DNA of 47,574 nucleotides from a virus. The position numbers and the translations under genes are program-made. Of the stretch, positions 1-47,574 are shown piece by piece. The stretch covers positions 1 through 47,574 of the IMG/VR virus record IMGVR_UViG_3300049793_000168, one strand, 5' to 3'. The stretch's first letter is position 1. Every line of letters starts with the position of its first letter. The notes below the pieces were generated by a model. The model worked only from the letters and a program-made list of their open reading frames with translations, had not been told where the DNA came from and did no database searches.

Positions 1-182
1 GTCCGGCGACGAGGATTCCATTAACCGCATGAAAGCGGCCCTCGGAGAGCACTTTGTCGACGGTGAAGCTTGACCAAAGTGCTCGGAAAGGGGCAGGCCC
101 GAGAGCTCGTTCGTGGCATGCGCTGTCGAAAGACCAACAAGGCCTGCTTCTTGTCCAAAGAGCGGGCCATGAAGGTCGTCGA
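1..182. repeat. Left copy of terminal redundancy
   Basis: Bases 1-182 match bases 47393-47574 except at base 55 (T here, C at 47447). The overlap runs through the end of one gene and the start of the next. This is what a circular or circularly permuted genome gives when the assembly runs past its own start. A true short direct terminal repeat is the alternative. Confidence 0.95.
2..73 (+). CDS. 3' end of small hypothetical gene (rest at 47238-47465)
   Basis: These 23 codons are the end of the gene that is complete at 47238-47465. The translations are identical, because the single difference (TTT versus TTC, Phe) is silent. The gene is cut by the window edge, not broken. Its stop overlaps the TTG start of the next gene in a TTGA overlap. 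Confidence 0.9.
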   Translation, partial: SGDEDSINRMKAALGEHFVDGEA

Positions 183-336
183 GAGGGCGTTTACCACTGA
201 GAACTGGAAAAACGAGCACGGCGGGATGCCCGTGGACGCTTACTTCTGTGACGACTGCAGCATGTGGCACCTCACAAAGGGCAGAAAACGACAGAATTCG
301 ACAGAATCGAGGCAAAATGGCAAGCCCAAAGCCTAA
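70..336 (+). CDS. Small zinc-ribbon-like hypothetical protein
   Basis: 88-residue basic protein starting at TTG, with a 4-nt TTGA overlap with the preceding stop. A CxxC pair sits in FCDDCSMWHLT near residues 59-69, with further Cys at about 19 and 26. The CxxC followed by WHLT is common in small phage proteins of unknown role, so a metal-binding fold is plausible. The ATG at 118 is an alternative start. Its first 113 bases are repeated at 47462-47574. Confidence 0.7.
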   Translation: MTKVLGKGQARELVRGMRCRKTNKACFLSKERAMKVVERAFTTENWKNEHGGMPVDAYFCDDCSMWHLTKGRKRQNSTESRQNGKPKA

Positions 337-535
337 CTACCGACTCCGCGGCACTGTGGAGTTCGAATTTTACTCCCCGAGCGACGGCGCGGCGCTGTCT
401 CGGGGCATGGACCTGGTTTGCCGGGGCGAGATCGGTCGATCCGAGCTCCGCTTCCTGGGAAAGTCGGTCGACGAGCACGTCGCCGTTCTCGAGAGGACCG
501 ACGAGGTCCTGTGTCAGATCGTGAGGGGCGCATGA
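317..535 (+). CDS. Hypothetical protein
   Basis: 72 residues from ATG 317, overlapping the previous gene by 20 nt. An upstream in-frame ATG at 248 would run deep inside that gene, so 317 is preferred. The protein is acidic and compact, with an N-terminal beta-rich stretch (YRLRGTVEFEFYSP). I recognise no family. It belongs to the small-gene run leading to the HD enzyme. Confidence 0.6.
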   Translation: MASPKPNYRLRGTVEFEFYSPSDGAALSRGMDLVCRGEIGRSELRFLGKSVDEHVAVLERTDEVLCQIVRGA

Positions 536-732
536 AGGACCGTTTCCAACTTGCAAAGGACTACGACGTCGCTCGCGAGCGGGTTTTTGGGATCTTCGAC
601 GACCACGGATACGGCCCACGTCACTCGAGCGCTCTCAACAGGCTGTGGGAGCTCTCGAAAGAGCTACACGACGCTGAGCGGGCCGCTGGTGTAGCGATCG
701 GGTCAACGAGAGAGCGCAAGGGGCACCGATGA
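532..732 (+). CDS. Hypothetical protein
   Basis: 66 residues from ATG 532 in an ATGA overlap with the previous stop. The sequence is charged and predicted helical (LWELSKELHDAERAAG near residues 38-53). The next gene starts at 729 inside its stop, so translation is probably coupled. Function unknown. Confidence 0.6.
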   Translation: MKDRFQLAKDYDVARERVFGIFDDHGYGPRHSSALNRLWELSKELHDAERAAGVAIGSTRERKGHR

Positions 733-1256
733 GAGACGATTTCCCCCTGATCCCGACCTACACCGGCAAGCGAATCGATCCGATGGCCCTGCGTCCCGAG
801 GACGTCGATATCCGCGACATCGCGCACCATTTGTCGCTGATCAACCGCTACAACGGGGCCACGGACGTCGGATTCAACGTCGCGCAGCACAGCTGCATCG
901 TGTCCGCGTACTCCGAGCCCGAGTTCCGGCTTGCTGCGCTGCTCCACGACGCCCCCGAGGCCTACATCCAAGACCTGACGCACCCGGTGAAGTACAACAG
1001 CATGTTGGGAACCATTTACCGGTGGGTCGAGGCCCCGATCGGGAAAGTGATCGAGGAAGCATTCGGCCTCGAGCCTGGGGCGCTGTCTCACCCGGAGGTC
1101 AAGCGAGTGGACGAAGAGACGTTCGACCGGGAGTGGGCGTGCCTCGTCGAGAGGAAGGACGACTTCGACGGCCCCTGGCTCTATCCGATGTACGCCAAGA
1201 CCGCCGAGCATCACTTCCTGCGCATGTACGAGGAACTGGTAGAATCTGAGTCGTGA
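729..1256 (+). CDS. HD-domain phosphohydrolase, YfbR-like nucleotidase
   Basis: 175-residue HD-superfamily protein. NVAQHS (His about 54) and LLHDAPEAYIQDL (His73-Asp74) supply the metal-binding H...HD pattern. The N-terminal block on residues of the type TGKRIDPMALRPEDVDIRDI is typical of phage members. By family analogy it dephosphorylates deoxynucleoside monophosphates in the cytoplasm, adjusting nucleotide pools. An SD-like AAGGGG lies just before ATG 729. Its end overlaps the endolysin start in GTGA. Substrate is inferred from the family only. Confidence 0.85.
   Translation: MRDDFPLIPTYTGKRIDPMALRPEDVDIRDIAHHLSLINRYNGATDVGFNVAQHSCIVSAYSEPEFRLAALLHDAPEAYIQDLTHPVKYNSMLGTIYRWVEAPIGKVIEEAFGLEPGALSHPEVKRVDEETFDREWACLVERKDDFDGPWLYPMYAKTAEHHFLRMYEELVESES
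1240..1245 (+). promoter_or_regulatory. -10 element TAGAAT of leaderless-type promoter for endolysin
   Basis: TAGAAT ends 7 nt before the GTG at 1253. GGAAC (1232-1236) lies three bases upstream, close to the CGAAC-N3-TANNNT pattern seen at other genes. No Shine-Dalgarno site is visible between it and the start. Confidence 0.55.
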
Positions 1257-2020
1257 AAGTCCTCGACATCACCAGCCCGCACATGAAAGGCCAGCTGGTC
1301 AGGGACGCTCAGTTCCTCCTGCAGGGCGATAACCGCTACTCCAAGACCGATCACCCCGTCCACCCCTACAAGGGCAAGGTCGACGGCGTGTACGGAGAGG
1401 CGACGGCCCACGCGGCCGATCGCGCGCGCTACGTCCTCGGGTACCCGAACAACAAGATCGCAGGCGGTCACTTCGGCGCTGAGCTCCGCTCCTACCTTCT
1501 CCCCAAGACGAGCAAGGACGCGAAGCCTCTGCCGAAGGCGTACAACATCCGCCGGTACGCGCGACTCAAGCTCGAGGCGCGCAAGGCGAAGCAGGCCGCG
1601 AAGGCGAACACCCCGAAAAAGCTCGCGCTCGCCGCGGCTCTCTCGCAGGTCGGCTACCACGAGAGCGGGACCAACTGGACGAAGTTCGGAGCCTGGTACG
1701 GCTTCAACGGCGTCGCCTGGTGCGCGATCTTCGTCTCCTGGTGCCTCAACGAAGCTGGCAAGCACGTCAAGACGGCGCTCGCCTTCCAGTGGGAGTATTG
1801 GGGCCGCGCGGGCGCGAACGGACTCTCCATCACCTACAACCCCGAGCCTGGTGACATCGTCGTGTACCACAACGGCGAGGGGCACACTGGCCTCTTCTAC
1901 CGCTGGACCGACCGCGCGCAGGGTCGCTTCCAGGCGGTCGAGGGGAACGAGTACGACAAGGTCATGATCCAGGACCGAAACATCCACAGCCTCAAGACCG
2001 TCTTCGTGAAGGTGTCATGA
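1253..2020 (+). CDS. Endolysin: peptidoglycan-binding N-terminus plus CHAP amidase/endopeptidase
   Basis: 255 residues from GTG 1253. Residues about 10-85 resemble a peptidoglycan-binding repeat (VDGVYGEATAHAADRARYVL). Residues about 125-255 are a CHAP domain, with nucleophile Cys157 in VAWCAIFVSWC and His211 in GHTGLFY. It would cleave host peptidoglycan at lysis. There is no signal peptide, so export needs a holin; the candidate lies far away at 11073. It is followed by a second wall hydrolase in a 4-nt overlap. Confidence 0.88.
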   Translation: MKVLDITSPHMKGQLVRDAQFLLQGDNRYSKTDHPVHPYKGKVDGVYGEATAHAADRARYVLGYPNNKIAGGHFGAELRSYLLPKTSKDAKPLPKAYNIRRYARLKLEARKAKQAAKANTPKKLALAAALSQVGYHESGTNWTKFGAWYGFNGVAWCAIFVSWCLNEAGKHVKTALAFQWEYWGRAGANGLSITYNPEPGDIVVYHNGEGHTGLFYRWTDRAQGRFQAVEGNEYDKVMIQDRNIHSLKTVFVKVS

Positions 2021-2457
2021 CCAAGGCTCCCGGTCTCTACGGTCGCCGCTTCTACCCGCGCGAGGTCCACGACCTGATTTACCGCAACGGATGGAAGGAC
2101 CCGGTCACGATGTCGCGCATGGTCGCGACGGTGTCCGGAGAGAGCGACCGCTACGAGGCCGCGGTCGGTCAGGTCAACTCGAACGGCACCCAGGATTGGG
2201 GCATGTTCCAGCTGAACAACGGCCACTGGTCAGACTTCGCGAGCTCCCCCGACGCGTTCTACGCGATCTGCGTTGACGCCGAGAAGGCTGCGCCGATCGC
2301 GCGCGCCCTCTTCGACAAGGACAAGCGGGCGGGCGGCACGGGCTTTGGCCCCTGGTTCGCCTACGGCGGCAAGCACTACCAAGAGCAGCTTCCCGAGTGC
2401 ATCAAGGGGATCGTCAACTTCCTCTCGGAGCGCGAGGGGCTCGGGCTGATCCTGTGA
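2017..2457 (+). CDS. Lysozyme-like / lytic transglycosylase lysin
   Basis: 146 residues with SGESDRYEAAV (candidate catalytic Glu42) followed by QDWGMFQLN (residues 59-67), the pairing typical of the SLT/lysozyme fold, and a C-terminal GFGPW. It likely cuts the glycan strand, complementing the peptide-cutting CHAP enzyme next door. It starts in an ATGA overlap with that gene. No signal peptide or wall-binding domain is seen, so a virion-associated role is also possible. Confidence 0.82.
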   Translation: MTKAPGLYGRRFYPREVHDLIYRNGWKDPVTMSRMVATVSGESDRYEAAVGQVNSNGTQDWGMFQLNNGHWSDFASSPDAFYAICVDAEKAAPIARALFDKDKRAGGTGFGPWFAYGGKHYQEQLPECIKGIVNFLSEREGLGLIL

Positions 2458-2648
2458 CGGGCCGCGAGAAGGATTACGCCGATTTGCAGCAGGCGTTTCA
2501 GTCACAGATCGAAGCAGAGCGAGTTGCTCGCGAGCTACATGAGACTGCTCAGATTGGCGACGAGTACTTCGAGCAGGTCCTCGAGGACTCGGACCGCGCT
2601 GATGCTGCGCTCAAACAGGTGTGGCACAAGATGAAGCTCGGCGTTTAG
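2454..2648 (+). CDS. Small helical hypothetical protein
   Basis: 64 residues from GTG 2454, in a GTGA overlap with the lysin stop. The protein is almost entirely charged and helical (QQAFQSQIEAERVARELHE near residues 10-28), probably a coiled coil. It lies between lysis genes and terminase. No family recognised. Confidence 0.6.
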   Translation: MTGREKDYADLQQAFQSQIEAERVARELHETAQIGDEYFEQVLEDSDRADAALKQVWHKMKLGV

Positions 2649-2657
2649 TCGAACTCG

Positions 2658-2663
2658 TATGCT
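2658..2663 (+). promoter_or_regulatory. CGAAC-N3-TATGCT leaderless-type promoter for terS
   Basis: CGAAC at 2650-2654, three bases, then TATGCT at 2658-2663 and six bases to ATG 2670. There is no Shine-Dalgarno site. One of the exact matches to the recurring phage start signature. Confidence 0.65.
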
Positions 2664-2669
2664 GGCTAC

Positions 2670-3146
2670 ATGCCAGCACCCGCGTACAACAAGGGCGTCC
2701 ATGAGGCGCTCGTAAGCGCTACCCGCGCAGGACTGTCGCGCCGGGCTTGCGCCGGTAAGGCAGGCGTGGGCGTGAGGGCGGTCTACCGGTGGCTGGAGCG
2801 CGGCGGGCGCGCGGCGGAAGCCCAAGACATGGGTGAAGAGTGCGCTGTCGAGGACGTGGAATACGCTCAACTGTACAGGGACGTGGAGCGGGCAATGGCC
2901 GACCGCGAGGAAGAGCTCCTGGCGATGATCGACGGCGAGGACAAGGCGGGGCAGTGGATGCGCCAGGCCTGGAAGCTCGAGCGCCGCGACCCGGAGAATT
3001 GGGGGCCGCCCGCGACGCGCGTCGTCCACGAGGGCGCGATCGAGCACAAGGTGACGCAGGAACTGCCGGGCGAGACTCAGAAGGCGCTGTTCGCGGTCTT
3101 CAACGCCATGGCGAAGCCGAAGGAGCTCGAGAGTGGAAGCTCCTGA
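2670..3146 (+). CDS. Terminase small subunit (putative)
   Basis: 158 residues. An N-terminal helix-turn-helix is visible (LSRRACAGKAGVGVRAVYRWL, about residues 22-42), followed by a helical region with WMRQAWKLERRDPENWG, a pattern common in phage small terminase subunits. It lies immediately upstream of and overlaps the large subunit. It would recognise the packaging site and feed DNA to the motor. Assignment rests on position and the DNA-binding N-terminus, so it is likely rather than certain. Confidence 0.75.
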   Translation: MPAPAYNKGVHEALVSATRAGLSRRACAGKAGVGVRAVYRWLERGGRAAEAQDMGEECAVEDVEYAQLYRDVERAMADREEELLAMIDGEDKAGQWMRQAWKLERRDPENWGPPATRVVHEGAIEHKVTQELPGETQKALFAVFNAMAKPKELESGSS

Positions 3147-4554
3147 CGCGCTCACCTTCGCGAGCCTAAGCCCGGGCGGGCTTGCGTGGTACGACCTCCG
3201 AAGTCCAGAGACCGGGGAGAGCATCTACGAGCAGCCCGACCACCTTCGACTGCTCGATTGGGAGATCGTCAAGCTGTGCAACGGCCTTGAGGAGTACGAC
3301 GACGAAACGTACAAGGGGATCATTTTTACTGTCCCCCCGCGTCACGGGAAGTCGTTTGAAGTCAGCCATTACACGCCTGCCTGGTTTCTCGGGCGCTGGC
3401 CGGAGAAGCACGTCGGCGTGGCGAGTTACGAGGCGGACTTCGCTGCTTCGTGGGGCAAAAAGGCACGAGAGGTCCTCGAGACGCGGGGACCGGAGGTCTT
3501 CGGTGTAGAGGTGGATTACTCGTCGCGCGCGAGCTCGCATTGGCGTGTCAAGCGCACGCGGCGCGGCAGGCCAGTTTACGGCTCCATGGTCACCGCTGGC
3601 ATCGGCGGGCCGCTGACGGGGCGAGGGATCCACCTTCTCATCGTAGACGATCCGGTCAAGAATGCCGTCGAGGCGCACTCGAAAGCGAAGCGAAACTCCG
3701 TGTGGGAGTGGTGGACGTCGACCGCGGCCACGAGGCTCGAGCCAGGTGGCAAGATCATCATCATCATGACCCGCTGGCACGAGGACGACCTGGCGGGGCG
3801 CCTGATCAAGGAAATGGAGGAAGGTCAGGGCTGGAAGTTCAAGGTGATCAACCTACCAGCCATCGCCGAGTCGAATGACATCCTCGGCAGGTCGGCAGGA
3901 GATGCGCTCTGGCCTCAGAGGTACCCGGTGCAGCGTCTTGAAGAAATCCGTCGAGCTCTCGGGCCCTACGTCTGGAACAGCCTCTTCCAGGGGAAGCCCG
4001 CCGCTCGTGCCGGTGGCTTCTTCGACCCGGATGATTTTCGAATCCTCGATGAGCCGGAGTCTACACCCACGAGAGTCGTTCGTCGATGGGACCTCGCGGC
4101 CTCCGAGAGTGAGGGCGACTACACCGCCGGGGTCTTGCTCGAGAAACAGGCCAACGGACGGTTCCTGATCAGGGACGTTCGCCGAGGCCAGTGGTCTCCG
4201 GAGCAGTCTGAGCGAGAGGTCCTGAGGGCGGCGGCCGAAGACGGCCGCAACGTCCCGATCAAGTTCGAGCAGGAGCGCGGCGCCGCGGGCAAGATCGTTG
4301 TCGCCAACTACAAGCGCCTGCTCAAGGGGCACAGCGTCAGGGGGCAGCAGGTCACTGGCGACAAAGAAGTCCGCGCGCAGCCCTGCTCTGCGGCCGCGGG
4401 GCGTCGGGAGTTCGATCTACTGAGGGGCCCCTGGAACGATGACTTCCTCGAGGAGTGCGGCCAGTTCCCGCACGGCACGAACGACGACCAAGTCGACGCT
4501 TTCTGTGGTGCGTACACGGACGTGGACAAATCCCCGCCGGTGCAAAGCTGGTAG
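3133..4554 (+). CDS. Terminase large subunit (packaging ATPase/nuclease)
   Basis: 473 residues from GTG 3133. The ATPase half has Walker A PPRHGKS (68-74) and Walker B LLIVDDP (168-174), followed by the coupling-type IIIIMTRWHEDDLAGRL. The nuclease half has RRWDLAASE (about 318-325) and NDDQVDAF (about 450-457), carrying the metal-binding Asp residues. It docks at the portal, translocates DNA into the procapsid and cuts it. It overlaps terS by 14 nt. Length is normal and no inteins are seen. Confidence 0.95.
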   Translation: MEAPDALTFASLSPGGLAWYDLRSPETGESIYEQPDHLRLLDWEIVKLCNGLEEYDDETYKGIIFTVPPRHGKSFEVSHYTPAWFLGRWPEKHVGVASYEADFAASWGKKAREVLETRGPEVFGVEVDYSSRASSHWRVKRTRRGRPVYGSMVTAGIGGPLTGRGIHLLIVDDPVKNAVEAHSKAKRNSVWEWWTSTAATRLEPGGKIIIIMTRWHEDDLAGRLIKEMEEGQGWKFKVINLPAIAESNDILGRSAGDALWPQRYPVQRLEEIRRALGPYVWNSLFQGKPAARAGGFFDPDDFRILDEPESTPTRVVRRWDLAASESEGDYTAGVLLEKQANGRFLIRDVRRGQWSPEQSEREVLRAAAEDGRNVPIKFEQERGAAGKIVVANYKRLLKGHSVRGQQVTGDKEVRAQPCSAAAGRREFDLLRGPWNDDFLEECGQFPHGTNDDQVDAFCGAYTDVDKSPPVQSW

Positions 4555-4651
4555 GATCTCGGTCGGACGGCATTGGGGGGCGAGTCGGTAGCTGATCCTG
4601 TAAGTCCGTCTCGGAGCCAGCGGGCACACCTTCACCCCTGACAACTGGCTC
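4552..4651 (+). ncRNA. Possible small structured transcript downstream of terL
   Basis: A TAGGAT hexamer (4552-4557) overlaps the terL stop and looks like the other phage -10 elements, but no start codon lies 6-9 nt after it. The following stretch can fold into GGACGG (4565-4570) with CCGTCT (4606-4611, one G-U) and GAGCCAG (4614-4620) with CTGGCTC (4645-4651). It is a guess that this is an RNA; a leader with no gene is equally possible. No tRNA fold fits. Confidence 0.25.
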
Positions 4652-4727
4652 GGGGTGGATGGCAAGCAGGCCGGTCGCCGCCCTAGCCCGCGAGGGGGTG
4701 GCGACACCAAACGGGGGCTCGAACCTG

Positions 4728-4733
4728 TACGCT
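4728..4733 (+). promoter_or_regulatory. CGAAC-N3-TACGCT promoter before portal
   Basis: CGAAC at 4720-4724, three bases, then TACGCT. The nearest in-frame start is TTG 4743, nine bases downstream. An exact match to the recurring motif. Confidence 0.5.
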
Positions 4734-4742
4734 GTTCCCACC

Positions 4743-4982
4743 TTGCTAGGGCGACCCAAACTGGAAAAGCTCACCACCTCCGCTCTCGCCGAAATGGAAG
4801 AGGAGAACGGCGAGACCGCCTCGGTCGGTTTCTGCATGCTCGTGTGCGAGGTACGAACTGACGAGGGTGAGACGGCCTTCTACACGTTCGCGACTGACAA
4901 GCGCGAGTGGATCCAGCGCGCTGCGATCGAAGAGGCGCGCGTAGCCATGGAGTTCTCGGAGGTCGAAGTCGATGGCGATTAG
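4743..4982 (+). CDS. Hypothetical protein upstream of portal
   Basis: 79 residues if read from TTG 4743, nine bases after a TACGCT element. The frame is open back to ATG 4659 (107 residues), and ATG 4794 is also possible, so the start is uncertain. The protein is acidic (EMEEENGE, then EEARVAMEFSEVEVDGD). Its last 11 nt overlap the portal start. Function unknown. Confidence 0.55.
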   Translation: MLGRPKLEKLTTSALAEMEEENGETASVGFCMLVCEVRTDEGETAFYTFATDKREWIQRAAIEEARVAMEFSEVEVDGD

Positions 4983-6543
4983 CGAGCTCGAGTGGGCAGT
5001 AGGCGAATTCGCGTCCTCGCGGCGCCTCAAGGGCTACCGCAAGTACCAGCAATACTACGACGGCGACCAGCCGCTCGCGTACGCGACGCGCAAGTATCGT
5101 TCTCAGTTCTGGCGACTGTTCCGGGGGTTCTCGGACAACATGTGCCAGAGCGTCGTCGACGTCCAGGCTGAGCGCCTCGAGGTCATCGGTTTCACGTCGA
5201 GCTCGGCGACCGTCGAGGAAGAGACGTACAACTCGCAGGGCGAGAAGGTCGCCAAGCCCGCGGCTGCGACTCCCCCCGCGCCGACTAGCCCGCTCGATCC
5301 GAACGCTCCCCCCGCGCCCCTCCCGGAGAAGACCATCACGGTCAGCGTCGTTCACGACGACGTCGGAGACAACGCCTGGGGCGAGTGGGAGGACGAGTCG
5401 ATGCCGCTGGTAGCTGACCAGATCCATGCAGACGTGTTCCTCTTCGGCGACGGGTTCGCCCTCGCAGACGAGGAAGGCGTGTGGCGGCAGGAGCCTTCGG
5501 AGATCGCCGTCCGTTACTCGCGCGAGAAGCCCGGAGTCCTCGAGGCCGCCGCGAAGTGCTGGACCGAGATGGACGGCACGGTCTACCTCAACATCTACAC
5601 GCCGGACGGCCTCGAGAAGTACGCCTGCAAGAAGGACAAGGCGAACTCGAAGCTCCAGGCCGCGGACTTCGAGGTCATCGAAGGCGGCGGCGCACTGCCT
5701 CAGGGGATCCCGATCGTCCATTTCGCCAATAAGGCCTACGGCCGCTACGGGATCAGCGAGCTCAAGAACGTCATCCCACTGCAGGACGCGCTGAACAAGG
5801 CCGAAATGGACTTGATGCTGGCGATGGAGTACCAGTCCTTCCGCCAGCGCTGGATCACCGGCGTCGACGTCGAGCTCGGCGACGACGGCCTTCCCAAGAA
5901 CTTCTCGGGAGAGCACGGCCCCGGAAACTTCCTGGCCTTCCCCGACGCCGACGCCAAGGTGGGCGAGTTCGCGATGGCAGACCTGACCCCGTACGTGAAG
6001 GTGGTCGAGAACTACCGCGGGCAGATCGCTCGAGTCTCGGGCATCCCGCTCCACTACTTCTTCGTCGGCGAGGGCGCTGGCGCCACACAGTCCGGCGAAA
6101 GCCTCAAGGTCGGCGAGTCGCGCTTCACGCGCAAGGGCAATCGCCAAATGCGCTGCCTCGGCAAGGGGTGGGAGAACTTGATGGACCTCGTGCTCGAGAT
6201 CGTCAGCACCCAGGACGACAACATCACCTACGACTCCGCGGTCGACCTGAACGTCGTGTGGGACGAGGTGTCGCCGCGCTCCGAGAGCGAAGAGCTCGAC
6301 GTCCTGGTCAAGAAGGGCACGATCGGCGTCCCGAACAGCCAGCTGCAGAAGGAAGCCGGGTACGACCCCGATGAGATCCGCCAATTCACGATCGAGTACG
6401 CCGAGAACATCAAGCTCGGCTTGCAGGCCGCCCCGAGCATGAACCCCCAGGGGCAAGTCCAGGTACCTAAGGGTGAAACTTCTGCAAACGCGACCAGCCA
6501 CACTAGTGCTGCCGCCGCGACCGCCCCGCCCGCCGGTAACTAG
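4972..6543 (+). CDS. Portal protein (SPP1 gp6-like)
   Basis: 523 residues. The N-terminus with YYDGDQPLAYATRKYR, then a conserved DNMCQSVVDVQAERL block, is typical of the gp6-like portal family. A proline/alanine-rich insert lies near residues 92-118. It would form the dodecameric ring at the capsid vertex that the terminase docks on and the connectors join. Position between terminase and scaffold agrees. The C-terminal tail is low-complexity Ala/Thr/Pro. Confidence 0.9.
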   Translation: MAISELEWAVGEFASSRRLKGYRKYQQYYDGDQPLAYATRKYRSQFWRLFRGFSDNMCQSVVDVQAERLEVIGFTSSSATVEEETYNSQGEKVAKPAAATPPAPTSPLDPNAPPAPLPEKTITVSVVHDDVGDNAWGEWEDESMPLVADQIHADVFLFGDGFALADEEGVWRQEPSEIAVRYSREKPGVLEAAAKCWTEMDGTVYLNIYTPDGLEKYACKKDKANSKLQAADFEVIEGGGALPQGIPIVHFANKAYGRYGISELKNVIPLQDALNKAEMDLMLAMEYQSFRQRWITGVDVELGDDGLPKNFSGEHGPGNFLAFPDADAKVGEFAMADLTPYVKVVENYRGQIARVSGIPLHYFFVGEGAGATQSGESLKVGESRFTRKGNRQMRCLGKGWENLMDLVLEIVSTQDDNITYDSAVDLNVVWDEVSPRSESEELDVLVKKGTIGVPNSQLQKEAGYDPDEIRQFTIEYAENIKLGLQAAPSMNPQGQVQVPKGETSANATSHTSAAAATAPPAGN

Positions 6544-6557
6544 CGCGCTCGAACTGT

Positions 6558-6563
6558 TAGCCT
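6558..6563 (+). promoter_or_regulatory. CGAAC-N3-TAGCCT promoter for scaffold gene
   Basis: CGAAC 6550-6554, three bases, TAGCCT 6558-6563, six bases, ATG 6570. No Shine-Dalgarno site. Confidence 0.65.
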
Positions 6564-6569
6564 CGAGCC

Positions 6570-7142
6570 ATGATCCACAAATCGCACGGCATCAGGTTCT
6601 TCCCTGACGGCGACGGCGGCAAGGACGGCTCCGGTGACGGGGACGGATCTGACGGCGACGGCGACGGCGAAGACAATGACGACGAAGACCAGGTCGACGT
6701 CGAGGCTCTCAAGGCGGAAAACGCCAGGTACAAGAAGGCCGAGGACAAGCGCCGGACACAGGCCGCACGCGACGCCAAGGCCAAGCAGGACGCTGAGCGC
6801 AAGAAGGCTCAGGACGACAACGACGCTGACAAGTTGAAGGCTGCCCTGGCAGAAGAGACCGCCAAGGCTGTCGCAGCGGAGCTCAAGGCGAACCGCGCCA
6901 TGGCGCGCTCGCTGGCCGCTGAGCTCGGTGCAGTTGATCCCGGCGACGTGGTCCGACTCGTCGACTTCGACGAACTTGCCGATCCCGGTAACGAGGACGA
7001 GGTCAAGGCAGAGATCGCCGCTCTGCTCAAGGCGAAGCCCTATCTCAAGTCTGGCAAGGTCAAGACGGACGGCGGAGCCAGCGGGGGCGGTAGCTCCAAG
7101 ATCGACATGAATCAGGTCATTCGGGACGCTGCTGGCAGGTAA
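6570..7142 (+). CDS. Capsid scaffolding protein (putative)
   Basis: 190 residues. Residues about 12-45 are almost only Asp and Gly, followed by a long Ala/Lys/Glu-rich coiled coil (about 48-125) and a C-terminal basic/glycine patch. This composition and its place between portal and capsid are typical of scaffold proteins, which guide capsid assembly and then leave. No protease is seen nearby. Confidence 0.78.
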   Translation: MIHKSHGIRFFPDGDGGKDGSGDGDGSDGDGDGEDNDDEDQVDVEALKAENARYKKAEDKRRTQAARDAKAKQDAERKKAQDDNDADKLKAALAEETAKAVAAELKANRAMARSLAAELGAVDPGDVVRLVDFDELADPGNEDEVKAEIAALLKAKPYLKSGKVKTDGGASGGGSSKIDMNQVIRDAAGR

Positions 7143-7177
7143 GGTGTGCTAGTTACGGCTTGACGGGCGTGAACAAG

Positions 7178-7203
7178 CAGGGCTCCCTTTGCAGGGGGCC
7201 CTG
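7178..7203 (+). terminator. Hairpin terminator between scaffold and capsid genes
   Basis: Arms CAGGGCTCCC (7178-7187) and GGGGGCCCTG (7194-7203) pair over 10 bp with one G-T wobble around a 6-nt loop, followed by TTT. It ends six bases before the capsid -10 element, insulating the capsid gene from upstream transcripts. Confidence 0.7.
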
Positions 7204-7208
7204 TTTGC

Positions 7209-7214
7209 TATAGT
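7209..7214 (+). promoter_or_regulatory. -10 element TATAGT of major capsid gene
   Basis: TATAGT ends seven bases before ATG 7222 and directly follows the terminator. It is the closest to the consensus TATAAT in the window, fitting a highly expressed gene. No SD site and no CGAAC upstream. Confidence 0.6.
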
Positions 7215-7221
7215 CGCGAGC

Positions 7222-8187
7222 ATGGCGTACAACGAAACCGTTTCGCGCGACGACATTGCCGGTGTGGTCACCGAGGATGTCGCGTCCGAAATCATCCAGA
7301 GCGCGGTCGAGAACTCGGCTGCCCTGGCGCTGTTCCCCCACGTGCGCATGTCGCAGAAGGTTCGTCGCCTTCCTGTCCTGAGCGCGCTTCCGACGGCCTA
7401 CTGGGTCGACGGCGAAGCGGCTCCGGGCTCGGAGACTGACGGCCTCAAGGGCGTGTCGTCCATGGCTTGGGACAAGAAGTACCTGACGGCAGAGGAAATC
7501 GCCGTCATCGTGCCGATTCCGGAGGCAGTGCTGGACGACAGCACGTTCGACATCTTCGGCGAACTGCGCCCCCGCCTTGCGGAGGCAATCGGTGCGAAGC
7601 TGGATCTCGCGGTCTTCCCGGGAACCAGCATCCCTTCCTCGTGGGCCACGGACGGCTTCAACGGTCTGTGCGCCGACGCGTACACGAAGGGCAACCACTA
7701 CGAGCTCGGGACGAGCACGCAGGCGAACGGTGGCACCGCTGAGGACCTGAACCAGGTCTTCGGGATGGTCGAGGCCGATGGCTTCGACGTCAATGCCGTC
7801 GCCGCTGAGCGCACGTTCCGCAGGATCATGCGGTCGGCAAGGGACACCACGGGCCAGAAGCTCGCGGACCTCTCGCCGAACGGCGGGTCCGTCCTCGGTG
7901 CAGACGTCAAGTTCTGCCCCGCCGGGACGCTCGGCACCAACAACGTCGCCTTGGTCGGCGACCGTGCTCAAGGGATCATGGGGATCCGGCAGGACATCAG
8001 CTACAAGGTGCTCTCCGAGTCCGTGATCACTGACGAGAACGGTCTGATCATCTACAACCTCGCGCAGCAGGACATGGTGGCCCTCCGGGTCGTCTTCCGC
8101 GCGGCGTTCCAGGTGGCCAACCCTCTCAACAGGTCGAACGCGACCTCGAGCCGGTACCCCTTCGCTCTGCTCACGAACCACTCGTAA
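7222..8187 (+). CDS. Major capsid protein (HK97-like fold)
   Basis: 321 residues from ATG 7222; an in-frame upstream ATG at 7189 lies in the terminator loop and is rejected. The N-terminal stretch with VRRLPVLSALPTAYWVDGE then KYLTAEEIAVIVPIPEAVLDD, and a C-terminal VALRVVFRAAFQVANPLN, are classic for HK97-type capsid subunits. It has its own terminator upstream and downstream and its own promoter, so it can be expressed as a single-gene transcript. Confidence 0.93.
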   Translation: MAYNETVSRDDIAGVVTEDVASEIIQSAVENSAALALFPHVRMSQKVRRLPVLSALPTAYWVDGEAAPGSETDGLKGVSSMAWDKKYLTAEEIAVIVPIPEAVLDDSTFDIFGELRPRLAEAIGAKLDLAVFPGTSIPSSWATDGFNGLCADAYTKGNHYELGTSTQANGGTAEDLNQVFGMVEADGFDVNAVAAERTFRRIMRSARDTTGQKLADLSPNGGSVLGADVKFCPAGTLGTNNVALVGDRAQGIMGIRQDISYKVLSESVITDENGLIIYNLAQQDMVALRVVFRAAFQVANPLNRSNATSSRYPFALLTNHS

Positions 8188-8209
8188 GCAAGCTCCCTCG
8201 GGACGGGGA

Positions 8210-8237
8210 CGAGAGGCCTCCTTCGGGGGGCCTCTCG
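8210..8237 (+). terminator. Strong TTCG-loop terminator after capsid gene
   Basis: Twelve-base arms CGAGAGGCCTCC (8210-8221) and GGGGGCCTCTCG (8226-8237) pair with one wobble around a TTCG tetraloop. There is no U tract. The right arm runs into the CGAAC of the next promoter, sharing bases. Confidence 0.75.
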
Positions 8238-8243
8238 AACGTC

Positions 8244-8249
8244 TAGGCT
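8244..8249 (+). promoter_or_regulatory. CGAAC-N3-TAGGCT promoter for embedded glycosyltransferase
   Basis: CGAAC 8236-8240, three bases, TAGGCT 8244-8249, six bases, GTG 8256. The first two bases of CGAAC are the end of the terminator stem. Confidence 0.65.
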
Positions 8250-8255
8250 TAGGGG

Positions 8256-9140
8256 GTGGCATTCGACCCCGTTGTCTGGTTCATCACCCCGGTGCATCGG
8301 CGCCATTTTCTGACGATGATCTGCCTGGAGCAAAGGAAGCGGATGATCGATGCGCTGCCATTCGAGGCGCACGCCGTGATCGTCGGGGACGACCCTCAGA
8401 TACTGCACGTCGCAGCACAGCACGGATTCGACACAGTCGAGATGAACAACCGGTGGGTCGGCGCGAAGTTCAACGCCGGATACCGACACGCAGTCGAGAA
8501 CGGCGCGACTCACTGCATGCCGATCGGATCAGACTCGTGGCTTCACCCTGACGCGCTTAGGGACGCCCCCTGGACGGAGAAGGGGGCGTTCTCGAGCGTC
8601 GGGCTGAGCTCCGTCTCTGCTGACGGACTCCAGCGCATGGACATGACCATCAGGTACCCCGCGGGCTTCGGCGTCGGCATGTTCTACCCCGCCTGGTGCC
8701 TCGGCGACGAGCCAAGCGATCCCAGGAAGCAGCGCGGCATCGACACATCGACGTGGGAGCGCTGCGGTAAGGGGCGCCTGCGCATGACGTTCCTCGATCT
8801 GGTCCCCTTCTCGTACGTCAACTTCCACTCTCCCGACGTTCAGATCACCGACTGGAAGCGCCTGCTCGCGGGCCACCACATGCGCAGCGGGTTCAAGCGC
8901 GACCGCGGCCTCGACGCCCTGCGCGATGTGTATGACGCCGACCTGCTAGCCGCGATCGAGGGCTACTACTCCGCGCACAGCATCGGCATCTTCCTCACCG
9001 GCAAGCGCCCGGAGATCGAATCCACGCAAGCCACCCCAAATGTCAGTGGGGTCACACTGCAGCGCGCCCGTCGCTTGAGCGGCAACCCGGCCCTCAATCG
9101 CCTCGAGGATCTCTCGGAAGAGTTCCGCGCACTCCTCTAG
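8256..9140 (+). CDS. Glycosyltransferase, GT-A fold (family 2-like), between capsid and connector
   Basis: 294 residues from GTG 8256. TPVHRRHFLTMICLEQR starts a Rossmann-like GT-A domain, VIVGDDPQI gives the nucleotide-sugar strand, and PIGSDSWLHPD (89-99) is the DxD-type metal motif. It likely moves a sugar onto an unknown acceptor. Sitting between the capsid and neck genes with its own promoter suggests a virion protein as acceptor. That target is inference; host glycan modification is the alternative. Confidence 0.75.
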   Translation: MAFDPVVWFITPVHRRHFLTMICLEQRKRMIDALPFEAHAVIVGDDPQILHVAAQHGFDTVEMNNRWVGAKFNAGYRHAVENGATHCMPIGSDSWLHPDALRDAPWTEKGAFSSVGLSSVSADGLQRMDMTIRYPAGFGVGMFYPAWCLGDEPSDPRKQRGIDTSTWERCGKGRLRMTFLDLVPFSYVNFHSPDVQITDWKRLLAGHHMRSGFKRDRGLDALRDVYDADLLAAIEGYYSAHSIGIFLTGKRPEIESTQATPNVSGVTLQRARRLSGNPALNRLEDLSEEFRALL

Positions 9141-9153
9141 TCCCCCCTCCCGG

Positions 9154-9159
9154 TAGACT
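9154..9159 (+). promoter_or_regulatory. -10 element TAGACT of head-tail connector gene
   Basis: TAGACT followed by six bases and GTG 9166. No SD site. Confidence 0.55.
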
Positions 9160-9165
9160 CTTAGC

Positions 9166-9516
9166 GTGACTGCCGAAGAGAAGCTGGTTTCATGGTCTGG
9201 CGGGGATCTAGAGCCCCTGCTCTCCGCTGACGAGCTCGCTCAGTGCCTGCTCGACGCCGCAGTCCCCGATTCGGCGGGTCTGTACGTCAACGACGACGCC
9301 TGGGTCCCGTCCTACGACTTCCATCGGGCGGCCGCTGCGGCCTGGCGCACCAAAGCGGCGAAGGTCGCGGCCGATTACTCGATCGTCATCGAGGGGCGCG
9401 AGATCAACCGCGGCCAGATGGTCGACAACTTCCTCAAGATGGCTGCCGAGCACGATTCCAAGTCCCAGCCTCGCTACATGGCGGCTCCGGACAGCGTAGA
9501 GCCGTGGAGGATCTGA
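9166..9516 (+). CDS. Head-tail connector (putative, adaptor position)
   Basis: 116 residues from GTG 9166. The fold looks helical, with YDFHRAAAAAWRTKAAKVA near residues 46-64, as in gp6/gp15-type adaptors that bind the portal. The role is inferred from being the first small gene after capsid and portal; sequence alone is weak. Confidence 0.6.
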   Translation: MTAEEKLVSWSGGDLEPLLSADELAQCLLDAAVPDSAGLYVNDDAWVPSYDFHRAAAAAWRTKAAKVAADYSIVIEGREINRGQMVDNFLKMAAEHDSKSQPRYMAAPDSVEPWRI

Positions 9517-9517
9517 C

Positions 9518-9931
9518 GTGGTCAACCAGTGGGAGCTCGACGGCATTGCCGCGGCACTCGAAGGCACCATGCCGGACCTCTGCGACGTCTACCGTCGCAC
9601 CGGCAACGTAGACGAGTACGGCGGCGGCGCCGAGTACGTGCGCGTCATCGAGAGCATCAAGGTGGGCATCGAGCCCGCTGACTTCTTCCAGTTCCAGCAG
9701 ACGACCGCTGGCGGCCGCGAGACCGACGTCTCGTACTACTCGATGGCTTTCCCACGCGCGACACCGATCCGTGAGGGCGACATCATCGACATCTTCACCA
9801 TGGGTGTTAAGGTGACCTCCATGCAGATCGAGCGCGCCGAGTCCTGGGACACCATGCTCCGAGTCTATGGAGAAGTCATCGAGGATGACGACTGGTTCCT
9901 GCTCAACCTCCACCCCGGAGGTCACTCATGA
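9518..9931 (+). CDS. Head-closure protein (putative)
   Basis: 137 residues from GTG 9518, with a good SD site GGAGG (9506-9510). It is beta-rich with VYRRTGNVDEYGGG near the N-terminus, resembling head-closure or stopper proteins. It lies in the expected second connector position and overlaps the next gene in ATGA. Confidence 0.6.
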   Translation: MVNQWELDGIAAALEGTMPDLCDVYRRTGNVDEYGGGAEYVRVIESIKVGIEPADFFQFQQTTAGGRETDVSYYSMAFPRATPIREGDIIDIFTMGVKVTSMQIERAESWDTMLRVYGEVIEDDDWFLLNLHPGGHS

Positions 9932-10362
9932 GCGAGAACGCCTTCCCCGAGCTCGAGGCTGGCCGGTGGGTGAAGGCCCAGGTCGAGGCCGCCTGCGACG
10001 ACAGGATCAATGGCGCCTTCCTGGACATCATTCCTGAGAACGTCAACATGCCCGCGGTGCGCTACGAGGTCTACACGCGCGAGGACGTGCGCACGAGCGA
10101 CCAGCACATCGTCTGGTCTAGAATCGTCATGCGCGTGTTCGTGACGATCCAGGGAGAGCGAATCACCCCGTGGATGCTCACGATCGCTGCCGACATTCAC
10201 GCATGTCTCCACAAGAACCGCGGCGAGACGACCAACGCGCGCATCGTCGCTTGCACGCGCCTCGAGCCCTACGGCCGCACTGAGCAGGCTGGCGCCGAGG
10301 TGTTCCGGCACGCTGGAGGCCTGTACGAGATCCTCGTGATGGGTCTGCCTGAAACCCCCTAA
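9928..10362 (+). CDS. Tail terminator/completion protein (DUF3168-like, putative)
   Basis: 144 residues. An N-terminal helix, then beta strands (VNMPAVRYEVYTRED, IVMRVFVTIQGE) and a C-terminal YEILVMG strand match the small tail-tube capping proteins found here. It would terminate the tail tube and join it to the head. Its TAA stop lies in the loop of a short CCCCC/GGGGG hairpin. Confidence 0.55.
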   Translation: MSENAFPELEAGRWVKAQVEAACDDRINGAFLDIIPENVNMPAVRYEVYTREDVRTSDQHIVWSRIVMRVFVTIQGERITPWMLTIAADIHACLHKNRGETTNARIVACTRLEPYGRTEQAGAEVFRHAGGLYEILVMGLPETP

Positions 10363-10368
10363 AAGGGG
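10354..10368 (+). repeat. Stop-codon hairpin CCCCC-TAAAA-GGGGG
   Basis: Five-base arms around a loop holding the TAA stop, followed by GATGC. Similar mini-hairpins occur at 39668-39682, 43819-43832 and 45017-45029, each followed by GAT. A short terminator or RNA end-stabiliser is possible. Confidence 0.5.
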
Positions 10369-10405
10369 GATGCTCCTACCGGACGATAAACCCGAGAATA
10401 GGGGC

Positions 10406-10633
10406 ATGGCAAACCCACAGAACACACAGCAGATCGCGGCTCACGCGCTCGGCGCGATGATCCGGACAATCGAGCACGACCCCGATTACGTCGACAGCAA
10501 GATCCACAGCAAGATCCTCGCTGACCTCAGCCCCTCGGAGGCGTTCGTTGACTTGCTCCGAGACACACTCGAGCACCTCATCGATACAGCGCCGGTCGAG
10601 GTCGAGCGCGTGAACAACGAGGACGGGTCATGA
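10406..10633 (+). CDS. Hypothetical protein
   Basis: 75 residues from ATG 10406. A GAGAAT hexamer, one base off TANNNT, lies six bases upstream (10394-10399). The frame opens at ATG 10370 too, but that start sits against the hairpin. Acidic helical protein (LADLSPSEAFVDLLRDTLEH). It overlaps the next gene in ATGA. Unknown role. Confidence 0.55.
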   Translation: MANPQNTQQIAAHALGAMIRTIEHDPDYVDSKIHSKILADLSPSEAFVDLLRDTLEHLIDTAPVEVERVNNEDGS

Positions 10634-10881
10634 TCCAGGGCATCGGACTCCACAACCCCGATCGTGAGCCGCTGGCCTGGGTCGTCTACGAGGTCAAGTG
10701 GAACGGAATGGTCCTCGACACGTGGAAGGACTACAAGGACGCGTTCGACAGCGCCGACCGCAACCCCGGCGCGAAGGTGACAGCGATCGTCTTCAAGGCT
10801 CCCCAGGTCTACGGAGCGAATCGCACGATCCTGTCAGACGTCCCCGTCGAGGCTGAGCGCCGGGAGGTCTACACCAGCTAG
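10630..10881 (+). CDS. Hypothetical protein
   Basis: 83 residues, with WVVYEVKWNGMVLDTWKDYKDA suggesting a small alpha/beta fold. Its TAG stop is part of the TAGAAT promoter of the next gene. Not recognised. Confidence 0.55.
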   Translation: MIQGIGLHNPDREPLAWVVYEVKWNGMVLDTWKDYKDAFDSADRNPGAKVTAIVFKAPQVYGANRTILSDVPVEAERREVYTS

Positions 10882-10884
10882 AAT
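10879..10884 (+). promoter_or_regulatory. -10 element TAGAAT overlapping a stop codon
   Basis: TAGAAT includes the stop of the previous gene and lies seven bases before ATG 10892. Confidence 0.55.
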
Positions 10885-10891
10885 GACCGGC

Positions 10892-11068
10892 ATGGGTTTC
10901 CTAGCGGCAGGGCCAATCCTCGTCTGCTCGATTTGCGGCACTCCAAACGCGACCCCGTACAACGGGGTCGTAGTTTGTGGGGCGGCGGATTGCTTGTCGC
11001 ACGCGATGGACTGTCCGTGCCCGCCCGCAGACAACCCGGACAAACCGCCCCTCTGTCAGGTACAGTGA
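10892..11068 (+). CDS. Small zinc-ribbon protein
   Basis: 58 residues from ATG 10892, chosen because it lies seven bases after TAGAAT. CSICGT near the N-terminus and VVVCGAADC form two Cys pairs, a likely zinc ribbon, with a Cys/Pro-rich tail (CPCPPADNPDKPP). Function unknown; it precedes the holin candidate. Confidence 0.55.
   Translation: MGFLAAGPILVCSICGTPNATPYNGVVVCGAADCLSHAMDCPCPPADNPDKPPLCQVQ
11061..11066 (+). promoter_or_regulatory. -10 element TACAGT of holin candidate
   Basis: TACAGT, six bases, ATG 11073. It overlaps the end of the preceding gene. No SD site. Confidence 0.55.
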
Positions 11069-11072
11069 GAGC

Positions 11073-11249
11073 ATGAGAGACACACTGACCCGCGCTGCCC
11101 GCACGTTCGTTCAGGGCGCACTTGCGATCGGAACGTTGACGGCCACCACACCGATCAACGCCGACTTCAAGTACACGCTCCTGGGCGCCGCGTACGCGGG
11201 CGTCTTCGCAGTCCTGATGGCGTTCGCCATCCCGCCTGCGACCAAGTAG
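11073..11249 (+). CDS. Small membrane protein, holin candidate
   Basis: 58 residues. RAARTFVQGALAIGTLTA is a first hydrophobic segment and YTLLGAAYAGVFAVLMAFAI a second. RAARTFVQ at the start followed by a short loop is the layout of r1t-type phage holins, which form membrane lesions to release the endolysin. It is short for a holin and lies far from the lysins, so the call is tentative. Confidence 0.5.
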   Translation: MRDTLTRAARTFVQGALAIGTLTATTPINADFKYTLLGAAYAGVFAVLMAFAIPPATK

Positions 11250-11251
11250 CC

Positions 11252-11620
11252 ATGGCCAAGGGCGGACGCGGCGGGAGCAGCATTCAGACGCGGATGGTGA
11301 GCAATCGCTTCCATCAGCTGACGGCTGTCGTGAACGCCGAGTCCGCCAAGGTCAAAGCGAAGGTCGAGATGAAGATTCTGCAGTCGGCTCAAAAGACAGT
11401 GGCGGTCGACACCGGCGCCACCAGGGACAGCGGAGAGATCACCGAGGACGGCGTCGAGTTCGGAGAGGCGGCCCTCTTCCTCGAGTTCGGCACGGTCAAG
11501 ATGGCCGCGCAGCCGTTCCTCGGACCCGCCAGCACAGAGGGGCGTGACGGCTTCAACAAGTACTTCGCCGAGATGTTCGTCGGCCTGCAAGCCGCATTCC
11601 CGCCCACGCCTCCGTACTAG
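11252..11620 (+). CDS. Tail completion/neck protein, HK97 gp10-like
   Basis: 122 residues. VDTGATRDSGEI (about 50-61) and LFLEFGTVKMAAQPFLGPA (about 76-94) are the two hallmark blocks of the HK97-gp10 family. It helps join the completed tail to the head. It follows the holin candidate by 2 nt and precedes the major tail gene. Confidence 0.82.
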   Translation: MAKGGRGGSSIQTRMVSNRFHQLTAVVNAESAKVKAKVEMKILQSAQKTVAVDTGATRDSGEITEDGVEFGEAALFLEFGTVKMAAQPFLGPASTEGRDGFNKYFAEMFVGLQAAFPPTPPY

Positions 11621-11645
11621 GGTCACTTTGGGGGGGAGCCCCCTG

Positions 11646-11651
11646 TAAACT
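11646..11651 (+). promoter_or_regulatory. -10 element TAAACT of major tail gene
   Basis: TAAACT lies nine bases before ATG 11661, directly after a short G5/C5 hairpin (11631-11643). The spacing is longer than elsewhere. Confidence 0.45.
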
Positions 11652-11660
11652 GCGGACACG

Positions 11661-12650
11661 ATGGCAAACGAACGAGCTACCGTTACCCAAGGCGTTTACC
11701 TTGCGGTCGAGTCCAGCCCCGGCGACGGGACGACTCCGAACAGGATTCTGAACTCGTTCAGCATCGAGCCTGGCGTCCAGGTCGACATGCAGAGGTTCCG
11801 CCCGACCGGGCAGAAGCTCGAGTCGATTATCGTCCCCGGCAAGGAGTGGGTCGAGTCCAGCATCACCGGCCTCGCGCAGTACTCGGAGCTCCATTACCTG
11901 CTCTCGGGCATCTTCGCGAAGAACCAGGTCACGCAGCCTTCGGGAAGCCCGGCCTGCACCTGGGAGTACGTCCTTTCGGCGCGCCAGCCCGACGAGATCA
12001 AGACCTACTCGTTCGTGCAGGGCGACGACGACATCGCGCATTCGTTCAACTACGGGCTCCTAACCGAGCTCGGCTTCAACCTCTCACGCGACGGGATCCA
12101 GATCGAGGGCGCCATGATCGCTCACGAGCTCGAGACTGGCGCGACCGTGCCGCACGCTCCGAGCGCGGCCACCGAAGTCCCGGTCCTACCGACCGAGGTC
12201 AGCGTCTACTTGAGCGACACCTTCGGCAGCCTCGGATCCTCGAAGCTGACGCGCGCGCTCATGTGCAACATGAAGGTCGGCAACCGTCACAACCCCGTGT
12301 GGGTTCTGGACGCTGACGAGAACAGCTTCGTCGCCCACGTCGAGCTCGCCCCCGAGATCACCTGGGAGCTCACGCTCGAGGCCAACGACGACGGGATGGG
12401 CCTGCTCGCCAACATGCGCACCGGCGACACTCTCTTCATCAAGACCGAGGCGATCTCCGGCGAGGACGTTCCGTCGACCGGGACTCCGTTCAGTTGGAAC
12501 GTACTCGCGGCCAGCAAGATCGACGCGATCGACAAGTTCTCCGACGAAGACGGCGTGTACGCGATCAAGTACACCCTCAAGGCGGTCTATGACGCCGCTC
12601 AGACCCTCGCCGTCGAGAGCACCCTGATCAACGCAGCCACCGGGTTCTAA
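11661..12650 (+). CDS. Major tail (tube) protein
   Basis: 329 residues. The start (RATVTQGVYLAVESSPGDGT, with ILNSFSIEPGVQ) and a beta-rich body fit tail-tube proteins of actinophages. It directly precedes the chaperone pair and tape measure, the expected order. It polymerises around the tape measure to form the tail tube. No C-terminal immunoglobulin-like domain is obvious. Confidence 0.85.
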   Translation: MANERATVTQGVYLAVESSPGDGTTPNRILNSFSIEPGVQVDMQRFRPTGQKLESIIVPGKEWVESSITGLAQYSELHYLLSGIFAKNQVTQPSGSPACTWEYVLSARQPDEIKTYSFVQGDDDIAHSFNYGLLTELGFNLSRDGIQIEGAMIAHELETGATVPHAPSAATEVPVLPTEVSVYLSDTFGSLGSSKLTRALMCNMKVGNRHNPVWVLDADENSFVAHVELAPEITWELTLEANDDGMGLLANMRTGDTLFIKTEAISGEDVPSTGTPFSWNVLAASKIDAIDKFSDEDGVYAIKYTLKAVYDAAQTLAVESTLINAATGF

Positions 12651-12654
12651 CCCC

Positions 12655-12921
12655 ATGACAGAGTTCGTCGACAAGACGACACGGGAGCTCTACGAGGACT
12701 GGAAGCCGCTCCTCGAGGCTGAGCAGGACTCGCTCGTCACGCAAGACATCGAGCACGAGATTCAGGAGGCCACCTACTCGGACCAGATCGCGAACCGGGG
12801 GCCCGGCATCAGTGCTGGCGGCCCGATCGATCCCGGGTACCAGACGTTCCCGTTGCTCAAGAAGCAAACGGTTGCGGTCGAGCGGGCCAAGCAGGAATTC
12901 CCCGACGACGAGGACTGCTAG
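12655..12921 (+). CDS. Hypothetical protein in tail module
   Basis: 88-residue acidic protein (LYEDWKPLLEAEQDS; ends FPDDEDC), between the major tail gene and chaperone. No SD or -10 element is obvious before ATG 12655, so it may be read through from the tail transcript. Function unknown. Confidence 0.55.
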   Translation: MTEFVDKTTRELYEDWKPLLEAEQDSLVTQDIEHEIQEATYSDQIANRGPGISAGGPIDPGYQTFPLLKKQTVAVERAKQEFPDDEDC

Positions 12922-12934
12922 ACACTCGAACAGC

Positions 12935-12940
12935 TAGTCT
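12935..12940 (+). promoter_or_regulatory. CGAAC-N3-TAGTCT promoter for tail chaperone
   Basis: CGAAC 12927-12931, three bases, TAGTCT 12935-12940, six bases, ATG 12947. Confidence 0.65.
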
Positions 12941-12946
12941 CTGTGC

Positions 12947-13288
12947 ATGCAGATCGCACAGATGACCAAGCAGGAGAAGGTCACGCTCGACTTCTCGTCG
13001 CAGTTCCCCGACACACCTCCCGAGGAGGCCACGCTTAACGTCACCTTCGATCCGTCGAAGATGACCGCGGCTCGTTCGAACGAGATCGAGGCCAAAGGCG
13101 ACAGCCTGGAAGTTCTGGTCGACGCCGTCCTCGACTTGGTGAGCGAGTGGGACCTGATGGACGGGAAGAAGGTCGTGCCTCTCACCCACGCCAGCCTCAT
13201 GAACACGCCTTCGATCGTCCTCGGACTGGTCCTCTCAGGGGTCAGCGAACAGGTCGCGAAGAAGGCCGAGGCTGAGGGAAAAGCCTAG
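12947..13288 (+). CDS. Tail assembly chaperone, short form (G)
   Basis: 113 residues, acidic, just before the tape measure gene. It would coat and guide the tape measure during tail assembly. Just before its stop lies GGGAAAA (13276-13282) in the phase X XXY YYZ for -1 slippage, which adds the extension listed next. The two-product arrangement matches the lambda G/GT system. Confidence 0.82.
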   Translation: MQIAQMTKQEKVTLDFSSQFPDTPPEEATLNVTFDPSKMTAARSNEIEAKGDSLEVLVDAVLDLVSEWDLMDGKKVVPLTHASLMNTPSIVLGLVLSGVSEQVAKKAEAEGKA

Positions 13289-13482
13289 GCCGCTACCTCG
13301 CAACAGACGGGATGGTCGGCGAGATGCCAGGCTGGTATCCCTTGGTGGCGGCGGCTCGGTATCTCAAGGTCCCCGTGTGGGAGCTCGAGAATCAATCCAT
13401 GATCTGGATCCACCGAGCCGCTGCCTCCATGTACGCGGAGGGCCACGCGCGCGAGACGAAAGAGAAGATGGCCTCTAAGTAG
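13282..13482 (+). CDS. Frameshift extension (T) of tail chaperone; GT fusion = 12947-13282 then -1
   Basis: After slipping on GGGAAAA the ribosome re-reads base 13282 and continues S-L-G-R-Y-L in the -1 frame to TAG 13480-13482. The extension is 66 residues and the fusion about 178. It contains YPLVAAARYLKVPVWELEN and MIWIHRAAASMYAEGHARE, resembling GT C-termini of actinophages. An internal ATG at 13312 gives a 56-residue frame, but I see no promoter or SD for it, so the fusion is favoured. Confidence 0.8.
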   Translation, partial: SLGRYLATDGMVGEMPGWYPLVAAARYLKVPVWELENQSMIWIHRAAASMYAEGHARETKEKMASK

Positions 13483-13500
13483 CTCCACACCCTCTGGCCG

Positions 13501-13506
13501 TACAAT
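13501..13506 (+). promoter_or_regulatory. -10 element TACAAT of tape measure gene
   Basis: TACAAT, six bases, GTG 13513. No SD site. Confidence 0.6.
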
Positions 13507-13512
13507 TCCAGC

Positions 13513-15861
13513 GTGATCGAAGTCGCCCATATTGTCGCGCGAGTAACGACCGATCTCACACGCTTCAACACCGGAATGGCCGCCGCGGAAGCGCGCGCGA
13601 CCACGACCGCCGAGAAGATGAGCGTGTCGGGAATGCGCATGACCAAGTACCTGTCGTTGCCGCTCGCGGCAATCGGGTACAGCGCCGTGAAGTCGAGCAT
13701 CCATTTCTCGGATGCCATGGCTCAGATCCGGACGCAGACCGGCGCCTCGCGGAAGGAAATGGAGTACTACCAGAAGGCCATCATGAAGCTCGCCCCGAGC
13801 ACCACGCAGGGGCCCGAGGAGCTCGCGAAGGGCCTGTACCACCTCCGGTCGGTCGGCCTCAAGGGCAAAGAGGCGATGGACGCCCTCAAGTACTCGGCGC
13901 AGGCCTCGCAGATGGGCTTCGCAGACCTCGAAGACACCACCTCCGTGCTCGCGGGCACCATGCGCGTGCTCCACCTCCCCATGAGCAAGCTCAAGGACAC
14001 CATGGCGGCCATGCACGCCGCTGTCGGTACCGGCAACATGCGCCTCGAGGACCTGAACCGCGCCCTCGGCACCGGCGTCCTGGCGACGGCCCACCTCGCT
14101 CACCTGGGGCTGCGCGACGTCACTGCCTCCATGGCGGTGTTCACGGATGAGAACCAGAACGCCGCCTCGTCCATGACGCGAATGCGGACCGCCCTGATGA
14201 TGATGCTGCACCCGTCGGAGAAGGCTGCCGGGAACATGAATATGCTCGGATTCAACGCACAGCAGCTTGGCGTGAAGATCCAGACCGGAGCTCACGGGTG
14301 GGAGGACGCGATCGCCTTCATCGACAAGCGCCGCAAGCAGTTCATCAAGATGGCGCAGCAGGGCAAGGGATTCGACGGCGACAAGATCATCAAGATCCCG
14401 AAGATGACGCTGAAAGAGGCCAGGACGGCCTCGTTCGCGAACCTCGCGGGCGCGTTCGGCGGGTCGAAGACCGCGTCGCAGATCATGCTGCTGATCAACA
14501 ACTCGGACATGCTCCGGAAGAAGTGGGTCCAGAACCGCCAGGTCGAGAAGCATTGGGATCAGCAGCTTGCCGACTCGAACAAGACACTGGGCGCGCAGCT
14601 TCGCAAGGCCTGGTCGAGCATCCGCGTCGGACTGATCCAGCTTGGTGACGCGATGGCACCGACTGTGGTCGCGTTTGCCAAGGGGATCGCGCTGCTAGCT
14701 CTCGGGTTCTCTAAGCTCCCGGGGCCGGTCAAGAAGTTCGTCGGGGCGCTGGTGTTCATGCTGATCCTGCTCGGCCCCATGCTCATCGTTGGCTCGAGCC
14801 TGTCCAAGATGTGGAAGGGCTACGCCGAGTCCACTAAGCTCGCTGCCGCCGGTCAGTGGATGTTGAACGCCGCGACGGCCTCATTCCCGCTCACCGCGAT
14901 CGTGCTGCTGATCGCGATCATCGTGATCGCCATGTGGAAGTCGAAGCGCTTCCGCGAGTTCATGATCAAGGTCTTCCGCGACGTCTGGGACTTCATCAAG
15001 AAAGCCGTCAGCGGGATCTGGTCATTCGTGAAGCAGTACTGGCCCTACATCATCGGCGCCATGCTCGGCCCCATCGGGCTCGCGGCCGCCTGGATCTACC
15101 GCCACTGGCACACGATCGTGAGTGCCTTCCACTCCGGGGTGAACGCCGTGGTCGGGTTCCTCAAGGCCAACTGGCCGTACATCGTCGGCGCGATGCTCGG
15201 CCCCTTCGGGCTGATCGCGGCCGGGATCTACAAGCACTTCGGCGCGATCAAAGCGTTCATCGTGCGCATCTCGCTCGACATTTTGAACTTCATTAAGGGC
15301 ACGTGGAGTAAGTTCGCAGGGATCATCGCATCCTTCGGCGTGCGGATCTACAGCGGCGCGACCGGAGTGTGGCACCGGATCTGGAACTACCTCAAGGGTC
15401 TCGCGGGGCGCCTCGGATCCGCTGTCAAGAACGCCATGCTCGCGATCGTGCGCTGGATCAAGGCTGCAGCGATTTGGGCGTACACGGCTTCCAAGCACCT
15501 CGGCACCCGGATCAAGGACGGCGTGGTCGACGGCATGAAGGGGATGGCCGGTGACATCGCCAAGGGGATCGGCGGCGGGCTCCTAAGCGCGATCCCGGGT
15601 GGCAAGGAACTCAAGAAGGGCGTACACGCTCTGATCCACCACAGGGCTACCGGCGGGCCCGTCAACTACGGCATGCCCTACGTCGTCGGCGAGCGCGGGC
15701 CCGAGTGGTTTACGCCGACGCAGAGCGGACGGATCGCGCCGAACGGCCAGGAAAAGCCCGGTCGAACGGCTAGTGTTCACGTCGAGAACATGAACGTGCG
15801 AGCGACCGACGACATCTACTCCATCGCAAGCGTTCTCGCTCGAAAGGTGGCCCTCGCATGA
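13513..15861 (+). CDS. Tape measure protein
   Basis: 782 residues from GTG 13513. The N-terminal 230 residues match phage tape measure domains (YQKAIMKLAPSTTQGPEELA, MGFADLEDTTSVLAGTM). The middle has long hydrophobic helices, including two near-repeats with YIVGAMLGP-type sequence (about 513-570). The C-terminus ends in GGPVNYGMPYVVGERGPEWF, common in these proteins. It sets tail length and leaves the tail at infection. No lysozyme or peptidase domain is seen. Confidence 0.93.
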   Translation: MIEVAHIVARVTTDLTRFNTGMAAAEARATTTAEKMSVSGMRMTKYLSLPLAAIGYSAVKSSIHFSDAMAQIRTQTGASRKEMEYYQKAIMKLAPSTTQGPEELAKGLYHLRSVGLKGKEAMDALKYSAQASQMGFADLEDTTSVLAGTMRVLHLPMSKLKDTMAAMHAAVGTGNMRLEDLNRALGTGVLATAHLAHLGLRDVTASMAVFTDENQNAASSMTRMRTALMMMLHPSEKAAGNMNMLGFNAQQLGVKIQTGAHGWEDAIAFIDKRRKQFIKMAQQGKGFDGDKIIKIPKMTLKEARTASFANLAGAFGGSKTASQIMLLINNSDMLRKKWVQNRQVEKHWDQQLADSNKTLGAQLRKAWSSIRVGLIQLGDAMAPTVVAFAKGIALLALGFSKLPGPVKKFVGALVFMLILLGPMLIVGSSLSKMWKGYAESTKLAAAGQWMLNAATASFPLTAIVLLIAIIVIAMWKSKRFREFMIKVFRDVWDFIKKAVSGIWSFVKQYWPYIIGAMLGPIGLAAAWIYRHWHTIVSAFHSGVNAVVGFLKANWPYIVGAMLGPFGLIAAGIYKHFGAIKAFIVRISLDILNFIKGTWSKFAGIIASFGVRIYSGATGVWHRIWNYLKGLAGRLGSAVKNAMLAIVRWIKAAAIWAYTASKHLGTRIKDGVVDGMKGMAGDIAKGIGGGLLSAIPGGKELKKGVHALIHHRATGGPVNYGMPYVVGERGPEWFTPTQSGRIAPNGQEKPGRTASVHVENMNVRATDDIYSIASVLARKVALA

Positions 15862-16715
15862 TCGACAGCATGTACATCGACAGCCTGCAGATCCACGGCG
15901 ACGGGGCCAACTATGCGCTCACGAACATCGGCGCCGGGATGCTCGGCATGCCTGTCGTCCGCGACAACCGCCCGGAGCGCCCGCAGCGCCACGGCCTGAT
16001 CGAGCTCTCGCAGTTCTACTCAGGCCGCGTGATCGAGCTCCAGGGCATCGTGATCGGCTCCAGCATCTCGGACGCGTACGACAAGTTGGACGCCCTCAAG
16101 CTGGCCCTGCAGATCGGCCAGGGGATCTCGAGCGACTACGAGAGCGTCGGTGTCTCCACCGGAGCCCCCGTCCACACCCTCAAGTTCACGCGCGTCGGAG
16201 ACGCATTCCAGCAGTACACGAGGTTCACGGTCGACGGCGAGATGGACGTCTCGATGGACATCGCCTCGAGGATCATCCCCTGGGGCGTCACCCTCAAGTG
16301 CCCCGACCCGCGCTTCTACAAGATTCACACCGCGGACAACATGGGCGATTACGCCTTCGTGAACATCCTGCACGGGACGAACGAGACGTTCACGGTCGGT
16401 GGCAACACCGACGCGCTCCCCTGGTTCACGCTCGAGGGTCCGTACACCGGGCCTGCGACGATCACCTTCACGACCCCGAGCCCCGACCAGACTGACAAGG
16501 TGACCGGCGACCTGGCGGACGCTAACAACATCGACGTCGTCACGCGGACTCGGCTCTGCGTACACAACCAGACGATCGCGCCCGAGCGCATCGACCGCGC
16601 TAACACCGACTGGTTCACGCTTCCCCCGGGCTCGTGCAACATCGCGTTTGCCATAGGGGGAGGCGGCGACAGCGGCACGATCTGCATCGTCCGGTGGCAG
16701 GATGCGAGGTTCTAA
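15858..16715 (+). CDS. Distal tail protein (Dit-like)
   Basis: 285 residues following the tape measure in an ATGA overlap. The N-terminal part with RVIELQGIVIGSSISDAYDKLDAL is typical of Dit hubs, and the C-terminal half looks like a beta-sandwich, possibly carbohydrate-binding. It would form the ring joining the tube to the tip. Confidence 0.78.
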   Translation: MIDSMYIDSLQIHGDGANYALTNIGAGMLGMPVVRDNRPERPQRHGLIELSQFYSGRVIELQGIVIGSSISDAYDKLDALKLALQIGQGISSDYESVGVSTGAPVHTLKFTRVGDAFQQYTRFTVDGEMDVSMDIASRIIPWGVTLKCPDPRFYKIHTADNMGDYAFVNILHGTNETFTVGGNTDALPWFTLEGPYTGPATITFTTPSPDQTDKVTGDLADANNIDVVTRTRLCVHNQTIAPERIDRANTDWFTLPPGSCNIAFAIGGGGDSGTICIVRWQDARF

Positions 16716-17825
16716 ATGGCTACCTGGGACATCGTGCTCACCAACAAGGCGGGCGACGTCACTGGCGTCCTGGATGCTCCTGCGGGGCTGAAATACACGC
16801 GTCGCGAGTCGGACTACAACCAACTCGAGCTCGGGACGCTGAACTCGCACGACCTGAACCTGATCGCGCTCCACCCGTACAAGACCAAGTTGCAGGCGTG
16901 GCGCAACAATGACCTCGTCTTTTGGGGCGACATCGTCGACCCGATCACCGTGACACAGAGCGGAGCTCAGGTGATCGCCAAGGACGCCTTCGCGCGCTTG
17001 GACGCGCCGACGCGCACCAAGTACACGTTCAACGACAAGACCCTCAAGCACATCGCCGAGACAGTGATCGGCGGAGAGACGACCTATGGAGCTCGAGACA
17101 TTGCCTTCGGGTCAGAGACAGTCACTGAGATTTTCGACCGACAGATCACGAAGGGCCAGCGCATGGGAGAGTTCATCAAGACCTGCTGCACCGTGAGCCC
17201 CACCGGCGGCTCCTACTTCCGCTGCGACGCGCTCGACGATCCCGACAACCCGGTCGCCATGCACTTCGGGGACGGAGGCGACCGCACCGACAACACGGGC
17301 GCGCGGTGGGAATACGGCACGGGCACCATCGACAACGTCAGCGAGTTCGTCGTCGAGGCCCGAGGCCTCGTAAACCGAGTGTACGTCTACAACAACAACC
17401 AGAGCGTCGTGGTCGAGGACACGGACAGCATCGACGAGTACGGCCTCGTCGAGAAGTGGTACCGGCGCCCCGGCGTCAACCACATCGCTACGCTGACTGC
17501 GCTGGCCTACTCCAAGCTGCAGCCCTCCCCGTTCACGGTCGTCTCTTTCGTGCCCACGGCGGATGGCCCGAAGCTCTTCGACGACTTCGACGTCGGCGAC
17601 AAGTGCCGCGCCTACTTTCAGCTGGACGGCGAATCGATGGTCTACAGCGCCTCGAACATGATCCCGGTGACGGTCGAGCTCACCATCGACGAGAGCGGCG
17701 TGGAGAACGTCAACTTCTCTGAGGGCCAACTGGTCGCCAAGGGCCAGAACAGCCCGTACAACCCTGACCGGTACGACAAACCCCGCGTGGAGGCAGTGGC
17801 GACCTTCGCCCTGACTGCGACATGA
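16716..17825 (+). CDS. Minor tail protein, ReqiPepy6 gp37-like
   Basis: 369 residues. The opening [17 protein letters not shown], the [12 protein letters not shown] block and the later [19 protein letters not shown] are typical of gp37-like baseplate proteins in actinophages. It occupies the tail-hub position after Dit. The final 18 residues run into the fibre gene through an ATGA overlap. Confidence 0.82.
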
Positions 17826-18712
17826 GGCCCGATCCTCAGAGCGGAACCAGGACCTTCATCGACACGATCGGTGACAGCCTCAAGAAGGTCGACGAGTACC
17901 TCGGCCACGAGGGTGCTGACTACCTTCCTGGCGAAGGATCGGTATGGCAGTCGCTCGAGCCGGTTTCTCCTGGCGACGCCAGTGGTCTCGGAGACTACGA
18001 CACGGGAGTCTCGTTCGCGGGAGCCTGGGGGAACATCAGCGGCGCAGGAGCGTCGGCTTACCGCTTCGGCCTGACCGGCGATGTAATCGAGCTCCTGCTG
18101 CAGATCACCGGAGACGAGGGCTCTCCTGGCTCGACCGTAGCGACGCTTCCCTCCGAGTACCATCCGCCCTCCTCGTACCAGCAATTCGTGTCCCTGTCCT
18201 CGAGCGCAGTGGGTGTCGTCGAGCTCCAAACTGACGGAACGCTGGTGTTCATCGGCGTCGTGGCTGGCGCGACTGGCGCGACTGGCCTCCAGGGCGCCAC
18301 GGGGGCAGCAGGAGCGACGGGTTCCGGTGGCGCTGCTGGCGCAACGGGCGCACAGGGCGCCACAGGGGCCGCAGGAGCCACAGGAGCGGGTGCAACTGGT
18401 GCAACTGGTGCTGCGGGCTCTCCTGGGGGCGCTACGGGCGCTACGGGGGCCGTAGGAGCCACAGGAGCGGGCGCAACGGGCGCGACTGGCTCAGCGGGCG
18501 CAGCGGGCGGCGTAGGCGCCACTGGAGCCAACGGAGCGACGGGCTCGACGGGAATCCAGGGAGCGACTGGCGCCACGGGGGGCATCGGCAACACGGGCGC
18601 CGCTGGTAGCCCCGGAGGAGCCACAGGGGCGACCGGACCGATCGGAACTACTGGCGCGACCGGACCGGCTGGTGGAGACTCAGGGCAATTCTTCTGGTGG
18701 CAATTCAGGTAG
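17822..18712 (+). CDS. Collagen-like tail fibre protein
   Basis: 296 residues. Residues 1-148 form a non-repetitive head that likely attaches to the tail. Residues about 150-287 are near-perfect Gly-X-Y triplets dominated by G-A-T, G-A-A and G-P-x, closing with [13 protein letters not shown]. Such repeats form triple-helical rods in phage fibres. The repeats are also visible in the DNA, so length variation by recombination is likely. Confidence 0.88.
18262..18678 (+). repeat. Tandem Gly-X-Y coding repeat
   Basis: Degenerate 9-bp units of the GGCGCNACN type, coding G-A-T and related triplets, run through this stretch. Synonymous codons differ between units, so the array is old or kept varied by selection. 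Confidence 0.8.
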
Positions 18713-18718
18713 GACTGG

Positions 18719-18724
18719 TACAAT
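18719..18724 (+). promoter_or_regulatory. -10 element TACAAT of tail protein gene
   Basis: TACAAT, six bases, GTG 18731, preceded by AGGAC at the three-base distance. No SD site. Confidence 0.55.
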
Positions 18725-18730
18725 CCAAAC

Positions 18731-19144
18731 GTGGCTACCTCCCCTCAATTCGCTGGCACGATCAACAACGGAGTCGCCGTCATCGGCACGAACGGTGTCG
18801 ACGCGACGAACCGCGACGGAACGGGCGCCACGACTGCTGCACCCGTCTCGGGGTTCAGCGCGGGGGGAAGCGGCTCGAAAGTCGAAGAGATCGTAGTCAA
18901 GGCAGACAAGGACCCCGCCGACTGCACGATCCTTATTTTCATCTACGACGGCTCGACCCATCATCTATTCGACGAGTGGGACATCGGAAACCCGGCCGCG
19001 GGCTCGGCGACGGTGGCCTCGTACAGAGAGGCACGCCAGTACGAGAACCTGGTCCTCAAGACCGGTTGGTCCATCCGCTTCGTAGTCACCGCAGCGCCGA
19101 CCTCGGGCAGCATTCGATGCCACGTGTTCGGCGGTGACCTCTAA
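18731..19144 (+). CDS. Minor tail protein (putative)
   Basis: 137 residues from GTG 18731, rich in Gly, Ser, Ala and Thr, with an apparent beta-sandwich (DCTILIFIYDGSTHHLFDEW). It lies between the collagen-like fibre and the three paralogues and is probably part of the tail tip. No family recognised. Confidence 0.55.
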   Translation: MATSPQFAGTINNGVAVIGTNGVDATNRDGTGATTAAPVSGFSAGGSGSKVEEIVVKADKDPADCTILIFIYDGSTHHLFDEWDIGNPAAGSATVASYREARQYENLVLKTGWSIRFVVTAAPTSGSIRCHVFGGDL

Positions 19145-19711
19145 GTGAACCGAGGGGCCTACGGACTAGATAGGGGCCAGGGCAAGGGGATGGGCCTGCA
19201 GCGCATGTACCTAGGGTACGACAACGTTGGCTGGCAATCCGAAGCCCTAGGGGCGAGCACGTACAAGGGCGTCTACAAGAAGGTGACCCCTCCAAGGTCC
19301 GGGCTTCTAGTTGCCATCGAGGGATACATGCAGGGGAACGCGACCAACGTCCAGTGCGTCAAGGCGGCAGTCCTTTCTGACGTTGGCGGAAAGCCCGGGG
19401 TAATCCTAGGGATGATCGGTGCGGAGACGGGGAACTCCATCACCATTCTGGACGTGCAGCTTGACACGGAGCCCCGGTGGTTGTCCTGCCCGATGAGCAT
19501 GTGGCTGCAGGGAGGGACTCCGTACTGGCTGAATTTTCGCCACGGGTTCGGGAGCTCCCTGTACTACAACAACCAGGCCGCGCAGGAGATTGGGACCAAC
19601 GTGGACCTCGAGTGGTCCGCAGTCAACGAGACGTGGCACAGGGATGGAAGCGTCATGACGTTCACGCTCAGCAGCAAAAGATGGTGTGTAAGGGCACCGT
19701 TCGTGTTCTGA
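19145..19711 (+). CDS. Tail tip protein, tandem paralogue 1
   Basis: 188 residues from GTG 19145, immediately after the previous stop. Shared blocks with the next two genes: MNRG start, GLQRMYLGYDNVGW, TPPRSGLLVAIEGY, TEPRWLSCPMSMWLQGG-type core and a RWCVRAPFVF end. The beta-rich fold and location suggest receptor contact or fibre-tip decoration. Function not known. Confidence 0.65.
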   Translation: MNRGAYGLDRGQGKGMGLQRMYLGYDNVGWQSEALGASTYKGVYKKVTPPRSGLLVAIEGYMQGNATNVQCVKAAVLSDVGGKPGVILGMIGAETGNSITILDVQLDTEPRWLSCPMSMWLQGGTPYWLNFRHGFGSSLYYNNQAAQEIGTNVDLEWSAVNETWHRDGSVMTFTLSSKRWCVRAPFVF

Positions 19712-20268
19712 TGAACAGGGGGACCTTCTCAGCCAACAAGGGCAAGGGCCAGAACATCGGCCTCAATCACATCTGGTTGGGATCGAACGTCATCGGGTAC
19801 AACACAGAGAGCCTGGCTTCGGGGGCGGGCAAGCAGTACGGCAAGAAGATCACTCCACCCAAATCCGGGATCCTTGCCTCCATCGACATCTACTGCGCGA
19901 ACACCGTCGACTCGGTCCAGGCTCTGTTCGGGGCAATCGCCAACAACGACGGAGCGAACGGGGGATACCAATTCCCGGGACGAATGCTTACCGTCAGGGG
20001 CGGAGAGACTTCTTCGGGATTCCTGTGCGCAAACGCCAACCTGAACACGACCCCCCGGTGGGTGTCAATCCCCATGGGCGCATGGCTCGAGGCGGGTCAG
20101 ACCTACTGGCTGATCGCCCGAGCCGCCAGGAGCTTCACGGCGTACTACACCGACGACACGTGTTCAGACTGCGACTATGCCCAAAACGGAACCTGGCTCA
20201 TCGACTTCAACTCGGTATGGGCCGTCAGCAACAAGAGGTGGAGCATAAGGGGCTCCTTCGTGTACTGA
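19711..20268 (+). CDS. Tail tip protein, tandem paralogue 2
   Basis: 185 residues from ATG 19711, which shares a base with the previous stop (TGATG). Matching blocks are GLNHIWLGSNVIGY, TPPKSGILASIDIY, TTPRWVSIPMGAWLEAG and RWSIRGSFVY. A longer upstream open frame exists but lies inside paralogue 1 and is not used here. Confidence 0.65.
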   Translation: MNRGTFSANKGKGQNIGLNHIWLGSNVIGYNTESLASGAGKQYGKKITPPKSGILASIDIYCANTVDSVQALFGAIANNDGANGGYQFPGRMLTVRGGETSSGFLCANANLNTTPRWVSIPMGAWLEAGQTYWLIARAARSFTAYYTDDTCSDCDYAQNGTWLIDFNSVWAVSNKRWSIRGSFVY

Positions 20269-20882
20269 TGAACAGGGGCTTTTTCGGAGTCAGGAGCAAG
20301 GCTAACGGCCAAGGCGCCGGACTTCAACGATGGACGATGGGGTTTGACTATGCCAGTCAGACCGAGCCGCCCTCCGGATCCGAGTCCTTGGCGGCGAACA
20401 CATTCAAGCAGTACGCCGTTAGGATCATCCCCTCTAAGTCTTGCCTGCTGGCGAGCATCGATATTTTCGTGGCGGGCAACGCTTCTAACGTCCAACTAGT
20501 GACTGCCGGAATTGCTAGCGACGGCATGACAGCAGCTGCGGGCGGAGTCTCGAAGCCGACTCTGATAACCGCGGTGAACGCGTACGGCCACGCTCTTACC
20601 GGCTCCTTCCCGCAGTGCGATAGCGGCCTGCTGGATGCCACCCCCAGGTGGGTGTCGGTGCCCATGACGGTGTGGTTGAAGGGGGGCGTCCCCGTGTGGC
20701 TCATCGGACTCGTGGGGAACGGCTGCGCCATCTACTACAACGACTACGCCTCGGGGTCTGTGCTCTCGGACTGCTACGAGGAGAGCGCCTCAAACGGAGT
20801 CGCCTACCTGGTCTGCGAGGCCAACATCACCTGGACGCAAAGCACCAAGATGTGGGCGATCAGAGGGTCGCTGATCGCGTAA
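20268..20882 (+). CDS. Tail tip protein, tandem paralogue 3
   Basis: 204 residues from ATG 20268 (TGATG junction). Blocks GLQRWTMGFDYASQ, IIPSKSCLLASIDIF, ATPRWVSVPMTVWLKGG and MWAIRGSLIA align it with the two genes before. It carries insertions near the middle, making it the most divergent copy. Confidence 0.65.
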   Translation: MNRGFFGVRSKANGQGAGLQRWTMGFDYASQTEPPSGSESLAANTFKQYAVRIIPSKSCLLASIDIFVAGNASNVQLVTAGIASDGMTAAAGGVSKPTLITAVNAYGHALTGSFPQCDSGLLDATPRWVSVPMTVWLKGGVPVWLIGLVGNGCAIYYNDYASGSVLSDCYEESASNGVAYLVCEANITWTQSTKMWAIRGSLIA

Positions 20883-21628
20883 TGGCTGGCAACGTCATGT
20901 ACGCAAGGGCGATCGATCGTTACCCGCTCCTGCCGACCACACTGGCTCACCTGGCATTCGCTCAGCTGAGCGTCAGCGCGGCTTCCGATCTATGGGTCAC
21001 GACTCGCCTCGCCTTCTCGACTGCTGGCATAGCCCACTGGTCCAGCACCCCCACCCCCGACTCGGGGTACTTCGTTGCCATGACCGGCGGCGGGAGCATT
21101 CTGAGTGGAGTCACCCTGCTGAACGGCGCGGTGTGGCAGGACATCACGCTGGCGAGCACCGAAAACCAGGCCACTCCCACCCCCGTAGCCCACAAGTGGT
21201 TCACGCTCGAGCAGCGCCACCACAACAACGTCAGCCGCTACGGTGCTGTCCAGTGCGTCAACGACTGGAACGGAAACGCCTTCAACAAGAACATCACCGC
21301 GATAAACATAGGCCAGTGGAACGCCCTGAACGTGGTTGTCGACCCGACCTCTGGACGCTTCTACGACGTGTACATCGACAGGGTGTGGATCGGCACCACT
21401 CGCAGAGGGCACGACATCCTGAAAGAAGAATGGGACACCGGCGATTTCAGCAATTGGGGATTCCACAACGCCTGGGACGACACGTTCGGTACGGGGTGCA
21501 AGATCATCCCCGACCCAGGGTACTCTAGCTTCAACTACGTGTGCGACGCGTTCGGGGAAAACGGGCTACGGTCGGCGCCGCTGCGCGTCCCCGTCAACAA
21601 CGTCGGCATTCCGATCCCTCGGGGCTAG
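20882..21628 (+). CDS. Terminal tail fibre/tip protein (putative)
   Basis: 248 residues from ATG 20882 in an overlap with the previous stop. The pattern of strands, with WFTLEQRHHNNVSRYGAVQC and VVVDPTSGRFYDVYIDRVW, suggests a concanavalin/laminin-like jelly roll, a fold often used for glycan binding. It is the last rightward structural gene. Its final 63 nt overlap the convergent glycosyltransferase gene. Confidence 0.6.
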   Translation: MAGNVMYARAIDRYPLLPTTLAHLAFAQLSVSAASDLWVTTRLAFSTAGIAHWSSTPTPDSGYFVAMTGGGSILSGVTLLNGAVWQDITLASTENQATPTPVAHKWFTLEQRHHNNVSRYGAVQCVNDWNGNAFNKNITAINIGQWNALNVVVDPTSGRFYDVYIDRVWIGTTRRGHDILKEEWDTGDFSNWGFHNAWDDTFGTGCKIIPDPGYSSFNYVCDAFGENGLRSAPLRVPVNNVGIPIPRG

Positions 21629-22741
21629 CTCGCCCCACCCCAGGCCCCACAGTCCCCGCAGCTGTCCGAACCAGCGATCGAATTGAGGCTTGACAGCCTT
21701 GAGCTCGTACTTGCGATTCGCACAACGCGCTATGGAAGCTGGCTTGAGGCTCGAGAGCTTGTCGACCGCGTCGACGCCCTCCTGGAGCGTGTTGAAGCGG
21801 AAGCCAGTCTTGCCATGCTCAATCGTCTCGACGAAGGCTCCCCAATCGGTAGAGAGCACCGGCGTGCCGCACATCATCGCCTCGACGGCCACGCCGCCGA
21901 ACGGCTCGACGTAGAGCGTCGGGCAGACCAGGGCCTTAGCCGCGGCCATGAGTTGCGCTCGCTCGTCGGGGTTGACGGTGCCCGCGTATACGAGCCCCTT
22001 GTACTCGAGCCTAATGTCGTCGCCCTCGATGAAGCCGGGGCCAGAGTCCTTGACACCCGGGCCCGCGATGACAAGCTTCATCTTGCATGCCTTGGCGAGC
22101 TCCACGGCCTCCCTGACTCCCTTGCGCTCGATGACGCGGCCCACGTAGAGTAGGAAGTCACCGTCCCCGCTGTTCAGGTACGGGAAATCGCGCTTGTCGA
22201 AGAAGTTGGGGATCGTGGTGTCGTACCAACGGCCCTGCCGCCACCCGTTGAGACCGTAGACGTGGTTGCGCCACGCATGGCTCTCGAAGGCGCAGTAGCC
22301 GGTGAAGATGCCCTCGTAGCCGACGAACGGCTCGCAGATCACGACGTCGTTCTCGTGAAAAGCTCTCACACCGGCCTCGAGGGGCAGGAACGGGTTTCCG
22401 TTGCTCAGCAAGACGATGTCGCCCTTCGCGCGCTGGATGAGCTCGGCGGCCGCGCGCTGGTTCCAGAGGCGCCAGGGCTGCTGTGAGCGGTCCCAGGTCA
22501 CCTTCTCGAACAGGGCCTCGGTTCCCCACTCTCCGAAGAACGCGTGACGCTCTGCCTCCCTCATGAGAACGATGTGCTCGTCGCACGGCGCGTCGTTGAG
22601 CTCGCTGCCGTAGAGGTAGATCTGGACGTTCTTGTCGCCCTCGTACATCCGGCAGAACTTGACGACCTTCTGCGTGTACGCGCACGTCAGGTACTCGTCC
22701 GTCGTGGCCGTCCAGGGGAGGCCGACGAGATGGAGCTTCAT
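21566..22741 (-). CDS. Glycosyltransferase, GT-B fold (GT4-like)
   Basis: 391 residues from ATG 22741. FLLYVGRVIERKGVREAVELAK opens the C-terminal Rossmann domain, and EPFGGVAVEAMMCGTPVLS is the GT4 E-x7-E motif that binds the nucleotide sugar. The N-terminal domain is shorter than usual. Acceptor unknown. It is the last gene of the leftward operon, coupled to the MazG-like gene by ATGA, and its end overlaps the tail-fibre gene. Confidence 0.82.
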   Translation of the reverse strand: MKLHLVGLPWTATTDEYLTCAYTQKVVKFCRMYEGDKNVQIYLYGSELNDAPCDEHIVLMREAERHAFFGEWGTEALFEKVTWDRSQQPWRLWNQRAAAELIQRAKGDIVLLSNGNPFLPLEAGVRAFHENDVVICEPFVGYEGIFTGYCAFESHAWRNHVYGLNGWRQGRWYDTTIPNFFDKRDFPYLNSGDGDFLLYVGRVIERKGVREAVELAKACKMKLVIAGPGVKDSGPGFIEGDDIRLEYKGLVYAGTVNPDERAQLMAAAKALVCPTLYVEPFGGVAVEAMMCGTPVLSTDWGAFVETIEHGKTGFRFNTLQEGVDAVDKLSSLKPASIARCANRKYELKAVKPQFDRWFGQLRGLWGLGWGELAPRDRNADVVDGDAQRRRP

Positions 22742-23061
22742 CGCTCCCCTAGGGCCACGGACATGTCCGGTGGCTGCCAGCCCTCGGGCTTGATGTGCTT
22801 GCCGCCCGGGTTGGCTTCCTTCTTCATGTTCGACTCGTGGACCGCGGCTAGCGCGGAGTCGAGGTCGATGCCGTAGACCAGAGCAGTCCCGTAACAGACG
22901 TACACGACGTCTGCGAGCTCTTTGGCGATCTCTGCCCGGTCGCCGATCTCGAGCGCGTCCGCGGCCTCGAGAGACTCTTCGAGCAAGAGCTCGACGCGCA
23001 GCGGTCCGGGGTCCTCTCCGAACTTCACGTGGAACTCCCTCAGGAACTCGGCTGGCGTCAC
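22738..23061 (-). CDS. MazG-like nucleotide pyrophosphohydrolase
   Basis: 107 residues from GTG 23061 (GTGA overlap). LLLEESLEAADAL and AEIAKELADVVYVCYG give the ExxE...ExxD metal-binding pattern of the all-alpha NTP pyrophosphatases. The C-terminal NMKKEANPGGKHIKPEGW is frequent in the phosphoribosyl-ATP-pyrophosphohydrolase-like subgroup. It likely hydrolyses a nucleotide triphosphate or alarmone. Substrate unknown. Confidence 0.82.
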   Translation of the reverse strand: MTPAEFLREFHVKFGEDPGPLRVELLLEESLEAADALEIGDRAEIAKELADVVYVCYGTALVYGIDLDSALAAVHESNMKKEANPGGKHIKPEGWQPPDMSVALGER

Positions 23062-23246
23062 AGCTTCCACGGCCGCGCCGCGGCACGCTCTTCTGAGAGC
23101 CCATCGAGCGCCCCTTCGAAGTACCCGCACATGAAGGTGAGGCGCAGGAGCGGCGCGAGCTCTTCTGTTTGCTCGTCGTCCAGGTCCCACGCCTCCTGGG
23201 GGAGAGACAGGTCGATCTCGAGCGACTGCTCGGGGCTAAGAGGCAC
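23058..23246 (-). CDS. Small acidic hypothetical protein
   Basis: 62 residues from GTG 23246, overlapping the upstream gene by 11 nt. It is helical and acidic (AWDLDDEQTEELAPLLRL). Function unknown. Confidence 0.5.
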   Translation of the reverse strand: MPLSPEQSLEIDLSLPQEAWDLDDEQTEELAPLLRLTFMCGYFEGALDGLSEERAAARPWKL

Positions 23247-23532
23247 GCGCGAGCTCACAGTCCACGTCGTAGATGTCGGGTCGCCCAATGCCGCAGGCGA
23301 TCTTGTCGGCCAGCACCTCGTCGAGCGTCTTACTCCTGCCGTGAGCGATTTTTTGCAGGGTGTCATACTTGACATCGATCTCCTCGGCTAGGACCTGCAA
23401 GGGGCCCTGGGATTGAAGGCCGCACCACCCTTCGTTCACGCTCGCGCGCTCGCTGAGCAGCACCTTGAGAGCACGAACGATTGGCTCTGCTGGTATCCGC
23501 CCCTTGCGACACGACGGGTAGTTGTGCCTCAT
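23236..23532 (-). CDS. Helix-turn-helix protein (putative regulator)
   Basis: 98 residues from ATG 23532 in an ATGA overlap; ATG 23550 is an alternative. LQVLAEEIDVKYDTLQKIAHG near residues 52-72 reads as a helix-turn-helix followed by DEVLADKIACGIG. It could repress or switch phage genes. Phage actinobacterial regulators of this size exist but the target is unknown. Confidence 0.6.
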   Translation of the reverse strand: MRHNYPSCRKGRIPAEPIVRALKVLLSERASVNEGWCGLQSQGPLQVLAEEIDVKYDTLQKIAHGRSKTLDEVLADKIACGIGRPDIYDVDCELARAS

Positions 23533-23705
23533 GACTTCGACTTGCCCCATCCGGGTTTTCCCCTTTCTAGTTCGTGTTGCGTCGGCTTCTTCACCAGAGC
23601 GTAGCCCGCGCGGTCGATGTCTGCAAGGAAAACGCGCAGGCGCCACTCTTCGTGAGTCTCGGCACCCGACGTTTGCAGGACCTTGACGATGTCGTCGCTG
23701 TTCAC
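23529..23705 (-). CDS. Small hypothetical protein
   Basis: 58 residues between the exonuclease stop (GTGA overlap at its start) and the helix-turn-helix gene (ATGA overlap at its end). HEEWRLRVFLADIDRAGYAL is its most ordered part. The double overlap is the main support. Confidence 0.5.
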   Translation of the reverse strand: MNSDDIVKVLQTSGAETHEEWRLRVFLADIDRAGYALVKKPTQHELERGKPGWGKSKS

Positions 23706-24283
23706 GGAGTCCAGAATACCGGCCGCTTGAGCCAGCCCCGATCGATCATTCCCTGGCGCATCTGTATGTGCATGCGGACGTCGCTCTCACAACGGTCGAT
23801 GACCTCGGGCCAGCCACGCTCTTCGTAGGCGTCCTCCCACTGCTGCCAATCCATGGCCTTCTTGCGCTCTTCGGTTCGCAGCAGACCAGCGACGTTGTCC
23901 TGGCCCTTCTTGAAGCCCTTCGTGCGCGTGATCCGCATTGTGTCCTGGACCTTGATCGGCTCCAGCTTGGGGAGGCCGCAGCGGATGCTCTCGGCGTTCA
24001 GGATCGGGAGGTCGAAGCGGAGCAGGTTGTGCCCCGTGACCATTGTGGCCTGACGGAGCTCGCGTAGAAACTTCCGCAGCATCTTCGCGCGCAGCTTCGG
24101 TCGGTACAGGCCGATCGGAGAAGTCACTACCGACTGGATGTTATCGGGATCGTCGACCCAGGCCCAGGCGATGCACGTGATCTTCTGTGGCACCCACGCC
24201 GGGTCTGCGAAACCCGCAGCGACTGTCTCCATGTCGAAGTCCAGGACGCGCTCCTGACCCAACGTCTGCGTCAGTTCAAACAT
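23702..24283 (-). CDS. DnaQ-like (DEDD) 3'-5' exonuclease
   Basis: 193 residues. DFDMET (15-20) is ExoI, GHNLLRFDLPIL (84-95, Asp91) is ExoII and a CESDVRMH stretch near 168 is ExoIII. It resembles predicted polymerase-B-type proofreading exonucleases. No polymerase accompanies it, so it may trim replication or recombination ends. Start at ATG 24283. Confidence 0.82.
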   Translation of the reverse strand: MFELTQTLGQERVLDFDMETVAAGFADPAWVPQKITCIAWAWVDDPDNIQSVVTSPIGLYRPKLRAKMLRKFLRELRQATMVTGHNLLRFDLPILNAESIRCGLPKLEPIKVQDTMRITRTKGFKKGQDNVAGLLRTEERKKAMDWQQWEDAYEERGWPEVIDRCESDVRMHIQMRQGMIDRGWLKRPVFWTP

Positions 24284-24479
24284 CGCCGCCCTCGAGCTCG
24301 AGGGTGACGGGCTTGCCGAGCGCGGCCTGTTGCTCAATCTCGTCCAGAGCGGGCTCGATCTCATCGATGCGGTGATCGATCCGAGCAAGGTTCTGCTCGA
24401 AAGCGAGTTGCGCTCGCAGTTGAGCGGCCCGTTTCAGCTTGGCCCGGCGAATTTCTGACTTGCTAAGTGGTGTGCTCAT
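24276..24479 (-). CDS. Small coiled-coil protein
   Basis: 67 residues. Charged heptads (LARIDHRIDEIEPALDEIEQ) predict a coiled coil. It overlaps both neighbours (8 nt downstream, 4 nt upstream). Function unknown. Confidence 0.55.
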   Translation of the reverse strand: MSTPLSKSEIRRAKLKRAAQLRAQLAFEQNLARIDHRIDEIEPALDEIEQQAALGKPVTLELEGGDV

Positions 24480-24718
24480 TGACCCCTACCTTTCCGGAGC
24501 TCATCGAGCTCCTGTTCGAATTTTGCGATGGTAATTCCGGCTCTTCGAATGCTTTGCTTTTCCCTACCCTCTTGTTCGTAGTAATACCTTCTGTTTTTCG
24601 CTGCTGTTTTCGGGCTTGCTTGGTACTTCCTCTTGGCCGCCTTGCGCCTTACCGAGCAGCGCCTTCCCGACGGGACAACATACCACGGCTCTCCGTGGCA
24701 AGGACAAACTTCCTGCAT
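24476..24718 (-). CDS. Basic Cys-containing protein, endonuclease-VII-N-terminus-like
   Basis: 80 residues. CPCHGEPWY is followed by a very basic stretch (RRKAAKRKYQASPKTAAKNR) and IRRAGITIAKFEQELDEL. The last block resembles the lead-in of phage recombination endonuclease VII, but the Cys/His nuclease core is missing. It may be a truncated relative or a small nucleic-acid-binding protein. It has its own leaderless-type promoter. Confidence 0.5.
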   Translation of the reverse strand: MQEVCPCHGEPWYVVPSGRRCSVRRKAAKRKYQASPKTAAKNRRYYYEQEGREKQSIRRAGITIAKFEQELDELRKGRGQ

Positions 24719-24724
24719 AGGCGC

Positions 24725-24730
24725 AGTTTA
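24725..24730 (-). promoter_or_regulatory. -10 element TAAACT (minus strand) inside operon
   Basis: Read leftward, TAAACT is followed by six bases and ATG 24718. Its TAA doubles as the stop codon of the gene at 24728. Confidence 0.5.
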
Positions 24731-25102
24731 GCCGAAGACCAGGGACGCGTCTAGCCCCTCGAACATCTCGCATGCACGCTCGAAAGCGGCGTGCTGGGCG
24801 AGGAACGTTTCGCAGTCGGGGTCATGACGGACAGCAGGGGGGTAGTACCATGGCGCGAGCTCCATGTACCAGTGGTGTGGGGCATCGAGGGCGCAGAGAA
24901 TTGCATCAACGCGCTCAAACTCGACCCCGAGAACTCTCTTTCCTCGTAGAATGCCCTCCACGCTCTTGCCAGAGATAAGAGCACTCCTGCTCCCCGCTGT
25001 ATCTCCCCACTCAATCGCGCGATTGACCGTGCGGATTCCATGGCTGATGAGGATATCTCTGACAGCTTCATGGGGAATTCTGTGTACACGTTTTTTAGCC
25101 AT
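24728..25102 (-). CDS. Hypothetical protein, possible helix-turn-helix
   Basis: 124 residues from ATG 25102, just after an AAAGG sequence. The N-terminal half (HEAVRDILISHGIRTVNRAI, then VEGILRGKRVLGVEFERVD) looks DNA-binding, while the C-terminal half is acidic. It follows the nuclease in the operon. Unassigned. Confidence 0.5.
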   Translation of the reverse strand: MAKKRVHRIPHEAVRDILISHGIRTVNRAIEWGDTAGSRSALISGKSVEGILRGKRVLGVEFERVDAILCALDAPHHWYMELAPWYYPPAVRHDPDCETFLAQHAAFERACEMFEGLDASLVFG

Positions 25103-25412
25103 CCTTTCTCTCGAGTAAGCCTAGCAGGAATTCGAAATCCACCACCGCTCTCCACGGCTGGTGGCTCTGGCGAAAGACTACTACTGGTTCGACCGGCGGT
25201 ACGTGAGCGAGAGCGTCGGCTTCCGCCTGTCGGCACCAGGCGGGGATAGCGAGGGTTTCACGTCGCTTAACTTCAAGATGTACGCCAGGCACATCGTGGC
25301 GTAGATCCCAATCAAGCCGACCGTCGCGATCAGCAGAAAAGCCATGCCGACGCAAAATATCGCGCACCTCGCGCTCAGCATTAGCGCCCTTATTGCGGGA
25401 GTGAATAGCCAC
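25095..25412 (-). CDS. Holliday junction resolvase-like nuclease (PD-(D/E)XK)
   Basis: 105 residues from GTG 25412. NKGANAEREVRDIL (7-20) supplies the N-terminal Glu, Asp40 precedes VHLEVKRRE with E47-x-K49, and WCRQAEADA follows. This is the archaeal-Hjc/VRR-like arrangement. It likely resolves branched recombination or replication intermediates before packaging. Confidence 0.75.
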   Translation of the reverse strand: MAIHSRNKGANAEREVRDILRRHGFSADRDGRLDWDLRHDVPGVHLEVKRRETLAIPAWCRQAEADALAHVPPVEPVVVFRQSHQPWRAVVDFEFLLGLLERKDG

Positions 25413-25416
25413 CTAC

Positions 25417-25605
25417 TTACCAAGTCCGTCCCTTCTTGTAAAAGCGCGAGAGATTGCGCACACGATAGAGCGAGGGCTGTGCGTGCGGGCAGAACCACGA
25501 CCGGCAGACGTGACAAAAACCCTCACGAACGTCCCCTTGCTCGGGCCAGTCCTCCACAGTGAATCCTGACTTTTTCTTGGCTGGTTCACGGGGTCTCGGA
25601 TTCAA
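25417..25605 (-). CDS. Small Cys-rich protein
   Basis: 62 residues if read from TTG 25605; GTG 25557 is a shorter option. FCHVCRSWFCPHAQPS (about 30-45) may bind zinc. It overlaps the upstream gene by 20 nt. The start is the weak point. Confidence 0.45.
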   Translation of the reverse strand: MNPRPREPAKKKSGFTVEDWPEQGDVREGFCHVCRSWFCPHAQPSLYRVRNLSRFYKKGRTW

Positions 25606-25783
25606 CGAGCCTCGCCTCGAAAGTGATGGTGACGGTGGGGTGCGCGCCCGCCTTGATTGAGCCAACGACCTCGGTGACTTGCATGTCGGTGAGGTCGACG
25701 ACCTTTTGTCCGTCCGAGCTTATCCACCGAACCCACCGGCAGATCGGACCGTCGAAGTCAGCGTGAAATTCCGGGGCGCTCAT
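25586..25783 (-). CDS. Hypothetical protein
   Basis: 65 residues of beta character (VRWISSDGQKVVDLTDMQ; TVTITFEARLV). It starts in an ATGA overlap with the Cas4-like nuclease. Unknown function. Confidence 0.55.
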   Translation of the reverse strand: MSAPEFHADFDGPICRWVRWISSDGQKVVDLTDMQVTEVVGSIKAGAHPTVTITFEARLVESETP

Positions 25784-26658
25784 AGGCCTCCTAGTCGTTT
25801 GACGACCTGGTGTGTTCGGACGATTGCTGCGAAGTCCTCGTAGGTACAGGGCTCGCCGTCCTTGCTGACGTCCTCGGCGCGCACGATGTTGTACTCGCCG
25901 TGTTCGGTCAGGTGGATCACGACGCGCTGGTCGGTGGTGAAGTGTCCGATCTCGAGTCCGGCGCCCTCGTACGCCTCCAGCTGCAGGAAGTGGCCTACGT
26001 ACACACGCTTGGAGGTCTTGACGTCGGCGAGGGTGAGGATGCCGTCTAGCTTGCCGCGCGCGTCATAGCGGCCGCCGAAGCGCAGCGAGGGGGAGGCGAC
26101 CATGACCTCCGTCTCCGTCACCTCGAACTCGTGCTCGAGGATGAACTTGCGCAGCGCGCGGATGTATCCCTGCTGGTCGAGCGGCCACGCCCTGGGCTCG
26201 GGGAGGATCCCCGTCTGCCCCCAGGTCTCGAAGGCGTCGTGCGCGTCCTGCCCGCGATCGCCCGCGGAATCGCGGACGTGGTTCACCGTCAGCTTGTTCA
26301 TCGTGAGAAGCTTGGCGATGCGCTTCACGTCGGTCAGGAGCTCTTCGTTCTCCATGATCTCTTCGCGCATCTTCTCGTCCAGGATGTGCCAACTCGCGTC
26401 GGTGCGGATCAGGAGCTTGTCTGTCCTCACGAGCTCGAGGACTCCCTCGATGCCGATCTCCATGCCCCACCACGGGAGGGCGGGCTTGTCGAGGACGCCG
26501 AGGATCTTCGTGACGCTGTCGAGGCGCTTGCCCCATTCCTTGTCGTCGGCCATGCGCATCGCGGTCGGGTCGCTCATGAGCCAGTACCCGCGCGGGCGGT
26601 GGCTTTGGAACCTGATCGCGTGCTTGCCGTCGGGGGTCTTGTTGATGATCTGCGTCAA
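25780..26658 (-). CDS. Cas4/RecB-like PD-(D/E)XK exonuclease
   Basis: 292 residues from TTG 26658, chosen because it forms a TTGA overlap with the small gene upstream; longer open frames upstream are artefacts. GRYDAR (Asp199), LADVKTSK (Asp212, Lys214) and QLEAY (226-230) are RecB-type motifs II, III and QxxxY. GQDAHDAFE near 136-144 supplies the N-terminal His/Glu. It probably resects DNA ends in phage recombination. No single-strand annealing protein is recognised nearby. Confidence 0.78.
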   Translation of the reverse strand: MTQIINKTPDGKHAIRFQSHRPRGYWLMSDPTAMRMADDKEWGKRLDSVTKILGVLDKPALPWWGMEIGIEGVLELVRTDKLLIRTDASWHILDEKMREEIMENEELLTDVKRIAKLLTMNKLTVNHVRDSAGDRGQDAHDAFETWGQTGILPEPRAWPLDQQGYIRALRKFILEHEFEVTETEVMVASPSLRFGGRYDARGKLDGILTLADVKTSKRVYVGHFLQLEAYEGAGLEIGHFTTDQRVVIHLTEHGEYNIVRAEDVSKDGEPCTYEDFAAIVRTHQVVKRLGGL

Positions 26659-26774
26659 GGAAGCCACACCCAATCCGGGACGGAGAGGCATGTCCACACG
26701 ATCCAGCAGCCGCGCTCCATGAGCATCCACGCGACGACCGGCCAGTGCGGCATGACGACGTGCCAGTGGTTCAC
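26655..26774 (-). CDS. 39-residue tryptophan-rich small protein
   Basis: GTG 26774 to stop 26655-26657. The upstream stop overlaps its start in GTGA and its stop overlaps the next start in TTGA. Seven of 39 residues are Trp and most of the rest are hydrophobic (WPVVAWMLMERGCWIVWTC), so a membrane-binding peptide is likely. It is too short to detect by family. Support is the perfect double coupling. Confidence 0.5.
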   Translation of the reverse strand: MNHWHVVMPHWPVVAWMLMERGCWIVWTCLSVPDWVWLP

Positions 26775-26950
26775 CTGACAGCCTCCAGGCGGTCGTACAG
26801 GGCGCGGTCGTCGTGCTCCAAGGACTCGTACCCCTCGTCACCGACGAGTAGCTCCTGCATACGGCGCGCCTCGCCCTTCGTGAGAAGGACAGCGCGGCGC
26901 GTGAGGCCGGGGATCTGGTGGGATGGGGAGGACTTGGGACGGTCGTTCAA
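26771..26950 (-). CDS. Small hypothetical protein
   Basis: 59 residues from TTG 26950, in a TTGA overlap with the sigma-like gene stop. It is helical and charged (LTKGEARRMQELLVGDEGYE). It follows the sigma-like gene directly and could modulate it, but that is only position. Unknown. Confidence 0.5.
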   Translation of the reverse strand: MNDRPKSSPSHQIPGLTRRAVLLTKGEARRMQELLVGDEGYESLEHDDRALYDRLEAVR

Positions 26951-27747
26951 GTGAGGATTCCTTTCCGGAAGCCGATCGCGATCGCGTGGACGATGTTCTT
27001 CGCACCCAGGGTCTTGATCACCTGTTTGCGGTACGTCTTGACGGATTCTACACCTATTCCGAGGTGCTTTCCAGTCTCGTCGGAGCTCAGCCCCTCTGCG
27101 GCCAGCGAGAGGACTTCCTGCTGCCTCCGGGGAATCGGCGGCCCCGCTGGGCGGGCTACGTCCTCTGTGAGCTCGGACATGCTGAGCATCTTGTCCCTGA
27201 CCTTGCAGAGAGCTCGCTGTTTGACCTTGTCGACGTACTGCGTCGTGCAACCCATTCTCTCCGCGGTGACCGAGACCAACTCATCGGCCACGTAGTACAG
27301 GAACAGGACGTTGTTCTCGAGCGGGGTGAGGCCGCTGGAAGAGATCACCCCTCGAAGGAATTCACGATCGTCTGTCGTGGCCTCCGGCGCTTCGAGCATG
27401 TCTATGAGCTCCGTTTCCATGTCGCCGCCGGGGACGATCTTGTTGAGAGACGACACCTCCGGCCGCCTCTCCCCCGACGCATCTTCCCCTGGGCGAAGAA
27501 CCTGGCGCTCGTAGGGCCCGAACTTGCGAAGGTGCTCCCTGATCTCGCAGTTCATCAGCCACTTGCACCAGCCGCGTATGCCGCGGTCTGACTTGCTTGG
27601 ATCGTAGTCGTTAACCGCCTTGACGAGGCCCAGGCGAGCCACCTGGGCCATGTCCTCCTGCTCGATGTTGGTCCCGCGGACCGCGCGAGCGGCCCACGAG
27701 TCAGCGAGCGGCAGGAGCTCGTCGTACACGCGGTCCGCTTCGGTCAC
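26947..27747 (-). CDS. Sigma-70-like factor fused to a LuxR-type helix-turn-helix
   Basis: 266 residues from GTG 27747. Residues about 17-78 are sigma region 2 (EDMAQVARLGLVKAVNDYDP, then WCKWLMNCEIREHLRKFG). Residues about 138-186 are region 4 (LTPLENNVLFLYYVADEL, then CTTQYVDKVKQRALCKVRDKM-type recognition helix). Region 3 is replaced by a loop. Residues 205-266 are a GerE/LuxR domain (QQEVLSLAAEGLSSDETGKH, SVKTYRKQVIKTLGA). A sigma factor ending in a LuxR domain is unusual. It may direct host RNA polymerase to phage promoters. Confidence 0.78.
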   Translation of the reverse strand: MTEADRVYDELLPLADSWAARAVRGTNIEQEDMAQVARLGLVKAVNDYDPSKSDRGIRGWCKWLMNCEIREHLRKFGPYERQVLRPGEDASGERRPEVSSLNKIVPGGDMETELIDMLEAPEATTDDREFLRGVISSSGLTPLENNVLFLYYVADELVSVTAERMGCTTQYVDKVKQRALCKVRDKMLSMSELTEDVARPAGPPIPRRQQEVLSLAAEGLSSDETGKHLGIGVESVKTYRKQVIKTLGAKNIVHAIAIGFRKGILT

Positions 27748-28277
27748 TGGACCTTGGCGTTCAGGAGCTCGGTCGCGGCCTCGGCTAGGTTCGCCTGGAT
27801 GTCCGGGAGCAGATTGTGACTGAGACCGGCAGCGCCCAGTTGTTCCTCGAGATCGTTCACGAGGACGTGGGCGATCCTCAACGAGTTGGCCGCGCGCTGG
27901 AGGTTCTCCGTCGTGACGATCTCTTCGTCAGAGTCGATCATGGTCTCGGACGTTTCGATCTTCGCCGGGAGATCCGTGTCGTCGGGAGTCACGGTCGGGT
28001 CGCTCCCCGGGGCCACGGCCTCGGACTTGGCGACATCCTCCGAGGGCGCGAGCTCGTCCGGCGGCTCGATCTCGTACATCTTCTGGATGTACACGCGGCC
28101 GTCGCGCTTGTCGAGTTGCACCCCGACCGGGTTGGGGTTCGGAGACTTCAAGATGAGCTCTGCGAGATCGCCGATCGCGTCGTCGCGCGTCCCGGCGACG
28201 GTGCCGCCGAGGAAGGTGATCTTGTGGGCGCCCGAGGGGGTCTTCTCGTAGGCCTCGATCGTCGTGACTGTGTCCAC
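27744..28277 (-). CDS. Acidic hypothetical protein
   Basis: 177 residues from GTG 28277. An N-terminal globular part (about 1-70) is followed by an acidic low-complexity linker (PPDELAPSEDVAKSEAVAP) and a helical C-terminus. It overlaps the sigma-like gene start in GTGA. No homologue recognised; an anti-sigma or partner role is only suggested by position. Confidence 0.5.
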   Translation of the reverse strand: MDTVTTIEAYEKTPSGAHKITFLGGTVAGTRDDAIGDLAELILKSPNPNPVGVQLDKRDGRVYIQKMYEIEPPDELAPSEDVAKSEAVAPGSDPTVTPDDTDLPAKIETSETMIDSDEEIVTTENLQRAANSLRIAHVLVNDLEEQLGAAGLSHNLLPDIQANLAEAATELLNAKVQ

Positions 28278-28279
28278 GA

Positions 28280-28384
28280 CTACCAGGCCTTCAAGACGAA
28301 GTGGGCGGCGACGTAGACCACGCCGATGATCGCGGCCACATACGTCACGTATAGGAGAATGACGAGTGCTGCTACTGCTTTCAT
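28280..28384 (-). CDS. 34-residue single-span membrane peptide
   Basis: ATG 28384 overlaps the upstream stop in ATGA. LVILLYVTYVAAIIGVVYVAA forms one membrane segment with a Lys either side. It is below usual gene-length cut-offs. Unknown role. Confidence 0.5.
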   Translation of the reverse strand: MKAVAALVILLYVTYVAAIIGVVYVAAHFVLKAW

Positions 28385-28605
28385 GACTGTCCTTTCTTCG
28401 GGGTCTGGTAGTTGGCCTGCGCTGTCTCGAGAACGCTCACCATGTCGGGGCCGTAGATCTTCCGCGAGCCAATGGTCGCGCGCACGATGCCCGAGAACAT
28501 CCGGGTCACGGTGAAGCCTCTCTTCTCGAGCTCGAGACGAGCGCGCAACTGCTCAAAACTGGTGCGTCCGGTCAACTCACTCCTCAGGTCAACAGGTCGG
28601 GACAA
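28381..28605 (-). CDS. Small hypothetical protein
   Basis: 74 residues from TTG 28605. Later starts such as CTG or TTG nearer the upstream stop are possible. FEQLRARLELEKRGFTVTRM then GIVRATIGSRKIYGP look like a small alpha/beta DNA-binding-like fold. Unknown. Confidence 0.5.
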   Translation of the reverse strand: MSRPVDLRSELTGRTSFEQLRARLELEKRGFTVTRMFSGIVRATIGSRKIYGPDMVSVLETAQANYQTPKKGQS

Positions 28606-28862
28606 CGGCTCTTCACCGTATCGTAGGACGGGACTGAGTTCGGGTCAAGCGACTTGCGCGCTCGGATGTACTCACCAGACTTCATCGGCGCGCCACCGGA
28701 GACCTTTAACACTGCGCGGCGGATCTCGGCCTCGGTCCAGCGTCGGGAGGTCGAGCCTGGGCGATACCGGCGAACATGAGACGACCGGTCGCCCAGGCCC
28801 AGGCTACGGCGCTTGGCGGCATCGACGGCGACAGTAAGTGCGCGGCGCGTTTCTCTGTCCAC
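28584..28862 (-). CDS. Basic hypothetical protein, possibly DNA-binding
   Basis: 92 residues from GTG 28862, basic. RWTEAEIRRAVLKV (about 41-54) and SVPSYDTVKSRCPDL near the C-terminus suggest a winged-helix or homing-endonuclease-associated repeat-type DNA-binding fold. No catalytic residues are seen. Confidence 0.5.
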   Translation of the reverse strand: MDRETRRALTVAVDAAKRRSLGLGDRSSHVRRYRPGSTSRRWTEAEIRRAVLKVSGGAPMKSGEYIRARKSLDPNSVPSYDTVKSRCPDLLT

Positions 28863-28890
28863 AGCGGGGACTTTAGCAGTTGGAGCGGAC

Positions 28891-29184
28891 TCAGCAGTTG
28901 GAATCTTCGAACGAGTCGATGCGTCGCTTGAGGATTACCTGGCCGCGGTCGAGCTCGGCCTTCGAGAGACCGAGCGCGGAGATGCCTTGCGGATGCTTGT
29001 CGATGTACTTCTGCGTGGCGGTGTACTGCTTCTGGTAGCCATCGAGCAGCGAGCAGAGCGTCCTGTGAGACTCCGCGGCCGAGTCCTGCGCCTTCTTGAT
29101 CGCGTACGCAGTGACTGAGATCAGCAACACCATCAGCGCGACGAGGGCGATGATGCCGGGATCGTAGGCCCTTTCCCCCTTCAC
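28891..29184 (-). CDS. Single-span membrane protein
   Basis: 97 residues from GTG 29184 (GTGA). After eight residues comes IIALVALMVLLISVTAYAI, then an extracytoplasmic or cytoplasmic helical domain with two Cys (RTLCSLLDGY; FEDSNC). First of five consecutive small membrane proteins in this stretch. The layout could suit a spanin-like or anti-holin role, but no motif confirms it. Confidence 0.55.
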   Translation of the reverse strand: MKGERAYDPGIIALVALMVLLISVTAYAIKKAQDSAAESHRTLCSLLDGYQKQYTATQKYIDKHPQGISALGLSKAELDRGQVILKRRIDSFEDSNC

Positions 29185-29576
29185 CGCAGGTCCCTCCCGG
29201 GGCGCCCCTGCAGTCCGCGCTCGCCCTGGATTCCCTGAACGCCCTGTGGGCCTCCGGGTGATTCGGGCAACTTGCCGAGCGGGATCAGGCCGGTGACGCC
29301 CGCCCTCTTGAGCTTCGAGATGCCCGCCCACATCCACCCGAGGGCGAAGATGTCGACCAGCATCGCGCAGATTCCTATGAGCGCGCGCCACGTCGCGGGA
29401 GTGCCGAGCGCTAAGGACAGGCTGACGTAGATCATCAGCAAGTCGACGGAGAGAATCTTGAACGTGAACCAACGCGTGAGGGCGTTGCCCAGGTTCATGA
29501 GGAAGGCCGTGTTGACTCCCACCAGGAACAGGGCGAGGCAGGCGCCGAAGACGAGAAGCGGGCTAGACGTGATCAT
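29181..29576 (-). CDS. Multi-span membrane protein with collagen-like tail
   Basis: 131 residues from ATG 29576 (ATGA). Three hydrophobic segments (about 4-22, 38-58, 64-84) precede a C-terminal run of seven Gly-X-Y triplets, GPQGVQGIQGERGLQGRPGR-like. A membrane anchor with a collagen-like tip is unusual for a phage early region. Confidence 0.6.
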   Translation of the reverse strand: MITSSPLLVFGACLALFLVGVNTAFLMNLGNALTRWFTFKILSVDLLMIYVSLSLALGTPATWRALIGICAMLVDIFALGWMWAGISKLKRAGVTGLIPLGKLPESPGGPQGVQGIQGERGLQGRPGRDLR

Positions 29577-29908
29577 GGCTTCACGGTCCGGCACGAAGGG
29601 ATGTCAGCCCTGGCAATCACTGTGTCCAATGCTAGCAGGTAGTTCGCATTGGAACGACGTGCTACGGGCGAGAGGCTTGGGTCTCGCAGGATGTCCGTCG
29701 TGGTGGCGCGAACGTGCTTCCAGAAGTCCGCGGCGCCGTGGACTGCGATGCAGAATCGGACGTCGGACTGCTGTAGCTTGTTGTCCGTGTTGTTGAGGTG
29801 GAAGAGCGCCCCAACCACAAGTATCCCGGTGATCAGAATCGCCACTAGGTAACCGTAGAAGAGGATCAAGCCGGGTCGCCCCATCCGGATCCGCTCGAGA
29901 TTAGCCAT
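29573..29908 (-). CDS. Single-span membrane protein
   Basis: 111 residues from ATG 29908. GLILFYGYLVAILITGILVV (about 13-32) is one membrane helix, and the remainder is soluble with two Cys (RFCIAVHG; IPSCRTV). It resembles the protein at 28891 in layout. Confidence 0.55.
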   Translation of the reverse strand: MANLERIRMGRPGLILFYGYLVAILITGILVVGALFHLNNTDNKLQQSDVRFCIAVHGAADFWKHVRATTTDILRDPSLSPVARRSNANYLLALDTVIARADIPSCRTVKP

Positions 29909-30098
29909 CACTTTCGGATCCCTTCCTCACGATGCTGACTCCGAAGACCCACCCTGCGAGCATGAGCATCAGCGGAGTGGTCACGGTGAGAGCGGTGAAC
30001 TGATTGGTCAGGAGCGCGACGACAAGAGCGGCAGCCCAACCGGCCAGGACAACCGCGGCCACGGGGTAGATCAACAGGTCTCGCTTGTTGGCGCTCAT
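29901..30098 (-). CDS. Two-span membrane protein
   Basis: 65 residues from ATG 30098. Segments YPVAAVVLAGWAAALVVALL and TPLMLMLAGWVFGVSIV are membrane helices with a short loop. Holin-like size, but in a different operon from the lysins. Confidence 0.55.
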   Translation of the reverse strand: MSANKRDLLIYPVAAVVLAGWAAALVVALLTNQFTALTVTTPLMLMLAGWVFGVSIVRKGSESDG

Positions 30099-30190
30099 CG
30101 TCGTCTCCAGCTTTCGACGGCGATCCCGCAGGCAACTCCACTTGCGAAGAATGCAGCGCACACGAGCCCGTACAAGATCCAGATTGACAC
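30095..30190 (-). CDS. 31-residue membrane peptide
   Basis: GTG 30190 to stop 30095, ending in an ATGA overlap with the next gene. ILYGLVCAAFFASGVACGIA is one membrane helix, with a positively charged end (SWRRR). A different reading frame here is also open but has no coupling. Confidence 0.45.
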   Translation of the reverse strand: MSIWILYGLVCAAFFASGVACGIAVESWRRR

Positions 30191-30214
30191 ATCTGCCTCA
30201 GTCTATCGGCAGAG

Positions 30215-30649
30215 CTACCCCCGTACGTCCGCGCGCTGCTCCGGGGTCAGGTAGATCCCGATCTCGGCGTCGAAGCGCTCGGGATTGCGGGTGTAGAGCT
30301 CGCGCAGGGTCTCGAGTTTCTCGTTCGCCGGGTTCCCTCTCGGGGCGTCGAAGTCCTCGAGCCGCTTGAGCTTCTCGGCGTACACGCGCTCGTACGTCAG
30401 GAAGTACCCGGGGCCGTCGACGACGCTGTCCTCGTGGCCGGGGGACTCCATCAGGCGAGCGATCTTCACCAGCACCATGTAGAGGGAGTGGTGGAGCGGG
30501 CCCCCTTTGGCGGGATCGATCCCGAGCGCCTTGGCTGCGTCGGTGACCTTCTGGAAGTCGTCGAGCGGGTGACCGTAGTCGTCTTGGCGGTCGCCCATGA
30601 CGAGTGACTTGGCCTTGTCGAGGCAGGTGTTGTCAGGATCGAAGATCAC
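30215..30649 (-). CDS. DUF6378-type phage protein
   Basis: 144 residues from GTG 30649. DRQDDYGHPLDDFQKV (20-35), LVKIARLMESPGHEDSVVDG (60-79) and GYFLTYERVY form the conserved core of a widespread phage family of unknown activity. The helical pattern recalls MazG-type enzymes. It starts in a GTGA overlap with the membrane protein upstream. Confidence 0.75.
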   Translation of the reverse strand: MIFDPDNTCLDKAKSLVMGDRQDDYGHPLDDFQKVTDAAKALGIDPAKGGPLHHSLYMVLVKIARLMESPGHEDSVVDGPGYFLTYERVYAEKLKRLEDFDAPRGNPANEKLETLRELYTRNPERFDAEIGIYLTPEQRADVRG

Positions 30650-30897
30650 AGCTTGTCCTCTAGATATTCCAGCCTTCGTTCAAGGCTGTCGAATTGAACA
30701 GAGCGCTCCATCCCGCGGACACACAGGCCGATGAGAGATCCGAATGCAGCTACCACGAACAAGGTGCCGAGAGAGATCAGGACTGAGTGTCCGAGCAGTA
30801 CGCGATGGTCACGGTGCGCTCCACTCTGGTCAAAGCAGAATGTCGCGGCCGCTGCGGACAGGCCGAGGTACGCGGCCCATAGGAAGGGAGCTCTCAT
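30646..30897 (-). CDS. Two-span membrane protein
   Basis: 83 residues from ATG 30897 (ATGA). Segments FLWAAYLGLSAAAATFCF and SVLISLGTLFVVAAFGSLIG are membrane helices, followed by a coiled-coil tail (SLERRLEYLEDKL). Unknown. Confidence 0.55.
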   Translation of the reverse strand: MRAPFLWAAYLGLSAAAATFCFDQSGAHRDHRVLLGHSVLISLGTLFVVAAFGSLIGLCVRGMERSVQFDSLERRLEYLEDKL

Positions 30898-31271
30898 GAG
30901 GCCTGCTCCATTCCCAGGGCGCGGGCCTCGGACACCGTCAGCCTGCTCTCGACCTGCTCGCGCCAGAGGTCTCGGAGGGTCTGGTAGTCGCTGAGGTCTG
31001 AGGGTTCGTCGCTGTAGAAGCCGTGAGACGCGGCCTTGGCGTAGCCGACGAGAGACTGGCCGTTCAGCGCGATGACTGGAATGGAGTCGTTTCGTCCGTC
31101 GCGCCAGCTGATGATCTCCAACTTGCCGCAGACGCATGAGCTCCATGAGCCCATGTCGAAACTGCCGTCAAAAAAGGACGCCCCGATGGTCTTGTACCAG
31201 TCGGGCTTCTTGGCGTCGAGCAGGGCTGCACCTCGCTTGACGCGACGCTTGAGAAGCATCTCTCTGATCAT
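30894..31271 (-). CDS. Hypothetical protein
   Basis: 125 residues from ATG 31271. SSCVCGKLEIISW (about 43-55) contains a CxC, followed by VIALNGQSLVGYAKAA. The C-terminus is helical. Overlaps both neighbours by 4 nt. Unknown. Confidence 0.5.
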   Translation of the reverse strand: MIREMLLKRRVKRGAALLDAKKPDWYKTIGASFFDGSFDMGSWSSCVCGKLEIISWRDGRNDSIPVIALNGQSLVGYAKAASHGFYSDEPSDLSDYQTLRDLWREQVESRLTVSEARALGMEQAS

Positions 31272-31501
31272 CTGTTCCTCCTCCTACTTTCGTGCGCCAC
31301 TTTTCTAGCGGCGCGTCTTTTGGCGATCGTCTTGCGGCCATACGGGGTGATGAAGTCTCGTCCCAGGAGCCCGATCACCAGGTTCTTCTTTCCGGTGAAA
31401 TCGGGCGGCGCAGTGGTGAGCTCACCCTTTTTCGTGAGGCGAAGCTTGCGGCGCCACGAGTCTTTCGTGCGAAGCAACGTGGTGGGCGGGACGCCGCTCA
31501 C
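31268..31501 (-). CDS. Basic hypothetical protein, first gene of leftward operon
   Basis: 77 residues from GTG 31501, which abuts the left arm of an 18-bp inverted repeat. The C-terminal third is strongly basic (TIAKRRAARKVAHESRRRNR), so nucleic-acid binding is likely. No TANNNT element lies at the expected distance, so the start or promoter is uncertain. Confidence 0.45.
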   Translation of the reverse strand: MSGVPPTTLLRTKDSWRRKLRLTKKGELTTAPPDFTGKKNLVIGLLGRDFITPYGRKTIAKRRAARKVAHESRRRNR

Positions 31502-31641
31502 GCGGACAGAAGATCCCTGCGCACTTGGTGGAGGTTACCCTGCGCTCGAGACGCTAGCGGCGCCTCCCGCATTACCCGGGGTGCGACCCGGCTCACCAAA
31601 CAGGGATCTTCTCTCCGCACGAACATCTACACTGCACCGTA
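31502..31641. promoter_or_regulatory. Divergent intergenic region with 18-bp inverted repeat
   Basis: GCGGACAGAAGATCCCTG (31502-31519) and its inverted copy (31601-31618) match at 17 of 18 bases. Inside them TTGGTG (31525-31530) mirrors CACCAA (31594-31599). The right half leads into CGAAC (31620-31624), three bases, TACACT (31628-31633) and, eight bases later, ATG 31642. The repeats may be operator sites or hairpin arms. Confidence 0.6.
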
Positions 31642-31887
31642 ATGGCTCTCGCGGAGACTGTCAACCACTTCTCCTGGGAGCCCGAGGACGGGAGCGAAAC
31701 CAAGTGGGCGCAGATCGCCAGCTACGCGGCGACCGAGGACGAGGCGCTGCACACCGGCGCCCTCTACTTCATGATCCTGCTCACGCTCAACGGCGTCGAC
31801 CATCCCCACTACGATCGCATCGCGTCGAAGATGCGGATGGAGGGGCTCGAGCTCAGGGACGACGAAGATCAAAACGGGATCGAGTAG
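31642..31887 (+). CDS. Hypothetical protein
   Basis: 81 residues, acidic, the only rightward gene between two leftward runs. HFSWEPEDGSETKWAQIASY then LYFMILLTLNGVDHPHYD are its ordered parts. It has its own promoter (TACACT). Its end overlaps the convergent gene by 19 nt. Unknown. Confidence 0.55.
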   Translation: MALAETVNHFSWEPEDGSETKWAQIASYAATEDEALHTGALYFMILLTLNGVDHPHYDRIASKMRMEGLELRDDEDQNGIE

Positions 31888-32063
31888 GGGTCACGGCCTT
31901 GGTGGACTTTGCAGCCTGGATCGTACTTGCTCTTCTCGCTGTCGCAGCTGCATTCGCTGAGCTCTAGCTGCCCGCAGCCCTTACAGAGAGCGTAGGGCTT
32001 CCAGGCGCGCCCGAGGTCACAGCCACACTCTGCGCAATAGACCTTCGGCGGGATCCTAGACAA
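31869..32063 (-). CDS. Zinc-ribbon small protein
   Basis: 64 residues from TTG 32063. YCAECGCDLG and LCKGCGQLELSECSC give two Cys pairs, a standard zinc ribbon, plus extra Cys. It overlaps the glycosyltransferase stop by 8 nt. Confidence 0.55.
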   Translation of the reverse strand: MSRIPPKVYCAECGCDLGRAWKPYALCKGCGQLELSECSCDSEKSKYDPGCKVHQGRDPYSIPF

Positions 32064-32655
32064 GGTTCCAGGCTCGAGCGATCATCGCGTTCTTGAGAAC
32101 CCGGTTCCCAGGTCCGTGCGCGAGGCGCGTGCCGCTGTGTGCCACGTCGCGCACCTCGTAGCCCAGGTCGACCTTGGTGTGTGTGGACAGAACGCCGACA
32201 GCGAAGTCGCACCAGTCGTAGAAGAACTTGTCGGCGGGCCAGTGGGTCAGGTACTGCTCCGCTGCTTTCTCCCACCCGAACCGCGGCATCAGGCCGCCCA
32301 TGCCGAGCAGGCCGAGGTCCTGGTAGTTTCCGCGATCCACCCACGGTTCGTCCATGTTGCAGAGCATCATGTCGGCCTTCTCCATGGGGTCTTCGTCCCA
32401 CCATCCGTATCTGGCGTCCCACTCGTCCTTCAAAGCCTCGTGCTCGGTGAAGACGATGTCGTCGTCCTGGAAGTAGACGAGCGGATGCTGACACTCGTAG
32501 GTCGCGCAGTAGCGTCCGAAGACGCTGACGTCTTGGTCCTTGTTCGAGTTGTTCCAGATCACCACGTCGTCGTACTGCGCGTGGAGCTCAGCGAGGATCG
32601 GCGCCAGGGTGACGTCGCCCCGGGTGACAACGACTGCGGAGACGCCTTCGATCAT
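32056..32655 (-). CDS. Glycosyltransferase-like protein with DDD motif
   Basis: 199 residues from ATG 32655, preceded by a GAGGAAA Shine-Dalgarno site. VSAVVVTRGDVTLAPILAEL opens a GT-A Rossmann fold and YFQDDDIVF (61-69) is the metal-binding DxD. It ends a five-gene cluster with a deacetylase, acyltransferase and phosphatase, suggesting joint work on a glycan. Target unknown. Confidence 0.75.
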   Translation of the reverse strand: MIEGVSAVVVTRGDVTLAPILAELHAQYDDVVIWNNSNKDQDVSVFGRYCATYECQHPLVYFQDDDIVFTEHEALKDEWDARYGWWDEDPMEKADMMLCNMDEPWVDRGNYQDLGLLGMGGLMPRFGWEKAAEQYLTHWPADKFFYDWCDFAVGVLSTHTKVDLGYEVRDVAHSGTRLAHGPGNRVLKNAMIARAWNLV

Positions 32656-32668
32656 TTTCCTCGAAGCC

Positions 32669-32899
32669 TCATGGGTGGCGCTCCAAGAGCTTCTCGGCGG
32701 CTGAGAGCCGTCCAGCGATTCCAGCTCGATCAAGCCCGACCTCATCGAGGAGCACGCGCAGCTTCTTGTTATCCTCTCGTAGCGCATCCCGTTCGGCCTC
32801 AAGCTCGGCCACCGCCTCATAAGCCTCACGCCGATACTGCGACGCGCCCACCGAGGCCGCGTAGTCCAGCGCCTTACGGATGACCGCGCCTGGAACCAT
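32669..32899 (-). CDS. Coiled-coil protein
   Basis: 76 residues from ATG 32899, chosen over GTG 32923 because AAGGAG lies six bases before it. AYEAVAELEAERDALREDNK (about 28-47) predicts a coiled coil. Unknown role inside the glycan cluster. Confidence 0.6.
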   Translation of the reverse strand: MVPGAVIRKALDYAASVGASQYRREAYEAVAELEAERDALREDNKKLRVLLDEVGLDRAGIAGRLSAAEKLLERHP

Positions 32900-32915
32900 G
32901 CCACTCTCCTTCGTT

Positions 32916-33614
32916 CTAGGCACGGTACAACTCCGCAGGCCAGTGGTCGGGGTGCTGCAGGATGATCATGCGGCCAGAGTACGGGAAGTCTCGGAGCGCG
33001 TCGTCGAGGGTCGGGTTGCCGGGGTAGTCGGCCCACTTGCCGCCGCTGTCACTCATGTACGCGGCGCGAGGGAGCCAGTCTCCGGCGTACTTGAGGCCGA
33101 AATCTGCAAGCTCGCTGTGCCACATGTACTTTTTGCCCGGACGCTGGCACTCCGCGAACATTTCGTAGTTCACGAAGCCGAACTCGTGACAGAGCTCGTC
33201 GCCGTGCGCTGCTGTTGAGAGCACCGGCGCTCCGCTCCACCCGCGAAGCTGCTCGCATGCCTCGTGCAAAATCGGTTGCGGCCAGCGCCTCTGCCGGATC
33301 GACTCGGCGATCGCGTTGTTGTGGATCCCGATCTCATGTCCAGTGTCGACGAGACACTCGAGCACGGATCTCATCTGCGGCCCCCAATACGGCGCGCTGT
33401 GGAGGAAGTACCACGTCGAGCGGATCCCCCGCTCGTTCTCCCATCGCGCCATTGGCAGGACGCTGTCCCACCCGTTGTCGTCGACGTCGTGGCGCAGGCC
33501 AATGACCTCGGGGACAGTCTCGGTGTACCTGTCCAGGTCGTGTAGGTCGCGCAGGGGCCTCACGTACCCCCTAGAGAACAGCCTGTCCAGTTTCTCGAGG
33601 TCTACAGCTTCCAT
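32916..33614 (-). CDS. Polysaccharide deacetylase-like protein (NodB homology)
   Basis: 232 residues from ATG 33614. IGLRHDVDDN (38-47) holds the Asp pair and HEIGIHNN (93-100) the metal-binding His residues of the NodB fold. It probably removes acetyl groups from a cell-wall or surface glycan, though the variant RHDVDD motif suggests a divergent subgroup. Confidence 0.72.
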   Translation of the reverse strand: MEAVDLEKLDRLFSRGYVRPLRDLHDLDRYTETVPEVIGLRHDVDDNGWDSVLPMARWENERGIRSTWYFLHSAPYWGPQMRSVLECLVDTGHEIGIHNNAIAESIRQRRWPQPILHEACEQLRGWSGAPVLSTAAHGDELCHEFGFVNYEMFAECQRPGKKYMWHSELADFGLKYAGDWLPRAAYMSDSGGKWADYPGNPTLDDALRDFPYSGRMIILQHPDHWPAELYRA

Positions 33615-34249
33615 GTCACATCCTCTTCGGCAAAACCGAGGCGTTCCTTGAACCATCGCAGCCCCGGGGTGCCGGAGTCGTGGCGGTTGTAGAATACGTA
33701 TCCGGTCCCGCACACTAGTTGGTCGCGCACGAGCTCGCGCATTGCCAGGTACATGATCCCGTCGTTGAGGTACTCGCCGTGCCCCAAGAGCATTGAGATC
33801 ACCACGACCTCTCCACAGCGGACGGCGCTGATGTACCCGACGAGCGCGTTGAACGCAGACAGCACCCCGTAGAAGGCTCGGTGGTGCTGTGGGCACTGTG
33901 GGTCGCCGATCAGGCTGGTCGCTGGCTTCCAGCCGTCCGTGTACGAGTCGGACATCGGGCGTCCCTGCCTCGAGCCCAGGGACCTGTTGATCGCCTCGAT
34001 GTCTCCGGGGTAGTGCGCGGGCTCGACTCGCTCGACGCGGTAGCCGATGCGCTTTGCCTTGTTCGCGCGCTTGCGCAACGTGTTGTGGTTGGTGAGCCAG
34101 GCGTTCTCGAAGCCGTGGTAGTTCGGAAGCTTGAGAATCGAGACCCCCTTGCCGTACTCGGGCTGGTTGAGCTCGCCGTACTGCGCGCGCGCCAGGTCGT
34201 AGCACTCATCGAAGCAGGTCTCGTAGACCCCCAGGTAGATATCGATCAC
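33602..34249 (-). CDS. Acyltransferase-like protein (GNAT/FemAB type, putative)
   Basis: 215 residues from GTG 34249 (GTGA overlap). NTLRKRANKAKRIGYRVERV, then ALVGYISAVRCGEVVVISML and YLNDGIMYLAMRELV, recall GNAT-fold FemAB-like enzymes that add amino acids or acetyl groups to wall or sugar targets. It sits between the phosphatase and the deacetylase. The call is from fold-like pattern only. Confidence 0.5.
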   Translation of the reverse strand: MIDIYLGVYETCFDECYDLARAQYGELNQPEYGKGVSILKLPNYHGFENAWLTNHNTLRKRANKAKRIGYRVERVEPAHYPGDIEAINRSLGSRQGRPMSDSYTDGWKPATSLIGDPQCPQHHRAFYGVLSAFNALVGYISAVRCGEVVVISMLLGHGEYLNDGIMYLAMRELVRDQLVCGTGYVFYNRHDSGTPGLRWFKERLGFAEEDVTWKL

Positions 34250-34743
34250 TCGCGCTCCCGGAGCCAGTCCTCGAAGGCGGGGTTGCACAGGACCGCGGGC
34301 GAGCGCTTGTCGCGCAGCGTCTCTATCGCTCGGTCGGCGCTCCACCCGTCCAACATGAGGGTGCGCGCGGCGACAAGGCTCGAGCGATTCAGTCCCGCCT
34401 GGCAATGGACGAGGGTCGGGCCCTGGTGCATGCAGCCGAGCACCCACTCGGCGACACTCTCCACTTCGCCCATCTCCTGGTCAAGGCTGTCGTAGAGGCG
34501 TACGTAGAGCTCGCTCTTGAGCTCGTGCATTATCGTGTACCTCTCCCAGGGGTACAGGCTGACCAGGTGGTCGATGTTGTTCGGCAGGATCAGGCCGTTC
34601 GCGCAGCCACCCGTCCAGAGGTTCTCGGTGATCTGAGAGATGAACGGCACGTCGAATGGAACGTTGCCGTGCCTGGCGACGCCCTCCATCCTCGCCCGCG
34701 TCGGGTCGAACGTGATGTCGATGCGGGTTGGGTCTGAGCTCAT
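34246..34743 (-). CDS. Dual-specificity/tyrosine phosphatase-like protein
   Basis: 165 residues. HCQAGLNRSS (113-122) is the Cys-x5-Arg loop with catalytic Cys114 and Arg120; YDSLDQEM near 84 likely gives the general acid Asp. It removes phosphate from protein or another phosphoester. It lies between the primase-helicase and the glycan genes, coupled to each by 4-nt overlap. Confidence 0.85.
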   Translation of the reverse strand: MSSDPTRIDITFDPTRARMEGVARHGNVPFDVPFISQITENLWTGGCANGLILPNNIDHLVSLYPWERYTIMHELKSELYVRLYDSLDQEMGEVESVAEWVLGCMHQGPTLVHCQAGLNRSSLVAARTLMLDGWSADRAIETLRDKRSPAVLCNPAFEDWLRERE

Positions 34744-37022
34744 TTCAACTTCACCGTCCCTCCTGAGGTTGTCTTGTCGATTTCGAATCTCGGGTCATCT
34801 TGTATCCAGCGGGCGCGCTCTTTGCGTAGCTCGTCGCGGTCGCCCTTCATGCGCTCGCCCATCGAACGATAGGCGAAATACGATAGCTGTGTCGGACCAG
34901 AGTCATGGATGTGCTGCTCGACGGCGTCGCAGTAGCGATCCTGCTGCGCGACTACCGACTTGCGCGCGGCGTTCAGCGAGAACTCCATCGAGGACTCCAC
35001 ACACGAGACCGCGCCTGTGACGTGTTCGGGGGCAACGCGCGCGTCCTCCGCGAGGGCCAGGAGCGTGGCGACCTTCTTGACGATCTGCTGGCCGCGGCCG
35101 AACAGAGCGGCCGGGAGCAGCTGCCCTGCGTCAGAGAACTCGATCGTGCGCGCGCGCTCTCGCTCGTACCAGTCTCGGTACGTGTCCCTGGCCTCCGGCT
35201 CCCACCGCGCCATCGCGTCCATCCGCGGGCCGAAGTGCTGTCCCCACTGCTGCAGGCGCATGACGAGCCTCTCGCGCTTGATCTCGTAGTCGGGCGGGCG
35301 CGCCTCGTCGGTGAAGGGGATCGCTTCCTTGCGGTCCTCTCCCGAGGCGCTCGCCACGAGGATCCGGCCGAGGAAGCCGTCGTCAGCCTGCTCGACGCCG
35401 ACGTTCCGCTCGAAGTCCGGAGTCGTCATGGTTGCGAGCAGCGACACGCAGGCCTTGCCCTCGGGGATGTGGATGCCGGTCTTGCCGCCGGTGCGAATGC
35501 CCTGGTGGAAGCCGTTGTACATCGAGAGCAGTTGCGCGCGCGTGTCCTTCTGCCAGTCGTCGCCGACGTTCAGCATCTTCCCAAACTCGTCCCACATGAT
35601 GACGACGGGGGGCGGGTCGTGGAGGATCGAGTTGCGCTCCTGCTCGATCCGGTCCCACTCGTCCTTGACCTCCTGCCACTCTTCCTCGGTCCACGACGGC
35701 TTGCGCTTGGGGCCGGAGGGGTTGTGCTTGCCACGGAAGAACTCGACCTTGTCCTTGCCCCCCAGGGCGACCTCCAGGAGCGCGAGGCCGCTTACGTGGC
35801 TCATCGCCGCACCGATGTCGAGGCCCGCATCCTTGAACAGATTTCGGACGCTCTTCATCGCGGTCGTCTTCTTGTCGGTCGCGGAGCCGCCGATGATCGC
35901 CACGTAGAGGATGAGCGGTTCCTCCATCTCACCGCTCGTGAGGTACAGGTGCTGGCTGGCGAACGCGCTCATGATGACCAGCGCCGACAGCGCGATCGTG
36001 GAGTCAGGTGACTCGATCGTGGGGCCGAACAGGTCGACAATGTCGCGGATGATCCCGGTCTCAGGGATCTCGAATTTGGTGAGCATTTCGGCGGGCGCGG
36101 ACTCGACCTTCCCGTAGTTGGCCGCGGGGGCTCCGTTGTAGAAGTCGTCCTTGTCGCTCAGCGCCATCTCAATAGAGCGTGTGCGGTAGTCCTCGCGCTC
36201 CACCCACTTCTCGCGCTGCCCAAGGTCGCTCTGGCCGAAGATCCGCTCGATGCGCTCGGGGACTGGTCCGGCGAGCCAGGCAATCTTCTCGAGTAGCGCC
36301 ATGTCGGCTCGGCTCGCGTCGCCGTCGTAGTCACTGGTGTCGCCCCACCAGAGGCGCTCGTACTTCTCCTGATCGCGCAGCATCATGATCAGCGCCTCGT
36401 CGGCGCCCTCGAACCCGGCCGCCCGCTCCATCAGACTGGAGGAATCGCCTACTTTTGTCCGGGGGTGGACACTCGCTTTCGCGTCGGGCGCTTTCAGGAA
36501 GCGCTCGCAGAGCCAGTCGAGTTCCTCCTGCTGGTCGGCGACCTCGGTAGCAAGGCCCCAGGGGCTGCTGGTGACGGTGAAGAAGCGGTCGCGGTCGTAG
36601 ACCTCCAGCTGCTTGAAGCTGGTGACGTCGGTCGTGCGGTTGCGGGAGCCCTCGGGCTTGACGCCGCGGCCGATGAACTTGATCCCTTGGCCCGAGGGGC
36701 TGATCTCTGCGTACGTACCCGAGAACCGCCGAAGGATGTCAAGAGTGTCGCCCGCGGGGCGGGGGAGGCAGTCATCGAGGTCGACGCCGAAGAAGGGATC
36801 GTCGGCGGTGAAGCAGAAGCCGATGCCCGCGAATTGGGGACCGTTCTGATTCCCGAGCTCGAGAGCTTCGAGCGCCTCCGCGTACGTGAGCCAGGACGAG
36901 GGACGGTTGACCGGAGTCGGGTGACCGTTCATGTCACAGGGCACCTTGGTGGACTTCCCGTCGCGGACTTCCTCCTTCCAGAGGATCCACTGAGGGGTGT
37001 CGATGAGGCTTTTCGGTGTCAA
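34740..37022 (-). CDS. Primase-helicase (prim-pol-like N-terminus, DUF3987-type ATPase)
   Basis: 760 residues from TTG 37022. The N-terminal 200 residues include FFGVDLDDCLP (78-87), a prim-pol-like acidic motif. GGSATDKKT (378-386) is Walker A and VIMWDEFGK (near 475) is Walker B of a helicase-like ATPase of the DUF3987 group. It would unwind and prime phage DNA. An AT-rich inverted repeat lies directly upstream. No separate polymerase is encoded. Confidence 0.8.
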   Translation of the reverse strand: MTPKSLIDTPQWILWKEEVRDGKSTKVPCDMNGHPTPVNRPSSWLTYAEALEALELGNQNGPQFAGIGFCFTADDPFFGVDLDDCLPRPAGDTLDILRRFSGTYAEISPSGQGIKFIGRGVKPEGSRNRTTDVTSFKQLEVYDRDRFFTVTSSPWGLATEVADQQEELDWLCERFLKAPDAKASVHPRTKVGDSSSLMERAAGFEGADEALIMMLRDQEKYERLWWGDTSDYDGDASRADMALLEKIAWLAGPVPERIERIFGQSDLGQREKWVEREDYRTRSIEMALSDKDDFYNGAPAANYGKVESAPAEMLTKFEIPETGIIRDIVDLFGPTIESPDSTIALSALVIMSAFASQHLYLTSGEMEEPLILYVAIIGGSATDKKTTAMKSVRNLFKDAGLDIGAAMSHVSGLALLEVALGGKDKVEFFRGKHNPSGPKRKPSWTEEEWQEVKDEWDRIEQERNSILHDPPPVVIMWDEFGKMLNVGDDWQKDTRAQLLSMYNGFHQGIRTGGKTGIHIPEGKACVSLLATMTTPDFERNVGVEQADDGFLGRILVASASGEDRKEAIPFTDEARPPDYEIKRERLVMRLQQWGQHFGPRMDAMARWEPEARDTYRDWYERERARTIEFSDAGQLLPAALFGRGQQIVKKVATLLALAEDARVAPEHVTGAVSCVESSMEFSLNAARKSVVAQQDRYCDAVEQHIHDSGPTQLSYFAYRSMGERMKGDRDELRKERARWIQDDPRFEIDKTTSGGTVKLK

Positions 37023-37220
37023 ATGGGTCCTAAGTTTGAGAGTTTTGATAGTTTGAGCTATGAAAGTACTTGTTTATTCTAAGCCAAATTCAGGGGATGC
37101 GTACAGGGGTATTCCTAGCTGGAACTCTCGAAACTATCAAACTTCGACGCTGAGAGCTCGGAAGAGAGTGTAAGGGCGAAGCGTGCTTTGCACACGCCCC
37201 GCCCCACACCGGTGTGGGTC
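37023..37220. other. AT-rich intergenic region with inverted repeat, origin candidate
   Basis: TTTGATAGTTT (37044-37054) recurs inverted as AAACTATCAAA (37131-37141), with related GTTTGAGAGTTTT copies nearby, in an AT-rich stretch unlike the rest of the genome. Next to it lie a GCGTGC/GCACACGC hairpin and a perfect palindrome. Location beside the primase-helicase makes an origin or its regulatory site plausible. No gene is seen here. Confidence 0.45.
37203..37218 (-). terminator. Perfect 16-bp palindrome downstream of OB-like gene
   Basis: CCCACACC (37203-37210) and GGTGTGGG (37211-37218) are exact inverted arms two bases beyond the end of the gene at 37221. It may end that transcript or bind a dimeric protein. 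Confidence 0.5.
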
Positions 37221-37607
37221 CTACCAGTCAGCGCCATCTGACGCTGCGGCGTTGACCAGCGACGCACGCTCGACCGCGATGCCGAAGTCGAAGTACGTGT
37301 CCTCGGGGTTCTTCTTCTGCGGCTTCTCGCCCTTGAAGAAGATGGCGATCGTGTCGCCGACCTGGAGGTTCGACTCCTCGATCTTCCGCTTGAGCACGGT
37401 CTTGCCGCACAGGATACGGACTGTGTCCGCTTCCTGCTCTGCACCACCCTCGATGATCGTGGTGGCATCGATCGTGACCATCGGGGCGGGTTCGTAGTCG
37501 CCCTTGAAGGTCGACAGGCCGGTGATGACGCCCTCGATGGCGTCTCCCTCCTGCGTGTACTCCCACTTTCGGCCGGTATCGTTCTCGGCCTTGTTGAGCA
37601 GACTCAA
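37221..37607 (-). CDS. OB-fold-like protein, possible single-strand DNA-binding protein
   Basis: 128 residues from TTG 37607, with AAAGGGG seven to eight bases upstream. EGDAIEGVITGLSTFKGDYE, then LQVGDTIAIFFKGEKPQKK, give a beta-barrel pattern like phage ssDNA-binding proteins beside primase genes. The frame is also open to 37667. The transcript would start near 37633 from the TTGAAC/TACACT promoter. Confidence 0.6.
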   Translation of the reverse strand: MSLLNKAENDTGRKWEYTQEGDAIEGVITGLSTFKGDYEPAPMVTIDATTIIEGGAEQEADTVRILCGKTVLKRKIEESNLQVGDTIAIFFKGEKPQKKNPEDTYFDFGIAVERASLVNAAASDGADW

Positions 37608-37639
37608 GTGAGCCCCTTTCTGTCGTTTTGCATGCTCAC

Positions 37640-37667
37640 AGTGTAGCTGTTCTATCGGGGCGTTCAA
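37640..37667 (-). promoter_or_regulatory. Leftward promoter TTGAAC-N16-TACACT
   Basis: On the minus strand TTGAAC (37667-37662), 16 bases, TACACT (37645-37640). This is the clearest -35/-10 pair in the window. AGAAC also lies three bases before TACACT. It likely drives the OB-like gene and the primase-helicase operon. Confidence 0.65.
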
Positions 37668-37671
37668 CTGG

Positions 37672-37677
37672 TATCTT
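37672..37677 (+). promoter_or_regulatory. -10 element TATCTT, divergent to the leftward promoter
   Basis: TATCTT, six bases, ATG 37684. TCAAC lies three bases upstream and is the reverse of the -35 TTGAAC of the leftward promoter, so the two promoters share bases. Confidence 0.5.
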
Positions 37678-37683
37678 TAACGT

Positions 37684-37956
37684 ATGCCGACTCGCGCGGG
37701 ACAGCGGAAGAAGAGCAAGACTGGCCGCTGCTCGCCCGCGGAGCACAAGGCGCTGGCGAGCCACCGGAAGGCCGAGGCCAAGTACGTGCGCAAGAACAAG
37801 CAGAAGCACGGAGCGGCCGCTCGAGCCTACTACCACAAGAACAAGGCCAAGATCCGAGCTCAGCGCCGCCTCGCCAAGACTGCTAAGCACAAGGCCATCG
37901 TGGCAGCGCGTCGACGCGCGTACGGGGGCAACCGCGGAAGGCCCAGGACCTGTTGA
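37684..37956 (+). CDS. Small very basic protein
   Basis: 90 residues, Lys/Arg/Ala-rich (KYVRKNKQKHGAAARAYYHK, AKIRAQRRLAKTAKHKA). It resembles the basic lead segment of phage recombination endonuclease VII genes without the nuclease core. Nucleic-acid binding is likely. It is transcribed away from the primase operon. Confidence 0.55.
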   Translation: MPTRAGQRKKSKTGRCSPAEHKALASHRKAEAKYVRKNKQKHGAAARAYYHKNKAKIRAQRRLAKTAKHKAIVAARRRAYGGNRGRPRTC

Positions 37957-38051
37957 GCATCATAAAACGCGCTGACGTATCACGATGTGGGTGGCCTCCC
38001 CCTCCCCGGCCTGAGGATCGCGAGCCCTGGCGCCCCCGAGCATCATAAAAC
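37955..38051 (+). repeat. GAGCATCATAAAAC direct repeats
   Basis: Two exact 14-bp copies at 37955-37968 and 38038-38051, 83 bp apart. Confidence 0.8.
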
Positions 38052-38118
38052 CAGCTAGTACGCGCGTTCGGCGTTTTGTGTCTCTTCGTATAGCGCTGTA
38101 GCGCTGCTGGTACCACTG

Positions 38119-38170
38119 TGTAGCGCTGTACCCGATCGGTTACATGTAGCGCTGTAACCGATCGGTTGCA
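38119..38170 (+). repeat. Tandem 26-bp iterons
   Basis: Two adjoining copies (38119-38144, 38145-38170) match at 24 of 26 bases. Each holds TGTAGCGCTGTA followed by CCGATCGGTT. Partial TAGCGCTG copies occur at 38091-38107. The second copy has an exact AACCGATCGGTT palindrome. Confidence 0.85.
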
Positions 38171-38222
38171 CGAGCTCGAGCTCCCCCGCGCCCGCGCCGC
38201 TCGAGCGAGAAGATGACGCTCG

Positions 38223-38320
38223 TCGGAAAGATAAGGCAGTGCCCCCCTCCCCTCCCCCTGCCGCCCCGCCCGGCCGCGGCGGCGCGCGCGCGGAAGATGC
38301 CAGTGATCGGAAAGATAAGG
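38223..38320 (+). repeat. TCGGAAAGATAAGG direct repeats
   Basis: Exact 14-bp copies at 38223-38236 and 38307-38320, each preceded by a related GAAGATGNC sequence. 84 bp apart, almost the same spacing as the GAGCATCATAAAAC pair. Confidence 0.8.
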
Positions 38321-38340
38321 GAGCCGGTACCTGGCCGAAG

Positions 38341-38464
38341 GTCTAGGTCCCGACCTAGACGTTCGGCTAGCTAGACGAAAGGCTAGGTCGGACCTAGCCT
38401 TTCGAGGGGCAGGGCCAGACCTTCGTCTAGCTAGACGAAAGGCTAGGTCGGACCTAGCCTTTCG
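38341..38464. repeat. CTAG-rich nested palindromes with 60-bp period
   Basis: A 38-bp repeat occurs at 38367-38404 and 38427-38464, exactly 60 bp apart. Each contains a 29-nt palindrome with 14-bp arms CGAAAGGCTAGGTC around one base (38376-38404, 38436-38464). GTCTAGGTC-CC-GACCTAGAC lies at 38341-38360, and TCGTCTAG/CTAGACGA spans the start of the second copy. Ten CTAG sites fall within about 125 bp. Confidence 0.85.
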
Positions 38465-38495
38465 GTGGGGCAAACCTATACCTTCGGGGGTGTTT

Positions 38496-38526
38496 CCCGG
38501 GGCGCCCCGGGTCGATACTGCACCCA
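38496..38526 (+). promoter_or_regulatory. CCCGGGGC/GCCCCGGG operator-like palindrome and -10 element
   Basis: A perfect 16-bp palindrome (38496-38511) is followed by GATACT (38514-38519), one base off TANNNT, giving a predicted start near 38526. It precedes the SD-led block of genes. A repressor or activator could bind here. Confidence 0.5.
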
Positions 38527-38555
38527 TGCAGTCAATCGAACAGGGAGGTTTTGGA

Positions 38556-38792
38556 ATGGGGCGCGTCACTTCGGACGAAAACGATCGCGCGATGGCCGCA
38601 CAGCACGAGGCGGATACCTGGGACGATGAGGCCGTCGTTCACGAGGAGCTTTCAGACGAGCCCGCCGACGTCGCGTGCCAGTGGTTCGCTCTGTGTGAAA
38701 ACCCCGCAACGGGCGCGACTTCGCACCCGATTCTAGGCAACGTCGCGACTTGCGATCGTTGCAACCGATTCGCTACGACGGAAGGACGGTAG
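38556..38792 (+). CDS. Acidic Cys-containing protein, first gene of rII/Ku block
   Basis: 78 residues from ATG 38556, chosen because AGGGAGG lies seven bases before it; ATG 38526 is an alternative. It is acidic (ADTWDDEAVVHEELSDEPADV) with FALCENPATGATSHPI and TCDRCNRF, a possible zinc site. Unknown role. Confidence 0.6.
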   Translation: MGRVTSDENDRAMAAQHEADTWDDEAVVHEELSDEPADVACQWFALCENPATGATSHPILGNVATCDRCNRFATTEGR

Positions 38793-39043
38793 GACGATGG
38801 ACGAAGCAACGCGAGGCGCCGAAATCCGCGATGCACGCGCCCTTGAGGGGTACGCGCGCCGCAAGGTGGAAAGCATCGAACGCGAGCTAGACGAGGCGCG
38901 CGAGAATCTCAAGATCCGCACGGCGGAGAGATTGCGCCGCGAGCTTTGGAGTCGCGCCGAAGTGCTACGCGCGGAATTGCTTGCAGTCGAAACCCGCGCG
39001 GCGAACATCACCGCGCGCAACCCGGAAGGACGGTAGGACGATG
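38779..39043 (+). repeat. Duplicated 21-bp translation-start cassette
   Basis: CGG then GAAGGACGGTAGGACG then the start-codon AT(G) occur exactly at 38779-38799 and 39023-39043. Each copy codes the C-terminal EGR and stop of one gene and the SD and ATG of the next. Confidence 0.8.
38797..39036 (+). CDS. Coiled-coil protein
   Basis: 79 residues. ESIERELDEARENLKIRTAE (about 28-47) predicts a coiled coil; Arg/Glu make up much of the protein. GTAGGACG before ATG 38797 acts as SD. Unknown. Confidence 0.6.
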   Translation: MDEATRGAEIRDARALEGYARRKVESIERELDEARENLKIRTAERLRRELWSRAEVLRAELLAVETRAANITARNPEGR

Positions 39044-39295
39044 CCGCGAGATTGCATGTGGGAAGGAACGTGGAAAGTAGGCTCATGCGCGCGGGGTGAC
39101 TTTCCCGCGTGTCCCCTTCACGGAGTAGCGGAGCGAACTCCAGAGGATGCCTATGAGGCGTTCTGGCGCATCGTGTCGGACGTGTGGACGTCGGACGAGT
39201 ACCTTGACCTAGTCGCCATGGCGTCCCTCATGGACGATATGAAGGACGCAGGCGCGGCGCGCGAAGTCGCGGGAGAGGACGAAGTCTCGTGGTAA
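39041..39295 (+). CDS. Hypothetical protein
   Basis: 84 residues from ATG 39041, with the same SD cassette as the gene before. CMWEGTWKVGSCARGDFPAC places four Cys near the N-terminus, followed by an acidic helical part. Unknown. Confidence 0.55.
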   Translation: MPRDCMWEGTWKVGSCARGDFPACPLHGVAERTPEDAYEAFWRIVSDVWTSDEYLDLVAMASLMDDMKDAGAAREVAGEDEVSW

Positions 39296-39399
39296 GTCTC
39301 GCACCCATTGTCCACACGCTTATCGTTGCGGTCGGCGTTGGCTCATTCGTGGCGTTCGTACTCGCATGCGCCGCGCTACTCGTCGGGGGGCGGTTCTAG
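39289..39399 (+). CDS. 36-residue single-span membrane peptide
   Basis: GTG 39289 overlaps the previous gene by 7 nt; stop TAG 39397-39399 shares a base with the next GTG. TLIVAVGVGSFVAFVLACAA forms one membrane helix. Too short for family detection; position between coupled genes is the support. Confidence 0.45.
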   Translation: MVSLAPIVHTLIVAVGVGSFVAFVLACAALLVGGRF

Positions 39400-39725
39400 T
39401 GGGCGCCGTATGGGGTAACTATGGCGCGGCCGATCCCCCCGGCTATCATTTCGACGCGTTCACGTGGCGCAACGATCCGCCGACCGATGAGGGGTTGGGC
39501 GAGTCGCAAGGGATGGCCGCGATGGCCGCGGCACGCGCGGCGCAACAAGCCAACGCGCAGAGCCATGACGTGCAGCTGTGCGCCTTCGCGTGTCTCACGT
39601 GCGGGTACGTGGACGGCCGAACACAGGCGGGCGCGCTGACGTGCCACGATTGCGCGCAGGATGAGAACCCCCTAAATGGGGGATACGGCGGCAACCTCGA
39701 ACAGACGAAAGGGATGGAGCTATGA
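39399..39725 (+). CDS. Zinc-ribbon hypothetical protein
   Basis: 108 residues from GTG 39399. An aromatic N-terminus (YHFDAFTWRNDPP), an Ala-rich helix and CLTCGYVDG...LTCHDC form a probable zinc ribbon. It overlaps rIIA by 4 nt (ATGA). A CCCCC/GGGGG mini-hairpin lies inside its 3' part. Confidence 0.55.
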   Translation: MGAVWGNYGAADPPGYHFDAFTWRNDPPTDEGLGESQGMAAMAAARAAQQANAQSHDVQLCAFACLTCGYVDGRTQAGALTCHDCAQDENPLNGGYGGNLEQTKGMEL

Positions 39726-41674
39726 AAGTTGAAGCGCGAGTCAGAGAGTACTCCTCGAATGTAGCGGGCGAGCGCATCGGCATGTCAATCGACGAGTCGA
39801 GTCTGTCTCACATTATGTCTGTGCTGACAGACCTCTACTCCGATCCTGAGATGGCAGTCATTCGCGAGTACTCCACGAATGCGCTAGACGCGCACGTGGA
39901 CGCGGGCGAGACTCGCCCTATCGAGGTGACTCTACCGACGCCACTGAGCCCGTTTTTCAAGGTTCGCGACTATGGCGCGGGGTTGAGCGCCGAGGATATC
40001 CGCGACACGTTCTCCCGCTATGGGACGAGTACGAAGCGGGAGTCTAATGACGTGGTCGGAATGCTCGGACTCGGTTGCAAATCTGCTCTCACGTACGCCG
40101 ATCAGTTCACACTGACGGCGACGAAGGACGGCCGCACGGTTCAAGTCCTGGTGTCGCGGGACGAGGACGGCGCCGGAAGCATGACAGTGGTTTCCGACTC
40201 CCCCGCGGGGGACGCGCCTAGCGGCGTGGAAATCATCGTCCCGGCAAAGCGGCACAACGCGTTTGAATCTAAGGCGCATTCGTTTTTTCGATTTTGGGAC
40301 GCTGAAACGGTGCTGGTTAATGGGACGCATCCCGAGCGGATTGACGGGTTCTGGATAACGGACACGCTGCTACTGACTCAGGAATGCGATCGCGACATGG
40401 TTGTTATGGGAAACGTCGCTTACCCGTCCCTGTCAGACGTGGCGCTTAGCCCGACTACCCGATGGCACGCGGTCGCGTTCGTGGAAATCGGGGCGGTTGC
40501 TTTCACTCCCTCGCGCGAATCTCTGCAGGCGACGAAAAAGACACGCGAGGCTTTGGCTGCAATTCGGGACGAAATCGCGAGGGAGCGAGACCGCGCCCTG
40601 CGCGAGCAAATCAGCGACGCAAAAAATGCAGACGAGGCGGTCGCTCTGCGGGTAAAGGCCTCGTCCATAGGATTCCAGGGCGATGCCATGTACCAGGGTC
40701 GCATTGTGCCGCAAAAGTTGGATCGAACGCCGCGAGACCAAAGCGGGAATTTCTTGCGCACGCAGGACGCCGGTGTCTCTGACACGTTTCTGCGCGGAGG
40801 GGGGACGTATGAAAAGGCTAAGGGGGTGCGAGACTTTTCGATCCCGATTCTTGACAACACCCCCCGCGTTTTGTTCGAGGGGTTCGAGTCTCGCGAAATG
40901 TCACCCACAAAGAGAGACAAGCTCGCCGAATGGTTTAGGCGCCGCGGCGAAAATCCTGCGCCGTATGTACTCGTCGACAAGTTGCGCCCCGCGGAGCGAT
41001 TTTGGCTTGAAGGTCGCGACGTCCACCAATGGTCGGACGTGGACGCAATCAAGCTCGAACGCGCCGAACGCGTGGACGCGTATGGCAAGCCGCGAGGGTC
41101 TTACGATTGCATTGAGCCGGGGGGTAGGTGGGGGACGATTAATGCGGAAGAAATCTGCACGTCGCGCCCCGTCTACTGGATGCACGGCAACGTGAGCGAA
41201 CTGCGCGGATCTTCCGCGCGGAAGGTTCTCTCGCCCGATGGGACGTTTGTTGCGCTCCCTGGAAACAGAATCGAAAAGTTTCAACGCGATTTTCCCGAGG
41301 CGATTGAAATCACAACGGCGGCCAAACAGACCGCGGAAAGGTGGCTAAAGGGACAGAGCAAAAAAGACATAGACGCGTACGTCGCGCGGAGGGATTCTGA
41401 ATATGCGGTAATCGCCAAGTTGGATCCCGCGAAGATCGAGGATCCCGCGTTGAGGGATGCAATCCGCGTCGCTCGTCGCGACATAGGCGCGTTCGTGCAG
41501 CAGCTGCAGGAATTCTTTGCGTGGATTCCTTCTCTAGATGAGCGGTCGCTAGGTGGCCCGCTCAAGCATTATCCGTTGCTTGTCGATAGGTACCTAAATC
41601 TTCAAGCGCACGAGGCTCATGTCTATCTGTATATCAACGCCGCATTCGCGGCAAGGAAGGAAGTGACGAAATGA
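39722..41674 (+). CDS. rIIA: RIIA-like GHKL ATPase
   Basis: 650 residues with a strong SD (AAAGGGATGGAG). EYSTNALDA (49-57) is the N-box, DYGAGLS (83-89) and GMLGLGCKS (113-121) the G1 and G2 motifs of the GHKL fold. The layout matches T4 RIIA-type proteins, which are membrane-associated and help the phage withstand host exclusion systems. It overlaps rIIB in ATGA. Shorter than T4 RIIA (725). Codons are less biased than in the structural genes. Confidence 0.85.
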   Translation: MKVEARVREYSSNVAGERIGMSIDESSLSHIMSVLTDLYSDPEMAVIREYSTNALDAHVDAGETRPIEVTLPTPLSPFFKVRDYGAGLSAEDIRDTFSRYGTSTKRESNDVVGMLGLGCKSALTYADQFTLTATKDGRTVQVLVSRDEDGAGSMTVVSDSPAGDAPSGVEIIVPAKRHNAFESKAHSFFRFWDAETVLVNGTHPERIDGFWITDTLLLTQECDRDMVVMGNVAYPSLSDVALSPTTRWHAVAFVEIGAVAFTPSRESLQATKKTREALAAIRDEIARERDRALREQISDAKNADEAVALRVKASSIGFQGDAMYQGRIVPQKLDRTPRDQSGNFLRTQDAGVSDTFLRGGGTYEKAKGVRDFSIPILDNTPRVLFEGFESREMSPTKRDKLAEWFRRRGENPAPYVLVDKLRPAERFWLEGRDVHQWSDVDAIKLERAERVDAYGKPRGSYDCIEPGGRWGTINAEEICTSRPVYWMHGNVSELRGSSARKVLSPDGTFVALPGNRIEKFQRDFPEAIEITTAAKQTAERWLKGQSKKDIDAYVARRDSEYAVIAKLDPAKIEDPALRDAIRVARRDIGAFVQQLQEFFAWIPSLDERSLGGPLKHYPLLVDRYLNLQAHEAHVYLYINAAFAARKEVTK

Positions 41675-42492
41675 TTAGCTACACGATGGTAGGGGACGGC
41701 GACGAAAGCAACATCGTGGTTTTCGGCGAAGGTCGAACGCGCATCGCCCATTCGTCTCATCCGCGGTTCGACGAAATCGTCCGGGGCGCGATCGCAGGCG
41801 ACGAGTCGGTCCTCGATCTGTTCGACTTGGCAGACTCCGCAGTGAAGCATTTCGATCGACTATCGGAGCGAGTCACCACGGCGCACGGTCGCCTCTACTT
41901 GGACGGTGAGGAAATCGACAACGCGTTGACGGCGCAGGTACTCCGATTCTTGGACGAGGGAGTAGACGACTGGCGCCCCCTCGTCGCCTTTTTCGACAAC
42001 GTGCAGGCGAACCCGTCCGAGCATTCCCGCACACAGCTGTATTCGTGGCTGGCCGCGGATGACTTCACAATCACCCAGGACGGACTCATCGTCGGATACA
42101 AGGGCGTTGCGAAGGACGAAGGCGGCGCCCTGGTGTCTGTCAATTCGGGCCGTGCGATCGTAGACGGCGAGGTGTACAAGGGCGCGATCCCGAATCACCT
42201 CGGCGCCGTCGTCGAAATGCCGCGCGGCGAGGTGACGTTTGACCCGGGCGTAGGGTGTTCGACCGGGTTGCACGTCGGGACGTACGCCTACGCCGAGGGA
42301 TGGGCGCAAGGCGCCCTGCTAGAGGTACACGTGAACCCCCGCGACGTTGTCTCCGTCCCCACTGACTGCGACGCCGCGAAGATGCGCACGTGTCGGTATG
42401 TCGTGGTCAAGACAATCGACGCAAAACACACGGCGCCGGTAGCGTTCGACTTCGGCGACGAAGATCCTGATTCATGGGGAGATTGCGAGTAA
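41671..42492 (+). CDS. rIIB: RIIB-like protein
   Basis: 273 residues. The central part with YSWLAADDFTITQDGLIVGYK, then CSTGLHVGTYAYAEGW and VHVNPRDVVSVPTDCDAAKM, is the RIIB signature. By analogy with T4 it works with RIIA at the membrane. It is directly coupled to rIIA. A hairpin terminator follows it. Confidence 0.88.
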   Translation: MISYTMVGDGDESNIVVFGEGRTRIAHSSHPRFDEIVRGAIAGDESVLDLFDLADSAVKHFDRLSERVTTAHGRLYLDGEEIDNALTAQVLRFLDEGVDDWRPLVAFFDNVQANPSEHSRTQLYSWLAADDFTITQDGLIVGYKGVAKDEGGALVSVNSGRAIVDGEVYKGAIPNHLGAVVEMPRGEVTFDPGVGCSTGLHVGTYAYAEGWAQGALLEVHVNPRDVVSVPTDCDAAKMRTCRYVVVKTIDAKHTAPVAFDFGDEDPDSWGDCE

Positions 42493-42506
42493 TAGCCCGC
42501 GGTCAA

Positions 42507-42536
42507 GAGCGAGGGACGTTTGCGCGTCCCTCGCTC
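42507..42536 (+). terminator. Hairpin terminator after rIIB
   Basis: Exact 12-bp arms GAGCGAGGGACG (42507-42518) and CGTCCCTCGCTC (42525-42536) around a 6-nt loop. No U tract. The next gene has its own SD site, so this may be an attenuator or RNA end. Confidence 0.7.
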
Positions 42537-42561
42537 CCCACACTTCAAACGAAAGGGACGA

Positions 42562-42729
42562 ATGAACAAGGGTTGCTATGTAGTGGTCTTTTACGGCGAG
42601 GACGAAGGCGCCGCGCCTGTTTCGTGCTATGGCCCGTATCTTACGCGGGAAATTGCCGAGCAGGCAGGCGAGAGACTTTACCCCCGCTACGGCGAATATG
42701 GCGTGGTTTTGTGGATGGGGAAGGTATGA
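42562..42729 (+). CDS. Small hypothetical protein
   Basis: 55 residues from ATG 42562 with AAAGGGA five bases before. The alpha/beta pattern (GCYVVVFYGEDEG, then LTREIAEQAGERLYP) is neat but unrecognised. Its stop overlaps the next start. Confidence 0.6.
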   Translation: MNKGCYVVVFYGEDEGAAPVSCYGPYLTREIAEQAGERLYPRYGEYGVVLWMGKV

Positions 42730-43499
42730 GCCTACTTACGATAGGCAACCCCAAGACTCTCAGGGGCGAGAAACGCGGTTACCGTACGGCGATTCTCCAC
42801 CTTGCGCCTCACAAGCTCTCAGGGTTCAACGTCTGTCCCTCCGCAACGGAAGGATGCGCCGCGGCTTGTCTCAACACCGCGGGCCGCGGGGGGATGGGGA
42901 CGGGCGCGCTGGCGGGCGATGAGCTCGCGAATGCTAACGCGATTCAGAGAGCTCGCGTGCGGCGAACCCTCGAGTACTTCAATGATCGGCCCGCGTTCGT
43001 CGCAACGCTTGCGCATGAAATCGGTCTGTTCGTCAAGCGGTGCGAGCGGGACGGATTCGTCCCTTGCGTTCGTCTGAATGGGACGAGCGATCTTCGATGG
43101 GAGACAACCCCCGCGGGGGACGCGCCGTCCCTCATGGCGGTTTATCCCTCCCTGCAATTCTACGATTACACGAAGCTGGCGAACCGCAAACACCTCCCCC
43201 CTAACTATCACTTGACCTACTCGCTAGCGGAGGGGGCGAGAAACGAGAAGGGCGCGGCGGTTGCGCTCGCTAACGGAATGAGTGTCGCCGTGGTACTTCG
43301 CGGGTGCGGTGACTCCGCGCACCCAAAGCCATTCCCTCGCTACTGGCGCGGGCGCCCGTTGGTCGATGGCGACGAGTCAGACCTACGCTTCCTCGATCCG
43401 CGCGGCGTTTACGTCGGGCTAAGGGCGAAGGGACGAGCAAAGCACGATGCGTCCGGGTTCGTTCGTAACGCGTTCGAGGCGCCCCCGTGTTGCGTCTAG
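42726..43499 (+). CDS. Conserved phage protein (DUF7227-like)
   Basis: 257 residues from ATG 42726. GFNVCPSATEGCAAACLNTA (38-57) with four Cys, VRLNGTSDLRWE, LQFYDYTKLANR and DLRFLDPRGVYVGL form the core of a family found in many phages. Its activity is not established; the Cys cluster could bind iron-sulphur or zinc. Its end overlaps the next gene. Confidence 0.75.
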   Translation: MSLLTIGNPKTLRGEKRGYRTAILHLAPHKLSGFNVCPSATEGCAAACLNTAGRGGMGTGALAGDELANANAIQRARVRRTLEYFNDRPAFVATLAHEIGLFVKRCERDGFVPCVRLNGTSDLRWETTPAGDAPSLMAVYPSLQFYDYTKLANRKHLPPNYHLTYSLAEGARNEKGAAVALANGMSVAVVLRGCGDSAHPKPFPRYWRGRPLVDGDESDLRFLDPRGVYVGLRAKGRAKHDASGFVRNAFEAPPCCV

Positions 43500-43828
43500 G
43501 AATCGTCCTGGCAGGCGCCTGCGCCTTCGCGATGTTCCCCGAAGTGATGGGATACGGTCTTGCGTTCGCGGCCGTTAGCATCGCTCTGGTGGTCGCGGCG
43601 CGTCTGGCGTTCGGGCCGATGTCCGGGGGCGCGGAAGTGTCGGACGATCCTATGCAGGCGGCCGATGGAGACTGGATCCCCTGCAGAAATCCGCAGTGCC
43701 TAGCTCCGGTCTTGCGTTCGTCGCGAAAGGCGTACTGCTCGCCCGGATGCAAGGACGCGGTTAGGCGACTGAAACTCCGCGATGCAGCTGACGAATACGA
43801 CCCCGCGAATGGCGAAATCCCCTTTTAG
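43487..43828 (+). CDS. Membrane-anchored Cys-motif protein
   Basis: 113 residues from GTG 43487. Residues about 3-42 are hydrophobic (GIVLAGACAFAMFPEVMGYG, LAFAAVSIALVVAARLAFG), one or two membrane spans. PCRNPQCLAP then YCSPGCKDAVRRLK (about 65-97) is a zinc-finger-like tail. The stop sits within a CCCC/GGGGG mini-hairpin. Confidence 0.55.
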   Translation: MLRLGIVLAGACAFAMFPEVMGYGLAFAAVSIALVVAARLAFGPMSGGAEVSDDPMQAADGDWIPCRNPQCLAPVLRSSRKAYCSPGCKDAVRRLKLRDAADEYDPANGEIPF

Positions 43829-43832
43829 GGGG
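43819..43832 (+). repeat. Stop-codon mini-hairpin CCCC-TTTTA-GGGGG
   Basis: Four to five-base arms around a loop carrying the TAG stop, followed by GATGCAGCT. The same GATGCAGCT tail follows the copy at 45017-45029. Confidence 0.5.
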
Positions 43833-43891
43833 ATGCAGCTATGGCGGGCGCATCCGACAATCGTTTTATGACACCGACGAAAGGGGACACA

Positions 43892-44743
43892 ATGAAAGCA
43901 TGGCGAAACGTTCTACTGCGGTTCGGCGTCGTGGCGATTCCGGTCGGAATCTCTCCGGCCAAGTCCGACAAGCCGAGCATTTCCGCGCATCGGTTCGCGA
44001 ATGGCGAACGAGCGCGGCAGGCGTGGACGATCGACGGCGAAAGCATCGTGGAAACGTCCTTGCTTTATGACGTGGACGGCGCCGCGGTGGAAATCGACGC
44101 GCCGCGGGTTGGAAACGATGGGCGAGTCTTGGAGGGTAGCGAGTCCGACGATCCCTCCGAAATCGTCCTATCGGCGTGGACGGAGTCGGCGGCCATCGAC
44201 CCCCTACTTTATGACGCGTCGTATTGCGTCATGGCAGGCAAGGGCGGCGCCGATGGAATGGGACTCGTGGCGAAGATTCTCCGCGACGATCCCTCCCGCG
44301 TTCTGGCGGGAGTCGCGCGGTTCACGGATCGACCCCGCTCCGTGGTTCTCCGATGGAGCGAGGCGGCCGGTAGCGTCGTTCTGCATACCCTCACGTATGC
44401 GGCGCGGGTTCGGTTCGAGGGGATGCGAAAGGCGAGCGAGTCTTTCGCCGATCCCTCCCCCGAACTAGAGGCGCAAGCCGCGCTGTTCACCGCGTCGCTT
44501 CCCTCGGCGTTTACCCCCCTGGATAGCGACCCCCTTGAGGCGGCCGTTATCAATGCCCTACGTGAAGTCTGCCCCTCGGCACAGCTGGCAGAGGTGCCTA
44601 CGACGGCCGCGGATATCCTCGCAACGTTGCGCGCTGACGTAGCAGAGAAGGGCGCGGCCACGAAGGGCGCCACGAAGGGGACGAAGTCTGCAAGCAAGGG
44701 CGGCAAGCCCGCCGCAACCCGGGGGGTGGTCGCTACGAAGTAA
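43892..44743 (+). CDS. Ku-like DNA end-binding protein
   Basis: 283 residues from ATG 43892, with AAAGGGG before it; ATG 43841 is an upstream option without SD. LLRFGVVAIPVGISPA opens the Ku core, IDPLLYDASYCVMAGKGG (about 98-115) and SVVLHTLTYAARVRF are its central blocks. Residues from about 250 are Lys/Ala/Thr-rich (GAATKGATKGTKSASKGGK), like mycobacterial Ku tails. It would bind double-strand ends as a ring and recruit host ligase, possibly to circularise phage DNA. No ligase gene is seen. Confidence 0.8.
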   Translation: MKAWRNVLLRFGVVAIPVGISPAKSDKPSISAHRFANGERARQAWTIDGESIVETSLLYDVDGAAVEIDAPRVGNDGRVLEGSESDDPSEIVLSAWTESAAIDPLLYDASYCVMAGKGGADGMGLVAKILRDDPSRVLAGVARFTDRPRSVVLRWSEAAGSVVLHTLTYAARVRFEGMRKASESFADPSPELEAQAALFTASLPSAFTPLDSDPLEAAVINALREVCPSAQLAEVPTTAADILATLRADVAEKGAATKGATKGTKSASKGGKPAATRGVVATK

Positions 44744-45036
44744 GGCAAGGCTACGTCCACAACGCACATAGCCCGCGGTTCAAGTGTGGTGCCCCCCGTA
44801 GCTGGTAGCGCGGGGGGCGCCCCCCGCACCAGGGCGAGGGGCGAGGGGACGAGGGGCGCAACGCTCGAGACCAGAGGTCGAATGCGTTGCACGAAGTGGC
44901 AACGTTGGCACGTTGCGCAGGCAGGCAACGGGGGACACCCCCGGGTCACCGCGCGACGGGCCGAGGGCGCGCGACAGGTCATATGACACTGGACATACGG
45001 ATCAAAAGGGTTTTTACCCCTGACGGGGGATGCAGC
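44744..45036. other. Non-coding region between convergent gene runs
   Basis: About 290 bases holding the strong palindromic hairpin at 44802-44832, a stretch with repeated CAACG-type words (near 44895-44945), and a mini-hairpin CCCC-TGAC-GGGGG (45017-45029) after a run of five T. Small open frames here lack SD sites or motifs. I see no supported gene. Confidence 0.6.
44802..44832 (+). terminator. GC-rich hairpin after Ku gene
   Basis: GCGGGGGGC (44810-44818) and GCCCCCCGC (44819-44827) are exact arms, extended by CTGGT (44802-44806) and ACCAG (44828-44832) across a three-base bulge. A likely end of the rightward rII/Ku transcript. Confidence 0.65.
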
Positions 45037-45246
45037 TCAGCCCGAATCTGGATGCAGGCCAGACGCCTGACAGTAGCCCCACCAGGCGAGAAGAACTGTG
45101 CAGCACCCGATCCCGCCGAGCGCACAGAGGTTGACAGTGAACCCGAACCCGACGATCAGCACCAGGACCAGGACTACGTAGGCCTCGAGGAAGAGCGCGC
45201 CGAACACCGCGATCGTGTTCGCCAGCGCCGCGAGCATCGGGTTCAT
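45037..45246 (-). CDS. Two-span membrane protein
   Basis: 69 residues from ATG 45246 (ATGA). LANTIAVFGALFLEAYVVLV and VLIVGFGFTVNLCALGGIG are hydrophobic, with a third short stretch near TVLLAWWGYC. Unknown; holin-like size. Confidence 0.55.
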   Translation of the reverse strand: MNPMLAALANTIAVFGALFLEAYVVLVLVLIVGFGFTVNLCALGGIGCCTVLLAWWGYCQASGLHPDSG

Positions 45247-45413
45247 TCTGCGGGCCTCGGCGTGCAACTCGGGCACCACCAGCACCTTTGTGAGTATCGC
45301 CACCCACCCAGGTTCCCGTACTCGTTCCGGTGGTTCTCGTCGACGTCGTAGGGCTCGGCGATCTTCTCGCACCCGGCGCAGACCTTCCTCAGGATGGGCT
45401 TAGGGTCTGCCAT
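45243..45413 (-). CDS. Zinc-ribbon small protein
   Basis: 56 residues from ATG 45413. VCAGCEKIAEP and RCWWCPSCTP give two CxxC pairs. The start shares a base with the upstream stop (TGATG). Confidence 0.6.
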   Translation of the reverse strand: MADPKPILRKVCAGCEKIAEPYDVDENHRNEYGNLGGWRYSQRCWWCPSCTPRPAE

Positions 45414-45724
45414 CAGTGCTTCCCGTGCTTCGCGGAGGACGTGGATCCGCACTTCGCGCCAGCGTGCTTGCCAGCGGGGTGCTTGCCGCCAGACCCGTGG
45501 TGGTGAGAGGGCCGGTGTGTCCGGTGAGCTCGAATGTGGGCCCTATGGGCCTTGGCCTTGGCGCGCCTCTTCTTGGCCGCGCTCTTGGCGTGTCCCAATT
45601 TCGACGCCGCCTTGCCGGTCTTGCTGGTGAACGGCTTACCGCCATGGCCGCCGCCGCCAGACGTCTTACAGGCCGGTTTCTTGGCGTGCGGCTTCTTGTG
45701 GACGACGATGATCTTCTTCGGCAT
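45413..45724 (-). CDS. Histone-H1-like basic protein
   Basis: 103 residues from ATG 45724 with GAAGGG upstream. It is composed mainly of Lys, Ala, His, Gly and Ser (AAKKRRAKAKAHRAHIRAHR, HHHGSGGKHPAGKHAGAK). This resembles Lys/Ala-rich nucleoid-associated tails and likely coats DNA or RNA. Two Cys are present. Whether it packs with the virion is unknown. Confidence 0.6.
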   Translation of the reverse strand: MPKKIIVVHKKPHAKKPACKTSGGGGHGGKPFTSKTGKAASKLGHAKSAAKKRRAKAKAHRAHIRAHRTHRPSHHHGSGGKHPAGKHAGAKCGSTSSAKHGKH

Positions 45725-45917
45725 AGGTGGGCCACCCTTCCGGGAATAGTCTACGCGCAATCCGTGTCGCGAGCATGTCCTGGAGGCGGTGAATGCTCGC
45801 CAGGAACTCGTCCTGCTCGTACGGGTGCTCCTCGGGGAGCTCGAGCCAGGCCTGCGTGGCTTCGAACAGGTGATCGGCCACCACACCCTCCTGCTCGGTC
45901 AATCCGTCGTTTCTCAT
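45666..45917 (-). CDS. Helical hypothetical protein
   Basis: 83 residues from ATG 45917, six bases after TACTCT on the minus strand. ATQAWLELPEEHPYEQDEFL then IHRLQDMLATRIARRLFPEG match a small actinophage family of unknown role. Its end overlaps the histone-like gene by 59 nt, so its last residues share that gene's ribosome-binding region. Confidence 0.6.
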   Translation of the reverse strand: MRNDGLTEQEGVVADHLFEATQAWLELPEEHPYEQDEFLASIHRLQDMLATRIARRLFPEGWPTYAEEDHRRPQEAARQETGL

Positions 45918-45951
45918 GGACGCAGAGTACTCCGGCGTGTACGCTCTGTCC
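45918..45951. promoter_or_regulatory. Symmetric divergent promoter, TACTCT (-) and TACGCT (+)
   Basis: TACTCT (minus, 45929-45924) is six bases from ATG 45917 and TACGCT (plus, 45940-45945) six bases from ATG 45952; only ten bases separate them. The whole segment is close to an inverted repeat: GTAC, hexamer remainder, GTCCATG on both sides. Two genes thus start back to back from one site. Confidence 0.65.
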
Positions 45952-46110
45952 ATGGCGGGCTATCACGAGGTCAAGTCCTTCCCGGTCAGCGCCGAAGAGC
46001 TCTCCAAGGGGTGGGTCCCGCCGAAGGATTTCAAGCCATTCGCCGCCCTGGCGGGTGCAGTCGGGTACGTCATCGTCATCTGCCGCAAGTGGCACCAGGG
46101 GTGGGAATAG
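45952..46110 (+). CDS. Small hypothetical protein
   Basis: 52 residues from ATG 45952. VSAEELSKGWVPPKDFKPFA then LAGAVGYVIVICRKW form a small helical/beta unit with a hydrophobic C-terminal half. Its stop shares a base with the next GTG. Confidence 0.55.
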   Translation: MAGYHEVKSFPVSAEELSKGWVPPKDFKPFAALAGAVGYVIVICRKWHQGWE

Positions 46111-46271
46111 TGGCCCGGTGCGAAAACGGTTCCGGACGCGATCACACGTTCGATCAGGACGGGCGCTGCGCGACCTGCGGCCTGACCTGGGCTGAGACGG
46201 TCCGCGGCTTCGGCAGCAATGTCGCGCCGCGCAAGGGCAAGCCCAGGACCCTCAAGAGCCTCTCCGGGTAG
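46110..46271 (+). CDS. Zinc-ribbon small protein
   Basis: 53 residues from GTG 46110. HTFDQDGRCATCGLTWAE carries a His/Cys set typical of the short phage zinc ribbons, then a basic tail (RKGKPRTLKS). Confidence 0.55.
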   Translation: MARCENGSGRDHTFDQDGRCATCGLTWAETVRGFGSNVAPRKGKPRTLKSLSG

Positions 46272-46272
46272 G

Positions 46273-46278
46273 TACAAT
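46273..46278 (+). promoter_or_regulatory. -10 element TACAAT
   Basis: TACAAT, six bases, ATG 46285. Overlaps the previous stop region by two bases. Confidence 0.6.
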
Positions 46279-46284
46279 CCCGCC

Positions 46285-46659
46285 ATGCCGGGACGCCCCC
46301 TCAAGAGAGCCGCCTTCTTGACCTCAGACAGCGACGAAATCGAGGCGTTCTGCCAGGCGGCCTTCATGCCGAGCTTCAAGTTCGAGGGGCTCGAGTGGGC
46401 AGACGAGCATCCCGGCCCGGAGGTCAAGACCCGCACCCCCCCGCTCGAGCTAGAGGATCCCCCGGAGGTCGACGTCTCTGTGTGGGCGAATCTCGAGGGC
46501 CCCATGGTCCGAGTCGCGTGCGTGAAGTGCGGCCAGGAGAAGGACGCCTGGGTCGACGAGCACGGCTTTCTTGAGGACGAGCGAGACATGTGGCACGTCC
46601 ACGAGGGCGACAACGCGTACCCCACGGCCCCGATCGGTGAGAGTGATGACCCTTCGTGA
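46285..46659 (+). CDS. Acidic hypothetical protein
   Basis: 124 residues from ATG 46285. The first half is mixed; DAWVDEHGFLEDERDMWHVHE near 98-118 and VACVKCGQEK give a possible metal site. Unknown role. Confidence 0.55.
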   Translation: MPGRPLKRAAFLTSDSDEIEAFCQAAFMPSFKFEGLEWADEHPGPEVKTRTPPLELEDPPEVDVSVWANLEGPMVRVACVKCGQEKDAWVDEHGFLEDERDMWHVHEGDNAYPTAPIGESDDPS

Positions 46660-46786
46660 GTGGGTCGCAGAGACGATCGTGGCCTCGTATTCGTCCTACG
46701 ACGAGCGCCAGGATGTCTGGCAGGGCGCTCTGCGGTACCTCGACTGGCTCGACAGCTTGATTGTCTCCGCGAAACCGCTAAGCTGA
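46646..46786 (+). CDS. Small hypothetical protein
   Basis: 46 residues from ATG 46646 overlapping the previous gene by 14 nt; helical (LREWVAETIVASYSSYDERQ). Confidence 0.5.
   Translation: MTLREWVAETIVASYSSYDERQDVWQGALRYLDWLDSLIVSAKPLS
46779..46784 (+). promoter_or_regulatory. GAAAC-N3-TAAGCT promoter
   Basis: GAAAC (46771-46775), three bases, TAAGCT, six bases, GTG 46791. No SD site. Confidence 0.6.
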
Positions 46787-46790
46787 GTCC

Positions 46791-47063
46791 GTGGCGAAGA
46801 AAATGAAGTGGTCTCTGTGCTCGACCTGGAAGCAGGTCGAGGACTTCGCCACCAAGAAAGAGGCCGAGGCCGCCCTAGAGGCTTGGAAAGAGGCTCAGAT
46901 CGCCAAGGGCTGGACTGTGACGGGGTCCAAGACGAAGGGCATGCTCATGGCGACCGCTCCCGGCGTCCACTACCAGCACGAAATGGTCGAGATCGCCAAG
47001 GGGAACGCGCCGACAGGCCTTGCGGCCGCCGTGGTCAAGAAGTACGAGGACGCTGTCCGATGA
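46791..47063 (+). CDS. Hypothetical protein
   Basis: 90 residues from GTG 46791. KKEAEAALEAWKEAQIAKGW (about 22-41) is a helix, followed by beta strands (TVTGSKTKGMLMATAP) and PGVHYQHEMVEIAKG. Ends in an ATGA overlap with the next gene. Unknown. Confidence 0.55.
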   Translation: MAKKMKWSLCSTWKQVEDFATKKEAEAALEAWKEAQIAKGWTVTGSKTKGMLMATAPGVHYQHEMVEIAKGNAPTGLAAAVVKKYEDAVR

Positions 47064-47233
47064 GGCTCACCGACGAGCTCAAGGACGCGCGCCGCAAGAT
47101 CGAGACTGCGATGTACGAGCAAAGCCAACGCGACGACGCGCGGGCGAGCGCCGCGGGCGCCCGGTACGGCCTCGACCAGCCCAAGATCACCCATACGGGT
47201 GATTCAGGAGCTCCGGCCCGCGTCCGACAATAG
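47060..47233 (+). CDS. Small hypothetical protein
   Basis: 57 residues from ATG 47060 (ATGA); charged helical N-terminus (LKDARRKIETAMYEQSQRDD) and a loose C-terminus. Overlaps the promoter of the following gene. Confidence 0.5.
   Translation: MRLTDELKDARRKIETAMYEQSQRDDARASAAGARYGLDQPKITHTGDSGAPARVRQ
47226..47231 (+). promoter_or_regulatory. -10-like GACAAT
   Basis: GACAAT, one base off TANNNT, with six bases to ATG 47238. Confidence 0.4.
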
Positions 47234-47237
47234 AGGC

Positions 47238-47465
47238 ATGAAAACAATTCTCGGTCACACGATCCTCTCCAAAGAGGAAGAGACCAGCATCGCGTTCAGG
47301 ATCAACATCCTGATCAAGACGAACGAGTTCCTCGAGCGCACGCTCGGGGGCTACATGAAGTGCCTGGACGTCGCGACTGACCTCATCGTCGAGTCCGGCG
47401 ACGAGGATTCCATTAACCGCATGAAAGCGGCCCTCGGAGAGCACTTCGTCGACGGTGAAGCTTGA
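47238..47465 (+). CDS. Small hypothetical protein (complete copy)
   Basis: 75 residues from ATG 47238. Acidic and helical (SKEEETSIAFRINILIKTNE), ending EHFVDGEA. The window start repeats its last 24 codons, so this is the full gene on the circular map. Its stop overlaps the TTG start of the next gene. Confidence 0.65.
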   Translation: MKTILGHTILSKEEETSIAFRINILIKTNEFLERTLGGYMKCLDVATDLIVESGDEDSINRMKAALGEHFVDGEA

Positions 47466-47574
47466 CCAAAGTGCTCGGAAAGGGGCAGGCCCGAGAGCTC
47501 GTTCGTGGCATGCGCTGTCGAAAGACCAACAAGGCCTGCTTCTTGTCCAAAGAGCGGGCCATGAAGGTCGTCGA
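47393..47574. repeat. Right copy of terminal redundancy
   Basis: Repeats bases 1-182, with C at 47447 where the left copy has T. Reads across the junction would join this end to base 183. Confidence 0.95.
47462..47574 (+). CDS. 5' part of zinc-ribbon-like gene (complete at 70-336)
   Basis: The first 113 bases of the gene complete at 70-336, cut by the window end. Not a pseudogene. Confidence 0.9.
   Translation, partial: MTKVLGKGQARELVRGMRCRKTNKACFLSKERAMKVV

Follow-up and report, generated by a model that had tools for sequence, protein, structure and literature searches.

A phage sigma factor variant with a LuxR-type DNA-binding domain and a candidate promoter class marked by a CGAAC box

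A viral DNA of 47,574 nt (IMG/VR record IMGVR_UViG_3300049793_000168, positions 1 to 47,574, the whole of which we term the window) encodes a sigma factor variant, P0001, which lacks region 3 and carries an added LuxR-type DNA-binding domain, and the same window contains a class of promoters in which a CGAAC box stands beside the -10 element. What has been observed by computation is the domain composition of P0001, its lack of region 3, the existence of the promoter class and the near-confinement of that class to this phage. That the variant, with its LuxR domain as a reader, serves the CGAAC promoters is a proposal to which we attach about as much belief as doubt; of the single explanations of the data, this link between P0001 and the promoters is the likeliest, and we infer it from one genome, since the data contain no relative in which fusion and box occur together.

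The gene for P0001 occupies positions 26947-27747 on the minus strand (stop codon 26947-26949), where the first-pass annotation had placed it, and encodes 266 aa from a GTG start with no internal stop. The GC content at third codon positions is 0.73-0.88 in each segment and, because this codon pattern runs unbroken across all domains, P0001 is to be regarded as one gene. On the minus strand, the sequence successively specifies sigma-70 region 2 (27523-27726, residues 8-75; Pfam PF04542 Sigma70_r2, 30.7 bits, cut-off 24), a linker resembling region 3.2, the sigma finger, in the SigF-family alignment only (27382-27453, residues 99-122; SLNKIVPGGDMETELIDMLEAPEA), sigma-70 region 4 (27196-27333, residues 139-184; PF04545 Sigma70_r4, 29.9 bits in the whole protein, cut-off 24.1) and a GerE/LuxR helix-turn-helix followed by a fourth helix (26950-27132, residues 206-266; PF00196). 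The NCBIfam sigma-70 family model TIGR02937 matches end to end over residues 5-187 (69.7 bits, cut-off 42.9) and PHROG 351, 'RNA polymerase sigma factor', matches with an E value of 3.8e-18. With regions 2 and 4 in order and the family model above its curated cut-off, P0001 belongs by sequence to the sigma-70 family; equally, with Pfam GerE above its cut-off of 23.5 (35.3 bits over residues 207-256 of the whole protein, 38.4 bits for the C-terminal fragment alone) and both the helix-turn-helix and the fourth helix present, its C-terminal part counts as a LuxR/GerE domain. The clear region 2 and the complete GerE helix-turn-helix that had been noticed at first sight are thereby borne out. The description of region 4 as equally clear was somewhat too strong, for although the region is present in the whole protein, the fragment 126-195 alone yields a Sigma70_r4 score of only 19.1 bits, below the cut-off; being marginal in Pfam on its own, region 4 is assigned from the full-length models and the alignment.

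The kinship of the sigma part lies with the actinobacterial SigB/SigF/SigG family. After TIGR02937 this is the best subfamily (TIGR02980, 54.9 bits against a cut-off of 234.35), region 2 is about 42% identical to a Rhodococcus member of the family, and region 2, the 3.2-like linker and region 4 align with the family along residues 5-189. In the alignment, made with 18 SigF-type proteins from Streptomyces, Mycobacterium, Mycolicibacterium and Rhodococcus, the first helix-turn-helix of P0001 occupies the place of region 4 and keeps the usual conserved residues, while about 45 aa of region 3 are missing, regions 3.0-3.1 being deleted just before the 3.2-like linker. Pfam detects region 3 in the two SigF-type proteins checked (E 4e-10 and 7e-11) and not in P0001. 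Judged by sequence, P0001 is thus related to, but placed outside, the SigB/SigF/SigG group 3, having no region 3 and a TIGR02980 score below the cut-off. It shares the sigma2-sigma4 architecture with the ECF factors (group 4), among which it is not to be counted, since Pfam Sigma70_ECF gives an E value of only 0.13 and the best subfamily is SigB/F/G.

An AlphaFold2 model built with the SigF alignment (an earlier model made without an alignment was poor) has pLDDT values of about 88-97 in most of region 2, mostly 80-91 in region 4 and 72-87 in the first GerE helices. The four GerE helices are placed at residues 207-217, 222-229, 233-247 and 249-265, the last with low confidence, and the linker, with a pLDDT of about 30, carries no structural confidence. 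Foldseek matches of the model comprise the structures of WhiG, sigma-28, SigB, SigA and SigL together with many phage sigma factors; the overall TM-scores are low because the domain positions are free. The predicted fold is that of a sigma factor, which answers the structural objection that the first-pass annotation had raised against itself, and the presence of a second DNA-reading module within one sigma factor, its central suggestion, draws support from Pfam, TIGR02937 and the structure model alike.

The minus-strand genes around P0001 encode an exonuclease, a DNA polymerase exonuclease-like protein, a primase/helicase and the phosphatase, and the plus-strand left part of the window encodes the terminase, portal, scaffold, major capsid, tape measure and holin; from this gene content P0001 lies in what looks like an early/middle block, with the structural genes on the opposite strand. 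Directly upstream, at 27744-28277 on the minus strand, is the gene for an acidic protein of 177 aa without known family, which overlaps the P0001 start by 4 nt and, being translationally coupled to the sigma gene, is a possible partner or anti-sigma factor. P0001 is the sole recognisable transcription factor among the window proteins scanned, many window ORFs having no known family. An internal ATG at residue 187 of P0001 (27189, minus strand), preceded by AGGG, could yield a free LuxR domain of 80 aa.

The pattern CGAAC-N3-TANNNT has seven exact sites in the window as against 0.46 expected, all on the plus strand, with CGAAC starting at 2650, 4720, 6550, 8236, 12927, 15763 and 31620; a spacing of 3 is seen seven times, whereas none of the other spacings between 0 and 29 exceeds two occurrences, and the promoter motif noted at the outset is real. 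Six of the seven fall within the head/packaging/tail region, and the class consensus is TCGAAC-N3-TANNCT. At four sites the start codon lies exactly 20 nt from the first C of CGAAC: TCGAAC-TCG-TATGCT (2649-2663, terminase small subunit at 2670), TCGAAC-TGT-TAGCCT (6549-6563, scaffolding protein at 6570), TCGAAC-GTC-TAGGCT (8235-8249, just after a hairpin, GTG at 8256) and TCGAAC-AGC-TAGTCT (12926-12940, ATG at 12947 of the gene before the tape measure). This fixed distance implies leaderless transcripts in which the first T of TANNNT is -12, the start codon is +1 and the TCGAAC box extends from -21 to -16. Of the remaining sites, TCGAAC-CTG-TACGCT (4719-4733) precedes a small ORF ahead of the portal gene and has no ATG or GTG at +1, TCGAAC-GGC-TAGTGT (15762-15776) lies within the terminal part of the tape measure gene, 82 nt ahead of the gene that follows (15858), and ACGAAC-ATC-TACACT (31619-31633) is followed by ATG 31642, the start of a plus-strand ORF of 81 aa in the minus-strand early block.

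In the columns upstream of the box, conservation across the seven sites never goes beyond 5/7 G or C, which argues that these promoters have neither a -35 element nor a further upstream operator, in keeping with the suggestion that they work without a normal -35. The GTTCGA half-site at N4 spacing, the sole dyad form looked for, is absent at the boxes. A reading of CGAAC itself as an ordinary -35 was rejected, as the corresponding -10 would land inside genes, where only the start codon is conserved. Terminator-like hairpins on the plus strand (8195-8249 and 7175-7210) directly precede the leaderless promoters at 8236 and 7222, from which it appears that transcription units are packed end to end.

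Leaderless initiation in the window extends beyond the box class. TANNNT stands exactly six bases before ATG or GTG at 16 ORFs and seven bases before it at 9, other spacings occurring at most 5 times, and these 25 ORFs with leaderless-type starts are mostly on the plus strand between 1 and 21000, with others at 46285 and 46791. The promoters of the major capsid (7222), holin (11073) and tape measure (13513) genes, and those at 9166, 18731 and 46285, have TANNNT without the box. The early notion of a takeover factor was accordingly too broad, and what stands of it is that the fusion would be required by one class of genes at most. The box-less -10 has the form TANA(A/G)T, and the fourth -10 base is A in 1/7 box promoters as against 7/9 box-less leaderless promoters (Fisher p 0.04, post hoc); different -10 elements are as expected if a different sigma factor reads the box class. 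A minus-strand site at 37640 was discarded as a leaderless start, its ATG being out of frame; it is an early promoter with a leader, reads TTGAAC-N16-TACACT, has an AAAGGGG ribosome site and resembles a normal host sigma promoter, and divergent early promoters overlap at 37640-37684.

The host is most likely an actinobacterium, to judge from the relatives of the phosphatase and rIIB genes together with the frequent leaderless starts. Within the annotated phages, those of Mycobacterium, Gordonia and Rhodococcus are the only ones with relatives of the tyrosine/dual-specificity phosphatase (34246-34743, minus strand; best about 62%), rIIB is nearest to that of Streptomyces phages of about 127 kb (60%), and leaderless starts are common in actinobacteria (for mycobacteria, see PMC4633059). 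Elsewhere in the window, a run of genes at 39722-44743 on the plus strand encodes an rIIA-like protein, the rIIB-like protein, the conserved phrog_1617 protein of unknown function and a Ku-like protein, and the late region ends with a glycosyltransferase (phrog_3408; 21566-22741, minus strand).

The box class is all but restricted to the phage of the window. The 24-nt form TCGAAC-N3-TANNCT-N6-RTG has 4 copies in the 47.6 kb window and 14 in total in 396 Actinomycetota genomes, at most one per genome, the reversed control pattern giving 4. A stricter pattern in IMG/VR viral contigs was found in 30 contigs with one copy each, coding or chance and without real recurrence, and actinophage-like relatives of the phosphatase and rIIB genes have neither the box class nor the fusion; the box is thus not a general actinobacterial promoter element. 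A particular, unsampled host possibly also uses it. Two apparent recurrences were rejected: an apparent double match in one record (G064) proved to be no relative, and a 159-kb record (G513) has four matches, two of them in tRNA T-loop-like antisense and none with a start codon at the right distance.

On the proposed mechanism, an actinobacterial SigB/F/G-type factor would have lost region 3 and gained a C-terminal LuxR-type DNA-binding domain. The fusion would bind the host core RNA polymerase, region 2 would melt the TANNCT -10, the short 3.2 linker would sit in the active-site channel and GerE, or less probably sigma4, would recognise the TCGAAC box between -21 and -16, such that the polymerase could start leaderless packaging, scaffold and tail transcripts without a -35. 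Region 3 of sigma factors normally contacts the DNA just upstream of the -10, which is where the new box lies; this coincidence between the lost module and the box is suggestive support for the link and not proof of it. A more specific version, which we put forward tentatively, is that the LuxR domain takes over the spacer reading of the lost region 3, the -10 and CGAAC together defining the promoter in a built-in form of 'sigma adaptation'. Against the proposed mechanism stand the GerE tether of about 20 residues with the box near -18, whereas sigma4 of the normal holoenzyme sits near -35, and the resemblance of the box to a single half-site, whereas LuxR domains usually bind dyads as dimers. 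Further, about half of the late leaderless promoters (major capsid, tape measure, holin) have no box, and the box reader could be some window ORF without known family.

The most probable of the alternatives is one that we consider unlikely though deserving of serious attention: the host SigA polymerase would read the CGAAC promoters together with a separate spacer-binding activator of PafBC-like kind, of phage or host origin, and the fusion would serve other promoters. TANNNT and leaderless starts are typical of SigA in mycobacteria, and the many window ORFs without known family leave room for an activator. Spacer-bound activators that replace the -35 contact do exist in actinobacteria (PMC11804915). 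Yet no activator-like protein is recognised among the proteins scanned, the -10 of the box class departs from the TANA(A/G)T of the box-less promoters, the PafBC element lies at -26 and not at -18, and the box class hardly occurs in actinobacterial genomes.

Somewhat less probable is that P0001 is a working sigma factor whose GerE domain binds another operator, dimerises or autoinhibits, in the manner of the regulatory C-terminal extensions of some ECF factors. At least 26 ECF groups include factors with a regulatory extension at the N- or C-terminus (PMC8999054), and the internal ATG at residue 187 with its AGGG could provide free GerE. However, the box promoters show no conserved operator besides the box, and the extensions described (SnoaL, TPR, WD40, Cys-rich and anti-sigma-like; PMC8999054) include none that is DNA-binding.

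The C-terminal domain might also be a second sigma-4-like helix-turn-helix, in which case P0001 would be a phage sigma factor of the ordinary kind whose region 4 is duplicated, and the CGAAC motif would be unrelated to it. We judge this improbable. The fragment 196-266 alone does pass Sigma70_r4_2 (26.6 bits, cut-off 25.7), GerE and sigma4 being related folds, but it scores 38.4 bits with GerE over 50/57 positions, the fourth helix is present, and its phmmer matches among PDB sequences are DesR, EsrB, RhlR and other LuxR/NarL proteins almost throughout, the single sigma match reaching 8.8 bits. From these LuxR/NarL matches and the SigF alignment we take the domain order to be sigma4 followed by GerE. 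That the boxes are LexA (SOS box) half-sites or other host repressor sites is very improbable: the actinobacterial SOS box tCGAAC-N4-GNNCGa does have TCGAAC as its left half (PMC9380542), but LexA boxes were rejected, as the right half-site is absent at 7/7 sites (1-2/6 matches) and an SOS box does not include TANNNT at a constant distance of N3.

In sigma factors generally, region 4 reads the -35 and region 2 the -10, the helping activators being separate proteins. Compared with the SigB/SigF/SigG family, whose region 2, 3.2-like linker and region 4 are alignable to it, P0001 is distinguished by the absence of region 3 and the added LuxR domain. With LuxR/NarL proteins such as DesR and EsrB it shares a complete four-helix C-terminal domain, but where these have a receiver or ligand-binding partner P0001 has a sigma factor. 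SPO1 gp28 and gp33-34 and T4 gp55 are likewise products of early/middle-block phage genes that direct the host polymerase, as P0001 could do; SPO1 promoters have -35 boxes, however, while the candidate class of P0001 has none, and T4 late promoters consist of a -10 only, but require gp33 and gp45. We know of no added LuxR domain in these phage factors. The nearest known logic is the PafBC sigma adaptation of mycobacteria, where a box between -35 and -10 likewise replaces the -35, a separate activator reading a -26 motif and standing in for the -35 contact (PMC11804915). PafBC itself is a WYL-domain protein that works alongside SigA as a separate activator, whereas here the candidate reader is inside the sigma factor; with the box at -21 to -16 and no WYL domain among the proteins scanned with Pfam, the system is not of the PafBC type. 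ECF factors with extensions combine sigma2-sigma4 with an extra C-terminal domain, as does P0001 (PMC8999054), but their extensions are regulatory (SnoaL, TPR, Cys-rich, WD40) and not DNA-binding, and the sigma part of P0001 is SigB/F/G-like rather than ECF. What is new, then, is a phage sigma factor variant with a LuxR domain, sigma factors with C-terminal regulatory extensions being already known (PMC8999054). If the proposed mechanism is true, it would show the rewiring of a sigma factor to a new promoter grammar by one gene, and the factor and its promoter would make a compact testable pair, possibly an orthogonal transcription tool for actinobacteria.

Non-exhaustive searches of phages, plasmids, viral contigs and the 396 Actinomycetota genomes gave no second sigma-LuxR fusion. 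IMG/VR and GTDB contigs, scanned with single-protein patterns, gave no relative; tblastn against INPHARED and PLSDB gave sigma or LuxR matches separately and never joined; and the 396 genomes, with six candidates scored per genome, gave LuxR-domain matches only. Alignment scans with the terminase found distant records without the fusion (best 44% among the matches listed), those with the phosphatase and rIIB turned up relatives resembling actinophages (best identities 69% and 60%), with the fusion in 0/50 records searched, and those with SigF found 80 host SigF loci without the fusion and nothing in viral contigs. No paper on phage sigma-LuxR fusions was found, a weak result, as subscription journals were thinly covered. 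The parts for a fusion were available, since a sigma protein of 192 aa (in record L303) and a LuxR protein of 83 aa (in record L302) stand separately in some actinophage-like relatives. The latter, a stand-alone GerE-like protein at 1462-1713 of its record, comes right after an ORF that by eye looks like a terminase.
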